Of a stretch of 64,000 nt of DNA, positions 1-64,000 are shown piece by piece. Both the position numbers and the translations under genes were made by a program. Each line of letters begins with the position of its first letter. Positions within the stretch are counted from its first letter, which is position 1. The DNA lies in IMG/VR virus record IMGVR_UViG_3300037882_002024, positions 23,711-87,710 of that record. One strand, 5' to 3'. A model generated the notes under the pieces. It saw only the letters and a program-made list of their open reading frames with translations. It had not been told where the DNA came from and ran no database searches. This DNA comes from a virus.

Positions 1-15
1 GCACAGCGATTTGGA

Positions 16-942
16 GTGTGCGTCTGCGAGACGAGTGATAGTTGCGCGGCCTGCTCACACTCCACGGCCTTCGTGAAGTTGTGGGGCGATAAGCAACGAT
101 GCTTTCACACAGGAGTATGGAACGGCGTCTTCTCTCCCAACGATACGGTTGCTAGTGAAGGCTCAGCGCAGTGGCTCAGAGACACAATCGGGTGGCGCTT
201 CGACGTGCATGGCAAGACTGCTAATCGGGAGTATTGCCACATGAGAGCGCAGGAGATGGCCTACACCGCAGGCAATGCGCCCTATATGCGCGAGAACCTT
301 TCCAATGGCGTGTTGTGCGCCACGGAGCATGACGCGGACAATACGGTGCTGCACTTGCGTCGAGGCCTGCCTGAGTATCTGGAAGTTAGCCTCAGCCGAC
401 TCTATATGCCACCCATCAAAAGGGCGCTGTCGTTGTTCCCAATCAGGCAAGTGCTGATTGCCGATGCGCGTCCCGTGGTCGTGGGTCGAGCGCGTCGCAG
501 CCGCACCAACGCGGTTAGTGCCGAAGGGTATGCGCAGAGCGTGATGGCCAGCATGATGGGCGGGCGCTTCGTAACGCGGGAACCGCGAAACTATCCGCCT
601 TCACAGAGGCCACCGGATGCAGTGCATATAGGCGTTGACGGCGATGTTTACGTGGTGCCCTACGGATGCACTCTGCATCAGCCTTGGCATGCGATTGGCG
701 AAACACCGCAGTATCGTTGGTATCGAGACGACTACGCGCTGCTCGGCTCGGGCATGGATGTTGGCGTCACCGCCCGTATCAAACGAGACATCTTCGATGG
801 TCTGCAAGGCGGGCGCAAGATGGATATTCAAGTCGGGCGTCACATGATTCAGGTGTGCGACTACGGAACGCCATTCGTGGCATATGCAGCCCTGTGCGAC
901 GCGGTTTTCTCTATCTGTCAAATGCCCGCTGGAACGTCGTAG
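16..942 (+). CDS. Unknown protein, possibly truncated by window edge
   Basis: The frame is open from base 1, so GTG 16 may not be the true start and the gene may begin outside the window. About 308 residues are visible. The N-terminal part has scattered Cys residues (CVCETSDSC, then CAAC), which could bind metal. No transmembrane segment or family motif was recognised. It ends 49 bp before the next start. Function unknown; that it is coding is likely from its length and + orientation. Confidence 0.65.
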   Translation: MCVCETSDSCAACSHSTAFVKLWGDKQRCFHTGVWNGVFSPNDTVASEGSAQWLRDTIGWRFDVHGKTANREYCHMRAQEMAYTAGNAPYMRENLSNGVLCATEHDADNTVLHLRRGLPEYLEVSLSRLYMPPIKRALSLFPIRQVLIADARPVVVGRARRSRTNAVSAEGYAQSVMASMMGGRFVTREPRNYPPSQRPPDAVHIGVDGDVYVVPYGCTLHQPWHAIGETPQYRWYRDDYALLGSGMDVGVTARIKRDIFDGLQGGRKMDIQVGRHMIQVCDYGTPFVAYAALCDAVFSICQMPAGTS

Positions 943-991
943 GGTTGTCGTGTATAAAGACTGCGTCGCTCGTCAATTTCAAAGGTGGTAT

Positions 992-2137
992 ATGTTCGCA
1001 TTGGTGGTTAATGACTTCGCGGCGGTGTTGTTCCTCGTCTGCTGTGCAGGCCTTGCGTACTTGGCCATTATTGGCGCAGGTGCCAGCAAGGGCGTTCTGG
1101 AGCGCTGCGACGCGCACAATGCGTCGTACCAGCAGTTCCATGATCGGTCCCATAAGGCGCTGCAAGACATCGACAAGCAACTAAAATTTCTTAGTGGCCA
1201 AGTGGACCAGTGGCCCGAAGGGGTTTTGGTCGGCGTTGGCTTACTAGGGCTGCAAGCTGACCTTAGCCGTTGGAGCCAACAGACGTTCGGGACGGACGCC
1301 CAGCGCGGCCCCATTGGTGCGCTCAAGCACTTGGCCAAAGAAGCATTGGAAGCTCTGCAGGCCTACGAGCAAGGCCTCGCAGACAGCGAAGCGCTTGGCG
1401 CTGTACACATCGACGAGCAGGGGCGCAAGATACTCGCAGAAATTGCGCTTGGCAAGTTGTCGTTTGAGCTTGCCGACTGCCTTATCATCTGGCTGGACGC
1501 CGTGCGGCGCTGTGGCCTTGACGTGTATCGCATCTTATCTTTTGCCGAAGAAAAGATGGTAATCAACAAGCAGCGCGAGTGGCCCAAGCCTACTTCACCG
1601 ACGGAGCCTGTGGAGCATGTGCGCACCGAGGCGGCGCCTGTCGCGGAACAAGGATACCCAAACTATCCGCCAGCGATGGGCGAGTACCTACGCAGCGTTG
1701 GCGGCCTGATAATGAAAAGCATGCGCTGCACGCGTTGCGGGAAAACTTACGGGTGGTGTCGTCGCATTTACCAGCGCAGCAATGTTAGTCGTGACGGCGA
1801 CCGTGATGGTTTTGTGCGCCACAAGGCCACCGAAGTGCAGACGACATGGGTTTTCGATAGTTGCCAAGGGGCGCAATGCACGCTGGCCCCGTATGAGTTC
1901 AATTACACATACAAGACGGGCGCCTTGCAAGCCGCGAGCGACGCAGGCCTTTGTACCATCGACGACATCATGGAAGCGTACCCTGCCCATCGGCCTGTCA
2001 GCGAGGCCGAAGACAGAATGCTAAGCGGCCTTGACCTTGGCCAAGGTTCGCTCCTGCGAGCGCTCTGGCTGGAGCAAAAACAAGGGACACAAGAGGCCAA
2101 GCCACTAAAAGAATTTAGTGAAGAGGCTGCCGCATGA
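992..2137 (+). CDS. Membrane-anchored unknown protein with C-terminal zinc-finger-like cysteines
   Basis: I chose ATG 992 because AAAGGTGG lies just upstream and the protein then starts with a hydrophobic segment (about residues 2-28, rich in V, L, F, A), a probable membrane anchor. The middle is polar and helical. Near residues 230-280 there is a CTRCG motif and later Cys residues that look like a metal site. 381 aa. The 14-mer motif (CTAAAATTTCTTAG, 1181-1194) occurs inside the frame, and another copy overlaps the last codons before the next gene. Function unknown. Confidence 0.7.
   Translation: MFALVVNDFAAVLFLVCCAGLAYLAIIGAGASKGVLERCDAHNASYQQFHDRSHKALQDIDKQLKFLSGQVDQWPEGVLVGVGLLGLQADLSRWSQQTFGTDAQRGPIGALKHLAKEALEALQAYEQGLADSEALGAVHIDEQGRKILAEIALGKLSFELADCLIIWLDAVRRCGLDVYRILSFAEEKMVINKQREWPKPTSPTEPVEHVRTEAAPVAEQGYPNYPPAMGEYLRSVGGLIMKSMRCTRCGKTYGWCRRIYQRSNVSRDGDRDGFVRHKATEVQTTWVFDSCQGAQCTLAPYEFNYTYKTGALQAASDAGLCTIDDIMEAYPAHRPVSEAEDRMLSGLDLGQGSLLRALWLEQKQGTQEAKPLKEFSEEAAA
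2105..2118 (+). repeat. CTAAAA-NN-TTTAG 14-mer motif copy
   Basis: CTAAAAGAATTTAG lies inside the last codons of the upstream gene and 15 nt before ATG 2134. It belongs to the window-wide near-palindromic motif family. Confidence 0.7.
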
Positions 2138-2442
2138 ATGCTGTCGAACGCGCGATCATACTGCTTGGCGAAGGCTTGGGCGCCTTGCCGCTGCGGGCGC
2201 GCTGTTATCTGGAGCGGTGCATGCGTCATCATCTAATGGACGTGTTTAGGCAAGACCTGCCTGCTGACTTGTTTGATGTAGAAGACGAGACGCTGCTAGC
2301 TGTGACGCACTATGTGGTCATCGTTGAAGGCTTGTGGCTGCCGCCGCACCTGCACTATTACGCGCCTGATGTGCAGGCGCTGGATTGGTTTGATTCTTCG
2401 TGGAGCTACGACGCGTCGCGTGGTTTAATTTGGCCACCATGA
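2134..2442 (+). CDS. Unknown 102-aa protein
   Basis: Starts in an ATGA overlap with the previous stop, suggesting coupled translation. Helical N-terminal part with Cys/His (RCYLERCMRHH), Trp/Tyr-rich C-terminal third. No family recognised. It overlaps the next gene by ATGA as well, so three genes in a row are coupled. Confidence 0.65.
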   Translation: MNAVERAIILLGEGLGALPLRARCYLERCMRHHLMDVFRQDLPADLFDVEDETLLAVTHYVVIVEGLWLPPHLHYYAPDVQALDWFDSSWSYDASRGLIWPP

Positions 2443-2702
2443 GAGGCGCGCCGTTCTCATACTCCACGGTCTTACGAGGCATCAACGTGAATAAACTGCA
2501 TTACATGGTTGTCAAGGATTACCCCGGAAGGTTCGACCGTATCGTAGCCGCGCTTCTTGCTGACGGTTGGAAGTTACAAGGCGGGGTTAGCGCCGTCGGC
2601 GATAGTAACGGAAATGTGCAACAATACGCACAGGCCTTGGTGATGGAAGTCGCTATCGAGAGCGCTCTGCTGTCAGGAGAAGAGAAGGCACATGGCACGT
2701 AA
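2439..2702 (+). CDS. DUF1737-like small protein
   Basis: ATG 2439 overlaps the previous stop (ATGA) and is preferred over GTG 2400. The 87-aa protein has the layout of the DUF1737 family: a YMVVKDY strand, then a helix, then GWKLQGGVSAVGD and a final QALVMEV strand. Members are small, found in phages and bacteria, and have no established role. The family call is from pattern resemblance only. It overlaps the next gene by 11 bp. Confidence 0.65.
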   Translation: MRGAPFSYSTVLRGINVNKLHYMVVKDYPGRFDRIVAALLADGWKLQGGVSAVGDSNGNVQQYAQALVMEVAIESALLSGEEKAHGT

Positions 2703-2970
2703 GAAGCTCAGCGAGTACGCCGTCGAGCATCTGCGTCAATCGAGCAACCCTGCCGTGATGACAGGGGACGATGGCCTGCTACACGAGATAGCTACCAAGG
2801 CAGGCCGCAAGTCGAATCCGGCGATCATGCCGTGGACCGAGGCAGACAGGATATTCGCAGCCCTCTGGCAGACGCCGGGTGAGCTAGTGCGCGGGTGCAC
2901 AGTCAACGGTCGCAACCAGCGGGTCAGGATATTACGCCTGCCCGAAACCCAAGTGAAGAAAAGGAAGTGA
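2692..2970 (+). CDS. Unknown 92-aa basic protein
   Basis: ATG 2692 follows AGGAGAAGAGAAGG-type purines inside the previous gene. The protein is basic with a KKRK tail. The NPAVM and NPAIM segments, about 25 residues apart, are a small internal repeat. No known domain. It is translated as part of the 2.1-3.9 kb chain of overlapping genes. Confidence 0.6.
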   Translation: MARKKLSEYAVEHLRQSSNPAVMTGDDGLLHEIATKAGRKSNPAIMPWTEADRIFAALWQTPGELVRGCTVNGRNQRVRILRLPETQVKKRK

Positions 2971-2975
2971 GAGTT

Positions 2976-3644
2976 ATGGCACACACAAAAGAGCAGGCCA
3001 TCGAGTGGCTGACGCAGGCCGTGAAGAGCTTGCGCGCACAACTGCAGGCATTAGAGCCAGAGGCCATCGAAGAGCGCCAGCCTAAGCGCGGCGACATTGC
3101 GCTAGACACGCCAGCGTTCCTGTGCAAGGTGCAACTGGTGTTCGTGGAGCGCTTGCGCTTTTTGCTTGAGCAAGGCCACAACATCTTCGGGGCCGAGTAC
3201 GGGGCTGTGGAGTATGCGGAGAAGTTCATCGAGTACGCCATCGGGGACACAGGGCGACTCTACTACGGCATGGCGCCGATGGACTATTCAGCTATCGTGA
3301 TGAACGAGCTAGGCTACGAGCGCGGCGATGCGAAGGCTGACAATCACAAGGCGCTGTCGCGGGCGCTTGAGGCTGCGTGTCCTGACATTGTGCCCGGCAC
3401 AGGCTTTGTGGTGTCGCCAGCACTGTGCGTGATGAACTCGAAAAGCGGCTGGGTGTTGTGTGCGCGCATCTATCAGGATCGCGACGACGGCGAGCTTGCT
3501 CCAGCATCGGCACCGTATGCCGAAGAGGCGCAGCCCATCGTCTTGGCGCCACTGCCGAGCCTGACGGCGTGGCGCCACATACAGGCCTTCGTGAAGGAAG
3601 CCAGCGAAGCCGAAGCGACCCAAGAGAAAGGCGCAGGCACATGA
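2976..3644 (+). CDS. Unknown 222-aa acidic protein
   Basis: ATG 2976 has AAGGAAGTGAGAG upstream and is preferred to an upstream in-frame ATG at 2895 that lies within the previous gene. Starts MAHTKEQAIEWL; mostly helical, acidic, no TM segment, no recognised motif. Overlaps the next gene through ATGA at 3641. Confidence 0.65.
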   Translation: MAHTKEQAIEWLTQAVKSLRAQLQALEPEAIEERQPKRGDIALDTPAFLCKVQLVFVERLRFLLEQGHNIFGAEYGAVEYAEKFIEYAIGDTGRLYYGMAPMDYSAIVMNELGYERGDAKADNHKALSRALEAACPDIVPGTGFVVSPALCVMNSKSGWVLCARIYQDRDDGELAPASAPYAEEAQPIVLAPLPSLTAWRHIQAFVKEASEAEATQEKGAGT

Positions 3645-3958
3645 AGCGGCGCGCGCATCATGTCGGGCGGCTGCGCATCCGTGCGGCCGCGATCCTCAAC
3701 AAGCTCATGCCCGAATGGTATGTGTTGCCGGAAGACATTAGGCCCGCCACAGGCCGATGGCGAACGGACTGGACGTTCGATGTGTACCGCTGGGAATTGT
3801 ATTGTGTACGGCGCAAGCCCGACGGAACGCCGAACCACAATTTGCCTGTAGCGGTTGGGTGCTGGAACACGTTGACTCAATTTGTGCGTGAGGCCCCGAG
3901 GCTAGGCATGCACGTTGAACACGATGTCATTTACTTGGGGAGAACAGGAAATGGATAA
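3641..3958 (+). CDS. Unknown 105-aa protein
   Basis: ATGA overlap with the preceding stop fixes the start. The N-terminus is very basic (MKRRAHHVGRLRIRAA), followed by a Trp/Tyr-rich beta-like part (WTFDVYRWELYCVRRKPDG). Could bind nucleic acid, but no family is recognised. It overlaps the next gene by 8 bp. Confidence 0.6.
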   Translation: MKRRAHHVGRLRIRAAAILNKLMPEWYVLPEDIRPATGRWRTDWTFDVYRWELYCVRRKPDGTPNHNLPVAVGCWNTLTQFVREAPRLGMHVEHDVIYLGRTGNG

Positions 3959-4169
3959 CGGGCAACAGGATGTTATTTATGCGGCCTTGTTAGTGGCGGG
4001 GTTCGCAGCGCTGGTTTTTTTGGTGTGTGCTTTCTTGGTCATAGGCAGGGCGATTGACAATATCGACCGAGTGCTTGCTGACCTGTCTAGTGTGCGCAGT
4101 AAGCTCGACAATATGGAAGACGCGATACAGGCTATTCGCAAGCAGGCTAGCGGCCCGAAATTCCGCTAA
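3951..4169 (+). CDS. Small one-TM protein with coiled coil (paralogue 1)
   Basis: ATG 3951 lies after GGGGAGAACAGGAA. A strong hydrophobic segment (about residues 9-33) is followed by a heptad-like helix (IDNIDRVLADLSSVRSKLDNM) and the ending GPKFR. 72 aa. The layout and the ending match the gene at 4414-4656, and both are followed by the same 37-nt sequence, so these are tandem duplicates. A short membrane protein with a cytoplasmic or periplasmic coiled coil could be a holin- or spanin-like factor, but nothing else supports that. Confidence 0.7.
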   Translation: MDNGQQDVIYAALLVAGFAALVFLVCAFLVIGRAIDNIDRVLADLSSVRSKLDNMEDAIQAIRKQASGPKFR

Positions 4170-4187
4170 AATAATTTAGCGCGACAG
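4151..4187 (+). repeat. 37-nt direct repeat, copy A, containing the 14-mer motif
   Basis: Copy A (4151-4187) and copy B (4638-4674) differ at one base. Each covers the last codons of one paralogous TM gene, the stop codon, CTAAAATAATTTAG (4166-4179 here) and GCGCGACAG after it. Confidence 0.85.
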
Positions 4188-4299
4188 ACCTTCGTGAAGG
4201 AAGCGGAAAATTCTTAGCAAGGAAGATTCATGGGCTAAGGCGAAAAGCGCGCGCGTTAGCATATTCGCGAATAGCATCAAGAGGGCGCTAGAACCAGAG

Positions 4300-4395
4300 A
4301 TGGCCATTACTTGCCAGAAATGCAGCTCCAATGATACGTGCGAGTTCGCTTTCGACGACTATAATACAGACGGCGATTGTCTCGCAATTAAGTAG
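4300..4395 (+). CDS. Possible 31-aa cysteine-rich microprotein
   Basis: Short frame in the 230-nt gap between the two paralogous TM genes. The peptide starts MAITCQKCSSNDTC and has Cys at about positions 5, 8, 14 and 28, a pattern that could hold one zinc. Purines (AGAACCAGAG) precede the ATG. No homologue known to me; may be chance. Confidence 0.35.
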   Translation: MAITCQKCSSNDTCEFAFDDYNTDGDCLAIK

Positions 4396-4413
4396 CCTAT
4401 GGGAGAGCAAAGG

Positions 4414-4656
4414 ATGGACAGCACAAAGGCCTACGAGCAGATTCGGCTTGTGACGATTATGCTGGCGGTGAGTTACGCAGCGCTTGGCGTTGGTGTTGTG
4501 TCGATCGTGTTAGCAGGTCGCTACGCACTTGGGCAGTTGCGCTACATGATCGGTGAATTGCGCCAAGACCTGTGTCATGCGCGAAACCAAATCTGCAAAC
4601 TGGAAGGCGAGATACAGTTATTCCGCTCGCTGACGAACGGCCCGAAATTCCACTAA
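4414..4656 (+). CDS. Small one-TM protein with coiled coil (paralogue 2)
   Basis: ATG 4414 is chosen over ATG 4399 because GGGAGAGCAAAGG then acts as the ribosome site, exactly as at the paralogue (GGGGAGAACAGGAA). 80 aa: polar start, hydrophobic span (about residues 11-34), helix with heptads, ending NGPKFH. The stop codon is inside CTAAAATAATTTAG (4653-4666). Confidence 0.7.
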   Translation: MDSTKAYEQIRLVTIMLAVSYAALGVGVVSIVLAGRYALGQLRYMIGELRQDLCHARNQICKLEGEIQLFRSLTNGPKFH

Positions 4657-4674
4657 AATAATTTAGCGCGACAG
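4638..4674 (+). repeat. 37-nt direct repeat, copy B, containing the 14-mer motif
   Basis: Second copy of the repeat at 4151-4187, one mismatch. A third, reversed-orientation-like motif form (CTAAATTATTTTAC, 4722-4735) follows 48 nt downstream. Confidence 0.85.
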
Positions 4675-4721
4675 CCCCGTGATTGACGCCGCAACGCCAA
4701 GCGGCTAGAATCCATGTCGCG

Positions 4722-4735
4722 CTAAATTATTTTAC
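4722..4735 (+). repeat. 14-mer motif before terminase small-subunit candidate
   Basis: CTAAATTATTTTAC, ending 13 nt before ATG 4749; CTCAGGGAG between them is the ribosome site. Confidence 0.75.
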
Positions 4736-4748
4736 TCAGGGAGTACCT

Positions 4749-5597
4749 ATGGCAGCCCACGATATTTTGGACGCGCCCGATGTCGAGAAGGAAGTGCCGG
4801 AAGGCATCATCGACGACGGCGTATGCAACGAGTATCACGAGAACGGCAAGCGTTGTCGGCGGCGTTGCATGCGTGGGGAGTTCTACTGTAAGACTCATTC
4901 TAATGTGCCGCGCAGGCAGCAAAAAACGTATATGTACTCGAAGCACTTGCCGACGCACTTGCGTAACGCGTACAAGCGCATTGCGGAGTCGGGCGACCTG
5001 CTAACGCATCAGCACGATATTGCACTGATGCAAGTGCGCTGCAATGAGCTAGCAGGGCGCTTGGCCAGTGGGGAGAGTAACGACCGCTGGCACAGTCTGC
5101 GCGAACAGTTCGAGCGCTTCCGCAATGCGAATCGGATGATGGGTTCCCCGGACGAGGCCACGCGCCAGCAGGCAGCGGTAGAGCAGCGTGAGGCTCTGCA
5201 GGCCGTTGACCAAATTATTTCGTCAGGCGTCGCTGATGAAGCTAATTGGGATGACCTGCAAAACGCGATTAGCTTCAAGAGTGAATTGCAAGCCAAGGAG
5301 TGGAAGCGCCTGCGTGAGATGCAAGCCGTGGCCACTGCTGAGCAGGTGCGCACCCTCGTGTTCGCTATCACCACCAGCGTGCTGCGCAACGTCCCCGACG
5401 CGAATCAGCGACGCGCTATCGTGACCGATATTATGACGCTGCGCGTGTTCGACGTGTCGATTGCGTCACCGTTTCCCGAAGGCATGACTAACGATGGCCG
5501 ACAAGGTAAGCCGCCAGCGGACAATCAACGAGATTCTCAACCCATCGGAGACGCCCGACCCGCTGGGCAGCCCGATGATGGCGCAGCTACTCAATGA
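4749..5597 (+). CDS. Terminase small subunit candidate
   Basis: ATG 4749 follows CAGGGAG and is preferred to TTG 4683. 282 aa. Residues about 26-51 hold a Cys/His cluster: CNEY, GKRCRRRC, GEFYCKTH, a small zinc-site pattern that I associate with phage proteins encoded just before terminase large subunits. The rest is helical with a low-complexity C-terminus rich in D, Q, P. It overlaps the start of terL by 104 bp. Role inferred mainly from position: it would bind phage DNA and deliver it to the large subunit. A DNA-binding protein of other function is possible. Confidence 0.6.
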   Translation: MAAHDILDAPDVEKEVPEGIIDDGVCNEYHENGKRCRRRCMRGEFYCKTHSNVPRRQQKTYMYSKHLPTHLRNAYKRIAESGDLLTHQHDIALMQVRCNELAGRLASGESNDRWHSLREQFERFRNANRMMGSPDEATRQQAAVEQREALQAVDQIISSGVADEANWDDLQNAISFKSELQAKEWKRLREMQAVATAEQVRTLVFAITTSVLRNVPDANQRRAIVTDIMTLRVFDVSIASPFPEGMTNDGRQGKPPADNQRDSQPIGDARPAGQPDDGAATQ

Positions 5598-8502
5598 ATT
5601 TTGCTCGATGATCGAGCCGCCCAGCGAAGAGCTTCTGACGCTGCAGAACAAGTACGAGAACAGTTTCTACGAATTTACCAAGGCCATGTGGCCGATCATC
5701 GAGCCTGCGGCCCCGTGGGTCGATGGCTATATCGTGCAGTGCGAGTGTGAGCATTGGGAAGCCGTCCTACGCGGCGACATCAAGAAGCTCATCATCAATC
5801 AACCTCCACGGCATGGGAAGCCCGTGGACGAACGGGCACTCGTCCTGATGGCCAGCGGCCAAAGGAAGATGCTACGAGATGTTGTTGTTGGCGATGCCGT
5901 TATCACTCACAAGGGGCGCGCCAAGAAAGTAACAGCAGTCTATGAGCAAGGTCTGCTGCCTGTGCTGCGCATCATGACGAACGCCGGGCGGGTAGTGCGC
6001 GCTGCATATGACCACCCTTTCCTAACGGCAGATGGATGGAAGCGCGCCGATCAGCTTCGACTTGGTGATTCTCTGGCCGTGGTGTCGATGTACGGCGGCT
6101 TTGATAAGTCATCGGACTATATGACCGATTACGAGTTCCGCTTGGCTGGCTATTTCATCGGCGACGGTGCCACTAAAATATATAAGTCATCGAGCGCTTG
6201 TAGCATCACATGCAAAGACGCTGTCGAAGGCGCTGACCTTATGGCCTGCGCAGCGGCAATGGGCTTTGCGGTCAACCACACGCCGCGCAACTATCGCTAT
6301 AACTTTTCAGACGGCGCGCGTAGTTGGTTGCATGCTGTAGGGATTGCTGGCCACGGCTCGTACACCAAGCGCGTTCCCGAATTTGTTTTCCGTGGCAGCA
6401 ATGACCAAGTAGCGCAGTTTGTTGGGGCCTACTTTGCGTGTGATGGTTATGTAAGCGCCAAGGGGCGCGGCCGCGAAAAGAGGATGCGAGAGGATTTAGA
6501 GTTTAGCTTTTCGAGTGTCAGTCGTGCGCTTCTTGAGGACGTGCAGCACTTGCTTGCGCGTCTTGGGATCATGATGCGGCTGCGTGCTAAGCGCCAAAAG
6601 ATGGCCGATGGATCGAGCTACGACAGTTTTTTGTTGGTTGCCACCAGCCAAGAAGAGGTTGCTAAATTCGCTGATCGTATTCCCGTTCGGCACACAAAAG
6701 CTACGCGGCTTGCCAAAGAGAGGTTTCAGCGACAGCGCTTTAATGAGGCCTTGCACGCAGACAGCATCGTAGTAATTGAGCCGGACGGCGAAGCCGTTTG
6801 TCGGTGCCTGTCAGTGGACGACGATCAAACGTTTACGGCAAGCGACCTCGTTGTTCACAACAGCATACGCGCAGCGGTAGCGTTCTGCACGTGGACATGG
6901 ACGCAGAAGCCGCACTACCGCTTCATTTACGCAAGCTACTCGGACATGCTGGTAAAGCGGGACAGCATCCGCAGCCGCGACGTTATCCTGCATGAGTGGT
7001 ATCGCAATTTTTGGGGCAACAAATTCCGGCTGAAATACGACCGCAACACGCAGCACGTATTCGAGAATACGCAACGAGGCTTCCGCTTTGCCACCACGCC
7101 CGGCGGCGTGGCGACAGGGGAAGGCGCCGAGATTATCATTGGCGATGACCTTGTGAGCGCCGAGGGGGCACGCAGCAAAGCCGAGAACGAACTCGTGTAC
7201 CGCTTCTGGACACAGACGCTCGGTAGCCGCGTGAACGATCCATCGAACGTGGCGCGCGTGCTTACCATGCAGCGCTTTAACCGTGCTGACATCGCGGGGC
7301 GCATGATCGCCGAGGAGCATGGCTACGAAACGCTCGTGCTTCCCTTCGAGTGCGAGCGTAAGCGCTACTTCCTGCCGACCAAAGAGAATGCTGTTGACAG
7401 GCCCCGTGATGCCATCGTGCCGACGAAGTTGCAGCTAGCCGACCCGGCCTTGATGGATAACCGCAAGGAAGGCGAGCTATTGTGGCCTGAGCGATTTTCG
7501 CCTACGGCGGCGAAAGAGTTCAAGCTGAGTATTGGGGCAGGCGTTCCGGGACAGCTACAGCAGCGTCCTAGCGCTGAAGGCGGCTCGATTGTGCGCTCGG
7601 AGCGCTTCCAGCTATGCTACGAGACGTGGATCGACGGTGCGCTGCACTTCGTTCTAGGCGAGGCCACCGAAGACACGCGCCCGCGCGTCGTGAAGGCGTC
7701 CGATTGCTTTTGGTTTCAGTGCGCTGATACTGCGCAGACAGCTACGACGAGTAATGACCCGACTGCTATCGGCACGTTCTGCCGCACGCCGTCCGGGGAG
7801 TTGATTGTTTACCACATCTTCTGCGAGCATCTGGAGTATCCGGACCAATGGCCCGCGATGTGTGAGCTACGCGTGGGACGCGCTGCATGGGACCGCTACA
7901 ACCAGCGCTGGGCAGTGCGCGGGGCTGCGTTCCCGTGGCCGTGTCCTTTATCGTGGCAGGGCGTCGAGCCGAAGTCTACCGGGGAAAGCCTTATCCAGAC
8001 AGCCCGGCGCGTCGGGATTGCCTTGCACCGCTTGAATGTGTACGCAGGCGACAAGCAGCAGCGTGGCGCGCCATTGGTGATGATGTATGAGCAAGGCATG
8101 GTATACCACTTGGCGTCCGGCCCGTGGCGCGTGGACATGGAAGAACAGATAAGCGAGTTCCCCAATGCAGCCCACGACGACATCTTCGACATCGTGAGCT
8201 ACGCGGCGATGGAGTGCCAAACGATGGCGCTTACCATCTACAAAGGCGACTTGATTTACAACGCTAGCGTTGGCGAAACAATGGCACGCAATGCCGAAGC
8301 GAGCGTACCGGACGTGTTTCGCGACCGTGGAAATGAGAGGCGTGATCGGTTGGCCGAGCCGGTCAAAGAGGCTGTGGGCGAAGTCGATGAGATTGCAGCT
8401 ACACTTGCGGCGCTCGAAGCAGGCTACCAGCGTCAGCAAGTACAGGCCAACGAGCAGACATCGCCGCTTGACGACATCTTGCGTAGGCTGAATGGTGGCT
8501 AA
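5494..8502 (+). CDS. terL: Terminase large subunit precursor with intein
   Basis: 1002 aa precursor of the packaging motor. The N-extein (residues 1-109) ends in PPRHGK and the C-extein resumes with S457, so splicing would rebuild the Walker A motif PPRHGKS. The C-extein has a Walker B-like stretch IIIGDD and an RNase H-like nuclease region: CADTAQT, then DPTAIG, then HDDIFD near the end. The mature protein would be about 655 aa, slightly long for TerL. The start at 5494 lies inside the previous gene. Without splicing the ATPase site is broken, so packaging should depend on the intein. Confidence 0.93.
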   Translation: MADKVSRQRTINEILNPSETPDPLGSPMMAQLLNEFCSMIEPPSEELLTLQNKYENSFYEFTKAMWPIIEPAAPWVDGYIVQCECEHWEAVLRGDIKKLIINQPPRHGKPVDERALVLMASGQRKMLRDVVVGDAVITHKGRAKKVTAVYEQGLLPVLRIMTNAGRVVRAAYDHPFLTADGWKRADQLRLGDSLAVVSMYGGFDKSSDYMTDYEFRLAGYFIGDGATKIYKSSSACSITCKDAVEGADLMACAAAMGFAVNHTPRNYRYNFSDGARSWLHAVGIAGHGSYTKRVPEFVFRGSNDQVAQFVGAYFACDGYVSAKGRGREKRMREDLEFSFSSVSRALLEDVQHLLARLGIMMRLRAKRQKMADGSSYDSFLLVATSQEEVAKFADRIPVRHTKATRLAKERFQRQRFNEALHADSIVVIEPDGEAVCRCLSVDDDQTFTASDLVVHNSIRAAVAFCTWTWTQKPHYRFIYASYSDMLVKRDSIRSRDVILHEWYRNFWGNKFRLKYDRNTQHVFENTQRGFRFATTPGGVATGEGAEIIIGDDLVSAEGARSKAENELVYRFWTQTLGSRVNDPSNVARVLTMQRFNRADIAGRMIAEEHGYETLVLPFECERKRYFLPTKENAVDRPRDAIVPTKLQLADPALMDNRKEGELLWPERFSPTAAKEFKLSIGAGVPGQLQQRPSAEGGSIVRSERFQLCYETWIDGALHFVLGEATEDTRPRVVKASDCFWFQCADTAQTATTSNDPTAIGTFCRTPSGELIVYHIFCEHLEYPDQWPAMCELRVGRAAWDRYNQRWAVRGAAFPWPCPLSWQGVEPKSTGESLIQTARRVGIALHRLNVYAGDKQQRGAPLVMMYEQGMVYHLASGPWRVDMEEQISEFPNAAHDDIFDIVSYAAMECQTMALTIYKGDLIYNASVGETMARNAEASVPDVFRDRGNERRDRLAEPVKEAVGEVDEIAATLAALEAGYQRQQVQANEQTSPLDDILRRLNGG
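5821..6861 (+). other. Intein with LAGLIDADG endonuclease, inserted in terL Walker A
   Basis: 347 residues (110-456 of the precursor). Block A reads PVDERALVLMASG, so position 1 is Pro instead of the usual Cys/Ser. Block B holds YDHPFL. Block F holds CRCLSVDDDQTF, with a Cys at the place used by class 3 inteins. The end is VVHN followed by extein Ser. Two LAGLIDADG-type motifs are seen, AGYFIGDG and VGAYFACDG, both keeping the acidic residue, so the homing endonuclease looks intact. The Trp and Thr of the class 3 signature are not evident, so the splicing class is uncertain. Confidence 0.92.
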
Positions 8503-8512
8503 AATAATTTAG
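8499..8512 (+). repeat. 14-mer motif overlapping terL stop
   Basis: CTAAAATAATTTAG provides the TAA of terL and ends 13 nt before ATG 8526. Confidence 0.8.
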
Positions 8513-8525
8513 TAACGAGGGCACT

Positions 8526-8945
8526 ATGACAGAGCGCATCATCACACAGTACGCGCGTGACGTTTGGATGCAGAACTACGGAAACGAAGCGTCGCTCGCG
8601 CTGCTAGAGCAGATTTTTACAAGTGCAGTGCTTGCGCCGAGCGATGTGCGCAATGTGCTTGAAAGGCCGTATCATATTAGAGGGGCCAGCGTGGTAGTGA
8701 TGGTCAGCGATGGCTTGCCCGGAATTGCGTTGCTCGCGCACAAGAGCCGCAAGGGGCGCAGGTTGTTGCTGATGAATATGTTCGACATCGCAGGCGTGCT
8801 TGCAACCATCGAACGCGAACGGCAAGATGTGCCGCGCGAAGGGCATTACAGTAACTACGAGCGTGAATTACGAAGGGCATTCCGTGGAACTAAGAAACGA
8901 CGAAACGACCACGCGCGTCGCGCTGTGCGACTTGTGCCAGATTAA
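8526..8945 (+). CDS. Unknown 139-aa protein
   Basis: ATG 8526 follows AACGAGGG, directly downstream of the 14-mer at the terL stop. Helical, with a basic C-terminus (GTKKRRNDHARRAVR). Its last 62 bp overlap the next gene in another frame. No domain recognised. Confidence 0.65.
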   Translation: MTERIITQYARDVWMQNYGNEASLALLEQIFTSAVLAPSDVRNVLERPYHIRGASVVVMVSDGLPGIALLAHKSRKGRRLLLMNMFDIAGVLATIERERQDVPREGHYSNYERELRRAFRGTKKRRNDHARRAVRLVPD

Positions 8946-9117
8946 CGCGGCTGCGTTCTACTACAGTCCCAAGAAAATTAACCTTTGCCAGTCGTGCATC
9001 AAGCGGCGCGAGCGCAACCCCAAAACAGTGGTCAACGTGGGGCGCAGCCGGGGCCGCAACGGGCCGTGCCACTGCGGGAGTGGCAAGAAGTTTAAGCATT
9101 GTTGCAAGGGGAAGTAA
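8884..9117 (+). CDS. SEC-C motif zinc protein
   Basis: GTG 8884, with GAAGGG seven bases upstream, is the likeliest start; ATG 8827 is also possible. 77 aa. An N-terminal CDLC and a later CQSC form one zinc site. The C-terminus has GPCHCGSGKKFKHCC, the SEC-C motif seen at the tail of SecA and in many small proteins, where it binds zinc and a protein partner. Its phage role is unknown. It shares a TAATG junction with the next gene. Confidence 0.75.
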   Translation: MELRNDETTTRVALCDLCQINAAAFYYSPKKINLCQSCIKRRERNPKTVVNVGRSRGRNGPCHCGSGKKFKHCCKGK

Positions 9118-9332
9118 TGACGATGCCGCATCTGGCCAACTGCGCGCACCAAGGTGATGGATGGTGCCTCGATTGTGTGCGCCCCCTGTATGAGGCACGT
9201 TGCGATAGCATCAGCAAAGTGTTGAGCGCCGCGACGCTGCTTGCCTTGGTAAATGGTTTCACTCGCGAGCAGGTTGAGCGGCTTACGGTGGCGCAAATTC
9301 AAGAGCTACTAACTGAGAGAGGGTTAGCATGA
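9117..9332 (+). CDS. Small Cys/His protein
   Basis: ATG 9117 sits in a TAATG junction. 71 aa. The N-terminal NCAHQGDGWCLDC could coordinate zinc; the rest is a helical pair ending ELLTERGLA. Coupled by ATGA to the next gene. No family recognised. Confidence 0.65.
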   Translation: MTMPHLANCAHQGDGWCLDCVRPLYEARCDSISKVLSAATLLALVNGFTREQVERLTVAQIQELLTERGLA

Positions 9333-9736
9333 AGAGTGTTCAAGACTTTTGCGCTGCGATGGAGCGCTATCGCGTTAAAGGCGTGGATGGTGAAGACGGC
9401 AAAGGCGCGCGCAATGGGTTGTTTCATATCCCGATGCAGCTAGGCAAAGACCGCTACAACCTTGTCGTGGTGTGCAGCGACGCAATGCGCTGGATGGAAG
9501 ACGGCTTGCAAGGCCAGTCTTTCGACCACGTGTCGATCAGCTTACAGAACAGTCCGCGTTGGCCAACGCACGCCGAGATAAAGATTGCGCGCGACCTTGT
9601 GTTTGGCCCCAACGAAGTCGTTGTGCAGTTCCATCCGACCAAGGGGCGCACGCCAAGCGCCAAGCTGGTGATTCATTTGTGGTGTGCTTTGAATCCTGAC
9701 GCTGTTGCCGTTCCTGACCCCAAGGCCGTGAACTAA
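9329..9736 (+). CDS. DUF7694-like phage protein
   Basis: ATGA overlap with the upstream gene. 135 aa. It has the order of features I know from a widespread uncharacterised phage family: an NGLFHIP strand, VVVCSDAMRW, FDHVSISLQN, a helix, then EVVVQFHP and a final HLW. Function of the family is unknown. The call is by pattern resemblance. Confidence 0.6.
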   Translation: MKSVQDFCAAMERYRVKGVDGEDGKGARNGLFHIPMQLGKDRYNLVVVCSDAMRWMEDGLQGQSFDHVSISLQNSPRWPTHAEIKIARDLVFGPNEVVVQFHPTKGRTPSAKLVIHLWCALNPDAVAVPDPKAVN

Positions 9737-9743
9737 CACGCGG

Positions 9744-9757
9744 CTAAAATCTTTTAG
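9744..9757 (+). repeat. 14-mer motif
   Basis: CTAAAATCTTTTAG (a perfect CTAAAA/TTTTAG pair around TC) ends 10 nt before ATG 9768. Confidence 0.8.
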
Positions 9758-9767
9758 TGAGCAGTCG

Positions 9768-10481
9768 ATGCAGAGCCGCGAAGTAGCCGCAAGTGAGCGC
9801 CCGATTATTTTGTGTGGGGCCTGTGGCAGCCAGCAAGTGATATTCTCTTCTGCGCAAGTGGTGTGCGCCAACTGTGCCGTCTCGCTGGCGGTGCTAGGGG
9901 AAGCGGGGCGCATGACCCTTAACGAGAAGGCCATCAACTTGCGTCCGCTGATTGATTGCGGGCGCATTACTTATGCGCGTAGCGGCCAACGCGTCATGTA
10001 TATTTGGAATAACCAGCCACGTCGCATTGCCGCGCATGACAGCGAGCCACTTGAGGCTACTGCTGTTGAGTTAGAGACAATTGAGGACGCAGGTGCGTTG
10101 CTCACTAGCCACAAAATTCAGATTGCAGCATTCTTTTCTGCTTGCCAACAGCGCGCCGAGCATGTAGCAGAGCTAGGCGGGCGCATCACTATCGTGACAT
10201 CGCCACCGGAATCGAGCAAGGGCTGCGGCGATGTGCGCATGATTGTTGAGGCGCACACGCATGAACCAACAGACGACCGCAACAGCGGCGTGGTGTTCCG
10301 CACATTCCGGGGGTGCCCGCGCTGCGGTGAGGCGCACCAGATGGTAGCGTTTTGGCGTTATGCACGGCCAACAGTTGTTGATGGGAGAGCCAAGGTGTCG
10401 CACTTCGCGAGTTGCCCTAGCACTGGCGAGCCGATAAACCTAATCACTAACGGGAGAAGCAAAGGTGAAAAAATCGCATGA
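9768..10481 (+). CDS. Zinc-ribbon protein of unknown role
   Basis: 237 aa. The N-terminal CGACG with CANC about 17 residues on is a zinc ribbon. A second site, CPRCGEAH with a later CPSTG, lies near the C-terminus. Central part is mixed alpha/beta. Ribbons of this kind occur in nucleic-acid or protein adaptors. It overlaps the next gene by 17 bp. Confidence 0.65.
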   Translation: MQSREVAASERPIILCGACGSQQVIFSSAQVVCANCAVSLAVLGEAGRMTLNEKAINLRPLIDCGRITYARSGQRVMYIWNNQPRRIAAHDSEPLEATAVELETIEDAGALLTSHKIQIAAFFSACQQRAEHVAELGGRITIVTSPPESSKGCGDVRMIVEAHTHEPTDDRNSGVVFRTFRGCPRCGEAHQMVAFWRYARPTVVDGRAKVSHFASCPSTGEPINLITNGRSKGEKIA

Positions 10482-10707
10482 GGACAGCAGCGACAGAAGC
10501 GACGGCAGCGACGGCAGCACGCGCTTGGATGCAATTGGGTCGATGCCTAACTTGGCCCTCAGAGGTTACGTCGTCTGCGGCATCGGTGAGAGCCAAGCCT
10601 ACACTGAGGGGCGCCAAGCAAAAGTTGCTGGCCAGCTACCTAGCGCTTGCCCTTACAGAAATGGAGCGCCCGACTATGCGCAATGGTACAGGGGATACAG
10701 TGAGTAA
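10465..10707 (+). CDS. RMF-like protein
   Basis: GTG 10465 has GGGAGAAGC eight bases upstream. 80 aa. The N-terminal 25 residues are a Ser/Asp/Gly-rich tail. The C-terminal part reads AYTEGRQAKVAGQ, then CPYRNG, then WYRGYSE, the signature of ribosome modulation factor and its relatives (G-x3-A-x3-G, CPY, W-x-G-W/Y). RMF pairs 70S ribosomes into inactive 100S dimers; CrpP-like relatives were proposed to have other activities. A phage version could act on host ribosomes. Motif match is good for so short a protein; function is inferred. Confidence 0.7.
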   Translation: MKKSHEDSSDRSDGSDGSTRLDAIGSMPNLALRGYVVCGIGESQAYTEGRQAKVAGQLPSACPYRNGAPDYAQWYRGYSE

Positions 10708-11110
10708 CGAGAGCAGCGCCTACGATTGGGCCGACAACGCGTTAGCTGAGAAGGCGTCCGCGCACCGCAAGGGGCGCATCAAGCTGGGCCTGTGGAAGCG
10801 CTGCAAGGCGCATCTAGCAGGCTGGCTGGCAGGGCGCCGCGACGCTGCAAGGGTGGAGCTAGCGGTCGAGGCCGTAGCCTATTCATACTCCACGGCCCTG
10901 ATGCGCGTAGCCGATCTTGAGGCCGAGCTAAGCCGCAAGACTAACGAGGCGCTTGGCCTCAAAGCAGAACTCGAAGCCTGTGAGAGCAGTCTGAAAATCT
11001 CACAGTTGGAAGTAACCTTGTTAGCCGAAGCGAACAACCGGAACATTGAGCGCATCCGAGCGGAGCGCGCCGTTGTTGCAGAGCTAACCAACGGAGCGAA
11101 AGTGCAATGA
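10700..11110 (+). CDS. Coiled-coil protein
   Basis: GTG 10700 is chosen because AGGGGATA precedes it and it overlaps the previous stop by 8 bp. The same frame is open back to ATG 10478, but that part would be a shadow of the RMF-like gene. 136 aa. Residues about 70-135 form a long heptad helix (ADLEAELSRK onward). Partner unknown. It ends in ATGA with the next gene. Confidence 0.6.
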   Translation: MSNESSAYDWADNALAEKASAHRKGRIKLGLWKRCKAHLAGWLAGRRDAARVELAVEAVAYSYSTALMRVADLEAELSRKTNEALGLKAELEACESSLKISQLEVTLLAEANNRNIERIRAERAVVAELTNGAKVQ

Positions 11111-11613
11111 CGAAGGTAAAATTTTTTAGTGGCATGCTGCTAGGCGTCATGCTAGCAACCGCCGCGATGGTATCCGTAGACTTGCGCGCTCAGCCGAAGG
11201 GCAAAGAGCCAGAGCTTAAGGTGGTGGTGCCGGTTGACTTGCCGAAGTCGCCGCCCGCCGGACCGAAGGATGACGCGCTCTATGTGTGGCAACAGCCAGA
11301 GCGTGGCTATCAGTCCGTCATCATCTTGAAGGCTACGGCACCAGATCGGCTAGAATGCGGCCTGCTCGTGCCGATTACGCTGCGACTCAAAGACATCGAG
11401 GCCGTGCCGGGGAGAGAGCAAGACATTATGAAGGCGCTTGGTGACGAGGCCGTAGGGCGCCTGATGACTGCAGCGCTGGCAGGGCGCGTGGAAGACGGCT
11501 CAACCTACGCTGATTTTTGGGCAGGCAAGGAACGCGGCTGGCTGTCCGATTCGATGCTTAAGAGCGGCCTGTATCGCAAGAAGCAAGTCGTCATTCCGCC
11601 AGCGAAAAAATAG
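11107..11613 (+). CDS. Exported protein, possibly SNase-like fold
   Basis: Start is either ATG 11107 (ATGA overlap) or ATG 11134, just after GTAAAATTTTTTAG (11116-11129). Either gives a signal-peptide-like N-terminus (MLLGVMLATAAMV, then a DLRAQ cleavage region). The C-terminal 90 residues have an order similar to thermonuclease folds: ITLRLKDIEAV, EAVGRLM, ADFWAGKERGW and SMLKSGLYRKK. The usual catalytic Arg/Glu set is not convincing, so activity is doubtful. Followed by a strong terminator. Confidence 0.6.
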   Translation: MTKVKFFSGMLLGVMLATAAMVSVDLRAQPKGKEPELKVVVPVDLPKSPPAGPKDDALYVWQQPERGYQSVIILKATAPDRLECGLLVPITLRLKDIEAVPGREQDIMKALGDEAVGRLMTAALAGRVEDGSTYADFWAGKERGWLSDSMLKSGLYRKKQVVIPPAKK

Positions 11614-11639
11614 CGCAGGGCAGGCAACAAGGTAATCGA

Positions 11640-11669
11640 GAAGCGGCCACATGGCCGCTTCTTTTTTTT
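11640..11669 (+). terminator. Rho-independent terminator
   Basis: GAAGCGGCCA, loop CA, TGGCCGCTTC, then eight T. A 10-bp perfect stem with an ideal T tract. The next ribosome site (TTGGAG) starts right after it. Confidence 0.93.
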
Positions 11670-11679
11670 GGAGTTCATA

Positions 11680-12471
11680 ATGATTCGTTGGCTACTGCGC
11701 GTCACAGGCCTTGCCTTCCTGATTCGGCGCACCGAGTTTAACCGTCCGCGCTTGAGCTTGCAGCTAATCAAGTTTGGCAACGATAGCGAACTCACAGGCC
11801 GTTGGACGCTGTGCGTGCTTAACCAGTTCGTGCGCCTGTGGGATTCACGCACGCCTTTGGTCGATCCTGATGGCATGCTCGACGGCTATGGCGTGTATTA
11901 CTGCAGCGATTTGAAGACGCTCGTATTATGCTGGGGTTCCATACGCTCGCGTGGCTCAAGGCATTGGCGTATTCCGATGCCGTGGCAACGACGACGCCTG
12001 ACGCACGAGGCCTTGCTGAAAGACGGTACGTGGCGCAAGCTCGCGTGGATTGAGGGCTGGTTGTCATGGCGCGGGCTGCGTTACGCGCAGAGTCCGTGGA
12101 AACCAGAAGAGCTTGCAGCCCTTGCAGGCCAGCAGCCGGACCCGCCTTACCCCGATGTGGTGCCTCAGTGGGTAAACGTGAGGCCGTTCTTTTATCGCTT
12201 GCGCAGTGGAGCGCATCAAGATACAGTAGCCACCATCACCTGTGACCGATCGAAGTATACTTGGGCGCTATTCTGTTGGTTGCGTTTGCCTATCGTGACG
12301 AGGTGCCATCGTGCGCTGTGGTTCAGCTTAGCTGACGAGATTGGCGCAGGCGTTGGGAGTTATAAGGGCGGCACCGTTGGCGCAGGCGATTATCTTAAGC
12401 GCGGCGAGTTGCCTTTGCTGGGCGCGCTGCGCATCGAGATTGAATGGTCGAAGCGCCATCGTTTCGGGTAA
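11680..12471 (+). CDS. Unknown 263-aa protein
   Basis: ATG 11680 has TTGGAG eight bases upstream. Basic and Trp-rich, with a hydrophobic basic start (MIRWLLRVTGLAFLIRR) that might touch a membrane. No catalytic motif recognised. It is the first gene after a terminator, but no clear promoter was found between them, so it may rely on read-through. Confidence 0.6.
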   Translation: MIRWLLRVTGLAFLIRRTEFNRPRLSLQLIKFGNDSELTGRWTLCVLNQFVRLWDSRTPLVDPDGMLDGYGVYYCSDLKTLVLCWGSIRSRGSRHWRIPMPWQRRRLTHEALLKDGTWRKLAWIEGWLSWRGLRYAQSPWKPEELAALAGQQPDPPYPDVVPQWVNVRPFFYRLRSGAHQDTVATITCDRSKYTWALFCWLRLPIVTRCHRALWFSLADEIGAGVGSYKGGTVGAGDYLKRGELPLLGALRIEIEWSKRHRFG

Positions 12472-12484
12472 AGTCGTGACAAAC

Positions 12485-12598
12485 ATGCAGCGCGACCATT
12501 ATTGCTGTCGTTGGCGTGGTGTGGCAGACGTTGAATCGGCAGCCGTCTTGTGTAGCATCATCGAGAGCAGTCACGACGCAGCCGTGCGAGCGCCATGA
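12485..12598 (+). CDS. Possible 37-aa peptide
   Basis: Short frame after the previous stop, starting MQRDHYCCRWRG. Ribosome site is weak. It occupies most of the gap before the 14-mer motif at 12606. Low support. Confidence 0.25.
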   Translation: MQRDHYCCRWRGVADVESAAVLCSIIESSHDAAVRAP

Positions 12599-12605
12599 CG
12601 CCTTG

Positions 12606-12619
12606 GCTAAAATTTTTTA
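12606..12619 (+). repeat. 14-mer motif
   Basis: CTAAAATTTTTTAG, 18 nt before ATG 12638; TTGGGGAC lies between them. Confidence 0.8.
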
Positions 12620-12637
12620 GTAAATTGGGGACAGCTA

Positions 12638-13684
12638 ATGGCAATGCAGATTGGTCTTTTGAAGTCGTACACCGACGTCATTGCGCGCATGTATCAAGAA
12701 ATGAGCCGCGTGTTAGGCGTCACGGGCGGGAGCTATGCCGGGGGCAGTATGCTGGAGCTTGCCAACAGGCTGCTCAATCTCACAGTGGTCACCAGCGATG
12801 ACTATGACGTTGAGGAAGATTTTAACAAGCTGAGCTACGACCTGCGCACCAACGTCACCGCCGACAAGGTTTGGCTGCGCAACTTTTGGGACAGCATTCA
12901 ACAGCTAGACGACCACTATCAAGAGCATGGACCCACAGGCATCAACAGCGCGGTGGTGTCGCTGCAAACCATGCTAGAGTATTGCAACACGCCCGGCGGC
13001 GGGGAGAAGTTTATGCACATGCTTAGCCCGTATTTCAGCGACTTGGTCTATATGATGACAGGCACGCGGCCTGCTGAGCCGTGGTACTATCACGGCAAAG
13101 GCATCGAGTTTAACTTGACCAGTGGCAGCATGGCCTCGCGTGCCGTGGGCGGCGCGTTCACGCATAACGAAGACTATGACCCGAACTACGCCGAGCTAGT
13201 CCCGCTGGTCGAAGTCATCACAGCGTTTAGTGGCGGGAGCGCGCCGCCCACGGTAACGATTGCAGGAACCGACGACGAAGGCGAAACCACAACGACGTGG
13301 ACCTGCACACTGACAGGCAACAACCCCACAGGCCCCACATCCACAACGCTGAGCGCCGACCTTGCCACTGAAGGCTTTGTACGCGTCACGGTGGGGCTTG
13401 GTTCGATAACGGGCGTGGTCCGTGGAAGCGTGTTGGTGATCGCCTACGGCACCACCAAGCAAGAGACAGTCGTGGTGGAGAGCGTCAGCGGCAGCGACAT
13501 AACCGCCGTGTTCCGCTACGATCATTCGTCGGGGGACAACGTGGATGTGATCCCGACTCACGAGACAACGCCGAGCGTGGCGAACCGCCGCATTCGCAGC
13601 GTGTCGAACATCACCATCGGCACCACAGGGCACGTTGCGGGCACCGTCCTTGTGGCCGGGCGCTGTGATCGTGTGGCTGCATAA
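12638..13684 (+). CDS. Probable virion-associated protein
   Basis: 348 aa. The N-terminal half is helical (starts MAMQIGLLKSYTDVIARMY) and contains GGSYAGGSM and EPWYYHGKG. The C-terminal 140 residues are Thr/Val/Gly/Ser-rich beta sequence (TVTIAGTDDEG, TTTTWTC, LVIAYGTT), typical of surface-exposed phage structural domains. It is preceded by the 14-mer that also precedes most structural genes. Could be a capsid decoration or fibre protein; role not proven. Confidence 0.55.
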   Translation: MAMQIGLLKSYTDVIARMYQEMSRVLGVTGGSYAGGSMLELANRLLNLTVVTSDDYDVEEDFNKLSYDLRTNVTADKVWLRNFWDSIQQLDDHYQEHGPTGINSAVVSLQTMLEYCNTPGGGEKFMHMLSPYFSDLVYMMTGTRPAEPWYYHGKGIEFNLTSGSMASRAVGGAFTHNEDYDPNYAELVPLVEVITAFSGGSAPPTVTIAGTDDEGETTTTWTCTLTGNNPTGPTSTTLSADLATEGFVRVTVGLGSITGVVRGSVLVIAYGTTKQETVVVESVSGSDITAVFRYDHSSGDNVDVIPTHETTPSVANRRIRSVSNITIGTTGHVAGTVLVAGRCDRVAA

Positions 13685-13694
13685 GGGGCCTCGT

Positions 13695-13961
13695 ATGTAT
13701 TTTGTTGTTGTCACGGGCGCAATTGCGTGGGCCTTGACGATGTTGTGGATGATCCTGTGCATTCACCGACTTCGGCTTGCGCGCGAGCGCCAAGAACGCT
13801 ATGACGCAGAGCGCATCAAAGCGCCTTGGTTAGGTGGCCCGCCGAACCCCAGCGCGAAGCCGTGCAAGCCTTGTCGCGGCTCTGGCGGAAATCATTACAG
13901 TGCTGACGGCAGTTGCCTTGACTGCCTCGGCACAGGAGTTGAAAAATGCAAGATACACTAA
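13695..13961 (+). CDS. Small membrane protein with DnaJ-type zinc motif
   Basis: ATG 13695 follows GGGGCC. 88 aa: one TM segment (about residues 2-24), a basic helix, then CKPCRGSGG and CLDCLGTG, the CxxCxGxG pattern of the DnaJ zinc region. Only one pair of half-sites is present, unlike full DnaJ. It lies two genes before groES, so a chaperone link is possible. Confidence 0.65.
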   Translation: MYFVVVTGAIAWALTMLWMILCIHRLRLARERQERYDAERIKAPWLGGPPNPSAKPCKPCRGSGGNHYSADGSCLDCLGTGVEKCKIH

Positions 13962-14056
13962 TCGGCCTCGCGCTCGTCGCGGGCCTTGTCATTGCAGGCG
14001 TCATCATGCTAGGGCTGGTGATGCCTGCGCTCATTTCGAGGAGTCGCAGGCGATGA
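13946..14056 (+). CDS. 36-aa single-TM peptide
   Basis: ATG 13946 has AGGAGTTGAAAA immediately upstream, a very good ribosome site. The peptide is almost all TM (IGLALVAGLVIAGVIMLGL) with a basic tail (SRSRRR). It overlaps the zinc gene by 16 bp and groES by ATGA, so it is embedded in the translational chain. Function unknown. Confidence 0.65.
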   Translation: MQDTLIGLALVAGLVIAGVIMLGLVMPALISRSRRR

Positions 14057-14352
14057 TTCTCAAACCGGTTGGCGAAAAAATTTTAGTCCGTCTCGACGAC
14101 GGCGAGCGCACTATCGGCCAGATTGTCTTGCCGGACAGCGCCGTGCAGTTCCCGAATCGTGGCGTTGTCGCGGCGTTAGGGGATGGCCGCAACGAAGGCG
14201 ATGGCCTTCTCCCCTACATGGTCATGGTCGGCGACCGCATCCTCTTCGACCGCTATGCAGGCATCGAGGTCACCGGGGCCGATGATGGCAAGCGCTACAA
14301 GATGATGCGCGAGCAAGACATCGTTGCCATCGACACAGGAGCAAGAGAGTGA
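14053..14352 (+). CDS. groES: GroES-like co-chaperonin
   Basis: 99 aa. Matches Cpn10 along its length: MILKPVGEKILVR, a mobile-loop IVL (GQIVLPDSA), PNRGVVAALGDGR, VGDRILFDRYAG and a final QDIVAID. It would cap a GroEL ring and enclose folding substrates; phage versions such as T4 gp31 help fold capsid proteins with host GroEL. No groEL is in this window. ATGA overlap with the upstream TM peptide. The AAAAAATTTTAG at 14077-14088 is inside the coding sequence. Confidence 0.9.
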   Translation: MILKPVGEKILVRLDDGERTIGQIVLPDSAVQFPNRGVVAALGDGRNEGDGLLPYMVMVGDRILFDRYAGIEVTGADDGKRYKMMREQDIVAIDTGARE

Positions 14353-14621
14353 AGAGTATCTTAGATAGCGCGTGCGCTGCGGTGTACGAGTGGAGCGACG
14401 GCTCGCAGGTGCGCAAGGTGGGAGAGTTCTGGCTAGCCATCAAGGTGGACGGCGCCTATCTCACACTCCACGGGTCAACGATGGCTGGGCAGACGCCCGA
14501 AAGCCTTCACAATGCGTGTCGCTTTGAAACGGCATCACTTGCCGCTGCTGAGTTGCGCCGCAGAGGCCTTGGGCCTGCACGCGAAGAGATGACCACAGAG
14601 CCAGCAAGCGCGGGGGCGTGA
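14349..14621 (+). CDS. Unknown 90-aa protein
   Basis: GTG 14349 overlaps the groES stop (GTGA) and has AGCAAGAGA upstream. A beta-like N-terminal half (VYEWSDGSQVRKVGEFWLAI) and helical end. Last gene before the non-coding RNA region and followed by two hairpins. Confidence 0.6.
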   Translation: MKSILDSACAAVYEWSDGSQVRKVGEFWLAIKVDGAYLTLHGSTMAGQTPESLHNACRFETASLAAAELRRRGLGPAREEMTTEPASAGA

Positions 14622-14659
14622 GGCTGGGAGAGCGCAGCCTCGCTACGCTCTGCCACATG

Positions 14660-14693
14660 GCGCCGGGGCAAAGTTTTTACAATGCTCCGGCGC
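14660..14693 (+). terminator. Hairpin, probable terminator before the RNA region
   Basis: GCGCCGGGGCA pairs with TGCTCCGGCGC (11 bp, one G-T) around a 12-nt loop, then TTAAAAAT. The T tract is weak. A smaller hairpin, AGAGCG/CGCTCT, lies just upstream. Placement between the last protein gene and the promoter at 14708 fits a terminator. Confidence 0.55.
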
Positions 14694-14707
14694 TTAAAAA
14701 TAATTAG

Positions 14708-14735
14708 TTGACATCTGCCGAAGTGATGCTAGGAT
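14708..14735 (+). promoter_or_regulatory. Promoter of the structured-RNA/tRNA region
   Basis: TTGACA (14708-14713), 16 bp, TAGGAT (14730-14735); preceded by AATAATTAG like the early-promoter family. A transcript would start near 14742, with no gene start for 1.28 kb. Confidence 0.75.
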
Positions 14736-14741
14736 ACTTAC

Positions 14742-15420
14742 ATCAAAGACGCAAGGCCGATGCAAATGTGCTGACAGCTTTGCCGATGAGATGCTCAGGA
14801 GTCAGAGTATAACTGACCACGATCTGAGCCGTGCGTTATTACGGCCCGCCGAGGAACAGGGGCGCACCTTGTCCGCTCTGGAGTCCGAGGGTAAATGACC
14901 GCGCGGGAAGGCGTTTAACGAGCGGCGTTGGGAGTGTTGCTTCGGCAGCACAGCGCCTAAAAAGCATCCGGTGGTGGGAGACCTTAGCGAGAGCTACGAG
15001 GCACCTGAAAAACATCCGGCGCGAGAGCGCCTAAAATATCGGTTGCGTTCTTCTGGTGAACAGGCCAGACCTGTGCATTCCTGCTGCACGAACGCATTTG
15101 CGGGCCGTCTTAGCGCTTGTTGGAAACCTGCGCTATGGCATTCCTTGGCCCGCACCCCTAAACTGGCTTGGTGTTTTGTTGTAAGGGCGCCAAGTCAGGG
15201 GCTGCAAGGAATGGTCATCTTGCAGCCCATTTGAACGCTAGCGCGCGAAAGCTCTTGATTGGGCAACGGGAGCAAGTAGCGCGCTAGCTACCTAATACCC
15301 TTAAATGGGTAAGGCGAAGGCTTCGGCCTAGCCATCACTAGGCCTGTGCGCCGCTCAGACATGACGCACAGACAATCCTAGGCCACCGCAGCAGTCCCTC
15401 CGTTTGCTGCGGTGCAAGGT
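14742..15420 (+). ncRNA. Candidate large structured non-coding RNA
   Basis: About 680 nt without a credible reading frame, downstream of a good promoter and upstream of tRNA-like genes. Hairpins visible in order: 14762-14783, nested 14793-14829 (GCTCAG and GTCAG stems), 14828-14845, 14924-14957 with a TTCG loop, 15018-15031 (GGCGC-GAGA-GCGCC), nested 15100-15153, 15199-15228 (10-bp stem), 15237-15288 (10-bp stem), 15296-15311, 15318-15329 (AGGC-TTCG-GCCT), 15338-15381, 15384-15414 (10-bp stem). This density, with TTCG and GNRA loops, is unlike spacer DNA. Large phage RNAs such as GOLLD and ROOL also lie next to phage tRNAs; similarity to either is not shown here. Confidence 0.6.
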
Positions 15421-15455
15421 GAAAGGCCTGCTGAAAGGCTGAGTAACCTTCTTCA

Positions 15456-15529
15456 GTGGCACTTGTGTAAGGGAAACATACCGGCTCGTTAGGCCGGCGA
15501 TGGGAGTTCGATTCTCTCGTGCCACACCA
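15456..15529 (+). tRNA. tRNA-like gene, anticodon GTT (Asn), with encoded CCA
   Basis: Acceptor GTGGCAC/GTGCCAC, D stem GTGT/ACAT, anticodon stem CCGGC/GCCGG, T arm GGGAG-TTCGATT-CTCTC, then A and CCA. Loop TCGTTAG gives anticodon GTT (15488-15490), but position 33 is C, not the near-universal T, and the discriminator is A where bacterial tRNA-Asn has G. Strong cloverleaf; charging identity uncertain. Confidence 0.75.
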
Positions 15530-15594
15530 CACACGCCGCAGTCGCGGCTCACGATGCTCTGTAAAGGGCGCTCCGCAAGGGGTTGACAACGATG

Positions 15595-15636
15595 CCCGGC
15601 TGGTCGGTTTTCGAGGCCAAGGCCAGCCGGGTTTTT
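15595..15636 (+). terminator. Rho-independent terminator between tRNA-like genes
   Basis: CCCGGCTGG / CCAGCCGGG (9-bp perfect stem) followed by five T. It lies immediately before the next tRNA-like gene, so the first tRNA and the structured RNA may form one transcript ending here. Confidence 0.85.
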
Positions 15637-15709
15637 GATGCGATAGCTTAAACGGTAAAGCAACCGCCCTCTAAGCGGCACTACTGAGGTTCGACCCCTC
15701 TTCGCATCC
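15637..15709 (+). tRNA. tRNA-like gene, anticodon TCT (Arg)
   Basis: Acceptor GATGCGA/TCGCATC, D stem GCTT/AAGC with a GG-bearing loop, anticodon stem ACCGC/GCGGC (one A-C mismatch), T arm TGAGG-TTCGACC-CCTCT (one mismatch). Loop CCTCTAA has the usual TCT-A-A of tRNA-Arg, but position 33 is C where T is expected. No CCA encoded. The T tract of the upstream terminator ends at its first base. Confidence 0.7.
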
Positions 15710-15819
15710 TATCCACGAAGCCGGAAACGCGGACGCGCGACGTTAGGCACGTTCTGGCCGCAATGCTGGCAGCGGGTTTACGGAACCAATTCGCAGGTGC
15801 AACGCCTGCCGTGGATACT

Positions 15820-15892
15820 GCGCTCTGTGGGCAACCGGAGAAGCCGCCCCGCTTAGGTGGGGAGAATGCTGGTTCAATTCCAGCCGGGCGCA
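15820..15892 (+). tRNA. tRNA-like element, anticodon uncertain
   Basis: T arm GCTGG-TTCAATT-CCAGC is canonical. Acceptor GCGCTC(T)G pairs with CGGGCGC if one T (15826) is bulged; D stem GGC/GCC; anticodon stem CCCC/GGGG around GCTTAGGT, which is one base short of a normal arm. Depending on alignment the anticodon is TAG or GCT. Variable region short. Likely degenerate, or needing processing. Confidence 0.5.
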
Positions 15893-15899
15893 TTGCAAG

Positions 15900-16004
15900 T
15901 AGGGTCGTGCCCGAGTTGTCTAAGGGTGACCGGATGCAAGACGCAACCTCTGGCGCACCGGGCCGATAGAGGGTGCGCCACAGGTGCGAATCCTGTCGCC
16001 CTGC
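15900..16004 (+). tRNA. tRNA-like element with long variable arm
   Basis: D arm TGCCCGAGTTG...GGG and a 9-bp variable arm (TGGCGCACC/GGTGCGCCA, 15951-15980) fit a Ser, Leu or Tyr tRNA. T arm ACAGG-TGCGAAT-CCTGT. The acceptor pairs only if T15905 is bulged. The anticodon arm (about 15932-15948) pairs poorly, so no anticodon can be given. Probably decayed. Confidence 0.45.
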
Positions 16005-16022
16005 TTGCTTTTTAGGTGCATC

Positions 16023-16259
16023 ATGAAGGCCATCTTTTTGCTCGTAACACTTCTCGGCGCAGGCTGCGCGCAATCCAACCTCGAAGACGCTCAGCGGCGC
16101 TGGCAGCCCCAGCATGGTCGCGAGCAAGAGCGCAAGACGTACACAGTAAAGCGTCGCACGCCATCAGGCGTCATCATCACCTACACCGTGACGCCTAACT
16201 ACAAGCCGGAAGACTTCAAGCATGCGCGCACCTACAAGGTGCCTGTGCGCGCTGACTAA
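16023..16259 (+). CDS. Small lipoprotein
   Basis: ATG 16023 follows TTTTTAGGTGC. The signal sequence MKAIFLLVTLLGAGC has a clear lipobox (LGAGC), so the mature 64-residue protein would begin with a lipid-modified Cys and sit in a membrane of a Gram-negative-type host. The mature part is basic with YTVKRRTPSG and ITYTVTPNY strands. Phage lipoproteins of this size include superinfection-exclusion proteins and o-spanins; neither is indicated here. Ends in the 14-mer CTAAATTATTTTAG (16256-16269). Confidence 0.75.
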   Translation: MKAIFLLVTLLGAGCAQSNLEDAQRRWQPQHGREQERKTYTVKRRTPSGVIITYTVTPNYKPEDFKHARTYKVPVRAD

Positions 16260-16269
16260 ATTATTTTAG
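16256..16269 (+). repeat. 14-mer motif between gene end and early promoter
   Basis: CTAAATTATTTTAG supplies the TAA stop and lies 19 nt before the -35 box at 16289. Confidence 0.8.
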
Positions 16270-16288
16270 CCACTTCTCAGAAAAATAG

Positions 16289-16317
16289 TTGACAGAGCGC
16301 AAGGGGGCGGCTATAGT
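16289..16317 (+). promoter_or_regulatory. Early-type promoter
   Basis: TTGACA, 17 bp, TATAGT, preceded by AGAAAAATAG. The leader runs to a GAGGCAAG ribosome site before ATG 16367. Confidence 0.9.
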
Positions 16318-16366
16318 ATCTTCACAAGGCCAACAACTGGCCTTGAACCAAACCAAGAGGCAAGCC

Positions 16367-16804
16367 ATGCAAGAGTTCATCAGCCAAATCGAAGCCAGCC
16401 AAGAAGTTTTCGCCCGCAACACTGCCGACCAAATCAAGAAGCTGCAAGACGCCGAAGCCAAGCGCAACCTGCTGGTGGAAATGCTGAAAGCGCGTCTGGT
16501 AACGCTGGTGCCTGCGCTGGAGAAGCGAGGCCTCAATCTGACCGACCTGCGCTTCTACCTGAACGACAACGGCAGCCTTGTGGTTTCAGCCAAAGGCGTC
16601 CCTTACGCCGGAAGCAAATTCAGGTTCATCAAGTTTGCAGGCTACGACGCTCAAGGGCGCGGCCGCAACCGCAAAACGCTGGACGCCAAGAAAGACAAGC
16701 TCGAAGAGGCGCTGGGCGTGTTCGTGAACGAGTTTAGCTTGGAAGCCAAGGACGTGGACGCCAACAACCGCGTCCTGCTCTGCTGGAACGAAGTGGTGAC
16801 GTAA
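16367..16804 (+). CDS. Unknown 145-aa protein in early-type unit
   Basis: ATG 16367 follows CAAGAGGCAAGCC, the shared leader site. The N-terminal 60 residues form an amphipathic helix (EFISQIEASQEV onward). The middle has FYLNDNGSLVVSAKG strands, the end is charged. Driven by its own promoter. Unknown role. Confidence 0.7.
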   Translation: MQEFISQIEASQEVFARNTADQIKKLQDAEAKRNLLVEMLKARLVTLVPALEKRGLNLTDLRFYLNDNGSLVVSAKGVPYAGSKFRFIKFAGYDAQGRGRNRKTLDAKKDKLEEALGVFVNEFSLEAKDVDANNRVLLCWNEVVT

Positions 16805-16836
16805 GCAGAGCAGGACAGCCTGCCCGTCGCCCTTCA

Positions 16837-16850
16837 CTAAAATTTTTTAC
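16837..16850 (+). repeat. 14-mer motif
   Basis: CTAAAATTTTTTAC, 18 nt before ATG 16869. Confidence 0.7.
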
Positions 16851-16868
16851 TCTGCTTTGGGGACTGCA

Positions 16869-17069
16869 ATGAGCAACGTGTTTACCTCTTTGACCGACCT
16901 GCGCATTTGGGTTAATGACCAAACGAGCGGCCGGGATGGATGGGGCAGCATTGAGCGCGAGGAAGTAGTGCGAGCGATCCGCAGGATGCGGGCGCGGCCT
17001 AACTGGAACGAAGACTGGCGCGAGTTCCTTGACAGCCTACCCGACCTCGGCGAATTGGCCGGCCTGTAA
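16869..17069 (+). CDS. Unknown 66-aa protein
   Basis: ATG 16869 follows TTTGGGGACTGCA. Trp-rich and charged (WVNDQTSGRDGWG, RPNWNEDWREF). No motif recognised. Confidence 0.6.
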   Translation: MSNVFTSLTDLRIWVNDQTSGRDGWGSIEREEVVRAIRRMRARPNWNEDWREFLDSLPDLGELAGL

Positions 17070-17144
17070 GCAGCACGCGTGCGGCACTTGTGATGGGGCT
17101 GCACGCCTTCCAACATCCACGGTCATTATTACTCTGAGGCTCCT

Positions 17145-17321
17145 ATGTTGAATTTTGCAAGACTGCGCTTGGTGCTGATGAAAGACGGGCGCTTAGTACG
17201 CACGCAGGTCTACACGCATCAAGGCGCCTGCCTTGTTGGTGACCCAACGGCCTACATCATGTTGGGCGGCGAGCTTGTGTGGGTGCGCCCCGGTGAGTCT
17301 GTGTCGTTCATTGAGGCCTAA
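17145..17321 (+). CDS. Unknown 58-aa protein
   Basis: Starts MLNFARLRLVLMKDG after TGAGGCTCCT, a fair ribosome site. All-beta-looking short protein (LVRTQVYTHQGACLVG). It fills the gap before the gene at 17342 and keeps the composition of its neighbours, so it is probably real. Confidence 0.6.
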   Translation: MLNFARLRLVLMKDGRLVRTQVYTHQGACLVGDPTAYIMLGGELVWVRPGESVSFIEA

Positions 17322-17341
17322 AACTAACCAAGGGGAAAGCC

Positions 17342-17893
17342 ATGTTCACGGACATCGAAAAGCAAGCGATCTACGAGCAGGTGCGCGCCAACGTGTTGGC
17401 CAAGTGCGGCCGTGGTCAAGGGCAGTGTCTCGAATTTGCTATGCAGACGCTCCGGGCCATACAGGACGCACGGGGCCGCGCGGTGCGTGCCATCTTGCAG
17501 GCAGGCACTGCAGGCTGGCCATACATCGCCGACGAGGATGATGATGGCGTGATGCCGACGCACTTCACGTATATGTGGGACGACGCGTGTAACGCGATGG
17601 AGCGCCTGCGCGCAGGCATGCTAAACGGCTTCGTGCGTGACGGCAAGATTCTAGCAGCCCTGCCAGAGATTCACATTTGGGTTGCGCTGCCGCAGACCGG
17701 TGAGATAATCGACATGGCCACAGGGTTTTGGCCAGAGGCTGCTAAAGAGGCAATGGGAGTCGAGTGGCAGTGCGAACGACCGCCTGCCTTCCTGTGGGCC
17801 ACGGCTGCACAGATGCCCGCGCGGGCGCGCTACGAGCCGAGTATGAGCGCCATTCAATTTGTCTTGACGCTGCTGCGCCAGATCACTGCATAA
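17342..17893 (+). CDS. Unknown protein with possible Cys-His-Asp triad
   Basis: ATG 17342 follows AAGGGGAAAGCC, a strong site. 183 aa. GQCLEFAMQ (Cys about 29), EIHIWVALP (His about 110) and EIIDMATGF (Asp about 124) occur in the order of transglutaminase-like cysteine enzymes. This is only a pattern by eye. The stretch PTHFTYMWDDA is also conserved-looking. Alternative: an unrelated phage protein. Confidence 0.6.
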   Translation: MFTDIEKQAIYEQVRANVLAKCGRGQGQCLEFAMQTLRAIQDARGRAVRAILQAGTAGWPYIADEDDDGVMPTHFTYMWDDACNAMERLRAGMLNGFVRDGKILAALPEIHIWVALPQTGEIIDMATGFWPEAAKEAMGVEWQCERPPAFLWATAAQMPARARYEPSMSAIQFVLTLLRQITA

Positions 17894-17906
17894 CAGGAGC
17901 GGGACC

Positions 17907-18197
17907 GTGGAACAGCTTACCCGTGAATCCATCCTCGCCACGAGGCCTCTGGATCGCCCGAAGGTGCTGGTGCGCTATAGCGCCATTAAGCGCTACGAGG
18001 ATGGCCCCGACATCGCCGAGCACAGGCAGACGACCGCGCGCATTGACATCGACGAAGGCGAGCCGTGGGCCTGCTTCGGCGCAGGCGGCGCATCCTACGC
18101 GTTTAGCTGCACGTGGGACGCTCTGCTGGAAAGCCTCAACGCCTGCTACGCGTGCCCTTTGATCTACACCGGCGCGCCGGTGGTCTACGAGTGCTAA
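17907..18197 (+). CDS. Unknown 96-aa protein
   Basis: GTG 17907 has AGGAGCGGG upstream. The C-terminal half is Cys/aromatic-rich (WACFGAGGASYAFSC, NACYACPLIY). The stop is the TAA within CTAAATTATTTTAG (18194-18207). Confidence 0.65.
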   Translation: MEQLTRESILATRPLDRPKVLVRYSAIKRYEDGPDIAEHRQTTARIDIDEGEPWACFGAGGASYAFSCTWDALLESLNACYACPLIYTGAPVVYEC

Positions 18198-18207
18198 ATT
18201 ATTTTAG
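18194..18207 (+). repeat. 14-mer motif before early promoter
   Basis: CTAAATTATTTTAG; supplies the stop codon and lies 19 nt before the next -35 box. Confidence 0.8.
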
Positions 18208-18226
18208 CCACTTCCAAGAAAAATAG

Positions 18227-18255
18227 TTGACATCAGCATGGCAGGTGGCTATATT
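18227..18255 (+). promoter_or_regulatory. Early-type promoter
   Basis: TTGACA, 17 bp, TATATT, with AGAAAAATAG upstream; leader ends CAACCGAGGCAAGGCAA before ATG 18303. Confidence 0.9.
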
Positions 18256-18302
18256 GATCTTACAGGCGCAGTTGTTGCGCCTGTCCAACCGAGGCAAGGC
18301 AA

Positions 18303-18587
18303 ATGAACGCTAACCAACTATTCACGATCATTGACCGCCAACAAGCCGCGATCATTCAAGACGTTTGCAATGCGACCAGCGCCGCAGAAATGCAAGCGGC
18401 TGTGAGCAAGATGGCTCTGGTGACCGACCTGTGGCGCGAAGCAGGGCGCGAAGTGGCTGTCGGATGTGTAGCGCGAGCCATCATCAATATGTGCGACTTT
18501 CGCGCTAAGAACGCCGGGACAACGAAGGAAGAGCGAGTAGCCTTCTGCCTTATCCCAGCCATGCTGAAAGAGGCTAAAATTTATTAG
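18303..18587 (+). CDS. Unknown 94-aa helical protein
   Basis: Starts MNANQLFTIIDRQQ after the CCGAGGCAAG leader. Mostly helical, with Cys residues near positions 19, 59 and 68. It ends inside CTAAAATTTATTAG (18574-18587), whose TAG is the stop. Confidence 0.7.
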   Translation: MNANQLFTIIDRQQAAIIQDVCNATSAAEMQAAVSKMALVTDLWREAGREVAVGCVARAIINMCDFRAKNAGTTKEERVAFCLIPAMLKEAKIY

Positions 18588-18605
18588 TCATTCTCAGAAA
18601 AATAG

Positions 18606-18848
18606 TTGACAACTGCCCGCGAAGCCGTCAAGCAGGACGATGCAGACAGCGCCCTCGTTCGTTTGGCGCGGTGCCTGCTCGTTAAGGCCAAGCCAGCAGG
18701 CCTTAACGCGCTGCTTGATGACTACGAACCGATCTTTATCGACGCCGTCGAGCCTCACGTTGACAGCGTCGCTATCTACGCACACGGCCTCAAGATCATC
18801 GTCAAGGCGGCGCTGGTCAGCGAGGCCCCACAGGAGAAGGCAGTATGA
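18606..18848 (+). CDS. Unknown 80-aa protein with lost 5' signals
   Basis: The protein-like frame (VRLARCLLVKAK, LLDDYEPIFIDAVE) has no ATG. Its only early start is a TTG that is also the first three bases of TTGACA (18606-18611). No -10 follows at 16-18 bp and the usual leader is missing. I read this as a deletion that fused an early -35 region to the body of a gene; it may be untranslated or translated by read-through. It ends in ATGA with the kinase gene. Confidence 0.4.
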   Translation: MTTAREAVKQDDADSALVRLARCLLVKAKPAGLNALLDDYEPIFIDAVEPHVDSVAIYAHGLKIIVKAALVSEAPQEKAV

Positions 18849-19483
18849 AGCTGATGATCGTAATGCAGGGCGCGCCCGGTAGCGGAAAGTCCACCGAGGC
18901 CAAGCGCCTGCAAGCAGAGTTCGGGATCGACGCCATCGTGAGCGCTGACGACTACCACACAGGCGCTGACGGAGTTTACCGCTTCGACTATCGGCGTGTC
19001 GGGGAGTGCCACGAGAGGGCGCAGAACGCCGCGCGGCTTCTGATGATGGAGAGCAAGTCGCTCATCGTCGACAACACGAACATATGGGCGTGGGAAGCCA
19101 AGCCGTATGTTGTGCCTGCTGTACTCCACGGGTATCTTATCGCCTTTGTCCGGTGCCATGAGAATCGACCGAACATTCATGGCGTGCCCGAGGACAAGGT
19201 GCGTCAGATGCGAGACAGCATGGAGCCGCTAACTGTTCAGCACTGCCTTTCGGCGCTGCGGCCAAACTCGGCAGCGTCGGCAATGAAAGCCGCTCGCGAA
19301 GGAAGCTACAGCCTTTGCAAGGCTGCTGGCGCTGCGCTTGGTTCAGGGCCTATTCCGATGCTAAGCGCTCCGGCTGCTGTCATCGGCGAGCCGAGTCCGT
19401 ACAACTACTCTGCGGCCAAGCTGGCCGAGCAAAGCTACGCAGGGGGCAAGAGTGAAAATCAGAATGTACCTGATGACGTGTGA
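18845..19483 (+). CDS. P-loop polynucleotide-kinase-like protein
   Basis: 212 aa. Walker A GAPGSGKST (residues 9-17), then SADDYH, YRFDYRRVG, and LIVDNTNIWAWEAKPYV, the order seen in polynucleotide kinase/zeta-toxin-like P-loop kinases. The C-terminal 80 residues are extra and low in motifs. It could phosphorylate nucleic-acid 5' ends or a small molecule; T4 PNK repairs tRNA cut by host anticodon nucleases, which is notable given the tRNA-like genes nearby. No phosphatase domain is present. Confidence 0.75.
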   Translation: MKLMIVMQGAPGSGKSTEAKRLQAEFGIDAIVSADDYHTGADGVYRFDYRRVGECHERAQNAARLLMMESKSLIVDNTNIWAWEAKPYVVPAVLHGYLIAFVRCHENRPNIHGVPEDKVRQMRDSMEPLTVQHCLSALRPNSAASAMKAAREGSYSLCKAAGAALGSGPIPMLSAPAAVIGEPSPYNYSAAKLAEQSYAGGKSENQNVPDDV

Positions 19484-20081
19484 CGGGCGTGAAGACGCGC
19501 TGAGCGAGACGCTGTGCAGCCTCGCGGAGTCGGATTGGCCAGAGATGGCCGTGGTGGTCCGCGACGTGCATCGCCTGCCCGACCGCAAGGCCTCGCAGAC
19601 TGCTACGGCGCTGCGCATCTTCGAGATGGCGCAAGGCCCCGAGTGCGACTACGTAGCCTTCTGCGAGGACGACATCCTGTTCAACAAGTCGATCTACGAG
19701 AATCTGTGCAACTGGAAGCCTCTGCAAGACGGCGCGCTGGTGGCGTCGGCGTACCATGATAAGGCTGTAGAGAAGGCGCCCGGTAACACGATTCTCGTGC
19801 CCTACGACCGCGTGGCAGGCTCGCAATTTTTGCTTGTGAAGAAAAGCTGGCTACCCGAATTGCTTGCGTGGTGGCCTTGCGTCGGCGACGACCTGATGCA
19901 AGACCTGCGCGTGTACCGGGCGCTTGGCATGCAACACTCGCATGTCTACTTGCACGCGCCGACACTCGTGCAGCATCAGAGCAGGCCTTCGACGTGGGGC
20001 GGCGGGGCGCACCGTAGTCCTGTGTGGAATCCTTTCTGGCGGCACGACGAAAAGATTTTAGTCCATTCTGAAAAAAAATAG
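19452..20081 (+). CDS. GT-A-type glycosyltransferase
   Basis: GTG 19452 follows AGGGGGCAAGA. 209 aa. It starts RMYLMTCDGREDALSETLCSL, has an acidic CEDDILFN where GT-A enzymes bind metal and sugar nucleotide, and LVQHQSRPSTWGG near the end. It likely transfers a sugar to a phage or host acceptor, perhaps DNA, a fibre or LPS; the acceptor cannot be read from sequence. Overlaps the kinase gene by 32 bp. AAAAGATTTTAG lies at its 3' end. Confidence 0.7.
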   Translation: MKIRMYLMTCDGREDALSETLCSLAESDWPEMAVVVRDVHRLPDRKASQTATALRIFEMAQGPECDYVAFCEDDILFNKSIYENLCNWKPLQDGALVASAYHDKAVEKAPGNTILVPYDRVAGSQFLLVKKSWLPELLAWWPCVGDDLMQDLRVYRALGMQHSHVYLHAPTLVQHQSRPSTWGGGAHRSPVWNPFWRHDEKILVHSEKK

Positions 20082-20109
20082 TTGACAAGAGCGCCCCGGC
20101 TGCTAAGAT
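20082..20109 (+). promoter_or_regulatory. Early-type promoter
   Basis: TTGACA, 16 bp, TAAGAT; upstream GAAAAAAAATAG. Leader ends AACCGAGGCAAGCC before ATG 20143. Confidence 0.85.
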
Positions 20110-20142
20110 ACTTACATCGCCCAACCCAAACCGAGGCAAGCC

Positions 20143-20358
20143 ATGAGCAAGATCAAAGTAAGCGACTACTGTGCAATTGACGGCAAGCCGGGCCAAATCC
20201 GCTACATCAAAGAAGACGGTCCCTACACGTGGTATGGCGTGAGCCTGCTTAACGAAGGCGAACGCGTTGATGAGTGGCAGGCCTGCCAAATCCAAGTGCT
20301 GACGCCAAGTGAAGGCGGACGGCTTGCAGCTAAATGGATGGCTGAAAACAAAAAGTAG
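20143..20358 (+). CDS. Unknown 71-aa protein
   Basis: Single gene between its own promoter and a palindromic terminator. Starts MSKIKVSDYCAIDGKPGQIRYI, a small beta-like fold with YTWYGVSLLNEGERVDEW. May be a short SH3-like barrel; no family recognised. Confidence 0.7.
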   Translation: MSKIKVSDYCAIDGKPGQIRYIKEDGPYTWYGVSLLNEGERVDEWQACQIQVLTPSEGGRLAAKWMAENKK

Positions 20359-20370
20359 CACAGTGCAAGG

Positions 20371-20403
20371 CGGACTAAAAATTTTTAGTCCGTTTTCTTT
20401 CTT
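20371..20403 (+). terminator. Palindromic terminator containing the 14-mer core
   Basis: A perfect 22-nt palindrome (20371-20392) with core CTAAAAATTTTTAG and flanks CGGA/TCCG, followed by TTTTCTTTCTT. Confidence 0.8.
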
Positions 20404-20427
20404 GACCTTGTGACCGTGGAGCGTGCA

Positions 20428-20769
20428 ATGGGCATCCAACTTCAAAAAGATAAGCAGCGCATTTACTTTATCGGCGACACGGAAGGCCTGCGCGACAAGA
20501 TTCGCGTACTCGGCGGGCGCTATGACTTCAAGCGCAACCAGTGGTGGGTAAGCGCTGTGATGCAAAGCGAGGCGGTGGCCATGCTCATCGAGGCGCAGAG
20601 TGACAAGGCGCCTGCCTGCGCGGCGAGCTTGCAGGTAGTCGGCGAAGTGCAGCGCAACGGGATCACGTACTATGTGGTGAGCTTTGCCGATCATGGCAAG
20701 CGCGTGCGCTTTGTCTCGGCCCCGGACGCCGAAGGGCGCTTTCGCGACTTCTACGCCATGCCTTGGTAG
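20428..20769 (+). CDS. Unknown 113-aa protein
   Basis: ATG 20428 is chosen for GTGGAGCG upstream; GTG 20410 is possible. Starts MGIQLQKDKQRIYFIGDTEG and has GGRYDFKRNQWWVS, resembling small DNA- or sugar-binding beta proteins. After the stop, another frame reads FKVHGKIFVKASELTQGWN to a stop at about 20831, which looks like lost or shifted C-terminal coding sequence. Confidence 0.6.
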   Translation: MGIQLQKDKQRIYFIGDTEGLRDKIRVLGGRYDFKRNQWWVSAVMQSEAVAMLIEAQSDKAPACAASLQVVGEVQRNGITYYVVSFADHGKRVRFVSAPDAEGRFRDFYAMPW

Positions 20770-20880
20770 AGTTCAAGGTTCACGGCAAAATTTTCGTGAA
20801 GGCATCCGAACTCACGCAAGGCTGGAACTAAGCGACTTACAGGAAGCAATTGTTCGCCCGCACACATGACAGAGGAAGGC

Positions 20881-21297
20881 ATGACTGAGAAAGAGCTAAA
20901 CGATCTAGCCGATGTGTACGACGGCTGCGAGCTTCGGCTGATTGACCCGCAGCAGCCTTGGCTAGGCTACAAAGTCGGGGACACAGGCGCGGTAATTTAC
21001 CGCGACGGCGTTGGTGGCTTGATGCGTCTAATGCGCATCAAGAAGGTCGGCAGGCGCCGTTTTATCGCGACGCGCGCGGAAGTTGTGCAAAGCCTCATAG
21101 CCAATGGAGAAGGCGCAGCAGCCGAACGCGCTCGCAAAGCAGACGAGGCGCTGGCGTATTGGGAGCGGCGTTTTTGCGACGCCTTCGGTGTGGACCCGCA
21201 GGCGCTCCAGTTCAAGCGGATCGCCGTGCGCGAGACAATGCGCGACCTGCAAGCGTGGGCAGGGTGCCACGGCTGGGAAGACGGAGCGCCAGAGTAA
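20881..21297 (+). CDS. Unknown 138-aa protein
   Basis: ATG 20881 has AGAGGAAGGC as site; ATG 20866 is the alternative. Middle GYKVGDTGAVIYRDG followed by an Ala/Arg/Glu-rich helix. No known motif. Confidence 0.6.
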   Translation: MTEKELNDLADVYDGCELRLIDPQQPWLGYKVGDTGAVIYRDGVGGLMRLMRIKKVGRRRFIATRAEVVQSLIANGEGAAAERARKADEALAYWERRFCDAFGVDPQALQFKRIAVRETMRDLQAWAGCHGWEDGAPE

Positions 21298-21314
21298 TTA
21301 CAACGTCCAGCGCC

Positions 21315-21383
21315 CCGGCTAAAAATTGTTGACGCTGCAGGGCTGCACTGAGATAATGACAGTCACTAAAAATTTTTAGCCGG
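21315..21383 (+). promoter_or_regulatory. Promoter flanked by inverted motif halves
   Basis: TTGACG (21329-21334), 17 bp, GATAAT (21352-21357). Upstream CCCGGCTAAAAATT (from 21315) and downstream AATTTTTAGCCGGG (to 21383) are inverted repeats, and CACTAAAAATTTTTAG begins at the expected transcription start. The layout looks like a pair of operators, or an RNA hairpin in the leader. Confidence 0.65.
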
Positions 21384-21392
21384 GAGCTTGCA

Positions 21393-21884
21393 ATGGACCG
21401 AGACGCAGTGGTAGCAACAGCTAAGACGTGGGGCGCACGCTTCGAGTTCTTCGATACGCGCAGCGTGTCCTTTTTGATGCCGAGTGAAGCAGCGGCCATA
21501 GAATGCTTCAAGCTCGTGCCGTGGCAAAGCACGAAGCCTGTGTGCTACCCTACAGGCTGGGCGGTCACGGTGTATCTTGACAGGCCCCGCATCGACAGTG
21601 TGCCGAGCGACGTGTTACCTGCACCCCTGCTTCTCTCCACGGGCCGGAGCGTTGTGTTTCATTGGAGTCAAGACGCAGGCGGGCCGCTCGCGTGGTTTAT
21701 CTCGCCGCGCGGCCATGTAAGGCCCGACGAGCAAGCGCAGGCTGCAATGGTGCTACGCGTGTGGATGAAGCAAACGAATCGTATCGTAGAAGGAATTGAC
21801 GATGGACCAATTTTACCGAACGGAAGTCTACCCGACGCGCGCGCATTTGGCGAGCAACGAGGGTTTGATTGCAGTGGTCTATGA
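21393..21884 (+). CDS. Unknown 163-aa protein
   Basis: ATG 21393 follows CGGGAGCTTGCA. Mixed alpha/beta with WFISPRGHVRPDEQ. The last 83 bp overlap the next gene in another frame. Unknown function. Confidence 0.6.
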   Translation: MDRDAVVATAKTWGARFEFFDTRSVSFLMPSEAAAIECFKLVPWQSTKPVCYPTGWAVTVYLDRPRIDSVPSDVLPAPLLLSTGRSVVFHWSQDAGGPLAWFISPRGHVRPDEQAQAAMVLRVWMKQTNRIVEGIDDGPILPNGSLPDARAFGEQRGFDCSGL

Positions 21885-22074
21885 GGGGCGCTCGTTCGAC
21901 GTGGCAATTGCTACGGCACACGAGCAGGCAGACGCTTACGGTGGCGTTGCGGACGTCAAGATGTCGTGCCCCACGAAGGTGACGACTTACGCGCATGCTA
22001 AGCGTGAGCCGGACACGCTCTACGACATGGTGCGCGGCGAGCAGGACTGCGACGAAGGCGACGCCGGAGCATAA
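21802..22074 (+). CDS. Unknown 90-aa protein
   Basis: ATG 21802 has GAAGGAATT upstream. Starts MDQFYRTEVYPTRAHL; acidic C-terminus (EQDCDEGDAGA). Overlaps the preceding gene by 83 bp, so the exact start is less certain. Confidence 0.6.
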   Translation: MDQFYRTEVYPTRAHLASNEGLIAVVYEGRSFDVAIATAHEQADAYGGVADVKMSCPTKVTTYAHAKREPDTLYDMVRGEQDCDEGDAGA

Positions 22075-22105
22075 CAACCTATCGCCCGAACGAAAGGAAA
22101 TAACG

Positions 22106-22603
22106 ATGGCTAAGGAGCCGAAGCAAGACAAGAAGAAAGACGCGCACGAGCTTGCGCTAGAGAGCGCAGCCAACAAAGTGGCCGACGAGTGCGCAGGCCT
22201 CGTGCTGGTGTGGGCCGATTGGGCCTTTGCGTATCGTCTGCGCCTGCAGGATGAAAGCAGCGCCGCCACAAAGCCTCTCGGCTTTGCGACCAAGCCGATT
22301 GGTGACAAAATCATCATGATGGGGCGCGTGTTCGATCATGGCGACGGGCTGCTCGTTATCTGCCCGGTGGCTTACCGGGAAGAGCACGAAGCGCGGCGGG
22401 CACGTGAGGCGCGCGCCAATCGGCTGCGCTGGTATGAATTTTGGGACGGGGAGTTCAGTAAGGCAGGCAACGCGCCCGATGCCGACTACGCCACCGAGCG
22501 CGCAGCGGTGTACGACCTGCTGATCGAGTGGTCCAGAGATAGCAAGTTCGACGCACCTTGCCCTGCGAGCAGCACAGCGCCGCCGATGGAGAACAGCGTA
22601 TGA
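22106..22603 (+). CDS. Unknown 165-aa protein
   Basis: ATG 22106 follows CGAAAGGAAATAACG. Lys-rich start (MAKEPKQDKKKD), helical middle, Trp-rich LRWYEFWDGEF. ATGA overlap with the next gene. Confidence 0.65.
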   Translation: MAKEPKQDKKKDAHELALESAANKVADECAGLVLVWADWAFAYRLRLQDESSAATKPLGFATKPIGDKIIMMGRVFDHGDGLLVICPVAYREEHEARRAREARANRLRWYEFWDGEFSKAGNAPDADYATERAAVYDLLIEWSRDSKFDAPCPASSTAPPMENSV

Positions 22604-22974
22604 GTAGCCATAGTCAAGAGCCTTGGCAGCCGGATGATCGTATTTGCGAAGGCGTTTCTTATTCTGTGATGCTGAGACCGGATGGAAAGATTCTGTTTAC
22701 TTCGGATAACTCCGAGGTAAGCGAGATTCACGAAGACTTTGACGAAGAAGGTTTTCGTACTCAGTGGGACCAACAGGCCCGCGATGACTTTCAGCGTGCG
22801 TCTGTGTGCGTCAACGCCTGCACTGGCTTTGCGGCCCCTGAGTTCGTGCCCGCTGTAGTTGCTGCAGCGCAATCGCTATCAAAAGCGATCGTTTTGAAAG
22901 ATGCGCAAAAAGAGCTTGACGCCAAAAAAGATTTAGCCAAAGCAATGGCTGCGTTACGAGGCGCCCCATTATGA
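22600..22974 (+). CDS. Unknown 124-aa protein
   Basis: Coupled by ATGA at both ends. Contains VMLRPDGKILFTSDN, an acidic stretch and a Lys/Ala-rich helical tail. Slightly richer in AT than neighbours (for example around 22,640-22,760), hinting at a separate origin. Confidence 0.6.
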   Translation: MSSHSQEPWQPDDRICEGVSYSVMLRPDGKILFTSDNSEVSEIHEDFDEEGFRTQWDQQARDDFQRASVCVNACTGFAAPEFVPAVVAAAQSLSKAIVLKDAQKELDAKKDLAKAMAALRGAPL

Positions 22975-23294
22975 GCAGCCCTCAAGCAATTGCGCAGGCC
23001 TTCGCCGAAACGAACTGGCTTAATTTTACGGGCGACGCAAGCTCCGGAGCTGTCTTCGACCGCGAGCGCGTGTTTCGCTACATGCTCTACCGTGTGAAAA
23101 AATGCTTAACTTGTACCAATCCATCCGACAAGCCGTTTTGCCGCCAAGCCGCTGACGGCAAGGTCAACGAAGCCTGCATTGATCGTTGTCATGGCAACCA
23201 CCTAGGCATCCTGAGCGCTGAGTACGTGGCGTGGTACAATCGCCCGGAAGCCGAAGGCCTGCGACGCTCAATGGAAAAATTCCTCAAAAAATAG
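22971..23294 (+). CDS. Cysteine-rich unknown protein
   Basis: 107 aa. YRVKKCLTCTN, FCRQAAD, ACIDRCHGNH give five Cys plus His, a plausible zinc site. ATGA-coupled to the upstream gene. Confidence 0.65.
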   Translation: MSSPQAIAQAFAETNWLNFTGDASSGAVFDRERVFRYMLYRVKKCLTCTNPSDKPFCRQAADGKVNEACIDRCHGNHLGILSAEYVAWYNRPEAEGLRRSMEKFLKK

Positions 23295-23326
23295 TCCAGA
23301 CACCTGCCCAGCACTACGGAGATGCA

Positions 23327-23707
23327 ATGCAACCACTCACCTGCGATGAATGCTCCGGGGCCTGCTGTCAGTTTGTCAGCACGCCACCGGGCTTGTTCCC
23401 GATCTTCGCCTCACCGAAGTGGGACGGCCTCTACATGGCCGACACCGAAGACTATATTCATTGGGCCAGCATGCCTGCCGCGCTCCAAGACGAGCTACGC
23501 GCTGTGTACGCCGAGCGCCGCGAGGATGGACAGGCCTGCGTGTGGCTGCACGAAGGGCGCTGCAAGCACTACGTCCACAGGCCGGAAGCGTGCCGCAATG
23601 CTGTGACGGTAGGCGACGCAGCCTGTCTTGAGGCCCGCGACCAAGTGATCCAGCTTAACCTCGAACGGTTGCAATTATCTTTGCCAAAATTGAAGAAAAA
23701 TAGTTGA
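23327..23707 (+). CDS. YkgJ-type zinc/iron-chelating domain protein
   Basis: ATG 23327 follows ACGGAGATGCA. 126 aa. CDECSGACCQ near the N-terminus and CVWLHEGRCKHYVHRPEACR in the second half are the YkgJ family cysteine signature. The family binds a metal; biochemical role is poorly known. Its stop TAG is part of the AAATAGTTGACA of the next promoter. Confidence 0.8.
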   Translation: MQPLTCDECSGACCQFVSTPPGLFPIFASPKWDGLYMADTEDYIHWASMPAALQDELRAVYAERREDGQACVWLHEGRCKHYVHRPEACRNAVTVGDAACLEARDQVIQLNLERLQLSLPKLKKNS

Positions 23708-23732
23708 CAGTAGGGCAGGAAGCGGCTAAGCT
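23704..23732 (+). promoter_or_regulatory. Early-type promoter
   Basis: TTGACA, 17 bp, TAAGCT; upstream GAAGAAAAATAG. Leader ends TAACCGAGGCAAGACA before ATG 23781. Confidence 0.85.
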
Positions 23733-23780
23733 ATTTTCACAGGCGCAACAACTGAGCCTAGCACTAACCGAGGCAAGACA

Positions 23781-24110
23781 ATGGCCACCATGATGACGTT
23801 CGCCGAAGCCTGTGAAAAACAACACCTGTACCACTCGTACTACACCGTCTGGATCGTGAAGCCTGACGGCACGCGTATCTATCTGACGCATACCGCGCGC
23901 AAGTCAGGCAGTGGGCTGCTGGCGCTCTTCACCGGCGATTATGACGGCTACCGTGAGGCCTTACGCAAGGCCTTGCGCGAGGCTGGCGTGAACCCGGAAA
24001 CCTGTCCGCTCGTCAAGAAGACGAAGAACGCATTGATCCTTGGCGACCTGTGGAAGGTCGAGTTTGGTGGCACCATCCGCCAAGAAGCTGCGGCTAGCAA
24101 TAGCCGATAA
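23781..24110 (+). CDS. Unknown 109-aa protein
   Basis: Single-gene early unit. Beta-like first half (YYTVWIVKPDGTRIYL), helical YREALRKALREAG, then a final strand pair. Followed by hairpin 24146-24167. Confidence 0.7.
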   Translation: MATMMTFAEACEKQHLYHSYYTVWIVKPDGTRIYLTHTARKSGSGLLALFTGDYDGYREALRKALREAGVNPETCPLVKKTKNALILGDLWKVEFGGTIRQEAAASNSR

Positions 24111-24145
24111 CCTAAGTCGGGCAATTCGCCTTAGACTTTAATTCC

Positions 24146-24173
24146 GCGCAGGCCTGCAAGCCTGCGCTATTTT
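24146..24173 (+). terminator. Probable terminator
   Basis: GCGCAGGC, loop CTGCAA, GCCTGCGC, then TATTTT. Perfect 8-bp stem with a weak T tract, 35 nt after the stop. Confidence 0.65.
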
Positions 24174-24184
24174 AGGAGCGATCT

Positions 24185-25159
24185 ATGGGAACAATGGAAC
24201 GGCGCTACGGAAGCAAGCGGCCCGCTGTAATTGCGAGCTTTCGCCTGCTAGGGCTAGCGCCAACGTATGCGGCTGGTGAACTAGAGCAACTGCCGTTTGG
24301 CAAGCCAAAGCACGTGTGGCTTTCCGCAACCAAGCGACTGGAGCGACACACTTTTCGTGGCGTTCCCGGCAACGGAATTACGATCCTTTTACCCGGCGCA
24401 GAACAGGATTCTCTGAGCGCCTTGCCAGCAGGATGCGCTTGGGTTTGGCGTGTCTGCAAGAGGATCGGAAGCCGTGACCGCAAGGACGGCATTGAGATTG
24501 TAGTAACGCATTGGCGCGCGACAGACTGCGCGCAATGGGAAGAAGCCTATCTAGGCGTTGATATGGGCAGCGATGTCATGACGATTATCGCTCGAACAGA
24601 GGACGGCCAGCACTTGTGGCAACAAGACTTTCGGCGCCTGCCGACCAGCTTGGAGAATTACGAGCTACGACGAATCTTTGAGTGGCAGCGGAACAAATTT
24701 TACGCTCACTTAACCTACCGCGAAACCGAGGAGATTGCGCTAGCATTCTTAGGCTCCGTTGATCCAAGCTGGACCCTTAATGCTGCAAACCGCCTTGCTT
24801 CGCGCCTGCTGTACGGTTATGCGCGCGATACGGGATGGCGCAAGCTAGCACTGCACGAGCAAGAGCGCTATGGCGTTACTGGCCAGTGGCACAAACAAGC
24901 GCAGCTTGATCTAATCAAGGGTGAGGCTGCAATCAGGGACTCAACAGGGGTCGGGGGATACACCAAGCAGGCAGCCAGCGGCCAAGTTCCCATCTACGGC
25001 GATTCTGCGCTTGTGGCTGTTGCTGAAGACTATGCCGACCGTCATGGCCTGCCTGCCGAAGTGCGCGCGCACATGCCAGCCAAAGCCTTTGCAATCTGGC
25101 TTCGCACGCAAGGTTGTGAAGAGCTAGCCAAAGCAGTCGAGGCTTGTGCGCCGTTTTAG
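24185..25159 (+). CDS. Unknown 324-aa protein
   Basis: ATG 24185 has TAGGAGCG upstream. The largest unknown in this stretch. N-terminal 110 residues are beta-like (THWRATDCAQWEE), middle is helical with FEWQRNKFYAHL, the last third has GGYTKQAASGQVPIYG. No catalytic motif recognised. Confidence 0.65.
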   Translation: MGTMERRYGSKRPAVIASFRLLGLAPTYAAGELEQLPFGKPKHVWLSATKRLERHTFRGVPGNGITILLPGAEQDSLSALPAGCAWVWRVCKRIGSRDRKDGIEIVVTHWRATDCAQWEEAYLGVDMGSDVMTIIARTEDGQHLWQQDFRRLPTSLENYELRRIFEWQRNKFYAHLTYRETEEIALAFLGSVDPSWTLNAANRLASRLLYGYARDTGWRKLALHEQERYGVTGQWHKQAQLDLIKGEAAIRDSTGVGGYTKQAASGQVPIYGDSALVAVAEDYADRHGLPAEVRAHMPAKAFAIWLRTQGCEELAKAVEACAPF

Positions 25160-25170
25160 GAAACAGACAG

Positions 25171-25195
25171 GCGACTAAATTATTTTAGTCGCTTT
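25171..25195 (+). terminator. Hairpin extending the 14-mer motif
   Basis: GCGACTAAA, loop TTAT, TTTAGTCGC, then TTTC. Core is CTAAATTATTTTAG with complementary flanks; sits between a stop codon and the next promoter. Confidence 0.65.
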
Positions 25196-25208
25196 CAAAA
25201 AAAAATAG

Positions 25209-25237
25209 TTGACAGAGCAACCAGTCTCGGCTATAGT
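25209..25237 (+). promoter_or_regulatory. Early-type promoter
   Basis: TTGACA, 17 bp, TATAGT, after CAAAAAAAAATAG. Leader ends AAACCGAGGCAAGACA before ATG 25293. Confidence 0.9.
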
Positions 25238-25292
25238 ATTAGCACAGGGGCAGAAGTTGCCCTTAAACCTTAAACCAAACCGAGGCAAGACA

Positions 25293-25550
25293 ATGGAACG
25301 CATCGCAATTACAACCCTTCCCCGTGGCTCGTGGAAATATCAAGACGCCTTCGGTATCGCGCACTATGTCGCGGTCAAGGCCAAGGCTGGCTTCTACTAC
25401 TGGAAGCGTGTGGCCTGCTCCAAGAAATACAGCGCCCCGCAGTTGCGGCGAATGGGATACGACGCCAGCAATGCCGGGGGCATCAACAAGCAACGCCTGA
25501 CCCGCGCCGAAGTGGCCTTTGCAGTCTTCGCGCAAGCGCAAATGGTGTAA
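25293..25550 (+). CDS. Unknown 85-aa protein
   Basis: Starts MERIAITTLPRGSWKY. Basic and aromatic (GFYYWKRVACSKKY), possibly nucleic-acid binding. Ends before a strong hairpin. Confidence 0.7.
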   Translation: MERIAITTLPRGSWKYQDAFGIAHYVAVKAKAGFYYWKRVACSKKYSAPQLRRMGYDASNAGGINKQRLTRAEVAFAVFAQAQMV

Positions 25551-25565
25551 CGTAAACAAGCCAAC

Positions 25566-25594
25566 AAGGCCACTAAAAAATTTTAGTGGCCTTT
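25566..25594 (+). terminator. Terminator built on the 14-mer core
   Basis: AAGGCCACTAAAA / TTTTAGTGGCCTT, a 13-bp perfect stem around AA, then TTTA. Flanks differ from other copies but stay complementary. Confidence 0.8.
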
Positions 25595-25609
25595 ACTCAG
25601 GAGCAAGAA

Positions 25610-25858
25610 ATGAACGAAGCCTCATTGCCGAAGTGGGCGCAAGAACGCTTAGAGCGCTTTCGCAGCGACTTGCAGAAAGCACGCGAGCCGCTGCTCAAAG
25701 AGCTAGGAGTGCTGCGCCCCAAGGTTGAGTTGCTAGAAGCGCGCAACGCCGCGCTAGTGGAATTGCTACAGGCTGCCGCTAGGGGCGGGCACCTTGCCGC
25801 CGCCGACATCGTGCGGACACTCGAAGGCTACGAGCTACAACTCGTCAAGGCCGACTAA
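25610..25858 (+). CDS. Coiled-coil protein, 82 aa
   Basis: ATG 25610 follows CAGGAGCAAGAA. Almost wholly helical with heptads (LKELGVLRPKVELLEARNAA). Partner unknown. Confidence 0.6.
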   Translation: MNEASLPKWAQERLERFRSDLQKAREPLLKELGVLRPKVELLEARNAALVELLQAAARGGHLAAADIVRTLEGYELQLVKAD

Positions 25859-25870
25859 CCCGGAGCTAGG

Positions 25871-26332
25871 ATGTTTACGCGTTACTGCCTGTCGATCATC
25901 GACGGCGTGCTTTGTGTGCGCTGCACGCTGGCCAACTACAGCCAGCCGATTGTTGCGCATCTGCACTGGCCAGCCCGCGAGAAGGCTGCGGACGTTGCGA
26001 GAACGCTCGGCCTTCCTGATTCCACGGGCCTCGTGACCGTGGACGTGACAGGCGGACATGACGGCTGCTATACGGCCTACAGCCAGCCAGACCAATTCGG
26101 GAGCCGCTACATGGCGCTGATCCACACCGTAGACGGGGCACGCACGCAGCCGATTCTAACCGAAGAGCACCGCATCGTCGTGAAGTCTACGCGGCGCAAC
26201 CCTGTCACCTACCGCAACGGCTTCTTCTTCAAGGCCATGGCGGCAGGCGAGACGCGCTTGCCGTGGACCGAGTTCGTGGACAGCTACGGGAGCCTGTTGC
26301 CATGGCCATGGTTCAAATTTCTGAAAAAATAG
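25871..26332 (+). CDS. Unknown 153-aa protein
   Basis: ATG 25871 follows CGGAGCTAGG. It resembles the gene at 27424 in its opening: both have a short hydrophobic strand, then LCVRCTL or LCVGTLS, then a Pro/Ala-rich stretch, so they may be distant paralogues. The stop TAG is part of AATAGTTGACA of the next promoter. Confidence 0.65.
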   Translation: MFTRYCLSIIDGVLCVRCTLANYSQPIVAHLHWPAREKAADVARTLGLPDSTGLVTVDVTGGHDGCYTAYSQPDQFGSRYMALIHTVDGARTQPILTEEHRIVVKSTRRNPVTYRNGFFFKAMAAGETRLPWTEFVDSYGSLLPWPWFKFLKK

Positions 26333-26361
26333 TTGACAGCAGGAGCTAAGTCGGCTAAGCT
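26333..26361 (+). promoter_or_regulatory. Early-type promoter
   Basis: TTGACA, 17 bp, TAAGCT, after CTGAAAAAATAG. Leader ends AACCGAGGCAAGT before ATG 26393. Confidence 0.85.
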
Positions 26362-26392
26362 ATTCTTGTCGCCCAACCAAACCGAGGCAAGT

Positions 26393-26653
26393 ATGAAGAC
26401 TCTGCAAACGGCTGCTAACAACAACGCGATCAACAACGTCAAGCTGGTGTTCAAAAAGTCCACCGTCAAGAAGTTTGCCTATCTGATTAACGAGGGCAAA
26501 GACGAGGCTGTGCTGGAGTTCCTGCGCTCCTGTGTGGCCGTGGCTCACTGCAAGGATTCCTTTGCAGCCGTCTTGGTACATTCGGGCCAGCGCTACACGA
26601 GCACGGGCCAGATTCACAACGCGCTGCGCGCATACTACCAAGCCAAAGAATAG
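26393..26653 (+). CDS. Unknown 86-aa protein
   Basis: Single-gene early unit starting MKTLQTAANNNAINNVKLVF. Basic first half (KKSTVKKFAYL), helical with Cys pair in the middle. Followed by CTAAAATCTTGTAG (26655-26668), an imperfect 14-mer. Confidence 0.7.
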   Translation: MKTLQTAANNNAINNVKLVFKKSTVKKFAYLINEGKDEAVLEFLRSCVAVAHCKDSFAAVLVHSGQRYTSTGQIHNALRAYYQAKE

Positions 26654-26700
26654 CCTAAAATCTTGTAGTCGCCCTTCCTCAATGAACCGGAGCCAGTGCA

Positions 26701-27219
26701 ATGCCTTTTCACTTTGACGAATCGGAGCAAGACACGCGCGGCGGGCGTGGCAAGACAACGCGCCGCAAGGGCACCAAAACCAATCGCGGGCCATACGGCC
26801 TGTGGCTCGCGCAGTGCAAAGAAGAGGACGCGCCCCGCTTGGCTGCCGAGAAGGCCGCGCGGCTGGAGCAAGAGCGCTTGGCCAAGATCGAGCGCGAGCG
26901 CGTGACGGACGAGTGCCTTGCGCTGGAGCCTTTTATCCGTTACGGCGTCTACGAGACGCATACGCGAGCCACGAACGTAGCCGGTTACGCGCTTCGCGGA
27001 GACGTGTTCACGATGACAGTACGAACGGGGCTGTACGAGGCAGAGGCCGAAGCAATCGGCATGGTTGAATTGGCCTTGCGGTACAAAGAGCAAGGCAAGT
27101 GGCCTCGTGACGGATCGACCTACGAAGTGCGTGCTGTGCTGTGCAAGTGGCGCGTTCATGCCGTGACGAAAAAAGGCGAGCGCCACATCAGCATCAAGCC
27201 CGTCGATGAGCAAAACTAA
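26701..27219 (+). CDS. Unknown 172-aa protein
   Basis: ATG 26701 follows CCGGAGCCAGTGCA. Basic Gly/Arg/Lys-rich tail (RGGRGKTTRRKGTKT), a long charged helix (LEQERLAKIERERV), then a beta-rich domain with YGVYETHTRATNVAGY. Possibly RNA- or DNA-binding. The stop is inside CTAAAATAATTTAG (27216-27229). Confidence 0.65.
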   Translation: MPFHFDESEQDTRGGRGKTTRRKGTKTNRGPYGLWLAQCKEEDAPRLAAEKAARLEQERLAKIERERVTDECLALEPFIRYGVYETHTRATNVAGYALRGDVFTMTVRTGLYEAEAEAIGMVELALRYKEQGKWPRDGSTYEVRAVLCKWRVHAVTKKGERHISIKPVDEQN

Positions 27220-27229
27220 AATAATTTAG
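27216..27229 (+). repeat. 14-mer motif
   Basis: CTAAAATAATTTAG; supplies the stop and lies 18 nt before ATG 27248. Confidence 0.8.
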
Positions 27230-27247
27230 TCGCCCGGAGCAACTGCG

Positions 27248-27427
27248 ATGAAGAGGAAAAAGAAGCAAGTGACCTTCGAGTGCCTTGGCGCTCTTGCGCA
27301 AGAGCGCGCGCTCGTTGATTACATCAATTTTTGGGCGCAGGAAGGGCAGGCTATCACCGAAGAGCAAGCGCGTGACCTGCTGCAAGGCGAGTCGTTTGCC
27401 GAAGACGGGACCAAGGTGGAACAATGA
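27248..27427 (+). CDS. Unknown 59-aa protein
   Basis: Starts MKRKKKQVTFECLGAL after CCCGGAGCAACTGCG. Basic head, then an acidic helical tail (ITEEQARDLLQGESF). Placed exactly between a 14-mer and an ATGA overlap with the next gene, which strongly supports it. Confidence 0.75.
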   Translation: MKRKKKQVTFECLGALAQERALVDYINFWAQEGQAITEEQARDLLQGESFAEDGTKVEQ

Positions 27428-27969
27428 AACCTCTCGAACGCACAACGCTGCCGGGGCTGTGGCGCTTCTGGCTCTGCATGGTAGACGATACGCTGTGCGT
27501 CGGGACGCTCAGCGCCCACAGCACGCAGCCGCGCTTTGCAATTGCCTGCATGCCGACCGTCGATCAAGGCGTCTTTGGCCTTACGCAGATGGCTTACCGC
27601 TTTCACGCCGGAGGCCTGCGAGACAAATTTTTGCGGCTAGCGCAGGTAGCTTACGTTATGCCGCAGACGGTAGCCGTGGAGTGTGAGCAAATGCGCGCAG
27701 GGTACACGGACTATGTGTCGTATGCCTGCCCGTACAAGGTGCCGCCCATCTACCGCGCTTACCTCGACGCGCCGAGGCCTGCGCGCGTGCGCAAGGCCTC
27801 AGAGGTATGGTGGGACAACGGGCACTGGCACAAACGGACAAACGCCAGCGCGCAGGCCGAGCGCATCGAGTGGGCGGCAGCGCTTCCCAAGCTACCTACT
27901 GAGTGCATGCACTACTACGAGCGCAAGCGCACCACCGATGAAATTCTCGACGATCTGATGGGAGAGTAG
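27424..27969 (+). CDS. Unknown 181-aa protein
   Basis: ATGA overlap. Opening WRFWLCMVDDTLCVGTLS resembles the gene at 25871. Later VWWDNGHWHKRTNA and helical end. No domain recognised. Confidence 0.65.
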   Translation: MKPLERTTLPGLWRFWLCMVDDTLCVGTLSAHSTQPRFAIACMPTVDQGVFGLTQMAYRFHAGGLRDKFLRLAQVAYVMPQTVAVECEQMRAGYTDYVSYACPYKVPPIYRAYLDAPRPARVRKASEVWWDNGHWHKRTNASAQAERIEWAAALPKLPTECMHYYERKRTTDEILDDLMGE

Positions 27970-27970
27970 C

Positions 27971-28114
27971 ATGTGGAGAGTAGAAGTAACATCGTCGCGC
28001 TACGATCATGCCGTGCTAGGCATTTTCTGGCACCGAGACGAAGAGCAGGCGCGCAGCCACGCAGCCGAGTTCGAGCATCACGGCTTCGGGGCAAAGGTTG
28101 TGGCGCCAGAATAA
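27971..28114 (+). CDS. Unknown 47-aa protein
   Basis: Starts MWRVEVTSSRYDHAV right after GGAGAGTAGC. A compact beta-alpha-beta-like sequence with FEHHGFGAKVV, similar in style to small phage proteins that modify amino acid displays. Good fit to the gap between neighbours. Confidence 0.6.
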   Translation: MWRVEVTSSRYDHAVLGIFWHRDEEQARSHAAEFEHHGFGAKVVAPE

Positions 28115-28128
28115 TTCTGGAAAAATAG

Positions 28129-28157
28129 TTGACAGATGCCCGAGCGCCCGCTATATT
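28129..28157 (+). promoter_or_regulatory. Early-type promoter
   Basis: TTGACA, 17 bp, TATATT, after TGGAAAAATAG. The leader differs from the family (ACCAATGCAAGACGGAGTC). Confidence 0.85.
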
Positions 28158-28205
28158 GTTCTTACAGTCGCCAACACTTAACCAATGCAAGACGGAGTCA
28201 AGACC

Positions 28206-28580
28206 ATGTCCGAGAACAAGTCCGAACCTATGTGCATCCTCATCACCTACTCGCTGTGCAAGGCCACGCTGCGGGGCCTCACGGTAGCCAACTCGGAGCG
28301 CGACCTACGCAACAAAATGGGCATGCGAATCGAGAACGAGTGCTGGGGCACGCTCTGCCCGGTTTCCGCGCACGTCGAACTGGATTTTAACCGCGACGAA
28401 GACAAGATCACGGTAGACATCACGGACGTGGACAGCGTCGCGTTGGCGCGGTGGCTGACGGCCGATGAATGCAATCTGAGCTACCTGAAAGACCTAACCA
28501 AATCCGCGCAAGTGGCCATGCTGGAGTTCATCGCGGAACAACTTGGAGAGCTACGCGTAGACGACAACGCAGACGACTAA
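28206..28580 (+). CDS. Unknown 124-aa protein
   Basis: ATG 28206 has CGGAGTCAAGACC upstream. Alpha/beta with ELDFNRDEDKITVDITDVDS and an acidic tail (VDDNADD). Own promoter. Its stop lies in CTAAATTATTTTAG (28577-28590). Confidence 0.7.
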   Translation: MSENKSEPMCILITYSLCKATLRGLTVANSERDLRNKMGMRIENECWGTLCPVSAHVELDFNRDEDKITVDITDVDSVALARWLTADECNLSYLKDLTKSAQVAMLEFIAEQLGELRVDDNADD

Positions 28581-28590
28581 ATTATTTTAG
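28577..28590 (+). repeat. 14-mer motif before early promoter
   Basis: CTAAATTATTTTAG, providing the stop codon; 19 nt before the -35 box. Confidence 0.8.
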
Positions 28591-28638
28591 CCGCTTGTCA
28601 GAAAAGAAGTTGACAAGCGGCCGTCCGCCCGCTATATT
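28591..28638 (+). promoter_or_regulatory. Early-type promoter with inverted repeat over the -35
   Basis: TTGACA (28610-28615), 17 bp, TATATT (28633-28638). CCGCTTGTCA (28591-28600) and TGACAAGCGG (28611-28620) form a perfect 10-bp inverted repeat covering the -35 box, as an operator could. Confidence 0.85.
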
Positions 28639-28677
28639 GATTTTGCAGTCGCCCAAAACCAACCGAGGCAAGTCATC

Positions 28678-28860
28678 ATGAAGCTCATTCGCGTTATGGA
28701 AGGTCTTTATCGCTCCGAGTGCGGCGGCATTCGTGTGGCCAAAGAAGCATGGAATAAAGACCTGCCTTGGGTTGTTTGCTGGACCGACTTCCTTTCTGCG
28801 CGGCATGAAAACAGATTCAAGACCCTCGCTGAGTGCCGCGCTTACTTGGCAGGCAAATAG
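28678..28860 (+). CDS. Unknown 60-aa protein
   Basis: Starts MKLIRVMEGLYRSECGGIRV after CAACCGAGGCAAGTCATC. Compact, with LPWVVCWTDFLSARH and AECRAYL; looks like a small folded host-takeover protein. Unknown. Confidence 0.7.
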   Translation: MKLIRVMEGLYRSECGGIRVAKEAWNKDLPWVVCWTDFLSARHENRFKTLAECRAYLAGK

Positions 28861-28871
28861 GAATCAAAAAA

Positions 28872-29078
28872 ATGAACGCGATTTTCAATGAACAAGTGGT
28901 GGCCGAGCTTCTTGAGACGGCCTATGAGCTTGACGGCCAAGGCCTCTTGCTGACGCACAGCGCGCAAGACAACGCCAGCATCGAAGAGCTATATCAACAG
29001 GGGCACCTTCGCTACGAAGGCGGGGCCTATCACATTACGCGCAGTGGCCGGGCGCTGCTGCGCGACCTGAAACGGTGA
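28872..29078 (+). CDS. Small winged-helix-like protein
   Basis: 68 aa. Helical first part, then YEGGAYHITRSGRALLRDLK, typical of the beta-wing and last helix of small winged-helix regulators. Ribosome site is weak (GAATCAAAAAA). DNA binding is inferred only. Confidence 0.55.
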   Translation: MNAIFNEQVVAELLETAYELDGQGLLLTHSAQDNASIEELYQQGHLRYEGGAYHITRSGRALLRDLKR

Positions 29079-29081
29079 GAC

Positions 29082-29402
29082 ATGGCTAAGAAGAAAAAAC
29101 AGAACATATTTCAGATCGTGCGCGCCGCTCGCCAAAAGTACGACGGCGCGTGCATCTTCGTTGCCGCCGAAGCCAACGACGGCTACTTTGTAGAAGGCCC
29201 CGACGCTGACCTTGTGGGCACCGTCGTGAAGCGTGAGCCTGTGGTGGAGATGCGCGCAGGCAAAGAAGTGTCGCGCCTACTCTTCATTCCACGGGAAACG
29301 CTTTACGCGCCCACCGGCATGGTGATGGGCTTTCAGCAGGTTGTGCAGGAGCTTTCTAAGCAGCGCCACCGCGTCATCAAGATCGACTACACGGAAAGCT
29401 AG
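29082..29402 (+). CDS. Unknown 106-aa protein
   Basis: Starts MAKKKKQNIFQIVRAARQK, basic; then FVAAEANDGYFVEGPDADLVG and a final helix. ATG 29082 lies 3 nt after the previous stop, with GGTGAG as site. No family assigned. Confidence 0.65.
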   Translation: MAKKKKQNIFQIVRAARQKYDGACIFVAAEANDGYFVEGPDADLVGTVVKREPVVEMRAGKEVSRLLFIPRETLYAPTGMVMGFQQVVQELSKQRHRVIKIDYTES

Positions 29403-29427
29403 GGCAAAAGATTCTGGAAAAAAATAG

Positions 29428-29456
29428 TTGACGACGTCCGCGCAGCAGGCTAAAGT
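29428..29456 (+). promoter_or_regulatory. Early-type promoter whose -10 lies in a 14-mer motif
   Basis: TTGACG, 17 bp, TAAAGT. The -10 is inside CTAAAGTATTTTAG (29450-29463). Leader ends TACCGAGGCAAGCC before ATG 29495. Confidence 0.8.
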
Positions 29457-29494
29457 ATTTTAGTCGCCCAACAACTAACCTACCGAGGCAAGCC

Positions 29495-29905
29495 ATGAAC
29501 CGTTCTTTCATCACCGCAGGCAAGGCAATCTTCACCATCAGCAACCCCAGCGGCGAGCGCTACACGTTCCGCGTCACTCACAAACCTGCAAGCAACGGCT
29601 ACGCAGAGGCTTTCTTTGTGTCGCTGCTAACAGGCAGCGACAACGAGAACGACTACACTTATTTGGGCATGATGAACCGAGTCACAGGCACCGTGGCCTT
29701 GACGAAGAAGAGCGCCTACAAAGACGATAGCAAGCCGGTGCGTGTGATCCGTTGGGCGCTCGGCCTCATCTGGAGTGGCAAGGCCTTTCCAGAAGGCTAC
29801 AGCGCTTGCCATGAGGGTAAGTGCGGGCGCTGCGCGCGGCTGCTCACGGTGCCCGAGTCTGTGCAATCGGGCTTTGGGCCAGAGTGCATTAAGCTGGTGT
29901 TTTGA
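29495..29905 (+). CDS. DUF6011-like zinc protein
   Basis: 136 aa. The first 90 residues are a beta-rich domain. The C-terminus reads CHEGKCGRCARLLTVPESVQ then GFGPECI, the DUF6011 signature of a one-zinc treble-clef-like motif found in many phage proteins. Function of the motif is unknown; nucleic-acid binding is plausible. Confidence 0.75.
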   Translation: MNRSFITAGKAIFTISNPSGERYTFRVTHKPASNGYAEAFFVSLLTGSDNENDYTYLGMMNRVTGTVALTKKSAYKDDSKPVRVIRWALGLIWSGKAFPEGYSACHEGKCGRCARLLTVPESVQSGFGPECIKLVF

Positions 29906-29912
29906 TTATACC

Positions 29913-29949
29913 CCTAGGGGCTTGATGGTGTAGCCATCAAGCCCCTAGG
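29913..29949 (+). terminator. Long perfect hairpin without T tract
   Basis: CCTAGGGGCTTGATGG and its complement (16 bp) around TGTAG. No T run follows, so it may be an RNA stabiliser or bidirectional element instead of a terminator. Confidence 0.6.
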
Positions 29950-29964
29950 AAACCAAGGAAAGCC

Positions 29965-30174
29965 ATGAACGAACGATACGAAGAGATGTTGCGCAGCTTC
30001 CCGCACTGCGTCGATAACTTGCAGATGCCGACCGACGAGCGCGGGCTGATTAAAACAGCCCGCGCACTTCTTAGCAAGCTACGCGCCAACAAAAGCAACC
30101 CGCGTCGCAACCACATCAGCGCGCTAGAGCGCTGGCTAAAAATTTTTAGTGAGTCAAGCCGTGCCTGCATCTAG
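29965..30174 (+). CDS. Unknown 69-aa protein
   Basis: ATG 29965 follows CAAGGAAAGCC. Helical and basic (LLSKLRANKSNPRRNH). The last codons contain CTAAAAATTTTTAG (30136-30149) and overlap the next gene start. Confidence 0.6.
   Translation: MNERYEEMLRSFPHCVDNLQMPTDERGLIKTARALLSKLRANKSNPRRNHISALERWLKIFSESSRACI
30136..30149 (+). repeat. 14-mer motif (perfect palindrome)
   Basis: CTAAAAATTTTTAG within the end of one gene, 11 nt before GTG 30161. Confidence 0.8.
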
Positions 30175-30445
30175 CGCCATTCTGTGCAGCCTCGGTGGCA
30201 AAGACTTCGAGTGTATCGCACAGGTCACCGAGATTTTCGGCATGGGCAATCGCTTTTATGCGTTGTTCGATGCCGACAATTCACTAGGCGCCAACCGCGT
30301 CGATGTGCTGTGCCAACAAGGCATGTGTACCATGCGGCTGTATGGCGTGCATGGCAAAGCCTTTGGCCTGCTTCACCAATCGAGCGTCGCGCTCGATGAC
30401 TTGAGGCAGGCCTTTTGCAACGCAACCGGAATTGAGATACCATGA
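30161..30445 (+). CDS. Unknown 94-aa protein
   Basis: GTG 30161 is preferred over GTG 30149 because motif-to-start spacing then fits other copies. Beta-rich (ECIAQVTEIFG, RFYALFDADN) with a helical end. ATGA with the next gene. Confidence 0.55.
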   Translation: MPASSAILCSLGGKDFECIAQVTEIFGMGNRFYALFDADNSLGANRVDVLCQQGMCTMRLYGVHGKAFGLLHQSSVALDDLRQAFCNATGIEIP

Positions 30446-30762
30446 TCGACCTTGCAGCCTTTCAGCATGCGCACCCATTTGATGTCGCGTCCTACGAGCG
30501 GCTTATCGCTCGCGTGGAGTTGTTGCCTTTGCAGCGCGACGCTGGCGGGGCTGCAGTGATTTTGCACGAGGGCGCCTACACGCCACAGAGGAATAGGCAG
30601 ACAAAAGCAGTCCGAATGAGGCTGCACAGACTGCGAGTAACAATCGTCGTGGGCTGCAATGTCTCCGTGGGATCGATCTTGGGCGCCAAGCCGCATACTG
30701 ATTACAACCCATTGCCGAGATACCTCGATGAAGAAAAAAGCACAGGCCCCGCAGCAACTTGA
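30442..30762 (+). CDS. Unknown 106-aa protein
   Basis: Coupled by ATGA. Starts MIDLAAFQHAHPFDVASYERL. The second half is basic (QRNRQTKAVRMRLHRLRV). It overlaps the methylase-like gene by 35 bp. Frame quality is moderate. Confidence 0.5.
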   Translation: MIDLAAFQHAHPFDVASYERLIARVELLPLQRDAGGAAVILHEGAYTPQRNRQTKAVRMRLHRLRVTIVVGCNVSVGSILGAKPHTDYNPLPRYLDEEKSTGPAAT

Positions 30763-31519
30763 CGCGCTCGCTTACGTGGCGCAGAACGGCGACGTCCCCA
30801 AGCTCAGTGATGGCAAGGGGCCGAAGCCGTGGCACTATCGCGGCTGGCTCGTGCCTTACATCTCGCAGATTGATGATCGGTTTTGGGGGCGCTACCGTTA
30901 CCACAAAGACACGATTGAGGCCGGACGCCTGCTAGATGCCCCGATCCCGCGAATTGCGTTTAGCCGTCGTGCCACCGATGTTACCAAGCATCTTAACGAG
31001 TGCTGTCGGCTGATCGGCTACGACAACGGCGGCTGGGGCGACTTTACGCGCCTGCTCGAATGGCTGTGCTTTGCGGTGCGCGCATCCTCTGACTATCCAC
31101 GGCATATCGACGAAAAGGCGCAAGAGGCCTTATATCGCAAGCTCAACGTCGGGCCGATGATTCAGCAGCCCTACGACTATCTTGGCGATTGGGTTGCAGA
31201 GCGCATCGGAAGCGGCTCGTGGAACCCCAACGCGTTCTTCCCGACGCCGCACGAGGTGGTCGAATTGATGGTGCAAATGCAGATGGGGCAAGGGGAAGAC
31301 CTGCGCGCGAAGACAGTGTGCGACCCCTGCACAGGCTCGGGCCGCATGCTCATGCACGCGAGCAATTACTCGCTGCGGCTGTACGGCATTGATATTGACC
31401 CGATTGCGGTGGCAATGTGTAAAATAAATGCGGCGCTTTACGTTCCGTGGCTGGCCTTCCCGATTCCTGATGCTTTCTTTGTGCAGCGCTATCGAGAGTC
31501 GTGCAGTATCTTTTGGTGA
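30728..31519 (+). CDS. N6-adenine-methylase-like protein lacking the catalytic motif
   Basis: 263 aa. FFPTPHEVVELMV, VCDPCTGSGRMLMHASNYSLRLYGIDIDP and AMCKINAAL match the SAM-binding half of HsdM-type N6-adenine methylases. The frame ends about 25 residues later, with no NPPY/NPPF-type motif IV. It may bind SAM or DNA without methylating, or act as an anti-restriction decoy. Start ATG 30728; alternatives upstream lie in the previous gene. Confidence 0.7.
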   Translation: MKKKAQAPQQLDALAYVAQNGDVPKLSDGKGPKPWHYRGWLVPYISQIDDRFWGRYRYHKDTIEAGRLLDAPIPRIAFSRRATDVTKHLNECCRLIGYDNGGWGDFTRLLEWLCFAVRASSDYPRHIDEKAQEALYRKLNVGPMIQQPYDYLGDWVAERIGSGSWNPNAFFPTPHEVVELMVQMQMGQGEDLRAKTVCDPCTGSGRMLMHASNYSLRLYGIDIDPIAVAMCKINAALYVPWLAFPIPDAFFVQRYRESCSIFW

Positions 31520-31926
31520 GCAGCGTGTACTATTTCGGATGTTTTGGCGAGAGCGGGCACTATCTATGGCGTGTCGGCATGCAATGGATCATGAAGAGCG
31601 AGCGTGAGGCGTTGCCGTTTCGGGAGAGCCTTCTCGACGGGCCTTTGATTCCCAAACAGGCCGACGCGAATCAAGTGCAGGGGCACGCGTACCGCAGCGA
31701 AGTCAATGGCCACACGATCATCACTTTTTGGGACCGCACCGGCGATAGTCGCCCCGGAAGCAAAAGCGTGTTCGTCGTGGAAGGAAACCTTAGCATGCGC
31801 GAGGTAATCGAGCGCGCGCGCCTCGCGTTCCCTGCAGTGTTTCGCCGCTTCACGTTTTCGATTGTGTCGCAAGAGCAGCTAGCCATTCCGGGCGACGAGT
31901 GGCGCTTGATATGGGAGCCTAACTAG
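31516..31926 (+). CDS. Unknown 136-aa protein
   Basis: GTG 31516 overlaps the previous stop (GTGA); GTG 31501 is an alternative. Contains HTIITFWDRTGDSRPGS and a helical MREVIERARLAF. Unknown. Confidence 0.55.
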   Translation: MSSVYYFGCFGESGHYLWRVGMQWIMKSEREALPFRESLLDGPLIPKQADANQVQGHAYRSEVNGHTIITFWDRTGDSRPGSKSVFVVEGNLSMREVIERARLAFPAVFRRFTFSIVSQEQLAIPGDEWRLIWEPN

Positions 31927-31935
31927 CGAGGAATC

Positions 31936-32166
31936 ATGAAGAACATTTTTGAGCAAAGTCACGATGAGCTTATGATGACAGTGCGCAGGTTGCGGCGCAT
32001 GTTGCACCACATCGGCGAGCTTGTTGAGCCTGTGGAGAGCTTCGAGCGCGCCAGTGGCGCCGCGCTCTGCCCGAACTGCGGCCTTGAGTTGCGCGACCAC
32101 CCGGAGCAGCGTGGCGCTACTGGCGTTACGGTTATCTCTTGCGACGGCAGACGCTGGAAGTTGTAA
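31936..32166 (+). CDS. Small zinc-ribbon protein
   Basis: ATG 31936 follows CGAGGAATC. 76 aa: a helical half (LMMTVRRLRRMLHHIG) then ALCPNCGLEL and a later SCDG, a partial zinc ribbon. Last gene before the virion module. Confidence 0.6.
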   Translation: MKNIFEQSHDELMMTVRRLRRMLHHIGELVEPVESFERASGAALCPNCGLELRDHPEQRGATGVTVISCDGRRWKL

Positions 32167-32224
32167 GGCCGCGTAGACAGCGCGCAGGCCCCCCGCTAAA
32201 ATCAAGTCGTCGCACCGGCAGCGA

Positions 32225-32238
32225 CTAAAATAATTTAG
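32225..32238 (+). repeat. 14-mer motif before portal gene
   Basis: CTAAAATAATTTAG, 10 nt before ATG 32249; GTGGGGAAGC is the ribosome site. A partial copy (GCTAAAAT) lies at about 32195. Confidence 0.8.
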
Positions 32239-32248
32239 TGGGGAAGCG

Positions 32249-35200
32249 ATGAGCAACGCATTGAAGCAGGCGCTAGGCGCCAAATCATTTGGGCTGCGGG
32301 CGCCTGACATCGGCTCGACGCCGATGCTGTTCGGCAGCGCCCGAGGCGCCGGGCTGGGACTGGGGACAAGCCCCAGCAATACGCTGACGCATCACAACGA
32401 ACAGTATCGGCACTATGCGGGCTGGGTATACGCTTCGATTCGGCCTATTGCGCAGTCGGTGGCACGGCAGGCGGTGCGCGTCGCCCGTGTGCCCAAACGC
32501 CGAAATGCACGCACCGCGCCCATGACAGCCAAGAGCCACATTTTTACCTCGCAGGGGCCAGTATCCAAAGATCGCGCAGCGCAAGAATTGTGGCTGCGGC
32601 GCACCTTGCCGGGGGCGCTCAAGTCGCACGCCGAGACAGCCGAGATTCTCGAATGGCACCCGATCCTCGACATCATCAACAAGCCTAACCCCATCATGGC
32701 GCGCTGGGCATTGTTCCTCACCACCGTGGCCAGCATCGACCTTACAGGCAAGGCCTACTGGTGGATAAAGCAAGGTGACGAAGACGGCGAGCCTCTGCAA
32801 ATCTGGCCGATGCCAAGCCATTGGGTTGCGCCAGTTCACACGAAGCAAAAGCTCTTCGAGTCGTGGGATATTCGGCCCGATGGCGCCAGCAAGCCCATCA
32901 ACGTTCCACGGAAACAAGTCGTGTGCTTCTACACGCCCGACCCTGCAAACCCGTTCAACGCTTATGCCACGCTGCAAGCGCAGGCCCGCGCCGTCATCAG
33001 CGACGAGGCGATTGCCGAGGCGCAGCGCCAATCATTTCAGCGCGGCATCTTCCCCGGCTTGGCTGTGGTGATGGGCAGGCTTCCCGATGCGATGGGCAAC
33101 GCAGGCGCAGGTGAGCGCCCCTTGCTCACCAACGATCAGCGCCAGCAAATTACCATCGGCATCAAGCAGATGTTTCAGGGCGTGTACAACTACGACGAGC
33201 CGTTGATTTTGGATCAGTTGATCCAAGACATCAAGCGCATCACGCAGTCGCCGCGCGAGATGGACTTCATGCAAAGCGGCCTTGCCACCAAAGAAAAAAT
33301 CACACAGGCCTTTGGCACCAACCCCATCGTGATGGGGCAAGTAGAGAACGCATCGCGTAACAGCGCTGCGACGGCTCAGCAAATCTTTTACGACCTAGCG
33401 GTAAACCCGAAGATCGCGTTGATGAGCGAGTTCCTGTCGATGTGGTTCAGCCCGGAGTTTAGCACGCCTGACGAGGAATTGCTGCTTTACATCGAAGAGG
33501 CGCGTTCAAGCGATCCCGATTCCGACCGGGAAGACTATCGGCTACTGAAAGACCACTTCGCCATTGATCGCAACGAAATGCGCGCAGGCCTGCGCGGCTT
33601 GCCGCCAATTGACAGCGGCGAAATGATCGCGGTGCCTGCGGGCCTGACATGGATGGATATTGCGGATGTGCAAGACACCAACATGGCGCCGATGCTGCTT
33701 GACGCTGAGGCTGCGCCTGTGGCTAGCGAAGACCCAAAGCCGACCGACGAAGAAAAGCCCAAAGAGAATCAGCAGCAGGACGAGCAGGTGCCCGACGCAG
33801 GCGCGGCGGCGCTCAACGGCGCGCAAATTGCTAGCCTGCTTTTGGTCATCAAAAAGATCACGTCCGGCGAGCTTACGCGCGAAGTGGCGATGGCCATTCT
33901 TGGGGCCTCGTTCCCAACAATGGACGAGGCTGTTTTAGCCAAGATCATCGAAGGCGTTGTTGTCAAGCCGCCTGCGCCCACTGTCGATGAAGTGCGCAGC
34001 GTCGTTGCGCAGGCTCTACAGGCCCGCGAAGACGAAGAGCTAACAGACCGCATTGGCACCAAGGCCCCGGTGCCGAACATCGCGCAAAACGAAGCGTATG
34101 ATTGCGGCGCTGCTGCAGCGCGTGCCGTGGCTGAGCATTACGAAATGGTCCACGAATGGACGTCACAGGATTTTGTGATGGCACTCAACACTTCGGACGA
34201 GGCAGGCACCGAGCCGCGCCACATCGTTGACCTTTTCAAGCACAACGGTTGCGACGTGCAGTACGGCAAGCATTGGACGCTAGGCAGGCTCTTCGACAGC
34301 CTGCGGCGCGGTGTTCCGGTGGTGTGCTGCATTCAAGGCCTGACCTTTGGCGACGACGACGACCGCGCCAAACAGCAGAACGGCCATTGGGTTGTTGTCG
34401 ATGGGGCTGCGGACAATCGCATCTTCTACATGGACCCGTCCACAGGGGCGCATGAGCAAGCCGATTGGCAAACATGGAAAGACAATTGGAAGGATCGAGG
34501 CGTTGACGGGACGCCTTACGAGCGATACGGGATCGCCGTCGGCCCGCCGCCCAAACCCGTTGTTGACGAGCAGAGCAACACGATGAACGCGCGCGCTTGC
34601 GTGCTGCGCCTCAAGTCGCATGGCTACTATTGCCGCGCCAAGTCGCTGGGCCTCGCAGACAGGATCGCCGAAATCAAGGGATTCTTCAAGGCGCAACATC
34701 AAACCATTTACACAGCGCTAATGACGTACTATCGACGCCAGCGCGCCGCCATCGAAGCGAAGCTCGATGACTGGTCGAAGAGCGTCAGTTTTGATGGCAT
34801 TGCGCCGATGACTGGCGACCTGCTAGCCACGTGGCCTTACGACGGCCAGAAGGCCACCGACCAAGAAGATAGCGCCATGCAGCTAGTAGACAGCCTGCTC
34901 CCGTTGCATGCGACGACAGCGCGGCTCGTTGGAGCGGTGCGCGACGCTATCTTGCAGGTGGCACTCAATGCGGCAGGCAAGGAATACAGCGACCTTGAGC
35001 CGATGGCCGACGAGGAAAAAGCCAAGCGCAAGCCAAAGGTGGACCGCACGCCTTTGCCAAAACCGATTCGAGAAGTATGCCACGATTATCTCGGCCGCGT
35101 AGTCGCCGAACCGTATTGGGAAGACATGACGTATCGGGTGCGCCTGCAGATGGCTCGTTCGATCCGACGAGGCCTCGCGCATGGTGAAGATCGCGCCGCC

Positions 35201-35533
35201 ATTGCGCTGCGCGTGCTGGCGGTCGTGAGCGAAGGAAACGACGCCGTGCGTGCCGACCTCATCGCCACCACTGAGGCCAACGGCGCGTACAACCTTGGGC
35301 AACACGCCACACGGGCGCACCTGATTGCGCAGGGCGCCAACATCACTAAGCTATGGCAGGTTGTCGAAGATGGCCGCGAGCGGGCCAGCCATGACGAAGC
35401 GAACGGGCAGGAAGTGAAGCACAAAAACAAATTCCGCGTCGGCAAAGAATGGTGCTTGTATCCGGGGGCGCAGAATCTTTCGCCGGGAGAGCGCTGTCGG
35501 TGCCGCTGCACAGCGATCAGCATTCCGCACTAA
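32249..35533 (+). CDS. Portal / C39-like peptidase / MuF head-morphogenesis fusion
   Basis: 1094 aa. Residues about 40-470 are an HK97-family portal (WVYASIRPIAQSVA, AFGTNPIVMGQ, FSPEF). An acidic linker leads to a helical segment (about 540-590). Residues about 610-765 look like a C39 peptidase: YDCGAAAA (Cys 619), GHWVVVDG (His 713), YMDPSTG (Asp 729). The C-terminal 100 residues resemble the MuF domain: RERASHDEANGQ and GERCRCRC. The portal forms the DNA entry ring; MuF proteins are minor head proteins. Fusing both with a peptidase in between is unusual. Confidence 0.85.
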   Translation: MSNALKQALGAKSFGLRAPDIGSTPMLFGSARGAGLGLGTSPSNTLTHHNEQYRHYAGWVYASIRPIAQSVARQAVRVARVPKRRNARTAPMTAKSHIFTSQGPVSKDRAAQELWLRRTLPGALKSHAETAEILEWHPILDIINKPNPIMARWALFLTTVASIDLTGKAYWWIKQGDEDGEPLQIWPMPSHWVAPVHTKQKLFESWDIRPDGASKPINVPRKQVVCFYTPDPANPFNAYATLQAQARAVISDEAIAEAQRQSFQRGIFPGLAVVMGRLPDAMGNAGAGERPLLTNDQRQQITIGIKQMFQGVYNYDEPLILDQLIQDIKRITQSPREMDFMQSGLATKEKITQAFGTNPIVMGQVENASRNSAATAQQIFYDLAVNPKIALMSEFLSMWFSPEFSTPDEELLLYIEEARSSDPDSDREDYRLLKDHFAIDRNEMRAGLRGLPPIDSGEMIAVPAGLTWMDIADVQDTNMAPMLLDAEAAPVASEDPKPTDEEKPKENQQQDEQVPDAGAAALNGAQIASLLLVIKKITSGELTREVAMAILGASFPTMDEAVLAKIIEGVVVKPPAPTVDEVRSVVAQALQAREDEELTDRIGTKAPVPNIAQNEAYDCGAAAARAVAEHYEMVHEWTSQDFVMALNTSDEAGTEPRHIVDLFKHNGCDVQYGKHWTLGRLFDSLRRGVPVVCCIQGLTFGDDDDRAKQQNGHWVVVDGAADNRIFYMDPSTGAHEQADWQTWKDNWKDRGVDGTPYERYGIAVGPPPKPVVDEQSNTMNARACVLRLKSHGYYCRAKSLGLADRIAEIKGFFKAQHQTIYTALMTYYRRQRAAIEAKLDDWSKSVSFDGIAPMTGDLLATWPYDGQKATDQEDSAMQLVDSLLPLHATTARLVGAVRDAILQVALNAAGKEYSDLEPMADEEKAKRKPKVDRTPLPKPIREVCHDYLGRVVAEPYWEDMTYRVRLQMARSIRRGLAHGEDRAAIALRVLAVVSEGNDAVRADLIATTEANGAYNLGQHATRAHLIAQGANITKLWQVVEDGRERASHDEANGQEVKHKNKFRVGKEWCLYPGAQNLSPGERCRCRCTAISIPH

Positions 35534-35541
35534 GGGGCCTC

Positions 35542-35670
35542 ATGGACATCATGCTATTTTTTTTGGTAATGAACAATCTGCACTGGATCGTAGCCGCCAT
35601 CTTTGTGGCGGCTGCCGCCTACATCCTGCGCGTCTGGCTGTGGCTACGGAGTAACAATGGGCGATGTTAG
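35542..35670 (+). CDS. 42-aa membrane peptide
   Basis: ATG 35542 follows AAGGGGCCTC. A strongly hydrophobic peptide with FFLVMNNLHWIVAAIFVAA and a basic C-terminus (LRSNNGRC). Topology fits a small holin-like or other one-pass protein. Overlaps the next gene by 14 bp. Confidence 0.55.
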   Translation: MDIMLFFLVMNNLHWIVAAIFVAAAAYILRVWLWLRSNNGRC

Positions 35671-35899
35671 CCGGTTTGAAACGAACCGTAAGGGCACGAT
35701 GGCCGTGGAGTGGCTGCAGTTGCACCTAGCCGAAAAGCAGGGCACAGACTTCACGGGGCGTATCGTGGTAGAACTCATTTACCACGATGGCTACCCAACG
35801 AAAGCGCGCTTCGTTGATGAAACCACCGTCTGCGATATGAGCGACGAGGAGCGCACAGCGTACATCGAAAAAAACAAAAAAATACCGCCCGCCACTTGA
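35657..35899 (+). CDS. Unknown 80-aa protein
   Basis: ATG 35657 has CGGAGTAAC upstream. Beta-rich first half (TGRIVVELIYHDGYPTKARF), charged end. Its stop TGA lies within TTGACA of the promoter at 35896. Confidence 0.6.
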   Translation: MGDVSRFETNRKGTMAVEWLQLHLAEKQGTDFTGRIVVELIYHDGYPTKARFVDETTVCDMSDEERTAYIEKNKKIPPAT

Positions 35900-35924
35900 C
35901 ACGGAGCAAAACGCCGTGTAGGGT
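35896..35924 (+). promoter_or_regulatory. Promoter upstream of protease and capsid genes
   Basis: TTGACA, 17 bp, TAGGGT. Expected start near 35931, directly before CTAAAATTTTTTAG (35933-35946). Confidence 0.7.
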
Positions 35925-35944
35925 GAAGCTAGCTAAAATTTTTT

Positions 35945-36013
35945 AGTCGGCTAACGGATAACCACCTACAAGCCGACGCACCTGCTCGAAACGAGTGGGC
36001 GCGTCGGCTTTCT
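35945..36013 (+). promoter_or_regulatory. Attenuator-like leader with terminator hairpin
   Basis: AAGCCGACGC (35970-35979) pairs with GCGTCGGCTT (36001-36010); with the inner arms this is about an 18-bp stem, followed by TCTGCATTT. AGTCGGCT (35945-35952) could instead pair with AGCCGAC (35971-35977). The two pairings are exclusive, as in attenuators, or the short transcript is a small RNA. Confidence 0.6.
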
Positions 36014-36033
36014 GCATTTATGGAGCGCTGCGC

Positions 36034-38043
36034 GTGGACGAAATTCTCGCATTGGTCAACAAGCGCGGCATGGTCCGCAATTCCATCTCCACGGCCTTAC
36101 CCTACCTTCGCACCGTAGACTCGGCCATCAGTGGGGCACGTGCAGGCACGTTGACGCCGCGCGACCTGTCGTTATACTCCGGGGCCTCGTGGCAGGCGGC
36201 GATGAAGCACGCCGCCGAAACGCTGGTCTATCGCAACGAAGGCATGCGCTATCTCAAAGCCGCATCCAACGAAGCTGATGCTAAGAGCGGCCTGACGCCT
36301 GTGGCCACGTTCGAGGCGGTCATCACGTCGATCAAGCAAGATCGCGATAACGATGTCTTGCACCCGGAAGGCGCCGAGGTCGATCCCTACGCACCGCTGC
36401 TGTGGCAGCACAACCCGCTGGAGCCTATCGGCAAGCTCACCAAGGTGCTGAGCAAGAGCAAGGACAATGTTACGGCAGCGCTGGCCATCGCCGACATCCC
36501 GCTCGGTCGTGATGCCGCTTATTTGGTGGAGTTCGGATCGCTGCGCATTTCGCATGGCTTCCGCGCGCACGAGTTCAAGCCGATCAAATCTGGCAGCGAC
36601 GTCGTTGGCTTCGAGGTCTTGAAGTACGACGTGATGGAAGTGTCGCTGGTATCGGTGCCCAGCAATACCGACGCTGTCATCACGGCGTTCGCGCGTGGCA
36701 AGCTCACCAGCCCGGTGTGCAAAAGCTGGGGGCGCAGCCTGTATGCGTCGCGACCGATTGTCGTGCGTGGCGGCTTCGGTGGCTTCAAGAAGGCTGCAGC
36801 GAACATGGCCAAGGTGAAGGCCAAGCCGAAGACAGGGCGCAAGCTGGACACGAAGGCCAGCGACGACTTTGAGGAGCAACTAGCCGCCGCCGCATCGACC
36901 ATCGTACACAGCAATGACTACGGCTATTGCTTCTACGCGCAGCCCGATTCGGCGAAGGAAGAATACCAAGTCTTCTGGACTGCTGCTGACTCGGACGGCG
37001 ATGGCCAAACGGCTGACGGGACGCCGTTCACCACGATGGACGATGTCAAGTCGATCCTGAGCAACGTCCCCGGTGTCGCCAGCGTGACCATCGAATCCGA
37101 AGCAACGCCGCCCAAGGGCGAAGGCTGGCGCATGGTCTACCCGGAGATGCGGGATTGGGCCGAAGACAGCGCCGACGACGAGCAAGGCAACGAGGACAGC
37201 GAAGGCAGTGATGAAAGCGCCGAGGGGCAAGAAAGCGAAGAGGGTAAAGGCAAGAAGCCAAAGTCGAAACACGCGCTCGCGGGCGGCAAAGACAGCCCCG
37301 TGCAAGGCTCGTTCGAGGCCATCGCATCAGCGCTGTCGCGCATGGTGTTCGAGTACCTGAATGCCAACGGCGTGCCCGTGGACGAGAAGAAAAATTGGGT
37401 GTACGTGGCGGCGACCTACGCGGATAGCGTCGTGGTGGCGGTCGGCGAAAACGGCACAGGCCGAATGACGTATTACCAGATCGCCTACACGATGAACGGC
37501 GACGACCCGGTGTTGAGCGGCAAGCCCATCGCGGTCGAACTCAACACGGTGCTGCAGCGCGTCGAAGACGAAGCCAACGAAGAGCAGCCACAAGAGGCTA
37601 GCGGCGAAACGGACCCGGCGCAAGCGCACGCGCACCCGCGCCTCAAGATGAGTTGGACGATTGCCAAAAATCCTGCGCGCCAAGGACTCAAGGGCAAGTT
37701 GACGCGCAAGGATTCGAGCAAGCTCAAAGAAGCTCAAGAGCATCTCGAAGAGGCCATCGGATCGGGCAAGATGCCGAGTACCATCAAGACGCTGGTGCAG
37801 CGCGGCGCCGACCTTGTGGCCGATGTCATGAAGTCGGATGGCTCGGAAGCCACCGATGAAGATACAGGCTCGATGGAAGGCCTTAGCGGCGAGTCGCGCG
37901 CCATCATGGCGCAGGCTCGCAAGGCAGCCGCCGAGAAAGCGCCCTACGCGCTGGCCCTCGCACTGGAAGCGCTCGCGGCGCAAATCTGCAAAGAGGCCAA
38001 AGAAGCCGACGAAAGCCAGTTGGTTCAGTTGCTGACTGCGTAA
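36034..38043 (+). CDS. Prohead protease with long scaffold-like C-terminus
   Basis: GTG 36034 has GGAG eight bases upstream; GTG 35995 lies in the hairpin and is unlikely. 669 aa, two to three times a typical HK97-type protease. The protease part (to about 230) has WQHNPLEPIG (His 126) and MEVSLVSVPSN (Ser 204). The rest has an acidic run (about 375-410, SEGSDESAEG-like) and a helical Lys/Glu-rich end. I infer a protease-scaffold fusion that shapes the prohead and then degrades itself. Confidence 0.85.
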   Translation: MDEILALVNKRGMVRNSISTALPYLRTVDSAISGARAGTLTPRDLSLYSGASWQAAMKHAAETLVYRNEGMRYLKAASNEADAKSGLTPVATFEAVITSIKQDRDNDVLHPEGAEVDPYAPLLWQHNPLEPIGKLTKVLSKSKDNVTAALAIADIPLGRDAAYLVEFGSLRISHGFRAHEFKPIKSGSDVVGFEVLKYDVMEVSLVSVPSNTDAVITAFARGKLTSPVCKSWGRSLYASRPIVVRGGFGGFKKAAANMAKVKAKPKTGRKLDTKASDDFEEQLAAAASTIVHSNDYGYCFYAQPDSAKEEYQVFWTAADSDGDGQTADGTPFTTMDDVKSILSNVPGVASVTIESEATPPKGEGWRMVYPEMRDWAEDSADDEQGNEDSEGSDESAEGQESEEGKGKKPKSKHALAGGKDSPVQGSFEAIASALSRMVFEYLNANGVPVDEKKNWVYVAATYADSVVVAVGENGTGRMTYYQIAYTMNGDDPVLSGKPIAVELNTVLQRVEDEANEEQPQEASGETDPAQAHAHPRLKMSWTIAKNPARQGLKGKLTRKDSSKLKEAQEHLEEAIGSGKMPSTIKTLVQRGADLVADVMKSDGSEATDEDTGSMEGLSGESRAIMAQARKAAAEKAPYALALALEALAAQICKEAKEADESQLVQLLTA

Positions 38044-38060
38044 TGTCAGTGAGTTGTTGA

Positions 38061-38074
38061 CTAAACTTTTTTAG
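38061..38074 (+). repeat. 14-mer motif before major capsid gene
   Basis: CTAAACTTTTTTAG, 21 nt before ATG 38096. Confidence 0.75.
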
Positions 38075-38095
38075 TTGTTTTGAAAAGGGTATGCA

Positions 38096-39664
38096 ATGAA
38101 GATCACGATTGCGCTCAAGGCGTTCTTGCTCGGCAAGGGGCTGGTCAGCGCGAATGCACCGGAAACCGATGTTCGCAGCGCGGCGCTCAAGGCGCTCAGC
38201 GATGGCAAGATGACCACGGCGGAGCTTAACGACCTGTGTCGCGAAGAAAACGGCGCAGGCACACTCGACGCGCTGGTAGCCAAGGCGCTCAACGAGAAGC
38301 TGGCGGCGCTCAATCTCGCGCCAGCAGAGACGAAGAACGCCACCGAGAAAGCCTTCGACGCCGCCATGTCGGGCTTCAAGACCAAAGACAGCACGACAGC
38401 GTCGGCCTTCGGCGGCGTGGCCTTCGGGATCAATCCCGAAGTGAAGAGCATCGGCGATATGTACTCGAAGAGTCGCTCCGAGTTGTTCTTGCCGGAGCGC
38501 ACGCGCAGCGGCATGAAGCGCGTCGATGCGGGGCGCCCGGCCATGTTCAACGGCGAGCGCCTGTACGGCACGTCGCAGATGGGCAAGGCGGTTGCGCAGG
38601 CCTACTTCAAATGGCAGATCGCTTGCACGAGCCAGCCGAATGATATTCCGCGCGGCCTGCGCATGACCGATCACGACAAAGAAATTTTGAAGTTTGCGCT
38701 GCACGAGTGCGAATGGACAGGCCTCATCAATCCGCACCCCGAAGACGGCGGCGGGATTGCGGTCAAGCGGCGCAAGCTCCAAGAATTTGAAGTGAAGGCG
38801 CTGCTCGACGATGCCACCAGCGGCGGTATCGAAATCGCACCCATCGAGTTCGACGACGTGTTGGTGACGACGCCGGTGTTGTTTGGCGAACTCTTCCCGT
38901 TGGTCAACGTAGTGGACGTGGCGCGGGGGCGGCGCATGAAGGGCGGCACCGTGGGCAACCCCACCTTCGGGGCTACGGGCGAAGGCACGGGCATCACCGC
39001 CTTCGATACGACAGCCTTCGTCGCGTCGTTCGACACGACGATTTACGTGGCCAGCGCGTCGATGGAAATCGGGATGGATTTTGAGGAAGATTCGCCCACG
39101 AATATCGGCGGCATCATCATCGACAAGTTCGGCGAAAAGGCAATGGAGTGGTACGACCGCGTCATCGCCGTTGGCAACGGGACCACGGAGCCGCAAGGTA
39201 TCTCACTGGCTACGGGTACGACCGTTGTGCCCTCAGACTTTTCCACAAGTGGCCCGCCAACCGTTAGCGACTACGAAGGCTTGATGTTCGGCGTCAACAA
39301 AGCGTACCGCAATACCAAGGGCAGCCGCAACGTGTACATTGCCAACGAAGTGTCGTACCGCAACGCGCGCGCCATTCCGGTCGGCCCCGCCGACGAGCGC
39401 CGCGTCTTCGGCATGACGCATGGCGACTACCAGATTCTAGACACGCCGTACAAAGTCCAGAATGACATCACGAACAGCACGATCATGTACGCCAACCTTG
39501 GTTACTACCGGCTATACCGACGCCTCGGTGTCACGGTGCGCAACGAGACGGGCGGCAACTACTTGGCCAGCCGCAACCAGCGCCTCATCGTGGTGCGCCT
39601 GCGCACTGGTGGCAAGTTGGAGCAAGGCGGGGCGGCAGCCATCATGACCGACGCCAAGTCGTAA
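38096..39664 (+). CDS. Major capsid protein (HK97 fold)
   Basis: 522 aa. N-terminal about 120 residues are helical (possible cleaved delta domain, FDAAMSGFKTKD). The main part has ELFPLVNVVDVARGRRMKGG, AFDTTAFVASFDTT, MEWYDRVIAVGNGTTEPQG and YYRLYRRLGVTVRNE, typical of HK97-type capsid proteins. It follows the protease and precedes a strong terminator, the normal layout for the most abundant virion protein. AAAGGGT lies 5' of the start. Confidence 0.9.
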   Translation: MKITIALKAFLLGKGLVSANAPETDVRSAALKALSDGKMTTAELNDLCREENGAGTLDALVAKALNEKLAALNLAPAETKNATEKAFDAAMSGFKTKDSTTASAFGGVAFGINPEVKSIGDMYSKSRSELFLPERTRSGMKRVDAGRPAMFNGERLYGTSQMGKAVAQAYFKWQIACTSQPNDIPRGLRMTDHDKEILKFALHECEWTGLINPHPEDGGGIAVKRRKLQEFEVKALLDDATSGGIEIAPIEFDDVLVTTPVLFGELFPLVNVVDVARGRRMKGGTVGNPTFGATGEGTGITAFDTTAFVASFDTTIYVASASMEIGMDFEEDSPTNIGGIIIDKFGEKAMEWYDRVIAVGNGTTEPQGISLATGTTVVPSDFSTSGPPTVSDYEGLMFGVNKAYRNTKGSRNVYIANEVSYRNARAIPVGPADERRVFGMTHGDYQILDTPYKVQNDITNSTIMYANLGYYRLYRRLGVTVRNETGGNYLASRNQRLIVVRLRTGGKLEQGGAAAIMTDAKS

Positions 39665-39681
39665 GAGCAGCAGAAAACAAA

Positions 39682-39714
39682 GGTGGCTAAAATGTTTTAG
39701 CCACCACTTTGCTT
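39682..39714 (+). terminator. Terminator after capsid gene, built on the 14-mer core
   Basis: GGTGGCTAAAA, loop TG, TTTTAGCCACC (11-bp perfect stem), then ACTTTGCTT. Confidence 0.8.
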
Positions 39715-39771
39715 GCAATATGCAAGCCGTATCGGGCGACGAGCGCCCTGTTTTTCAAAAAGGATTCCATT

Positions 39772-40380
39772 ATGTTCCTGTATATTACCGGCGGTGGCCG
39801 TGGGAAACTGACGCAGACAGCCGGGACGCGCATTCAAGCGCTGATTGGTGGTGTTGGCAAATTCTTCACGTGTGTCACCAATTTTCGCGTGACCACGGCG
39901 GGCACAGCGCACACAGTAACGCTGATGCGTGGCGCCTCGCGAACATCGGTAGCTACTGAGCTTGCCGCCGCCGGGACTGCGTTAGTTGTTGCTGCGGCGC
40001 TTACGGATGGCGCTGGCGCTGCCATCGCAGCCAACGACCTTGTTGGGGTTCGCCTTGATGATGGCTCGTGGCATTTGTCGGTCGTTTCCGCGTGGACTTC
40101 GGGGACATTGACAATCACGCTTGCCACGGCAATCCCGACCGGGCGCACTGCCAAAAAAGGCGCGCTCGTTGTGAATTATGGCGTTGCTGGTGACGCTTTC
40201 CATTCAGCGCATCAGCACAACAGTGGCGCGGGCGCGACCAACAACTTCCCGGCTGTTGCTGTTGATGCGGCCCCGCTGGTTCACGGCACAGGCGCCGGTG
40301 AGCCGATTCTGCTCGACATTGACAACGCTACGGCGGCTAGCACCTTGGAGCAATGTAGCTTTGGCTGCATGAAGTATTAA
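39772..40380 (+). CDS. Probable capsid decoration or head protein
   Basis: ATG 39772 follows AAAGGATTCC. 202 aa, Ala/Thr/Gly-rich beta sequence (HTVTLMRGASRT, LVGVRLDDGSWHLSVVSAW), ending SFGCMKY. Position right after the capsid gene and its composition suggest a head decoration protein. Alternative: base of a head fibre. Confidence 0.6.
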   Translation: MFLYITGGGRGKLTQTAGTRIQALIGGVGKFFTCVTNFRVTTAGTAHTVTLMRGASRTSVATELAAAGTALVVAAALTDGAGAAIAANDLVGVRLDDGSWHLSVVSAWTSGTLTITLATAIPTGRTAKKGALVVNYGVAGDAFHSAHQHNSGAGATNNFPAVAVDAAPLVHGTGAGEPILLDIDNATAASTLEQCSFGCMKY

Positions 40381-40384
40381 CAAA

Positions 40385-40420
40385 GCCGTGTCGATGGAGC
40401 CTAGGCTCCATCGACACGGC
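40385..40420 (+). terminator. 36-nt perfect palindrome
   Basis: GCCGTGTCGATGGAGCC and its complement meet at TA, giving a 17-bp stem with CCTAGG at its centre. No T run follows. A terminator without T tract, or an RNA stability element. Confidence 0.6.
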
Positions 40421-40440
40421 AATTGCACAGGTCAATCCAA

Positions 40441-42969
40441 ATGCGCTGTATCGCGCTAATCAACTACGATCCGGCAACAGCGGCAACCGCATCTACGGCT
40501 ACGCTGCTGGCAATGACCGCTATCGACACGACTAATCTGCGGCACACGTTCACGGTACCAGCTTCGGGCAAGGTGCGCGTCGTCCTTGAGTGCACTATTC
40601 ACGGTGGCTCAGCCCATCCGCAAATTCTGATTGGCGTGCTCCAAAGCTCAACTGTTATTTGTCGCGTGCCGCCGCGCTATAACACTTTCAGCGCAACATC
40701 AACAGCCTTGAATCGAGCACGCGCCGAGTTCACGATTACTGGCCTCACGCCCGGCGCATCGCTCACGTGGGACGCAGCCTACAGCGTTGAGACAATCGTA
40801 GCCGCAACCGCCATCAAGTGGGGCGGGCCGAACAACGCAACCGCCAATGACGCGTTTGGCGCGTTCTCGTTCGAGTTGTGGGACGCCGACCCGTACCCCG
40901 CGAATTTCTCGGCGCAGAGCATTGACAGCAACGGGCGCGTAGACACCATCAAGATTGCAGGCACGACGCAGACAGCGCGTGACATCGGCGAGAGCGTTCT
41001 TGTGTCTGCTGGTACGGGGGCCGGTCAACTGGACTTTACGAGTGGACGCCTAAACGTGAACACCACTCACGCTGCTGGGACTGCATGGAACTCAGGGGCA
41101 TTAACCGGGGCTACGATTGGCTCGGGGTATGTCAGCGCAATTACGAACGGCCTAGCGACGTCGAGCGAAGTGCTGCCGATGGCAATGGAGGTGTCATCTA
41201 TATTCACCGACACTGGAACTAGCATCCCAGCAACGTTGGTTACAATTGCGGGCTATCTCGACACAGAAATTGCAGACATCAAAGCAGTTACAAACAAACT
41301 CGACACCACAATAGAGCTTGACGGCTCTGTGTATCGCTACACGACCAACGCACTTGAACAAGCCCCTTCCGGCGGTGGCGGTGGAACAGACTGGACTACT
41401 GACGAGAAAGCAGCAATCCGCTCAATCCTCGGTATCCCAGCAAGCGGTACGACGCCCGACGATCCGACGGTCGGCATCCTTGACACGATCCGCGACGCCG
41501 TCGGCGCGGTAGACGGCGTGGTTGATGCGATTCTTGTGGATACAGCCGAGATTGGCGCCGCCGGTGCGGGGCTGACATCGCTCCCGTGGAACACGGCGTG
41601 GGACGCCGAAGTGCAAAGCGAATGCGCTGATGCACTCGCGGCATATGGTGCCTCAACCTATGGCGGCGCTGACACAAGCGGAATAACAACGCTACTTGAC
41701 CGACTTACTAGCGCTCGCGCATCGTATTTTGACAAGCTAAACATCACGGGCAGCGTTGCTAGCAGCGGTGAAGTGACCGCAATTCAAAACAACACGAGAA
41801 TCGCATTCATCGTACCTGAGCAGGTGATTCGGCCCGCATCAGGGACGACGACAGTTTACGTGCGGGTGTATCTGTACGACGCGACTGGCAACATGGAAGC
41901 GCCGGACAGCGCGCCGACAATCGAGCTACGCAATGCGGTTGGGGCTGATCTGACTGCACGCCTCGCGTCGCCGACAGGAACGCTCGAATCGACGGGCGTC
42001 TACCGGTGGGCATACACGAGTAGTGCGGCGGATAATTTAGAACAGATTCTTTGGTCGCTCACTATTGTTGAAGGTGGGGCGACGCGGTCCAACGGCCGCG
42101 CGTCGTGGATCGCGGACACGTATACCACAGATTTTACGTCGAGTGACCGAACAACACTCAATGCCATTGCTGGTTTTGTCGATTCGATGCCAGCCGATGT
42201 ACGCACGGAATTGGCGGCAGAATTGGCCCGCATTGACGTAGCGACAAGCACACGCCTTGCCACTGCTGGCTACACCACGCCGCCGACGGTGGGCCAAATC
42301 GACACGCAGCTAAGCAGCGCTCATGGGGCTGGCTCGTGGGCTACGGCAGTAGGCTTTGCTGTTGCTGGCGATGAAATGGCGATCACAACCAGCAGCGCTA
42401 ACGCATTAGTTAGCGCAACAGCGGGCGCCGCTGCTACTGCAATTACAATTGACCACGGCAGCGGTAGCTACGTTCGTAACACTGAGCCGCCGACGGTGGG
42501 CCAAATCGACACGCAGCTAAGTGGCACTCACGGCGCTGGCCAGTGGATTACAGCGGTGGGGTTTTCGACACATTCAGCGTCAGACGTATGGTTGTCTGGG
42601 ACGCGAACGCTCTCCGCATTCGGCTTCGCGGTGGACACCAACGCCAACGCGACCGAAGTCGCGATCAAAGCGAAGACCGACAACCTGCCTGCAAGCCCCG
42701 CCGCTGTCGGCTCCGCCATGACGCTGACGAGCGGCGAACGCGATGCGGCGGCTACGGCGCTACTTGACCTAACGAACGGCGTTGAGGCGTCTATCACGGT
42801 GCGCGGAGCACTACGGGCAATTGCCTCAGCGCTCGCGGGCGTACTTTCTGGAGCGGGCGGGAGCGGCAACGCGACCGTTACCGTGCGGGCCGTTGGCAAC
42901 GCCGGGACGACGCGGCTCACGGTCGAGACGGACGAGGACGGCAATCGCACGAGTGTCACGCTGGGGTAA
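40441..42969 (+). CDS. Fibre-like structural protein
   Basis: 842 aa, rich in T, A, S, G. N-terminal about 170 residues look like a head- or tail-attachment domain (FSFELWDADPYPANF). The middle has VVDAILVDTAEIG and an Ig-like segment (TTTVYVRVYLYDATGN). Near residues 610-700 the unit PPTVGQIDTQLS...HGAG...W occurs twice (see repeat 42279). Helical and beta repeats of this sort are typical of fibres. No RBS-grade consensus is seen 5' of ATG 40441, so the start is less sure. Confidence 0.65.
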   Translation: MRCIALINYDPATAATASTATLLAMTAIDTTNLRHTFTVPASGKVRVVLECTIHGGSAHPQILIGVLQSSTVICRVPPRYNTFSATSTALNRARAEFTITGLTPGASLTWDAAYSVETIVAATAIKWGGPNNATANDAFGAFSFELWDADPYPANFSAQSIDSNGRVDTIKIAGTTQTARDIGESVLVSAGTGAGQLDFTSGRLNVNTTHAAGTAWNSGALTGATIGSGYVSAITNGLATSSEVLPMAMEVSSIFTDTGTSIPATLVTIAGYLDTEIADIKAVTNKLDTTIELDGSVYRYTTNALEQAPSGGGGGTDWTTDEKAAIRSILGIPASGTTPDDPTVGILDTIRDAVGAVDGVVDAILVDTAEIGAAGAGLTSLPWNTAWDAEVQSECADALAAYGASTYGGADTSGITTLLDRLTSARASYFDKLNITGSVASSGEVTAIQNNTRIAFIVPEQVIRPASGTTTVYVRVYLYDATGNMEAPDSAPTIELRNAVGADLTARLASPTGTLESTGVYRWAYTSSAADNLEQILWSLTIVEGGATRSNGRASWIADTYTTDFTSSDRTTLNAIAGFVDSMPADVRTELAAELARIDVATSTRLATAGYTTPPTVGQIDTQLSSAHGAGSWATAVGFAVAGDEMAITTSSANALVSATAGAAATAITIDHGSGSYVRNTEPPTVGQIDTQLSGTHGAGQWITAVGFSTHSASDVWLSGTRTLSAFGFAVDTNANATEVAIKAKTDNLPASPAAVGSAMTLTSGERDAAATALLDLTNGVEASITVRGALRAIASALAGVLSGAGGSGNATVTVRAVGNAGTTRLTVETDEDGNRTSVTLG
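42279..42314 (+). repeat. 36-nt direct repeat in fibre gene, copy 1
   Basis: Identical to 42486-42521, in frame, encoding the PPTVGQIDTQLS unit; 207 bp apart. Confidence 0.9.
42486..42521 (+). repeat. 36-nt direct repeat in fibre gene, copy 2
   Basis: Second identical copy; recombination between copies would add or remove 69 codons in frame. Confidence 0.9.
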
Positions 42970-42972
42970 GTG

Positions 42973-43203
42973 ATGTTCCCGACCAGACTATTTCCGTTGC
43001 GGCTGTTTGGGTGGCGCTTGTTTGGAAGAGTGGCGCCTGCTTTGGCGCCACACGTAGTTATTGACGGCCCGGTATTTGGCCGTGTGTTTGACGGCAGTTG
43101 CGATTCGCGTGTATTTGATAGCCAAGAGCCAAGCCGTGTCATTGGCGGTGCTGTTGAAAGCAGGATTTTTGACGGCAGCATAGCGCAACGAATCATCAAT
43201 TAG
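42973..43203 (+). CDS. Small repeat protein
   Basis: 76 aa. Aromatic basic head (FPLRLFGWRLFGR) followed by about five short repeats with the pattern R-V/I-F/I-D/G: FGRVFDG, DSRVFDS, PSRVIGG, ESRIFDG, AQRIIN. Regular turns suggest a small beta-helix or an assembly peptide. Sits between fibre and Ig-like genes. Confidence 0.65.
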   Translation: MFPTRLFPLRLFGWRLFGRVAPALAPHVVIDGPVFGRVFDGSCDSRVFDSQEPSRVIGGAVESRIFDGSIAQRIIN

Positions 43204-43210
43204 GGGCAAC

Positions 43211-43564
43211 ATGGAAAGGCCGCAAATAGCCATAACACTGCCAAAAATTGTCAGCGAAGAAATTTTTTTCGTTTTTGACTTTCAGCAGTTCCCGGAAGTC
43301 GTAGCAGGAGAAACAATCTCGGACCCTGTCGTATCAACAGTAGAGGCCAACCCCTCTACTGTGCTGACAGGAACACTGACAATTGGCGCTCATGCGGTAA
43401 CGAGCGAAGATATTATTGATGGGGAGAAAACAGTTCCAGCCGGAAAGGGCGTTTCTTGCCTGATTAAAAATGGAACAAGAAGCGCCATCTATACTGTTGA
43501 TTGCATAGTGTCGCTTTCGGGCGGCGGTAAGAGAACTCGCCGTGGATACATCAAGGTCATGTGA
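43211..43564 (+). CDS. Ig-like/beta-sandwich structural protein
   Basis: 117 aa starting after GGGGCAAC. EEIFFVFDFQQFPEVVAGETIS, a loop, TVEANPSTVLTG, and a final RRGYIKVM strand match the layout of small phage proteins with a beta sandwich (often baseplate or fibre accessory). The DNA here is richer in AT than the flanks. Confidence 0.65.
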   Translation: MERPQIAITLPKIVSEEIFFVFDFQQFPEVVAGETISDPVVSTVEANPSTVLTGTLTIGAHAVTSEDIIDGEKTVPAGKGVSCLIKNGTRSAIYTVDCIVSLSGGGKRTRRGYIKVM

Positions 43565-43582
43565 CTTACTTGCAAGGCAGCA

Positions 43583-44191
43583 ATGGACAAGGAAACGATT
43601 ATCGTTGGACTTCTTTCCGCAGTTACAGCAGTCGCGATTGCTGTACTTGCTGGTACCAAAAAAGTGATCGACGAGTACGCTTCGATGCTCATTGCGAGGA
43701 TCAGAAAAAGGCGTTATTCGCGAGGGTTGTTTGGACTCGCTGAATTTATGTTTGCCTTTGAGTCGTTGTGCGACCTTGCATGTATTGAGAGATACATGCT
43801 GATGGAAGGCAAGGACAGCGGCGGTTTGCCGGAAGCCGGAAAGCCTTACACGGCACGATGTCTTTATGGCGGAACAAAAATAAAAGAAAGACAAGACCCG
43901 TCAAAAATCTATGGCTTCGACCTTGAGATCGACGGTGCATATGTAAGTATGCTGAATGTGATTGTAAATCAAGGTTATGTGCGACTCGTCTGCCAGACAA
44001 TGGAGCCGTGTTTGCTTAAGCGCTACTACACCGCCGAGGGTGTAGCAGAGGTCGTGGTAGGGCTTGTTGGGATTGTTGACAATAGGCTTCTTTACGTGTC
44101 ACTCGGAAAATATACAGGGAGTTTCGCTGATACGGAAATAACCGCTATTGGGCTAGGCTTACAGCGCTTGCGAGCGCAGTTGAATAAGTAG
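43583..44191 (+). CDS. Unknown N-terminally anchored membrane protein
   Basis: ATG 43583 follows AAGGCAGC. 202 aa: TM segment (about residues 6-25), basic turn (RIRKRRYSRG), then a soluble domain ending LGLQRLRAQLNK. Codon use is more AT-rich than neighbours and it lies in the structural operon without clear structural features, so it may be a later insertion (moron). Confidence 0.6.
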   Translation: MDKETIIVGLLSAVTAVAIAVLAGTKKVIDEYASMLIARIRKRRYSRGLFGLAEFMFAFESLCDLACIERYMLMEGKDSGGLPEAGKPYTARCLYGGTKIKERQDPSKIYGFDLEIDGAYVSMLNVIVNQGYVRLVCQTMEPCLLKRYYTAEGVAEVVVGLVGIVDNRLLYVSLGKYTGSFADTEITAIGLGLQRLRAQLNK

Positions 44192-44211
44192 GCTGTCAGC
44201 CTATGATGGCT

Positions 44212-44232
44212 AAGCGATAAGGATTATCGCTT
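44212..44232 (+). terminator. Hairpin after 43583 gene
   Basis: AAGCGATAA, GGA, TTATCGCTT (9-bp stem); no T tract directly after. A second small hairpin CCGTA/TACGG follows at 44251-44263. The 180-nt gap otherwise holds a promoter-like site and a 14-mer. Confidence 0.45.
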
Positions 44233-44315
44233 GGCGCGGGTGGGAAAAAACCGTAAGATACGGTACGCTTAGAAGCGCGCGTTGTACGAAGCAACTTGAT
44301 AAATCAGCATTGACG

Positions 44316-44353
44316 TTGACAGCTTGCGCCTTATTCCCGCTAAAATTTTTTAG
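44316..44353 (+). promoter_or_regulatory. Weak promoter overlapping the 14-mer
   Basis: TTGACA (44316-44321), then TAAAAT (44341-44346) at 19 bp, inside CTAAAATTTTTTAG (44340-44353); ATG 44370 is 16 nt after the motif. Spacing is long, so activity is uncertain. Confidence 0.45.
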
Positions 44354-44369
44354 TCATTTGGAGTCTGAT

Positions 44370-44951
44370 ATGGCCGATGAGAAGAAGGGCGATAAAAAGG
44401 ACGAGCCGCGTAGCTCGTTCGTGCCGCTGTTATTCGAGATTGAGATCGGCAACGACAAAAATCGCGCCGTGTTGTTTCAGCCAACACAAGAGCGGCTGCG
44501 AGGCGCATGGAAGCGCTCCAATCTCAACAGCGATGAATTGACCGAAGTGACGCAGCGATTGCCAGATATTCCCGGCTTGCGCATCATGCTCGATGCCAAA
44601 TCCGGGCGCGCTGTCATTTACGATCCGCTGGGGATGCCGGAAAACGAGGCCGTCTTACAGCAGGCTGCGGCGCTAGCCAAAGAAGTGTTTGGCACCAATT
44701 GCGGGCCGGTTAAAGAGCGGCAGTACACAGAAATGAAGCCTGACGACATTAAGACTTGGGCGCATTGGATGAGGCGCCTTATCCAAGGCTCCAATGCACG
44801 CCTTACCAAAGGCGTGGCGCCAAGCGAAAACGAAGTCAAGAGCATGGAAGGCAAGGCAGGCGCAGGGCGCTTCGACTCGTCGTCGAGGGCGTTCAAATTT
44901 ACTGAGGATGCGGAGGATTATTTTAATCGCATTCTCAACAGCGCACGCTAG
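44370..44951 (+). CDS. Unknown virion-module protein
   Basis: ATG 44370 follows TTTGGAGTCTGAT. 193 aa, charged start (MADEKKGDKKDEPRS), then FEIEIGNDKNRAVLF and a helical C-terminal half with basic WAHWMRRLIQGSN. Between fibre and connector genes; could be a head-completion or scaffold-type protein. Confidence 0.55.
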   Translation: MADEKKGDKKDEPRSSFVPLLFEIEIGNDKNRAVLFQPTQERLRGAWKRSNLNSDELTEVTQRLPDIPGLRIMLDAKSGRAVIYDPLGMPENEAVLQQAAALAKEVFGTNCGPVKERQYTEMKPDDIKTWAHWMRRLIQGSNARLTKGVAPSENEVKSMEGKAGAGRFDSSSRAFKFTEDAEDYFNRILNSAR

Positions 44952-45032
44952 GCCTCTTGCCGGGGGAGGCCGGGCGTGCGCTGGCATTACAGTAATGTCG
45001 GCGGCGCCCGGTTCGTATTTGCGGAGATGGTC

Positions 45033-45197
45033 ATGGTCGGCACAGCAGCAAACAAAGCAATGAACAGCGACAGGCCTTGCCAGTTCTGCAAAGGAACCAA
45101 GATTGTCGAGTCTAAAGACGCCAGCGGGCGAACACAAGCCTCTCCATGTCCACGGTGCGGTGGCACCGGAACTGCCAAGGCACTCACACAAAAGTAA
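45033..45197 (+). CDS. 54-aa DnaJ-type zinc-motif protein
   Basis: ATG 45033 has GCGGAG eight bases upstream; ATG 45027 is too close to it. CQFCKGTK and CPRCGGTG are a pair of CxxCxGxG half-sites, enough for one zinc. Similar to the motif at 13695. Function unknown. Confidence 0.6.
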   Translation: MVGTAANKAMNSDRPCQFCKGTKIVESKDASGRTQASPCPRCGGTGTAKALTQK

Positions 45198-45206
45198 GGG
45201 GATGCG

Positions 45207-45983
45207 ATGGCTATCGAAACCTTAGCGACCCTCGACGAGCTTAGAGAGTTCCTTGGGATTACCACGCCTACGGCCCAGCAGACGATGGTTTTGGATGTGG
45301 TGCGCAGGGGAGCGCAAAAAACGATCGACAACTTCCTTGGCGCTTCGCTGATTCAAGCAACTCACACCGAATACTATCCGCAGCGAGCGCATCTCAGCCC
45401 GCACTCCGAGTTAATTGACTCTTTCGAGCGCAGCGGCAACAAAGTTGTTCCGTTGCAGCGCTACGTTAGTAATCGGCGCATACTCCAATTGGCGAAGCTC
45501 CCGGTGCGCTCTATCGTGAGCGTCTATGAGAACGCAGATGCGTGGAGCACCGAAGGCGGCGATTGGCCTGTGGCTAACTTGCTCGATGGCGATAGCTACT
45601 TCATCGACGCGCTGGAAAACGGCATTTCGTGGAGTGGTTTTCTCATTAACAATACGGGGCCGTGGAGTGCGGTTGAGCGCTCGATTAAGGTGCAATACGT
45701 GGCAGGCTTCACCGCCGAAGAAATCAACAACGATTACCCCGACCTGCGCTATGCCTATTTCTCACTTTGCCAAGTGGACTACAACCAAGCGATGATGCAG
45801 ATGATGGGCCGAAGCGTCGTCGGGTCGGGAGTCGGACTGATTACAGCCGAGCATATTGACACATGGGGCGTACAATACGACGCGACCACGAACGCGCAAC
45901 TGTATGGGTTCACGGGTCGAATGCCTCTGATGGTGGCGCGCACACTTGAGCCTTACGTTAATTTTACGAGGTTCATCGGATGA
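45207..45983 (+). CDS. Head-tail connector protein (gp6-like)
   Basis: 258 aa. ATLDELREFLGI at the start, an early helical bundle (VVRRGAQKTIDNFLG), strands LPVRSIVSVYENAD, then VQYVAGFTAEE, the order of phage connector/adaptor proteins that sit under the portal. AAGGGGATGCG precedes ATG. ATGA-coupled to the next gene, as usual in this block. Confidence 0.75.
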   Translation: MAIETLATLDELREFLGITTPTAQQTMVLDVVRRGAQKTIDNFLGASLIQATHTEYYPQRAHLSPHSELIDSFERSGNKVVPLQRYVSNRRILQLAKLPVRSIVSVYENADAWSTEGGDWPVANLLDGDSYFIDALENGISWSGFLINNTGPWSAVERSIKVQYVAGFTAEEINNDYPDLRYAYFSLCQVDYNQAMMQMMGRSVVGSGVGLITAEHIDTWGVQYDATTNAQLYGFTGRMPLMVARTLEPYVNFTRFIG

Positions 45984-46339
45984 GCTTGCAGAGCGTCACC
46001 AGCATTCACGAAGTATGGGTTTTGGAGCCAAGCCGCCAGCGCGACGCCAACGGCGGCATCTTGCTGACTTACATGCGCACGCGGTCATATCCGGCGCGTG
46101 TCTGCCCGGTTGACGCAAAAACGGCGGCTGACCTTTTTATCCGCTCTGTCATCGTCTCGCACAAAATATACCTTTCGGTCGATCCCGGCAACATCAGCGA
46201 GAATATGCGTTTGGAATACAACGGGACCGTTCTTAATGTGACTGGCCCCGTCATCAATGTCAATGGCTTAGATCGACTATGGATCGTGTACGCCGATGCG
46301 CGCGGGCGCTACAATCCCAGCACGGAGCTAATTGAATGA
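45980..46339 (+). CDS. Head closure/joining protein
   Basis: 119 aa, beta-rich (SIHEVWVLEPSRQRDANGG, HKIYLSVDPGN, NVTGPVINVNGL). Size, fold style and place between adaptor and HK97 gp10-like proteins match head-closure proteins. Coupled by ATGA on both sides. Confidence 0.7.
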   Translation: MSLQSVTSIHEVWVLEPSRQRDANGGILLTYMRTRSYPARVCPVDAKTAADLFIRSVIVSHKIYLSVDPGNISENMRLEYNGTVLNVTGPVINVNGLDRLWIVYADARGRYNPSTELIE

Positions 46340-46809
46340 AAGTTACGCGCATTGGCAGGGTCGGATACATCAACGTCTACCTTGACGAGTACACGGCTGA
46401 TTTTGACAAGCAGCTTACCGAGCGGATGCGCGCCTGCGCGCGCGCGGCCTTTCAGCACATCCGTAGCAAGACATCGAAGCCGGGGCCGGGGAATAGCAGA
46501 GCCGGGGAGTACCCGCGTAAACAGTCTGGCGGCTTGAACCGTGGCTATAAAATCACTTTCATCAAAAATGGTCACGGCTTCAAGATGTACACAAAAACGC
46601 CGCAAGGCATCTTCATGGAAAAGGGCGTGAAGGGCGGTAAGATCATTAGGCCTAAGCGCGGCCGCTTTCTGCGCTTTGTTGGGCGCGACGGCAGAATCCG
46701 TTACGCCAAATTTGTGCGACAGGGACGCATTGAAGCGCGGGCGCCACTTCGCAGAACGCTCATTGAAAGCACTGCTAACTTTATTCGTATCCTTGGGGCG
46801 CCTTACTAA
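46336..46809 (+). CDS. HK97 gp10-like tail completion protein
   Basis: 157 aa, basic. The helix FDKQLTERMRACARAAFQHI, then GGLNRGYKITF and PQGIFMEKGVKGG, then APLRRTLIES near the end, are typical of the HK97 gp10 family at the head-tail joint. The stop is inside CTAAAAGATTTTAG. Confidence 0.75.
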   Translation: MKVTRIGRVGYINVYLDEYTADFDKQLTERMRACARAAFQHIRSKTSKPGPGNSRAGEYPRKQSGGLNRGYKITFIKNGHGFKMYTKTPQGIFMEKGVKGGKIIRPKRGRFLRFVGRDGRIRYAKFVRQGRIEARAPLRRTLIESTANFIRILGAPY

Positions 46810-46819
46810 AAGATTTTAG
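46806..46819 (+). repeat. 14-mer motif, 4 nt from a start codon
   Basis: CTAAAAGATTTTAG, then TCAT and ATG 46824. No Shine-Dalgarno sequence fits between, so the motif itself, or coupling, must support initiation. Confidence 0.8.
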
Positions 46820-46823
46820 TCAT

Positions 46824-47273
46824 ATGGAAGAGCTATCATTTAGCGAAGAATTATTTACGGCGCTCAACACACGCCTTGCGGCTACTCCGTTTGGAGAAAC
46901 GTGTACTGGCGGCTGGAGCCTTGGCGATGTTCCCGAAGAGAGGCCGACGCCACCGTATATGATTGTGCTGCCAGTAGAAGAGATAACCAAGCAGTACACT
47001 TCTAAGCGCATGGCGGTTGATGTTATTTTTGCGTGCCAAATTGTAACTCGGACATTTGCGAGCGGCCAGCAGGTTGTTCGCAAGTGCAAAAAGTATATCA
47101 CGAATGCGCCGCTAGTGTTTGACAGCGTCGAGCAGGTGGCGCAGCAAATGAATTTATCAGCGATGCGAGTTATCAATATCGAGTACAACAGAGAGGAAGA
47201 GCTTGACGACTGGACAGCGACCATTTACTATAAGGGTGAGATGTCACAAAAGACAATTCACTCACCGGAATAG
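46824..47273 (+). CDS. Tail terminator-like protein
   Basis: 149 aa. LFTALNTRLAATPFGETC, then PYMIVLPVEE, AVDVIFACQIVTR and a final ATIYYKGEM strand give the gpU/DUF3168-like layout of siphovirus tail terminators. Position just before the tail tube gene agrees. Confidence 0.7.
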   Translation: MEELSFSEELFTALNTRLAATPFGETCTGGWSLGDVPEERPTPPYMIVLPVEEITKQYTSKRMAVDVIFACQIVTRTFASGQQVVRKCKKYITNAPLVFDSVEQVAQQMNLSAMRVINIEYNREEELDDWTATIYYKGEMSQKTIHSPE

Positions 47274-47320
47274 CGGTTCTTTTTTATGCTCCGGCAAGAG
47301 GCTAAAAAAGGGATACTATC

Positions 47321-48058
47321 ATGGCTGGTGTTGGATTTTCAGGAAAAGACGGGGACGTGAAAATTGGGTCAACAGCCATTTGCGAAATCAAAGGCTGGTC
47401 ATTCAACCCCAAGGCGACCAATCCGCGCTATGCGTCGAACAAGACAGCAGGCTACAAGCGCACCGTCGCAGGCGTCAAAGAGGGCAGTGGCACCATGAGC
47501 GGTGTCTACGACCTCACGACGCCGCACCACGGCGTCATTGACATCGGCACCGACGTTACGCTCAAACTCTACCTCAATGCGGCTTACTTCTACTCTGTGC
47601 CCGCCGTCATCGACGACTACAAAATCAATGTCGATCTTGATACCGGCGAGTTCGTGTCGTGGGAAGCGACGTTTTCCACCAACGGCGCGTGGACTAACCC
47701 CGTGGCCCCAATGATGGCGCCGCAAGACCTGCCGCTCACCAAGGGCAACGTCGAGAACATCACGCCATTCGATGTCGCCAAGGTCGGCATTGTGGGCACC
47801 TACAACGCCGACATTCTGCGCCAAGACGGCTTGCTGAATGGCAGCCAGCCGAACGACATCAAGGCCGCTGCGCGCGCAGCCGCACTGGAAGCCTTGAAAG
47901 AGCTTATCGACCTTGGCATCCTGCGCACTGGCGACCCGCGCCCGGAGAAGGCAACGCCCGAGGCCAAGGTGACGGACAACGGCATCAAGACAGGTGCCGA
48001 GGCGGCGGCGCCTGTGCTAGCGCCCGGCGAGGGGCTGTTTGCCCTTGACGGCAAGTAA
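47321..48058 (+). CDS. Major tail tube protein
   Basis: ATG 47321 follows AAAAAGGGATACTATC. 245 aa. First about 140 residues are a tube domain: KIGSTAICEIKGWSF, VAGVKEGSGTMSG, FVSWEATFSTNGAW. The last about 70 residues are Ala/Glu/Pro-rich and may be a flexible extension. Next to the frameshifted chaperone, as in other siphoviruses. Stop inside GTAAAAATTTTTAG (48055-48068). Confidence 0.85.
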   Translation: MAGVGFSGKDGDVKIGSTAICEIKGWSFNPKATNPRYASNKTAGYKRTVAGVKEGSGTMSGVYDLTTPHHGVIDIGTDVTLKLYLNAAYFYSVPAVIDDYKINVDLDTGEFVSWEATFSTNGAWTNPVAPMMAPQDLPLTKGNVENITPFDVAKVGIVGTYNADILRQDGLLNGSQPNDIKAAARAAALEALKELIDLGILRTGDPRPEKATPEAKVTDNGIKTGAEAAAPVLAPGEGLFALDGK

Positions 48059-48068
48059 AAATTTTTAG
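48055..48068 (+). repeat. 14-mer motif
   Basis: GTAAAAATTTTTAG; supplies the stop of the tail tube gene and lies 21 nt before ATG 48090. Confidence 0.75.
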
Positions 48069-48089
48069 TCGCCCATACACGAGGATTGC

Positions 48090-48674
48090 ATGAGCCTTTT
48101 AGCAAACGCCGCTGGTGGCAGCGTCTACATGGACTACACCGACGAGCAAGGGCGAAAGCTCAAGCTCGAATTGAAGCCGATGGAGATGGCCGATTTTGCC
48201 GCCATCGAAAACGAGCTACTGCGTCGCATGGTTAGTCCGCTCAAGACGGCCATGCCGATGATTAAGGAACTCGAAAAAGAAGGCCTGACAGCGCAAGCCA
48301 ACGCTGTGGCCTTGCGTGCTTATGCGGATCAAAAAGATTGGGCACAGCGCCAGTCGGATCGGCTCAGCATCACCGAAGTGCGCGAGTGGATCGACACGCT
48401 CGACGGAGCGCGCTTCACCATTCTCCTGATGCTGCGCAAGACCTACCCCGATGTGCAGATAGATTTGGTTGATCGACTTGTTGAGCAGCAGGGCGCCGAG
48501 AATGTCATCGAAGCGCGTGACCGCGCCAGCGCCACCGACCTGCTGGGAAACTCGAATGGGGAGAGCGAAAAGGCGGCGCCTCTCCCCATGCAAGCCGAGG
48601 CATCCCGTGGCGCCGAATCTATCGTAGCTTCGCCGACGCCTATCAGTGGACGCCAGCCCAAGTTAATCGCCTGA
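48090..48674 (+). CDS. Tail assembly chaperone, short form (gpG-like)
   Basis: 194 aa. KLKLELKPMEMADFAAIENELL is a chaperone-type opening with helical remainder. The gene contains a slip site at 48545-48551 that lets some ribosomes enter the -1 frame. Chaperones of this kind coat the tape measure during tail assembly and are absent from the finished virion. Confidence 0.8.
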   Translation: MSLLANAAGGSVYMDYTDEQGRKLKLELKPMEMADFAAIENELLRRMVSPLKTAMPMIKELEKEGLTAQANAVALRAYADQKDWAQRQSDRLSITEVREWIDTLDGARFTILLMLRKTYPDVQIDLVDRLVEQQGAENVIEARDRASATDLLGNSNGESEKAAPLPMQAEASRGAESIVASPTPISGRQPKLIA

Positions 48675-48844
48675 CGCTGTCGCAGCTAATGATCTACACG
48701 CGCGAAGAAAGCGAGCTAGGCGGGGCATCAACGATGGGCGTCGGCGAAGCCATCAGCACGCGCGCACAGGCTGCAAGCGGGCCGAAGAAACCGATCAAGC
48801 TATACAGTAATGAACACCCGGAGGGGGTCATCATCTCCGGCTAG
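48090..48844 (+). CDS. Tail assembly chaperone, -1 frameshift form (gpGT-like)
   Basis: Residues 1-154 are shared with the short form. After the slip, 97 residues follow in the -1 frame from 48551 to TAG 48844. They contain WRRIYRSFADAYQWTPAQVNRLTLSQLMIY, partly a known theme of gpT-type extensions (aromatic, then LTLSQL). The short form ends 170 nt earlier. Such a fusion usually forms a few percent of product. Confidence 0.8.
48545..48551 (+). other. Programmed -1 frameshift site GGGAAAC
   Basis: The heptamer reads G GGA AAC in the zero frame, the X-XXY-YYZ form used in lambda gpG-T (G GGA AAG). The -1 frame is open from well upstream to 48844. Confidence 0.85.
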
Positions 48845-48856
48845 CGGAGATGACGA

Positions 48857-50884
48857 ATGAGCAAGGTCGCCGAAGCGTATGTAATCTTTCGGGCCGACAC
48901 GAAAGAGTTCAAGAAAGAAATCAAGACCATCCCGGCAGCGGTGAAAGATGCTATCGGCAAGATCGGCGCCGATAGCATTGTCAAGCCTGCCGTCAAAAAC
49001 ATTGGGCGTGCCCTGCGCGATGAACTGCTTAAGTCTGTTGACGGCTTCGCGGAAAAATTCAAGAAGACACTTGGCACTGGTGGCGGCCTAATTGAGCGTC
49101 TGAAAAAGCAAGTTGAAAAGGCTGTCAACGTCGTGACGCCTACCACCACGAATCTGGCCAAAAACTTTGCTGGCATGTTGATGAACGGCGTCAAGAAAGC
49201 CGACGAGATTTTACGTAAGGCTGCAAGCAACCTCGAAGCCAAGCTCCGTGCAGCAGCGCAGGCGCTTGGCGTCAAATTCGAGAAGGCCCAGCAAGCCCCG
49301 AAGACACCAACCCAATCTACTTCCACGGCACCCAAGGCGCCAAAAAAAACAGAGGAACAAAAGGCCGCAGAGAAAGCCGACAAAGATGCGGCCAAGCAGC
49401 GCGCCAGCAATGACAGACAGGCAGAGCAAGCGCAAGACAAAAGACGCAAGGATGCACAAAAAGAACGCGAGAGGGAGGCCAAAGCACGCACCGACGAAAG
49501 ACAAGCCCGCAAAGACAGTGTCAAGTCGCAAGCTGCAGGCGCGCTAGGCCTCACAGGAGTCGGCGAGCTTGGCGGCACCATGCTGGGCAAAGCTGGTCCA
49601 TTCGCGGCCATTTTAGCGGGAGCCTTGTTAGCGCTAAACGCCGTACAGCAGCTAAAAAAGGCCATCACGGCTGCGGTTGAAGCCAGTAAAGCAGACTTCG
49701 AGCTAAAATACGCCGCGAAAGGTCCGGGCCGCTCTGGCTGGTCGCCAGAGCAGATGAAGAAGATGAACGAGGCCTTCCGTGGCGACACAGCCTTCGGCAA
49801 CAAGGAAGTGACGCAAGCGCAAACGCAATTGGCGCGCATGCCGAACATTAAAGGCGACCAATTCAAGGGCGCCCTGAAAGCTGCTGGCGACTTGTCGGCT
49901 GCGATGGGCATGGAGCTACCCGCCGCCGCGAAAGCTGTTGGCGACGCGCTTAATGACCCGATGAAGGTTGCGGAGCAAGGCCTCGAAGAATACGGCATCA
50001 TGCTTACACAAGCGCAGAAGAACCAGATCAAAAACGCCGAAGCAGCGCGCGATTTTGCAGGGGCACAGCAGCTCGTTTTGGATGCCTTCAAGCAATACGG
50101 CGGCGCTGCCCAAGAATTTGCTAAAGGCCCCGAAGGAGCCTTTAAGAAGTTCGAGACGTCGGTTGAGAATCTTCGCGAAAAGATTGGCTCGAAGATTCTC
50201 CCGATTCTTACCAAGATCATCGACCATATCACCATGATGATCGACTTCACGTCTGCCGCCTTCGACGACATGGGTGGCGCTGCAAACGTGTTTTGGTCCA
50301 ACTTCAAATGGCGCATGTCGAGCGCACTTGACGGCATCATTGATTTTTTCTCGCAGATGCGCGCCGTCGCTTCGGGGACATGGAGTTCGATGGTGGCAGG
50401 CGCCGAGGAAGCGTGGGACCAAATCGTAGACGCCTTCGATCCTAGCACGAATGGCACCGGGCGCACCATCGGCGGGCAGATGAGCAAGGCCTTCAACGAG
50501 GCCTATCAAAAGGTCGTTGACAAGTCGAACATCGGGGCCTCAGACCGCACGCAGCGTCTCAAGAAAGAGGCGATGGACATCACGATGGAGTTCATGCGCA
50601 AACACAACCTTTTGCCGAGCCAAAAGGGCATTGATAAATTCAACGAGAAGCCAGACGCAGCTAACAACAATTACGTAAGTCGCAAGCCGTTTCAGTTTGA
50701 GTTTACTGGCATGACGGATATGTACAAGAAAATCCAAGAGCAGCTTATTCCGTCAGAACAAGTGCAGATGGAGCGCATGCAACTAAAGGCCGCTGAGATG
50801 GCTGTCAATGAACAACAGAAAGCCAACGGATTCTTGGCGCGCATCGACCAAGCGATGCAGAACAAAGGCGTCGTGTTTAACTAA
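48857..50884 (+). CDS. Tape measure protein
   Basis: 675 aa. Helical throughout, Lys/Ala/Gln-rich (coiled-coil) region about residues 150-235, a hydrophobic stretch about 245-275, then AAAKAVGDALNDP and GPEGAFKKFETSVENLREKIG, typical of siphovirus tape measures. At about 0.15 nm per residue the tail would be about 100 nm. The start follows GCGGAGATGACGA. The large minus-strand frame here is a shadow. Confidence 0.88.
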   Translation: MSKVAEAYVIFRADTKEFKKEIKTIPAAVKDAIGKIGADSIVKPAVKNIGRALRDELLKSVDGFAEKFKKTLGTGGGLIERLKKQVEKAVNVVTPTTTNLAKNFAGMLMNGVKKADEILRKAASNLEAKLRAAAQALGVKFEKAQQAPKTPTQSTSTAPKAPKKTEEQKAAEKADKDAAKQRASNDRQAEQAQDKRRKDAQKEREREAKARTDERQARKDSVKSQAAGALGLTGVGELGGTMLGKAGPFAAILAGALLALNAVQQLKKAITAAVEASKADFELKYAAKGPGRSGWSPEQMKKMNEAFRGDTAFGNKEVTQAQTQLARMPNIKGDQFKGALKAAGDLSAAMGMELPAAAKAVGDALNDPMKVAEQGLEEYGIMLTQAQKNQIKNAEAARDFAGAQQLVLDAFKQYGGAAQEFAKGPEGAFKKFETSVENLREKIGSKILPILTKIIDHITMMIDFTSAAFDDMGGAANVFWSNFKWRMSSALDGIIDFFSQMRAVASGTWSSMVAGAEEAWDQIVDAFDPSTNGTGRTIGGQMSKAFNEAYQKVVDKSNIGASDRTQRLKKEAMDITMEFMRKHNLLPSQKGIDKFNEKPDAANNNYVSRKPFQFEFTGMTDMYKKIQEQLIPSEQVQMERMQLKAAEMAVNEQQKANGFLARIDQAMQNKGVVFN

Positions 50885-50894
50885 AAAATTTTAG
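50881..50894 (+). repeat. 14-mer motif
   Basis: CTAAAAAATTTTAG (perfect 6-bp arms around AA); TAA is the tape measure stop; 10 nt before ATG 50905. Confidence 0.8.
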
Positions 50895-50904
50895 CGAGCA
50901 AGCA

Positions 50905-51780
50905 ATGCCGGTAGTATACGAAGAGTACGAAGGAAGCCCGACAGTGACGATGGACCGCAAGGGCGGTCATGGCAAGCGCATCATCAAGATTCCTTGGGAA
51001 TCGGTGGACGCAGCCATCTACGAGCTATTCCCCGGTGCGCGCTTTGGCTATCCGTACAACGCTGCGATGCCGGGCTTTCCGTGGCTGCGTTGCCAGAGCG
51101 TCGATATTGCGCCCTTCGATCCGGGCAACCCAAGGCTATCGGCCAACGGAATTACGTCGTACTATCCAACGGGCGCACTGCTTACCATCAACTACGCGCC
51201 GAACGAATGGGACGACAACGACGACAGCCCCGGCAGCCCGGAGAACACCACCTTCGTTGAGCATCGCACAAGCTACTCTGGCGAGTTCCTCACGTGGCCG
51301 GGGCAAGGCGTGCGCTGGGCCGTAGGCACTGATGGGACGGCCATCGAAGGCTCTGGCTCTGGCGACAAGCGCTACGGCGTCAACGAAGACATCAAGGTCG
51401 GGATTCTTATTCCGATCATCGAGCATGAGACGACGTGGAATTTCGTCCGGCAGCCGAATTGGGGCGCCGTGCGGCGCTGTCTTGGACGCGTCAACAAAGC
51501 GACGTACATGGGCGCCTATCCTGAAACGCTGTTGTTTCTTGGCGCGTCGGCCTCGCGTACTTTCTCCACCACCGGCTACCCGTGGTGGAAGCTCACTTAC
51601 AAGTTTCAAGAGAAGTGCTACAATTTCGATGAAGTCAAGAAGCCCGAACAAGCGCAGGGGTGGAATCACTTCCTGCGACCTAACGGGGCCAACACGAAGT
51701 TTGAGCGCATGATTCGTGGCAACGGTGACCCAATTTATGGCATCGTTCAAATGCGACAACTTTTCGGCGGTGCAGCGTAA
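50905..51780 (+). CDS. Tail tip/baseplate-region protein
   Basis: 291 aa after AGCGAGCAAGCA. Tyr/Trp/Gly-rich beta sequence (PYNAAMPGFPWLRC, TLLFLGASASRTFS, YPWWKLTYKFQEK). Directly after the tape measure, where distal tail proteins are usually encoded, but no specific family was recognised. TAATG junction with the next gene. Confidence 0.6.
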   Translation: MPVVYEEYEGSPTVTMDRKGGHGKRIIKIPWESVDAAIYELFPGARFGYPYNAAMPGFPWLRCQSVDIAPFDPGNPRLSANGITSYYPTGALLTINYAPNEWDDNDDSPGSPENTTFVEHRTSYSGEFLTWPGQGVRWAVGTDGTAIEGSGSGDKRYGVNEDIKVGILIPIIEHETTWNFVRQPNWGAVRRCLGRVNKATYMGAYPETLLFLGASASRTFSTTGYPWWKLTYKFQEKCYNFDEVKKPEQAQGWNHFLRPNGANTKFERMIRGNGDPIYGIVQMRQLFGGAA

Positions 51781-52334
51781 TGAAGCCAATTTCCGATGTG
51801 CGCCAAGGCGAGCCGATCACGGCGCGCGGCGAGAACGAAGTACGCCAAGCGCTGCGCATGGCTGTCAATCCTGTGCGTACTGACGGCACCGAAGGCGTTC
51901 ACAACGGGGCGTTTAGCGCCAAGGGGCATCGTGAGGCGCTAATTTTGATGGTGCGGATTGTGGCATTCACGGTGCCCGAGGGCGCAGCCGCTTACGCATC
52001 GAGCAATTTGTTTAACGCGAAGGTCCAAGTGTGGGACGGCACAATCAAAGATTGGGCTGATGACCCTTCGGGGCGCGAGGTATCTGTCGTCCCGCTTTTC
52101 AACGGCGTTGGTTACCAACCACTAGAGATTGACCGCAAGCCAATTCCGGTTCGCTATCGCACTGACCTGCAAGCCTATGCTCCAATTGCATGGAGTGAAG
52201 TCGCTGTCGTGGTCCCTACAAGCGAAGAAATTGACTCGCAAGGCATGCAGCCGGGGAAGCGCCTTGCGTACAATTCTGACGCAAGCGATTGGGTCATTGT
52301 CAGCGACGTTTACATCCTTCGCATCGGCAACTAA
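51780..52334 (+). CDS. Unknown tail-region protein
   Basis: 184 aa. Starts MKPISDVRQGEPITARGENEV; the middle (LILMVRIVAFTVPEG, NAKVQVWDGTIKDWADD) is beta-rich. Joined to the upstream gene by TAATG. The stop lies in CTAAAATAATTTAG (52331-52344). Confidence 0.6.
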   Translation: MKPISDVRQGEPITARGENEVRQALRMAVNPVRTDGTEGVHNGAFSAKGHREALILMVRIVAFTVPEGAAAYASSNLFNAKVQVWDGTIKDWADDPSGREVSVVPLFNGVGYQPLEIDRKPIPVRYRTDLQAYAPIAWSEVAVVVPTSEEIDSQGMQPGKRLAYNSDASDWVIVSDVYILRIGN

Positions 52335-52344
52335 AATAATTTAG
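52331..52344 (+). repeat. 14-mer motif, 4 nt from a start codon
   Basis: CTAAAATAATTTAG, CCAT, ATG 52349: the same spacing as at 46806, with no Shine-Dalgarno sequence. Confidence 0.8.
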
Positions 52345-52348
52345 CCAT

Positions 52349-53788
52349 ATGAGCAGTTCTCGCATCAATCACTTTCGCGGCCTCTTGGTAGGCGCACGCA
52401 GCGGCAAGCCAGTCTATGCGGCGCGTCAGTGCGCGCGCTCTGGCTCGTCGTCGTCCGGCTCTTCGCAGGCAGCGCCTGATACCACATGCGAGTGCCCACC
52501 AGCAGTCTACGGCGCTCCACGGCAATACCGCTTAATGATTCCGGCGCTTGCCAATGCTACCTGCGACAAGTGCGTTAGCATGGGCGGGAAAATGCTCGTG
52601 CTAACCTATGCAGGCGTTGAGGAAGGCGATTGCATTTGGAAGAGTGAGCCGCAGACAGATGGCTGCGACATGGTAGACGACGAAGGCGCGCCGAAGGCTT
52701 CGTATCAATGGTATCTACGCCAGAACTCTGCCACGTCCACGATCAGCAGCGACGGGTGGGCGCCTTCTTACGCGCGGCCGCTCTGGACCGGGGCCTCACG
52801 CTGGCACGGCGCCGTTCTCTGCACACTGACGACGGACGATGGTAAATGCGCTTACCCTGCGCAAATCACTGCCTACCCCGTCGTTGATGCGGTGGCAGGT
52901 AAGTGCAAGCCGCTCGCGGGATTCTTTGATGGCGTTTTAGTGGGCGCGCGCAACGGCCTGCCTGTGTATGCAGCGGGGCCTTGCAATTTTGGCGGCTCAT
53001 CGCCATCTAGCAACTCAACAAATGCGCAGCCCGTCCCAGTTAACACCAAGCACATCGCGTGGCTTGTTGGCGCGCGTGAAGGGAAGCCGATATACGCGCT
53101 GCATTGCTGCGAAGGCTCTGGTGTTTCAAGATCGGCCAGCGCTTCGTTAAGCCAATCGTTGTCACAGTCAGCGTCTTTGTCAGACAGCGCCTCACTATCC
53201 AAGTCAGCGTCGCCTAGCCAGTCCTTGAGCGAATCAGCTTCGGCCTCAGATAGCGCCAGCATGCAATCAAGTGGATTTTCTGGCAGCCGATCGTCAGATG
53301 CGTCGCCATTTTCCGAATCAATGTCTAGTTCAGGCGAAAACTCTTCTGATTCCGATTCGCTGTCTTACTCGTTTGCTTCGGAATCCGAGAGCGCATCAGC
53401 GAGCTATTCATCAAGCTCTTTGCAAATTTCTAGCTCTTATGTTCCGCCGCCACCAGTGCCAATTTTTTGTGGCTGCGATAGCATGCCGGGAACAATCGGA
53501 ATTACCTTTGCCGCAATCGCATGCGCACCAAGCATCAGCGGACAATCGTTTACGCTGACCTATAACGGAAGCATTTTCACCTATTCTGGCGGCGGCGTCA
53601 TAATCACCATCACAAGCAGTTGCGAAGTGTCAGTTATTTCGGACAACTGTAACTTTCCGATGTCGGCGCTGCTGATTGTGTGCATTCCTGTATACTCTGG
53701 CGGGATGGGGAATGTTTCAACAGACCTGATTGTAGCTCCGGGGTGCGCTTGTGCGCCGGGCGCCTCAGTCGATTTTACGCTTTACTAA
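52349..53788 (+). CDS. Serine-rich tail-tip or adhesin-like protein
   Basis: 479 aa. A unit LVGARxGxPVYA occurs three times (LLVGARSGKPVYAA, VLVGARNGLPVYAA, WLVGAREGKPIYA), separating Cys-bearing domains (CECPP, CDKC). Residues about 265-365 are Ser/Ala/Glu low complexity with SxS spacing. The C-terminal 110 residues are hydrophobic beta with Cys pairs. Glycosyltransferase and methyltransferase genes follow, so the serine stretch is a candidate acceptor. No SD before ATG; see the motif at 52331. Confidence 0.75.
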   Translation: MSSSRINHFRGLLVGARSGKPVYAARQCARSGSSSSGSSQAAPDTTCECPPAVYGAPRQYRLMIPALANATCDKCVSMGGKMLVLTYAGVEEGDCIWKSEPQTDGCDMVDDEGAPKASYQWYLRQNSATSTISSDGWAPSYARPLWTGASRWHGAVLCTLTTDDGKCAYPAQITAYPVVDAVAGKCKPLAGFFDGVLVGARNGLPVYAAGPCNFGGSSPSSNSTNAQPVPVNTKHIAWLVGAREGKPIYALHCCEGSGVSRSASASLSQSLSQSASLSDSASLSKSASPSQSLSESASASDSASMQSSGFSGSRSSDASPFSESMSSSGENSSDSDSLSYSFASESESASASYSSSSLQISSSYVPPPPVPIFCGCDSMPGTIGITFAAIACAPSISGQSFTLTYNGSIFTYSGGGVIITITSSCEVSVISDNCNFPMSALLIVCIPVYSGGMGNVSTDLIVAPGCACAPGASVDFTLY

Positions 53789-53801
53789 CCTGTGTAAAAA
53801 T

Positions 53802-55139
53802 ATGAGACCATGCGTCGAACTGCATGCTGAACCGGACATGCAAAATTGTGAAACCTGTCGCCGTTACTATACGGACGAAAGGGCGCGTCGCGCAATGGAT
53901 GAGATGGCGCGAAGGCGTCAGCCATGCGAGTATTTTGGCGACACGCCGCTCGTGCGCGGCGAAGATTGTTGCCCGCGCAAGTGGCGCCACCCTTGTGACC
54001 TTTACGGCGCGTGCGTGCGTGACGACGCGCAGAACAAAGACAACCTTCCTTCGTGTACCATGTGCATTCACCATACGCCGCGCGGTCAAGCAGTTGCGCA
54101 CGCGCCGCAGAAAGTCGTGCTCGTTGATCGGCACGCGCCCGGCGACGCTGTGGTGCTAAGCGCCGCCATCGAGTCGCTGCACATGGCCTATCCGGGCCGC
54201 TACATCACTGACGTGCAGAGCGCAGGCCAAGCGATGTGGCAATTCAACCCGCACGTGCGGTCCTTCACGCCGGACGAAACGACTAAAATAATTAAGTTGC
54301 GCTACGAGTTAATTCAGCAGAGTAACCAGCGCCCGCTGCATTTCATGGAAGCCTACTGTGACAGCGTCGGCGCCGCGCTCGGGGTTAATCTGCCGTGCCT
54401 CGTCAACACTCCACGGCTCTACCTGTCACACGAAGAGATGGGATGGGCCTCGCAGGTGCAAGAGCTTACGGGCAGCGCGACGCCGTACATGATCGTGAAC
54501 GCAGGCTATAAATCAGACTTCACGGCTAAGTTTTGGGGCGCGAGCAACTATCAAGCCGTTGTTGATCGGCTGCGCGGGAAAGTGCTGTTCGTGCAGATCG
54601 GCAGCCTTGAAGCAACACATACGCACGCGCCGCTCAATCATGTTGTTGACTTGCGCGGCCAAACGGATGTACGCCAATTGATGCGTCTTGTTCATAACTC
54701 ACGAGGCGGGCTTGGCCCATCGACGTTTTTGCAACATTTGTGCGCAGCCTTTGGCAAGCCTTACGCGCTGCTTGCAGGCGCCCGTGAGCCAACTATTTGG
54801 CAGGCCTACCCGCGTCAGATCATGTTCTCGACTGTCGGTCAGTTGCCATGCTGCAATAATGGCGCGTGCTGGCTGTCACGCACCGTGGCGCTGAATGACA
54901 ATGTTGGCGGCCACATCAAATGCGCTGCTTGTGGTAAACAAAACTACAATCAAAAGCTCGAAGAGTTTGTATGCGAGCAATGCAATGCGACCAAAGGCCA
55001 GTGGGGACTAATGGATGAATCCCTGTGCAAAAGGCCTGTTGTTTCGCAAAATGAGTTTGTTCCGCAATGCCTTGATATGATCCGGCCTGAGCAAGTAGCC
55101 GACGCTGCACTCAACGCTTACCAACTTGGAGAAAGATGA
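53802..55139 (+). CDS. GT9-like glycosyltransferase with Cys-rich N-terminus
   Basis: 445 aa (ATG 53838 is an alternative start). About 100 Cys-rich residues (MQNCETCRRYY onward), then VVLVDRHAPGDAVVLSAAI, AYPGRYITDVQSAG, and GGLGPSTFLQHLCAAFGKP, the order of heptosyltransferase-type (GT9) proteins. A second Cys cluster (KCAACGK, CEQCN) precedes the end. Likely transfers a sugar; acceptor unknown. Coupled to the methyltransferase gene. Confidence 0.75.
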   Translation: MRPCVELHAEPDMQNCETCRRYYTDERARRAMDEMARRRQPCEYFGDTPLVRGEDCCPRKWRHPCDLYGACVRDDAQNKDNLPSCTMCIHHTPRGQAVAHAPQKVVLVDRHAPGDAVVLSAAIESLHMAYPGRYITDVQSAGQAMWQFNPHVRSFTPDETTKIIKLRYELIQQSNQRPLHFMEAYCDSVGAALGVNLPCLVNTPRLYLSHEEMGWASQVQELTGSATPYMIVNAGYKSDFTAKFWGASNYQAVVDRLRGKVLFVQIGSLEATHTHAPLNHVVDLRGQTDVRQLMRLVHNSRGGLGPSTFLQHLCAAFGKPYALLAGAREPTIWQAYPRQIMFSTVGQLPCCNNGACWLSRTVALNDNVGGHIKCAACGKQNYNQKLEEFVCEQCNATKGQWGLMDESLCKRPVVSQNEFVPQCLDMIRPEQVADAALNAYQLGER

Positions 55140-55981
55140 TGTTCAAGACTTTTTTCACGACACGCCGTGATTTTGATTCTGTGTGGATGCAGCACTGGCG
55201 CTCAATTATCAACTTGCGCCCGGATCGTTTTCACCGGAAGGATTGGGAGAACGCCGCTGTTATTGAAACTATTCAATCAAGTGGCTGCTACGGTCACGGC
55301 AAGCGTGGCATCGGCTTCGGCGTCGGCGACGAAATTCTTAGCGAGCTTTTCGTTACAGACGGTTGCCAGATCACGGCCACTGACCTACTCGGCGACGATT
55401 GGGGCACAACGCATAATGGTATGAATCGCTTACGAGGCAAGCAAAATATCGACGTGCGCATTGTCGATATGAATTGGCTGCGTGGGGAAAGTCATCGTCA
55501 GGCCGTGGAGAGTGAAGCCTATGATTTTTCGTGGAGCGTCTGCTCAGCAGACCACTGCGGCAGCGTATGGCTAACCAAGCGATTCCTGCTGAACCAAATG
55601 AATGTGCTGCGCCCCGGTGGAATCGCCGTTCACACGGCCGAGTATTCCACCGATGGGCGCATGCCTCGCCAAGGCGGCACGAGCTTCATGACCGCGCATG
55701 ACGTCATGGACCTGCAAAGCCTCGCATACCGCGCAGGCTACGAAATGGCGCCAGTCGATTGGTTTTTTGGGGACACGTTTGAGGATCACATCGTTGACTA
55801 CCAAGGCGACGGCGCGGTCCATATCAAGAGTGGTACCGAAAACTCATGGGCCACCTGCGTCTTGTTTGCGCTGCGCAAGCGGGTCGAAGGCGAGTTATGG
55901 CTAAGCTCCGACGAGGCTGCAATGCGTGCGCTGTTGGCTGACACCGACGCCAAGCGTCGCCTTGGCCTTCTTGGCGGCTAA
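55136..55981 (+). CDS. SAM-dependent methyltransferase
   Basis: 281 aa. GIGFGVGDEILSELF is a glycine-rich SAM loop, followed by ITATDLLGDDW (acidic residue after strand 2) and MNVLRPGGIAVHTAEY, typical of class I enzymes. Such genes beside glycosyltransferases usually modify sugars. ATGA overlap with the GT gene; stop within CTAAAATTTTTTAG (55978-55991). Confidence 0.75.
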   Translation: MMFKTFFTTRRDFDSVWMQHWRSIINLRPDRFHRKDWENAAVIETIQSSGCYGHGKRGIGFGVGDEILSELFVTDGCQITATDLLGDDWGTTHNGMNRLRGKQNIDVRIVDMNWLRGESHRQAVESEAYDFSWSVCSADHCGSVWLTKRFLLNQMNVLRPGGIAVHTAEYSTDGRMPRQGGTSFMTAHDVMDLQSLAYRAGYEMAPVDWFFGDTFEDHIVDYQGDGAVHIKSGTENSWATCVLFALRKRVEGELWLSSDEAAMRALLADTDAKRRLGLLGG

Positions 55982-55991
55982 AATTTTTTAG
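55978..55991 (+). repeat. 14-mer motif
   Basis: CTAAAATTTTTTAG; supplies the stop and lies 14 nt before ATG 56006. Confidence 0.8.
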
Positions 55992-56005
55992 CAAGCGAGC
56001 AGGCA

Positions 56006-57568
56006 ATGCAACCGAAGCGAACGCTGATCAAATTTTTTCATGGCCTCGGCGACGTGATGCAATTCACGTCAGTGCTGAGGCATCTCAAAAAGTATCGTAG
56101 CGATTGGGCCATCGACATCCTCACAACACGCGGCAAGCACAGCGCCTTCGTTGGCCTGTGCGAGAACGTGTTCATTGACGGGATCGACAACGCCAAGATT
56201 GACGAAGGCTCGTACCACAACAAATTCGACGTGATGTGGTATGAGAACTACAACGGCTACACAGATCGGCCGAATAGCAAGGTCACCAACTCGCTAGCCG
56301 AAGAGTTCCGCGTCGATTACGACAAAACGCTCGCACGCTACGAGATTCGCTACAGCGCTGCAGCCTACCAGCGCGCGCACGATTGGCTCGTGCAGACAGC
56401 AGGCGCCACGAAGCGCCGCGACGGACGTCTCAATTCAGTCATCATCCACTACGAAGGCAACACGAGTGCCGCCAAGAAAAACCTGAACCACAGCACTATC
56501 GGCAAGCTCTGTAAGCGGCTGCTAGCCTGTGGCTTTGTGCCGGTTATCCTTGATTGGGACAATCGCTCGCCACTACCCGATGGAAAGGCTATCCACAAGC
56601 CAAGCGTCGGGGCGGGCGACCTGTGGGGTGAGTTCGGCAGTGGCGACGCCGCCATGATCGCGGCGCTCATTGAAGCTAGCTCGCTATTCGTCGGGATAGA
56701 CTCCGGGCCGGGCAAGGTAGCCAGCGCTTGCGACACGCTCAATATCTCTGTGTGGACCGGGCACCATCCAATTCAATTTCATGACCCCAGCCCTAGCACG
56801 TTGCACCTAGTCCCGCGTAAGCAGATTGCGCCTGCCGATAAACCAGAGATATTGGCTTATTTTATAGATCATTATAATCACGCCGTTTACGACGACTTAG
56901 ATTCGGAGCTATTACGACAGGTCGGCAAGGCGTTAGGCGAAGAAAATTTTGCCGCCGTCGAAGAGTGCAGCAGCCACAAAGATTCTTGGTACTACGACGC
57001 GAATAAGCAAGAAGGCCTCGACTACATGGCCTACGGCGACTGGCAGAAAGAGTACGGGCGATGGCTAGTGAACGTGTTAGCGCTCGACGGCAAATATGCT
57101 GTCGATGTCGGCTGCGCGTGCGGGGCGCTGACACAGAGCTTGGCCGAAGCAGGAGCGCAGGTCGATGGCATCGACGTTGACGAGTACATGATTCGCCTTG
57201 GCAGAGAACGCTTCACAGCGTGCCGCTTGTTTGTCGGCGACGCCATGAACCTGCACATGGTCCGCGATGAAGTGGCTGACCTGCACCATTCCAGTATGTG
57301 CCTGCACGAGATGCGCGAAAGCCAAGTCATGGTGGCGCTGGAAGAGGCTGCGCGCGTGTTGCGCCCCGGCGGCATCATGGTGGCTGTTCTGCGCACAGAA
57401 GGGGCGCCGCATCGCAATTCGGCCATCAAGCCTCTGGCGTGGTGGGAAGACAAGGCCTCGATGGTCGGCTTGTGGCACTCAGCGCATCACGCGCGTCGCC
57501 TTACTGAGAGCATGCCTAGTCGCTTTCGGGCGCTCGGCTGGAGCCTGCTTGTCGCCGCCAAGAAATAG
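56006..57568 (+). CDS. GT9-like glycosyltransferase / methyltransferase fusion
   Basis: 520 aa. Residues 1-290: IKFFHGLGDVMQFTSVLRHL, SVIIHYEGN and LFVGIDSGPGKVASAC, a GT9-type pattern. Residues about 330-520: YAVDVGCACGALTQSL, GIDVDEYMIRLGRER, ARVLRPGGIMVAVL, a class I methyltransferase. Two steps (add a sugar, methylate it) may thus be joined in one protein. AGCGAGCAGGCA is the ribosome site. Confidence 0.8.
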   Translation: MQPKRTLIKFFHGLGDVMQFTSVLRHLKKYRSDWAIDILTTRGKHSAFVGLCENVFIDGIDNAKIDEGSYHNKFDVMWYENYNGYTDRPNSKVTNSLAEEFRVDYDKTLARYEIRYSAAAYQRAHDWLVQTAGATKRRDGRLNSVIIHYEGNTSAAKKNLNHSTIGKLCKRLLACGFVPVILDWDNRSPLPDGKAIHKPSVGAGDLWGEFGSGDAAMIAALIEASSLFVGIDSGPGKVASACDTLNISVWTGHHPIQFHDPSPSTLHLVPRKQIAPADKPEILAYFIDHYNHAVYDDLDSELLRQVGKALGEENFAAVEECSSHKDSWYYDANKQEGLDYMAYGDWQKEYGRWLVNVLALDGKYAVDVGCACGALTQSLAEAGAQVDGIDVDEYMIRLGRERFTACRLFVGDAMNLHMVRDEVADLHHSSMCLHEMRESQVMVALEEAARVLRPGGIMVAVLRTEGAPHRNSAIKPLAWWEDKASMVGLWHSAHHARRLTESMPSRFRALGWSLLVAAKK

Positions 57569-57621
57569 ATTGCGTACTAGGATTATTTTACCTATCTTTA
57601 CATCGCGTAGGATTGCGTTTA

Positions 57622-57645
57622 ACAGGCCGCAACGTTGCGGCCTGT
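57622..57645 (+). terminator. Palindromic hairpin after the glycosylation genes
   Basis: ACAGGCCGCAAC/GTTGCGGCCTGT, a perfect 24-nt palindrome, then GTTAGTT. Plausible terminator. The rest of the 240-nt gap holds the repeat at 57763 and the 14-mer at 57785. Confidence 0.6.
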
Positions 57646-57762
57646 GTTAGTTAGGCTGGAGAACGAAAGCCCAGCAAACAAAGCCGTGGCTCCAGTAAAC
57701 GCTAATCAGATAGGCGCCTAATCGTGCGCAGACAAAGATAACTGAAATGTAACTTAGTTCAC

Positions 57763-57798
57763 AGTGTATGCCTATACACTATCACTAAAATCTTTTAG
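57763..57798 (+). promoter_or_regulatory. Operator-like inverted repeat and 14-mer
   Basis: AGTGTAT-GCCT-ATACACT (57763-57780) is a 7-bp inverted repeat, followed by CTAAAATCTTTTAG (57785-57798), 11 nt before ATG 57810. Confidence 0.55.
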
Positions 57799-57809
57799 CC
57801 GAGGAAAGA

Positions 57810-58391
57810 ATGAGAATTTATTTTTGCGGTCCCAGCGCGAGCGGCAAGACAAGCGTGGCCAACGAGCTTGCTAAGCGCCTTGGATTGCCACAGGTGCCGA
57901 GCGCAGCGCGGCAAGTTTTGGCAGCGCTTGGCTGCACACCGCAGCAGGTACGTGACCGCAACGACGAAGCAAGTTCCACTTATCAGCACGCCGTCTTCGC
58001 AACACAGCTAGCCAATGAGAAAGCAGCCGACCAAGGGCGCGGTTTTATTAGCGACCGCTGCATTGATGTGCTTGTTTACGCGTCGTTTCAGAGCCGCGCC
58101 GCTCACTCTATTTACATGACACAAGAGTTCGCCGATTATGGCGCAAGCCTTTGCTCAGCCGACGCCTTGGTTTTTTTGTTTGCGCCGTGGCGAGAAGGGG
58201 TTGAGGCGGCGCAACAAACGCAAGAGCGTTCCATGTGGCTGCAATGGGACGAGCTTAATCGGTGGTACGGCGGGGCGCGCGTGATGCTAGACTGTTGCGC
58301 CATTCCGTATGTGCCCGTGGAAAGTGAAAATTTCGAGGAGCGCCTAGCTACGGTATGGAATTTTACAAACCAAAAGTGGCCTTGGAAGTAG
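57810..58391 (+). CDS. P-loop kinase, NadR/AAA_28-like
   Basis: ATG 57810 after GAGGAAAG. 193 aa. Walker A GPSASGKTSVANELAKRLG (residues 7-25), then an Arg in PSAARQ and ISDRCIDVLVYASF, where the NadR-kinase-like family has its DR signature. Members phosphorylate ribosyl-nicotinamide or nucleotides. Could support NAD or nucleotide supply during infection. Substrate cannot be read. Confidence 0.65.
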   Translation: MRIYFCGPSASGKTSVANELAKRLGLPQVPSAARQVLAALGCTPQQVRDRNDEASSTYQHAVFATQLANEKAADQGRGFISDRCIDVLVYASFQSRAAHSIYMTQEFADYGASLCSADALVFLFAPWREGVEAAQQTQERSMWLQWDELNRWYGGARVMLDCCAIPYVPVESENFEERLATVWNFTNQKWPWK

Positions 58392-58406
58392 CTGGCCATA
58401 GCTTCT

Positions 58407-58509
58407 GTTCTAGTCTATAGTCTCTATTAAGAGCCTAGTTATTACCTATTCCACGGACTCTAAAGACTAGAACAAAGCTAAAGTCTTAAAGCTCTTTGAA
58501 GTCTTAAAG
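58407..58509 (+). other. AT-rich control region with repeats
   Basis: GTTCTAGTCT (58407-58416) is inverted at 58464-58473. AAGTCTTAAAG occurs at 58481-58491 and 58499-58509, plus CTCTATTAAGAG between. The stretch is much richer in AT than the genome and lies at the head of the recombination genes. Candidate origin or regulator-binding region. Confidence 0.45.
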
Positions 58510-58545
58510 AACTAAAAAACTTAACCAGTATCCGCCGCGTGAACC

Positions 58546-58575
58546 TTGACAGCCCGCGCGGCGTCCTGCTATGGT
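58546..58575 (+). promoter_or_regulatory. Promoter
   Basis: TTGACA, 18 bp, TATGGT; ATG 58607 has AAAGGGGAGAAGCA. Lacks the GAAAAATAG upstream box of the early family. Confidence 0.7.
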
Positions 58576-58606
58576 AATTTCACGCTCAACAGAAAGGGGA
58601 GAAGCA

Positions 58607-58948
58607 ATGGCCGTAAAAGTGCGTGTTGACTGTGGCTTGTACGCCACCAATCCAGTGCTGCGCGGGGACGGCTACCACATCGCCTTCCCGAATGACGCGC
58701 CGCCCGAATTTGTTTGCCTGTCTGCCGACCGCAGCGCCGATGAAGCGCTAGTGATGTGCGAGCGTGTTTTGGTGTCGCTGGGCATTAGTGCCGCGACGGC
58801 AAGCGACCCGCGCAACGATTACCAGATGATCGACGGGAAGTGGCAAGGCGTCTACACCATCGAAATTGATCTACACGAGCCGTTGCCCGCAGGCCTCTGC
58901 GCCGACATGGCGCTTGAGCAGTTGGCCGCGAGCGAACTCATCGTCTAG
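58607..58948 (+). CDS. Unknown 113-aa protein
   Basis: Starts MAVKVRVDCGLYATNP. Alpha/beta, with PPEFVCLSADRSADEAL and an acidic end. Single-gene unit between a promoter and a strong terminator. Confidence 0.7.
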   Translation: MAVKVRVDCGLYATNPVLRGDGYHIAFPNDAPPEFVCLSADRSADEALVMCERVLVSLGISAATASDPRNDYQMIDGKWQGVYTIEIDLHEPLPAGLCADMALEQLAASELIV

Positions 58949-58966
58949 CAGGTGCAGTGCAGCCGC

Positions 58967-58998
58967 AAAGCCAGTGACTTTGGTCACTGGCTTTTTTT
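58967..58998 (+). terminator. Rho-independent terminator
   Basis: AAAGCCAGTGAC, loop TTTG, GTCACTGGCTTT within a T run of seven. Perfect 9-bp core stem. Confidence 0.93.
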
Positions 58999-59026
58999 AC
59001 GTCAAAAATTATTCTTGGAAAAATAG

Positions 59027-59055
59027 TTGACAAGAGCGCGAGTGCAGGCTAGATT
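59027..59055 (+). promoter_or_regulatory. Early-type promoter with displaced leader
   Basis: TTGACA, 17 bp, TAGATT, after TTGGAAAAATAG. The leader GAACCGAGGCAAG (59068-59080) is not followed by a start codon; CTTAAACTTTTTAG (59084-59097) intervenes before ATG 59110. Confidence 0.85.
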
Positions 59056-59109
59056 GATTACACAGACGAACCGAGGCAAGTGGCTTAAACTTTTTAGTGA
59101 GGCTAACCA

Positions 59110-59346
59110 ATGGACGAGTTCCTGCGTGTTTACGAGGAAGTGCTGCGCGAGAGTATCGCCGCCAATCCCGAAATGTACGCCGAGAAGGTGCGCAACAACG
59201 TGAGCGCTTTTGTTGCGAGCGTGCGCCTCTCTGTAGAGAGCGGCTACGGCTTCCCCAGCGGCCATACGTTTGCAGCGACGTGCAAGCGCCTTGGCATTAA
59301 GCCGACGACGAAGGGGCTGCGTGAATTTTGCGAGGCTCATCAATAA
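59110..59346 (+). CDS. Unknown 78-aa protein
   Basis: ATG 59110 follows GTGAGGCTAACCA. Helical, with YGFPSGHTFAATCKRLGIKPTTKGL, which looks like a helix-turn-helix (a DNA-binding guess only). Confidence 0.6.
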   Translation: MDEFLRVYEEVLRESIAANPEMYAEKVRNNVSAFVASVRLSVESGYGFPSGHTFAATCKRLGIKPTTKGLREFCEAHQ

Positions 59347-59356
59347 GGGGCTGCGC

Positions 59357-60157
59357 ATGCGACCGTTTTACTTGCAGGGATTCTTGGAGCTTGACGCCGC
59401 ACAGATTAAGAAGTTGCGTACCAATGGGGCTGTGCGCGAAGGCGTGTCGATGATGTGGGGGGCAGTCGTGCCGCGAAATTGCCCCGGCTATCAAGGCCCG
59501 TATACTTGGCATCGAGTAAGCGACCCTAATGCTATCAAGAGGCATGGCGTAGCGACAATGGATTTGATCGCGTCGATAGAAAAAGTAGATCGCGGATTTT
59601 TAGGCAGGCATGTGCAGACGTGTTCGCTGGCAGGCTTTTGGGCGACGCTGTATTATCGCCTGCCAGACTGGATCGACGATATGGGCGTGTGGAACGCCGC
59701 CGCCGATGAGATTATGGCAAGAGGTGCCGACCCGCGCCCGCGCCAACACAAGGCTGTTGGCTGCTTTCTCGACCTGCCTTGCTTACATGCTACGTGGCGA
59801 AAGGCGTATGGTTTTTCGCCGGTGTGGAATTTGCACGACGGCGCGGTGCAAACAATGATGCACAAGTGCATCACGCGCGGCGATACGGGGGCAAATAACG
59901 TCCAGCGTAATGTCTCTTCCGTTGCAGTGTTTCAAATGTCTTGGGATTTTCCGATGCAAGACAGCGTCGAGAAAAAGTGGCTGCTCATCAATCGTAACGT
60001 GAATTACAGGCCGATAGTATGGGAGTCGATTGGAGCTATGCCGGAAGAGCGCCCTATTTATAGCTGGGAGTTTATCGAGGCCTTGCTTCGCGAGCTTCGA
60101 TTGCCGCCTAGCTTATTTGCCATCAAGAGTCCGAGGCGTGCAATGCCGCCGTATTGA
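59357..60157 (+). CDS. Unknown 266-aa protein
   Basis: ATG 59357 after AAGGGGCTGCGC. Trp/Tyr/Cys-rich mixed fold (VPRNCPGYQGPYTWHRV, FWATLYYRLPDW, QNVQRNVSSVAVF-type strands). No motif recognised. First of three unknown genes between the control region and ssb. Confidence 0.6.
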   Translation: MRPFYLQGFLELDAAQIKKLRTNGAVREGVSMMWGAVVPRNCPGYQGPYTWHRVSDPNAIKRHGVATMDLIASIEKVDRGFLGRHVQTCSLAGFWATLYYRLPDWIDDMGVWNAAADEIMARGADPRPRQHKAVGCFLDLPCLHATWRKAYGFSPVWNLHDGAVQTMMHKCITRGDTGANNVQRNVSSVAVFQMSWDFPMQDSVEKKWLLINRNVNYRPIVWESIGAMPEERPIYSWEFIEALLRELRLPPSLFAIKSPRRAMPPY

Positions 60158-60166
60158 GGGGAGCCG

Positions 60167-60781
60167 ATGAAGCGTGTGGTTGTGACCAATAGTGATGCGC
60201 TTTCGCTTGTGTGGGGCAAGCTCCGTGGCGACATCATGCTCATGTATCGACTGCCTTTCGGCGTGCGCGAGTTCGTGTCGGGGCGCTGCTCTTCATTTGA
60301 GTGTGATCGCAACGATTACGACCTGCTTTACTTTGAGGCCGACAAGGCGCGGTGTCTTGTTGAGCAAGAGGCTGGCGAGCGCGCGGCGGCAATCCCGATG
60401 CCGTTTGCCATGAAGCCCGTGGAGAAGGCAGTCGCCGAGCCGCCGAGCGAGCGGCAATTGGCCTGCGAGCGTATTGCTAGCCTGTTGCGCAACATCAAGA
60501 TGGCCGAAAGCGAGGATGTGCTGCGCCACACATCGGGCAAGTATTACGCGGTGGCGTTGCACGATACCACGCCTGTCGCCGAGAAGCGTGGGGCGCACCG
60601 CGCGAGCGGCATGATTCGCGTCTACAGCGCCGAGTATGTAGCTATCCGCTATCGGCATGAAGACGGCGATGTAGCCAAGACGTTCGCGAGCGTCGATAAT
60701 GCGTTGATGTACCTTGTCGCGATGTTTCACCTTGGCGACCGCGCCAAGGCTGACGCTGTTCCGACGAAGGCGACTAAATAA
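60167..60781 (+). CDS. Unknown 204-aa protein
   Basis: ATG 60167 after GGGGAGCCG. Helical linker SERQLACERIASLLRNI and a beta segment with YYAVALHDTTPV. The stop overlaps the 14-mer CTAAATAATTTTAG (60774-60787). Confidence 0.6.
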   Translation: MKRVVVTNSDALSLVWGKLRGDIMLMYRLPFGVREFVSGRCSSFECDRNDYDLLYFEADKARCLVEQEAGERAAAIPMPFAMKPVEKAVAEPPSERQLACERIASLLRNIKMAESEDVLRHTSGKYYAVALHDTTPVAEKRGAHRASGMIRVYSAEYVAIRYRHEDGDVAKTFASVDNALMYLVAMFHLGDRAKADAVPTKATK

Positions 60782-60787
60782 TTTTAG
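60774..60787 (+). repeat. 14-mer motif
   Basis: CTAAATAATTTTAG, 11 nt before ATG 60799; GTGAGGG lies between. Confidence 0.75.
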
Positions 60788-60798
60788 TGAGGGACTGT

Positions 60799-61647
60799 AT
60801 GAGGCCTATGGAATTAGTGGACTTGCTCAAGCGTCTTGGCGCTGAGCTTGCGATGAATCATGGGTATACGCGCACGCTTGACGAGAATGCGGCCGCAAGT
60901 GTGGCGCGCATCCTGACAAACTCCACGGACGTGTTGACTGTGTTTGCGCATTGGCTAGGACGCTCGCCCGAGGCGCTGAGCATGCTCGTGGAGCATCTTG
61001 GAGCTTCGCCGCCCGAAGGCGCTGCAAGCGACGACAGCGGGGTTCGTTTCTTGAAATTTCGCCCCGGCAATGCCAGTGGGCTTGGTGGCTTCGGCGTGCC
61101 CGTGGCGCCTGTGCGCACCGTCAGAGCCGAAGACTTACAAGCAGAGTTCGCGAATACTGTCAAAGAGCAGGGCGGCGATACGCGCCGCTTGGACTCGGCC
61201 TTTGATGTGCCTGTGATTGGCGCTGACGGGACTGAGTTGTGGCCTTGCAAGGGGCCGACCGGGCAAGAATCGCAAATGCAGATTTTATCCGTGGCTGGCA
61301 ACGTGCTAATGGTTCGCGATGTCAAGAGCGGCGCCATCTGGAATGCGAGCGTCCTGCACATACGCCCGGATGTTCGGGCAAAAGCGCAAGAGGCTATTGC
61401 GAGGCACCCGCGCTATGCGGTCGATACTAATTTTGATCCGTGGAGCGCGCTTACTGATCCGTGGGCAGATACTACCGACATGGACGCGCCCGCGCCTCCA
61501 GTAGATATTAAAGCAGCGCAGCGCATGACGCCAACCGGCTATCACAAGAGGCCGTGCGTGAGTTGTGGTGAATTTAAGGTGGTGGCCGCAGGCACAGTGC
61601 GTAGCTGTGACGCCTGCGGGCACCGTGAAGAAGTAAAGGGCTGGTAA
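60799..61647 (+). CDS. Zinc-ribbon protein upstream of ssb
   Basis: ATG 60799 is chosen (GTG 60787 is the alternative). 282 aa. Helical N-terminus, beta middle (LWPCKGPTGQES), and a C-terminal ribbon with CVSCGEF and CDACGHRE. It lies one base before ssb and probably acts in the same process; a DNA-binding replication accessory is a guess. Confidence 0.6.
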   Translation: MRPMELVDLLKRLGAELAMNHGYTRTLDENAAASVARILTNSTDVLTVFAHWLGRSPEALSMLVEHLGASPPEGAASDDSGVRFLKFRPGNASGLGGFGVPVAPVRTVRAEDLQAEFANTVKEQGGDTRRLDSAFDVPVIGADGTELWPCKGPTGQESQMQILSVAGNVLMVRDVKSGAIWNASVLHIRPDVRAKAQEAIARHPRYAVDTNFDPWSALTDPWADTTDMDAPAPPVDIKAAQRMTPTGYHKRPCVSCGEFKVVAAGTVRSCDACGHREEVKGW

Positions 61648-61648
61648 C

Positions 61649-62173
61649 ATGGCCAACGCCAACAAGTTGATTTTGATTGGGCGCCTGACGCGCGATGTCG
61701 AATTGAAGACCTTTGCGAACGGCGGCGCGGTAGCCAATATCGGCTTCTGCGTCAACGAGCGCAAGAAGGACAGCCAAGGCAATTGGGTCGATCATCCGAT
61801 TTGGCTTGACCTCAAGGCCTTCAATTCGCAGAACAGCCAGATGGCCACGCAGTGGAGCGAGTGGTTTCGCAAAGGCGACCAAGTGTACGTCGAGGGGCGC
61901 CTGTCAATGGAGTCGTGGACCGACTCCAATACCAACGCGCAGCGCACCAAGCTCGTTGTTATTGTGGAGCGATTCCAGTCGCTCAAGCCGCCCGTGGAAG
62001 GTGGGCAACAAGGGCAGCCCCAAGGCGGCTACGCGCCACAAGGCAGCGCGCAGAATAACCAAGGCGGCTCGCCGCGCCAGCAGCGCCGTCAACAGCAGGC
62101 CCCGCAGTCCAACGCGCAGTACGACCCGAATTACGGCGACGGTGACATGGACGCCGAAGACATCCCGTTCTAA
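61649..62173 (+). CDS. ssb: Single-stranded DNA-binding protein
   Basis: 174 aa. OB fold about residues 1-110: NKLILIGRLTRDVELK, VANIGFCVNER, WLDLKAFNSQ, GDQVYVEGRLSMESW. Then a Gln/Gly-rich linker and the acidic tip AEDIPF that recruits partner proteins, as in bacterial SSB. Binds ssDNA during replication and recombination. Closed by a strong terminator. Confidence 0.93.
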   Translation: MANANKLILIGRLTRDVELKTFANGGAVANIGFCVNERKKDSQGNWVDHPIWLDLKAFNSQNSQMATQWSEWFRKGDQVYVEGRLSMESWTDSNTNAQRTKLVVIVERFQSLKPPVEGGQQGQPQGGYAPQGSAQNNQGGSPRQQRRQQQAPQSNAQYDPNYGDGDMDAEDIPF

Positions 62174-62193
62174 TGGCAGAGCGGTTTACCTAT

Positions 62194-62223
62194 AGCGGCT
62201 AAAATTTTTTAGCCGCTTTTTTT
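62194..62223 (+). terminator. Terminator built on the 14-mer core
   Basis: AGCGGCTAAAA, TT, TTTTAGCCGCT, seven T. An 11-bp perfect stem; the clearest case where the motif is a terminator core. Confidence 0.9.
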
Positions 62224-62236
62224 GGAGAGTTGTGAG

Positions 62237-62593
62237 ATGGCAAACAAAAGCACGCCGAAGCCACGAGGCTTCGATGATCGCAGTCGTTTTTCCGAAGAGT
62301 TGGCTAGCCGCATCAAGCAGGTCATGCAGCGCAAGTCGCTTGATTACCGCACTGCTGCGGAGCGTTCTGGCGGTCTGTTTAGCGCGGCCATGCTACAAAA
62401 GTATGTTGAGTTTGGCATGGAGATGCGGGCCTCGCGGCTCGTGGCGCTGTGCGTCGTCTTGGAAGTGCCGCTCACCGACCTGCTGCCGCCGCCTGCAAGC
62501 TCTTGCATTGTGTCGCCGACACAATCAAGCGCACGCAGTACCGTTCAAAAATCATCGTACTTCAAAGGCCCGAAGGAGCAGAAGAAAAAATGA
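62237..62593 (+). CDS. Small HTH-like protein
   Basis: ATG 62237 after GGAGAGTTGTGAG. 118 aa. SEELASRIKQVMQRKSL, DYRTAAERSGGLFSAAML, and LVALCVVLEVPLTDLL have the spacing of a lambda repressor-like HTH. Basic tail. May be a DNA-binding regulator of the recombination genes; target unknown. ATGA overlap with the next gene. Confidence 0.6.
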   Translation: MANKSTPKPRGFDDRSRFSEELASRIKQVMQRKSLDYRTAAERSGGLFSAAMLQKYVEFGMEMRASRLVALCVVLEVPLTDLLPPPASSCIVSPTQSSARSTVQKSSYFKGPKEQKKK

Positions 62594-63444
62594 TCGACTT
62601 CGCCGAAGGCGTTTGGGATGTCGGCGACGCCATGTACTATGCGTGCCGCAAGACCGTGTCGCACAGCATGCTCAAGGTGTTCGGGGCCTCGCCGAATCTG
62701 TATCAGCAGCGCTTCGTCTCGAACGATCTGACCGACGACGAGACAACGCGCACGCTGCTTGCAGGCCGCGCGTTGCACGTAGCGGCTTTGGAGCCGAGCA
62801 AGTTTCGGCAGCAGTTCGCCGTGAAGCCGGAAGACGCCAAGCGTAACAGCAAAAAGGGACTGGAGATTTACGACGCCTTCGTTGCGGCCAACGAGGGCAA
62901 AGAAATCATTACGCAAGACGAGGCTGCGATGATCGTCGGCATCTGCAAGGCAATCCGTGCCAACGCGAAAGCGGCTGAGCTTCTGTACGAAGGCGAAGCG
63001 GTCAACGAGCAGGCAATCCGCTGGATCGACGTAGCCACCGGCATCAGGTGCCGCGCCAAAATGGATCGTTTTGGGCGTGAGCGCTTGACAATTGTGGACA
63101 TCAAAAGTACGACAGACGCAACGCCTGATGAGTTTACCCGGAGCGCGTACAACTACGGGTATCACACGCAGGCCTCATACTATGTCCACGGGGTCGCGAA
63201 AGCCTTTGGCGTCAACGTCAACGATGTTCAGTTTGTCTTTGTCGCCTGCGCGAAAGAGCCGCCCTACGAGGTTGGCATCTACGAACTGGACGATGACTTT
63301 TTGAGTCTTGGCGCCTACACCAACGCCAAGCGCTTGCGTGACCTGCGCGAGTGCTACGAAACGAATCACTGGCTTCCGGGCTGGTCGTCGGAGATTACAA
63401 AGCTGAGCGCGCCTTACTACGCGCTTCGCAAGCAGCGTGCATAG
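62590..63444 (+). CDS. RecE-like PD-(D/E)XK exonuclease
   Basis: 284 aa. HSMLKVFGASPNLYQQRF and GRALHVAALEPSKF open the fold; the active site reads RCRAKMDRF, then TIVDIKSTTDA (D and K of the PD-DxK core), and YGYHTQASYYVHG gives the conserved Gln/Tyr helix. Family members digest one strand of duplex DNA to leave ssDNA for an annealing protein, here the Erf-like gene that follows. Confidence 0.85.
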   Translation: MIDFAEGVWDVGDAMYYACRKTVSHSMLKVFGASPNLYQQRFVSNDLTDDETTRTLLAGRALHVAALEPSKFRQQFAVKPEDAKRNSKKGLEIYDAFVAANEGKEIITQDEAAMIVGICKAIRANAKAAELLYEGEAVNEQAIRWIDVATGIRCRAKMDRFGRERLTIVDIKSTTDATPDEFTRSAYNYGYHTQASYYVHGVAKAFGVNVNDVQFVFVACAKEPPYEVGIYELDDDFLSLGAYTNAKRLRDLRECYETNHWLPGWSSEITKLSAPYYALRKQRA

Positions 63445-63459
63445 GGCGCGCTGTACTGG

Positions 63460-63473
63460 CTAAATTCTTTTAG
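63460..63473 (+). repeat. 14-mer motif
   Basis: CTAAATTCTTTTAG, 17 nt before ATG 63491, with AAAGGAAC as ribosome site. Confidence 0.8.
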
Positions 63474-63490
63474 TGAAAGGAACACACACA

Positions 63491-64000
63491 ATGGCGAAAG
63501 ATACCAAGAGCGCGCAAGCCGTCACCGGCTTAGTGGCTGCAAAGAACAATATCATGGCCTGCGCTGGCTACGTGCAGAAGGAAAAAGGCAAGGGGCTGCC
63601 GTACTCGTTTGCCTCGATTGCCGAAATCTTGAGCAAGATTAACCCCGCAATGATCGAGAACAACCTCTCGATGGCGCCCATCAATGCAACGCTGCAGCAT
63701 CGCGGCGAGTTCGTGACCAACAGCGGCAAGAGCCAAAACCACGTGATTTTGGTGATGACCTATCGCTTGACGCATGGGCCGAGTGCCGAGCATGAAGACA
63801 TCATGGTGGTCGGCGAGGCGATGGACCACGGCGACAAGACATGCAACAAGGCCATGACGGCCGCGATGAAATACGCGCTTCTGCAAGCCTTCTGCATTGA
63901 AACCGGGGACGATCCCGACTTTACGCCAAGCTCCGATCAGCAGCGTGGCGCGCCCCCGGCGCCGCAGAACAACGCGCCGCCGCCTGCCGTGAAGACGCCG
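63491..64000 (+). CDS. erf: Erf-type ssDNA annealing protein, cut by window end
   Basis: The frame is open to base 64000. 170 residues are visible: GLPYSFASIAEILSKINP, VVGEAMDHGDKTCNKAMTAAMKYALLQAF and ETGDDPDF match the ERF family of recombination proteins. Then a Gln/Pro-rich region begins. With the exonuclease and SSB it forms a recombination set. Confidence 0.85.
   Translation, partial: MAKDTKSAQAVTGLVAAKNNIMACAGYVQKEKGKGLPYSFASIAEILSKINPAMIENNLSMAPINATLQHRGEFVTNSGKSQNHVILVMTYRLTHGPSAEHEDIMVVGEAMDHGDKTCNKAMTAAMKYALLQAFCIETGDDPDFTPSSDQQRGAPPAPQNNAPPPAVKTP

Follow-up and report, generated by a model that had tools for sequence, protein, structure and literature searches.

The occurrence of a glycosyltransferase family, here termed GT9a, near serine-rich genes in many viruses that are unrelated to one another, as well as in a small number of bacteria, suggests, from sequence, an unrecognised cassette that modifies serines with sugar. 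It is rather probable that the cassette is dedicated to protein O-glycosylation, in which GT9a would act on Ser tracts and a GT9b–methyltransferase fusion protein would finish the glycan. Virion glycosylation and protein O-heptosylation are already known, and the GT9a family with its Ser-rich partner appears to be a new variant; the literature searched contained no description of this pairing, which does not prove its absence elsewhere.

The Ser-rich protein and its gene neighborhood

The window, i.e., the whole stretch of 64,000 nucleotides analyzed here, comprises bases 23711–87710 of an 87,710-base IMG/VR virus record. Reading of the ORFs confirmed the order and coordinates of four genes on the same strand (52349–53788, 53751–55139, 55136–55981, and 56006–57568) given in a preliminary description. 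The first of these, the Ser-rich gene, follows the tape-measure gene and two unknown genes. The features are, in window positions:

48857..50884, + strand: tail tape-measure protein (PHROG tape-measure families, best E 1.7e-14)
50905..51780, + strand: tail-region protein of 291 aa (by position)
51780..52334, + strand: tail-region protein of 184 aa (by position)
52349..53788, + strand: Ser-rich protein of 479 aa with 21 Cys, the proposed glycosylation substrate
53117..53428, + strand: Ser-rich low-complexity stretch, aa 257–360 (51 Ser/104)
53751..55139, + strand: GT9a, predicted ADP-heptosyltransferase-type glycosyltransferase (Pfam Glyco_transf_9, 1.7e-6; AlphaFold/Foldseek; family alignment)
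55136..55981, + strand: probable class I SAM methyltransferase, weak (Methyltransf_11, E 0.015, below the cut-off)
56006..57568, + strand: GT9b–methyltransferase fusion (GT9, 21.4 bits; Methyltransf_25, 3.1e-17)

The 291-aa protein gave no Pfam, PHROG, or NCBIfam match, and the 184-aa protein gave no significant match in the same collections. The Ser-rich protein had been called a tip protein and an adhesin; both names derive solely from the gene order downstream of the tape measure, and a location at the tip is unsupported. A protein of the AAA_28-type P-loop kinase-like group (Pfam 4.1e-18) is encoded after the sugar genes, at 57810–58391.

The stretch at residues 257–360 contains 51 Ser among 104 residues, with Ala (12) and Leu (7) next in number and Glu (5) minor, so that its earlier characterization as Ser/Ala/Glu low complexity is loose. 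The best 50-aa window of the 479-aa protein contains 26 Ser and all other plus-strand ORFs of the 87.7-kb record reach at most 9; the Ser stretch is not due to chance. Since all six Ser codons are used in it, the stretch is kept as an amino acid sequence and not as a DNA repeat, and an origin from a DNA microsatellite was ruled out by the same mixture of codons. A Ser tract comes after each of the three copies (from aa 13, 197, and 239) of a short motif, [LV]VGARxGxP[VI]YA...C. A similar layout was found in the viral locus L011, where LVGSHTG..LPLYFLGLACCGGPSSSSS precedes GT9a. Direct searches of phage records and IMG/VR detected no relatives of the Ser-rich protein, and a pattern search with the repeat motif returned two contigs, both unrelated.

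The third ORF (281 aa) matched Methyltransf_11 with 16.3 bits against a cut-off of 21.2, its single-sequence AlphaFold model had a pLDDT of 32, and no homologue was found among the fetched loci. Thus, of two methyltransferase-like domains reported earlier, the one in the fourth ORF is clear, whereas that in the third is weak. Homologues of the GT9b–methyltransferase protein adjoin GT9a in three loci (L012, L027, and the bacterial L009). A methylated sugar on the Ser-rich protein is plausible, because a methyltransferase is fused to GT9b and a like fusion lies next to GT9a in L009 and L027.

The virus likely infects a planctomycete, because an upstream protein (11540–11998 of locus L007, which overlaps window positions 1–942) carries TIGR02996 (37.8 bits, above the cut-off), a domain known mainly in Gemmata-like planctomycetes. 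The suggested shielding from antibodies or proteases found no support.

The GT9a family and its predicted fold

GT9a scored 28.0 bits against Pfam Glyco_transf_9, above the 22-bit cut-off, whereas GT9b just misses it with 21.4 bits. The GT9a ORF has two candidate starts, GTG at 53751 and ATG at 53802. Alignments built up from two viral relatives identified 29 viral loci and then 55 more, giving 84 IMG/VR loci in total. Features that are invariant, or nearly so, across the family include PGD toward the N-terminal end of the domain, the motif GxKxDxTxKxW, and, at the C-terminus, the signature CCx4CW...C...PxC, whose near-invariant cysteines in the window GT9a (367, 368, 373, 426, and 440) lie ahead of the last helix. 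Asp132 is also conserved.

The AlphaFold model of GT9a, calculated from an alignment of 31 sequences, had pLDDT values of mostly 92–98 at residues 121–340, lower at ~181–200, with 234 residues at pLDDT of at least 90. Foldseek matched this model to GT9 protein 3tov (1.3e-11), WaaF 1psw (2.4e-10), and TibC 4rap/4rb4 (~1e-9), as well as WaaC. The modeled fold is GT-B of the heptosyltransferase type. LPS heptosyltransferase profiles and the TibC/Aah profile (TIGR04414) matched members of the GT9a family, and GT9a profiles in turn scored equally well against the two groups. As the matches to family members were far below the cut-offs, GT9a is akin to both groups and a member of neither. The window GT9a has a Cys-rich N-terminal extension (53751–54100) and an additional zinc-ribbon-like insert (CAAC...CEQC; 54909–55010) missing from the other 30 aligned relatives; the extension is predicted with low confidence.

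In the GT9a tree, the window sequence, L011, and L027 form a supported clade (SH-aLRT 97), and in each a Ser-rich gene is directly upstream of GT9a. Three family members (from the window, L013, and L266) had no match among 50,697 phage records, so that cultivated phages could hardly have revealed the cassette; one member had no match among 72,556 plasmids.

Linkage of GT9a with Ser-rich genes

An ORF was counted as strongly Ser-rich if a 30-aa segment of it held 19 Ser or more. In the first set, 16 of 29 viral GT9a loci had such an ORF. Of 41 control viral loci chosen through a random 15-mer (391 kb, not host- or GC-matched), none had one (p 2.7e-8). A prediction of ~40% positive loci was recorded before the second set was counted, and 18 of 55 new loci (33%) were positive, which is below the prediction and well above the control (p 1.1e-5). 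Dereplication at 70% identity left 21 of 45 GT9a clusters positive (p 7e-8). Because the random control was not host-matched, positions within the positive loci were also tested. The median distance between GT9a and the nearest Ser-rich ORF was 421 nt, whereas 2,665 nt would result if positions were random (P 0.0015, an approximate value since the loci are related); in 17 of the 34 positive loci this ORF was within 300 nt. TCN and AGY codons were mixed in 12 of 13 Ser tracts checked, indicating that selection acts on the amino acid. No homologues of the window tail proteins were detected in other GT9a loci, and the pairing therefore does not simply reflect descent of whole phages.

Joint conservation of the Ser stretch and the glycosyltransferase genes in relatives had been proposed as a check, and glycosyltransferases conserved where the Ser protein is missing had been named as a refutation. 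This refutation applies in part: 34 of the 84 loci in the two sets contain a strongly Ser-rich ORF, but the other 50, many though not all of which are fragments, lack one within ~10 kb. With no Ser-rich gene near GT9a in more than half of the loci, the pairing is frequent without being universal.

Ser-less loci such as L286 and L303, which contain a GT9b–GT9a pair, would be explained if the GT9 and methyltransferase genes altered a surface glycan of the host (the LPS core), e.g., as a barrier to superinfection, with the Ser tracts being unmodified flexible linkers that are common in these phages by chance. This main rival to an O-glycosylation cassette is also consistent with the equal closeness of GT9a to WaaC/WaaF/RfaQ and TibC and with the location of some GT9a genes within broader sugar clusters (L286, L303, L017, L018). 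We regard it as unlikely, because GT9a and Ser-rich genes are closer within loci than chance predicts and because GT9a also lies, even in the opposite orientation, amid several Ser-tract genes in what is apparently the virion region (L266, L269, L319). Near the pair in L286, a UDP-galactopyranose mutase-like ORF was recognized by eye (5900–6985).

In L005, L028, L034, L037, and L319, a single GT9a has several virion-region proteins with Ser runs in its vicinity. These loci would fit a GT9a that targets several virion proteins at short Ser/Thr sites, the long tracts being the most visible of them and the window Ser protein one target among others. That arrangement is quite improbable, since the window encodes a single plus-strand protein with a strong Ser tract and the bacterial pairs described below have one obvious partner. 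Among individual loci, L027 has a 2,440-aa viral ORF (2607–9926) with Gly-rich stretches and at least 60 consecutive serines that ends 75 nt before the GT9a match, and an ORF in L005 (17391–17876) is built of repeated SSTVHAHDSSTV-type units. In the L022 record, a Ser-codon tract lies ~20 kb from GT9a; it was found with a WSN-codon pattern, which is too degenerate for a clean poly-Ser test. The reverse search from (TCN)8 yielded 120 loci, mainly antisense or short frames and none with GT9a, and was too noisy.

GT9a is sporadic in bacteria, in ~1–2% of genomes. It was present in 5/289 and 5/388 sampled Verrucomicrobiota genomes, in 4/291 sampled Armatimonadota genomes, and in 1/288 genomes of the class of the Kiritimatiellia genome; a first bacterial scan with a two-sequence GT9a alignment gave no match. 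In three of the four Armatimonadota carriers, a Ser-rich gene is within the cassette. In L219 (a 3.3-Mb contig), a Tat-signal-like 95-aa protein with a poly-Ser tail (9232–9516) is encoded 5 nt before GT9a, and a 400-kb sample of the same genome contained no ORF reaching 19 Ser/30. The tail is almost pure poly-Ser, and a lipid anchor is possible. A similar protein is encoded 10 nt before GT9a in L218. The gene order in L009 is ADP-heptose 6-epimerase (TIGR02197, 338 bits, above the cut-off), Ser-rich protein, GT9b/methyltransferase, and GT9a, which links GT9a to an ADP-heptose epimerase gene in this bacterium. The C-terminus of the L009 Ser-rich protein (2022–2882) looks like a Hint/intein-type domain after the Ser stretch (SCLVG... 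FANGILHHNK), with weak matches to intein-type profiles.

No phage genes are visible in these three cassettes, and neither phage nor LPS genes directly adjoin the GT9a/poly-Ser pair in L218 and L219. Modification of a host surface glycan fails to explain such isolated pairs with a poly-Ser secreted protein. In the Verrucomicrobiota matches examined, a clearly paired Ser-rich gene was not found: L008 and L213 had none in the ~20 kb read around GT9a, and L010 offered only a small Ser-Lys ORF, at a distance of 4 kb and on the opposite strand. Three other carriers of this phylum (L214, L215, and L216) looked prophage-like by eye.

Viral and bacterial GT9a copies interleave in the tree. Together with the sporadic bacterial distribution, this would also be expected if glycosyltransferase genes that move horizontally had come to rest in this neighborhood by chance, without a functional tie to the Ser protein. 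The enrichment recurred in both locus sets and again in Armatimonadota, which makes such a chance origin very improbable.

A heptose adenylyltransferase profile matched in all seven bacterial GT9a carriers tested, two of them slightly below the cut-off, and a gene of this type, also below the cut-off, is near GT9a in phage L017. The virus record of the window yielded no gene of the heptose pathway.

Related systems and the proposed reaction

The bacterial autotransporter heptosyltransferases (BAHT) TibC and Aah (NCBIfam TIGR04414; PDB 4RAP, 4RB4) share with GT9a the predicted GT-B ADP-heptose-transferase fold and a C-terminal cysteine cluster. Their substrate gene is adjacent and their acceptors are serines; GT9a is likened to them in both respects, the acceptors here being predicted. 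TibC heptosylates serines of a bacterial adhesin and needs both a four-Cys iron finger (Cys 339, 342, 358, and 370) and the base Asp110 (eLife 2014, PMC4358343). Beside its conserved Asp132, GT9a has a Cys cluster before the last helix that is comparable to this iron finger but differs in spacing. The N-terminal β-barrel of TibC (~97 residues) is absent, as GT9a relatives mostly begin directly at the glycosyltransferase domain, and GT9a is paired with a low-complexity protein rich in Ser instead of a β-helical autotransporter. The window GT9a had no match to TIGR04414; its best-scoring relative reached 35.4 bits (5.6e-9, C-lobe only) against a 200-bit cut-off. Membership of GT9a in the BAHT family was ruled out by this cut-off and by the lack of the β-barrel.

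The LPS heptosyltransferases WaaC, WaaF, and RfaQ (GT9, PF01075) resemble GT9a in fold, in a GD-type N-terminal motif, and in weak profile matches. To our knowledge they do not have the CCx4CW...C...PxC signature, and their genes show linkage to LPS genes and not to Ser-rich ones. In Gram-positive bacteria, the serine-rich repeat (SRR) adhesins and the Ser-Asp repeat proteins glycosylated by Sdg enzymes combine a long stalk rich in Ser and linked glycosyltransferases, as is proposed here; these systems use other enzyme families and another secretion route. Inspection by eye of the ORFs neighboring the window Ser-rich gene revealed neither accessory Sec genes (SecA2/SecY2) nor GtfA/GtfB. Mycobacteriophages with glycosylated virions, e.g., Maravista, for which glycosylation is predicted from its glycosyltransferases, likewise have phage-encoded enzymes thought to decorate a virion protein, as is proposed for the window; the hosts differ, the predicted target in Maravista is the capsid, and no Ser-rich partner is named in the abstract of that study (PMC11256854).

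The earlier proposal, in which a Ser-rich protein of the phage is glycosylated by phage enzymes, gains support from the enrichment of GT9a near Ser-rich genes in unrelated phages and in bacteria and from the TibC-related predicted fold, and it is retained here stripped of the tip, adhesin, and shield. We infer that the Ser-rich protein would belong to the virion, in the distal part of the tail, and that GT9a would be a soluble ADP-heptose-transferase-type enzyme with a GT-B fold. GT9a would transfer the first sugar, probably heptose drawn from the ADP-heptose pool of the host, onto serines of the Ser tract in the host cytoplasm before assembly, and GT9b and the methyltransferase domains would extend and/or methylate the glycan. 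The glycosylated Ser product may form a stiff, hydrophilic, and protease-resistant coat or stalk.

A broader proposal, for which we consider the chances to be slightly less than even, is that GT9a proteins with the CCx4CW...C...PxC signature constitute a new class of poly-serine O-heptosyltransferases that act in portable cassettes of 2–4 genes and give rise to virions with heptosylated Ser stalks. Such a cassette would consist of a Ser-rich protein and GT9a, with or without the GT9b–methyltransferase protein, and would be common to uncultured phages of many lineages and some bacteria. Protein O-heptosylation comes so far from a few enterobacterial autotransporters. If the proposal is true, this modification would extend to uncultured phages and Armatimonadota, where an enzyme–substrate pair may be as compact as the 95-aa poly-Ser protein and single enzyme of L219, and it would provide phages with a route to decorate their tail proteins.
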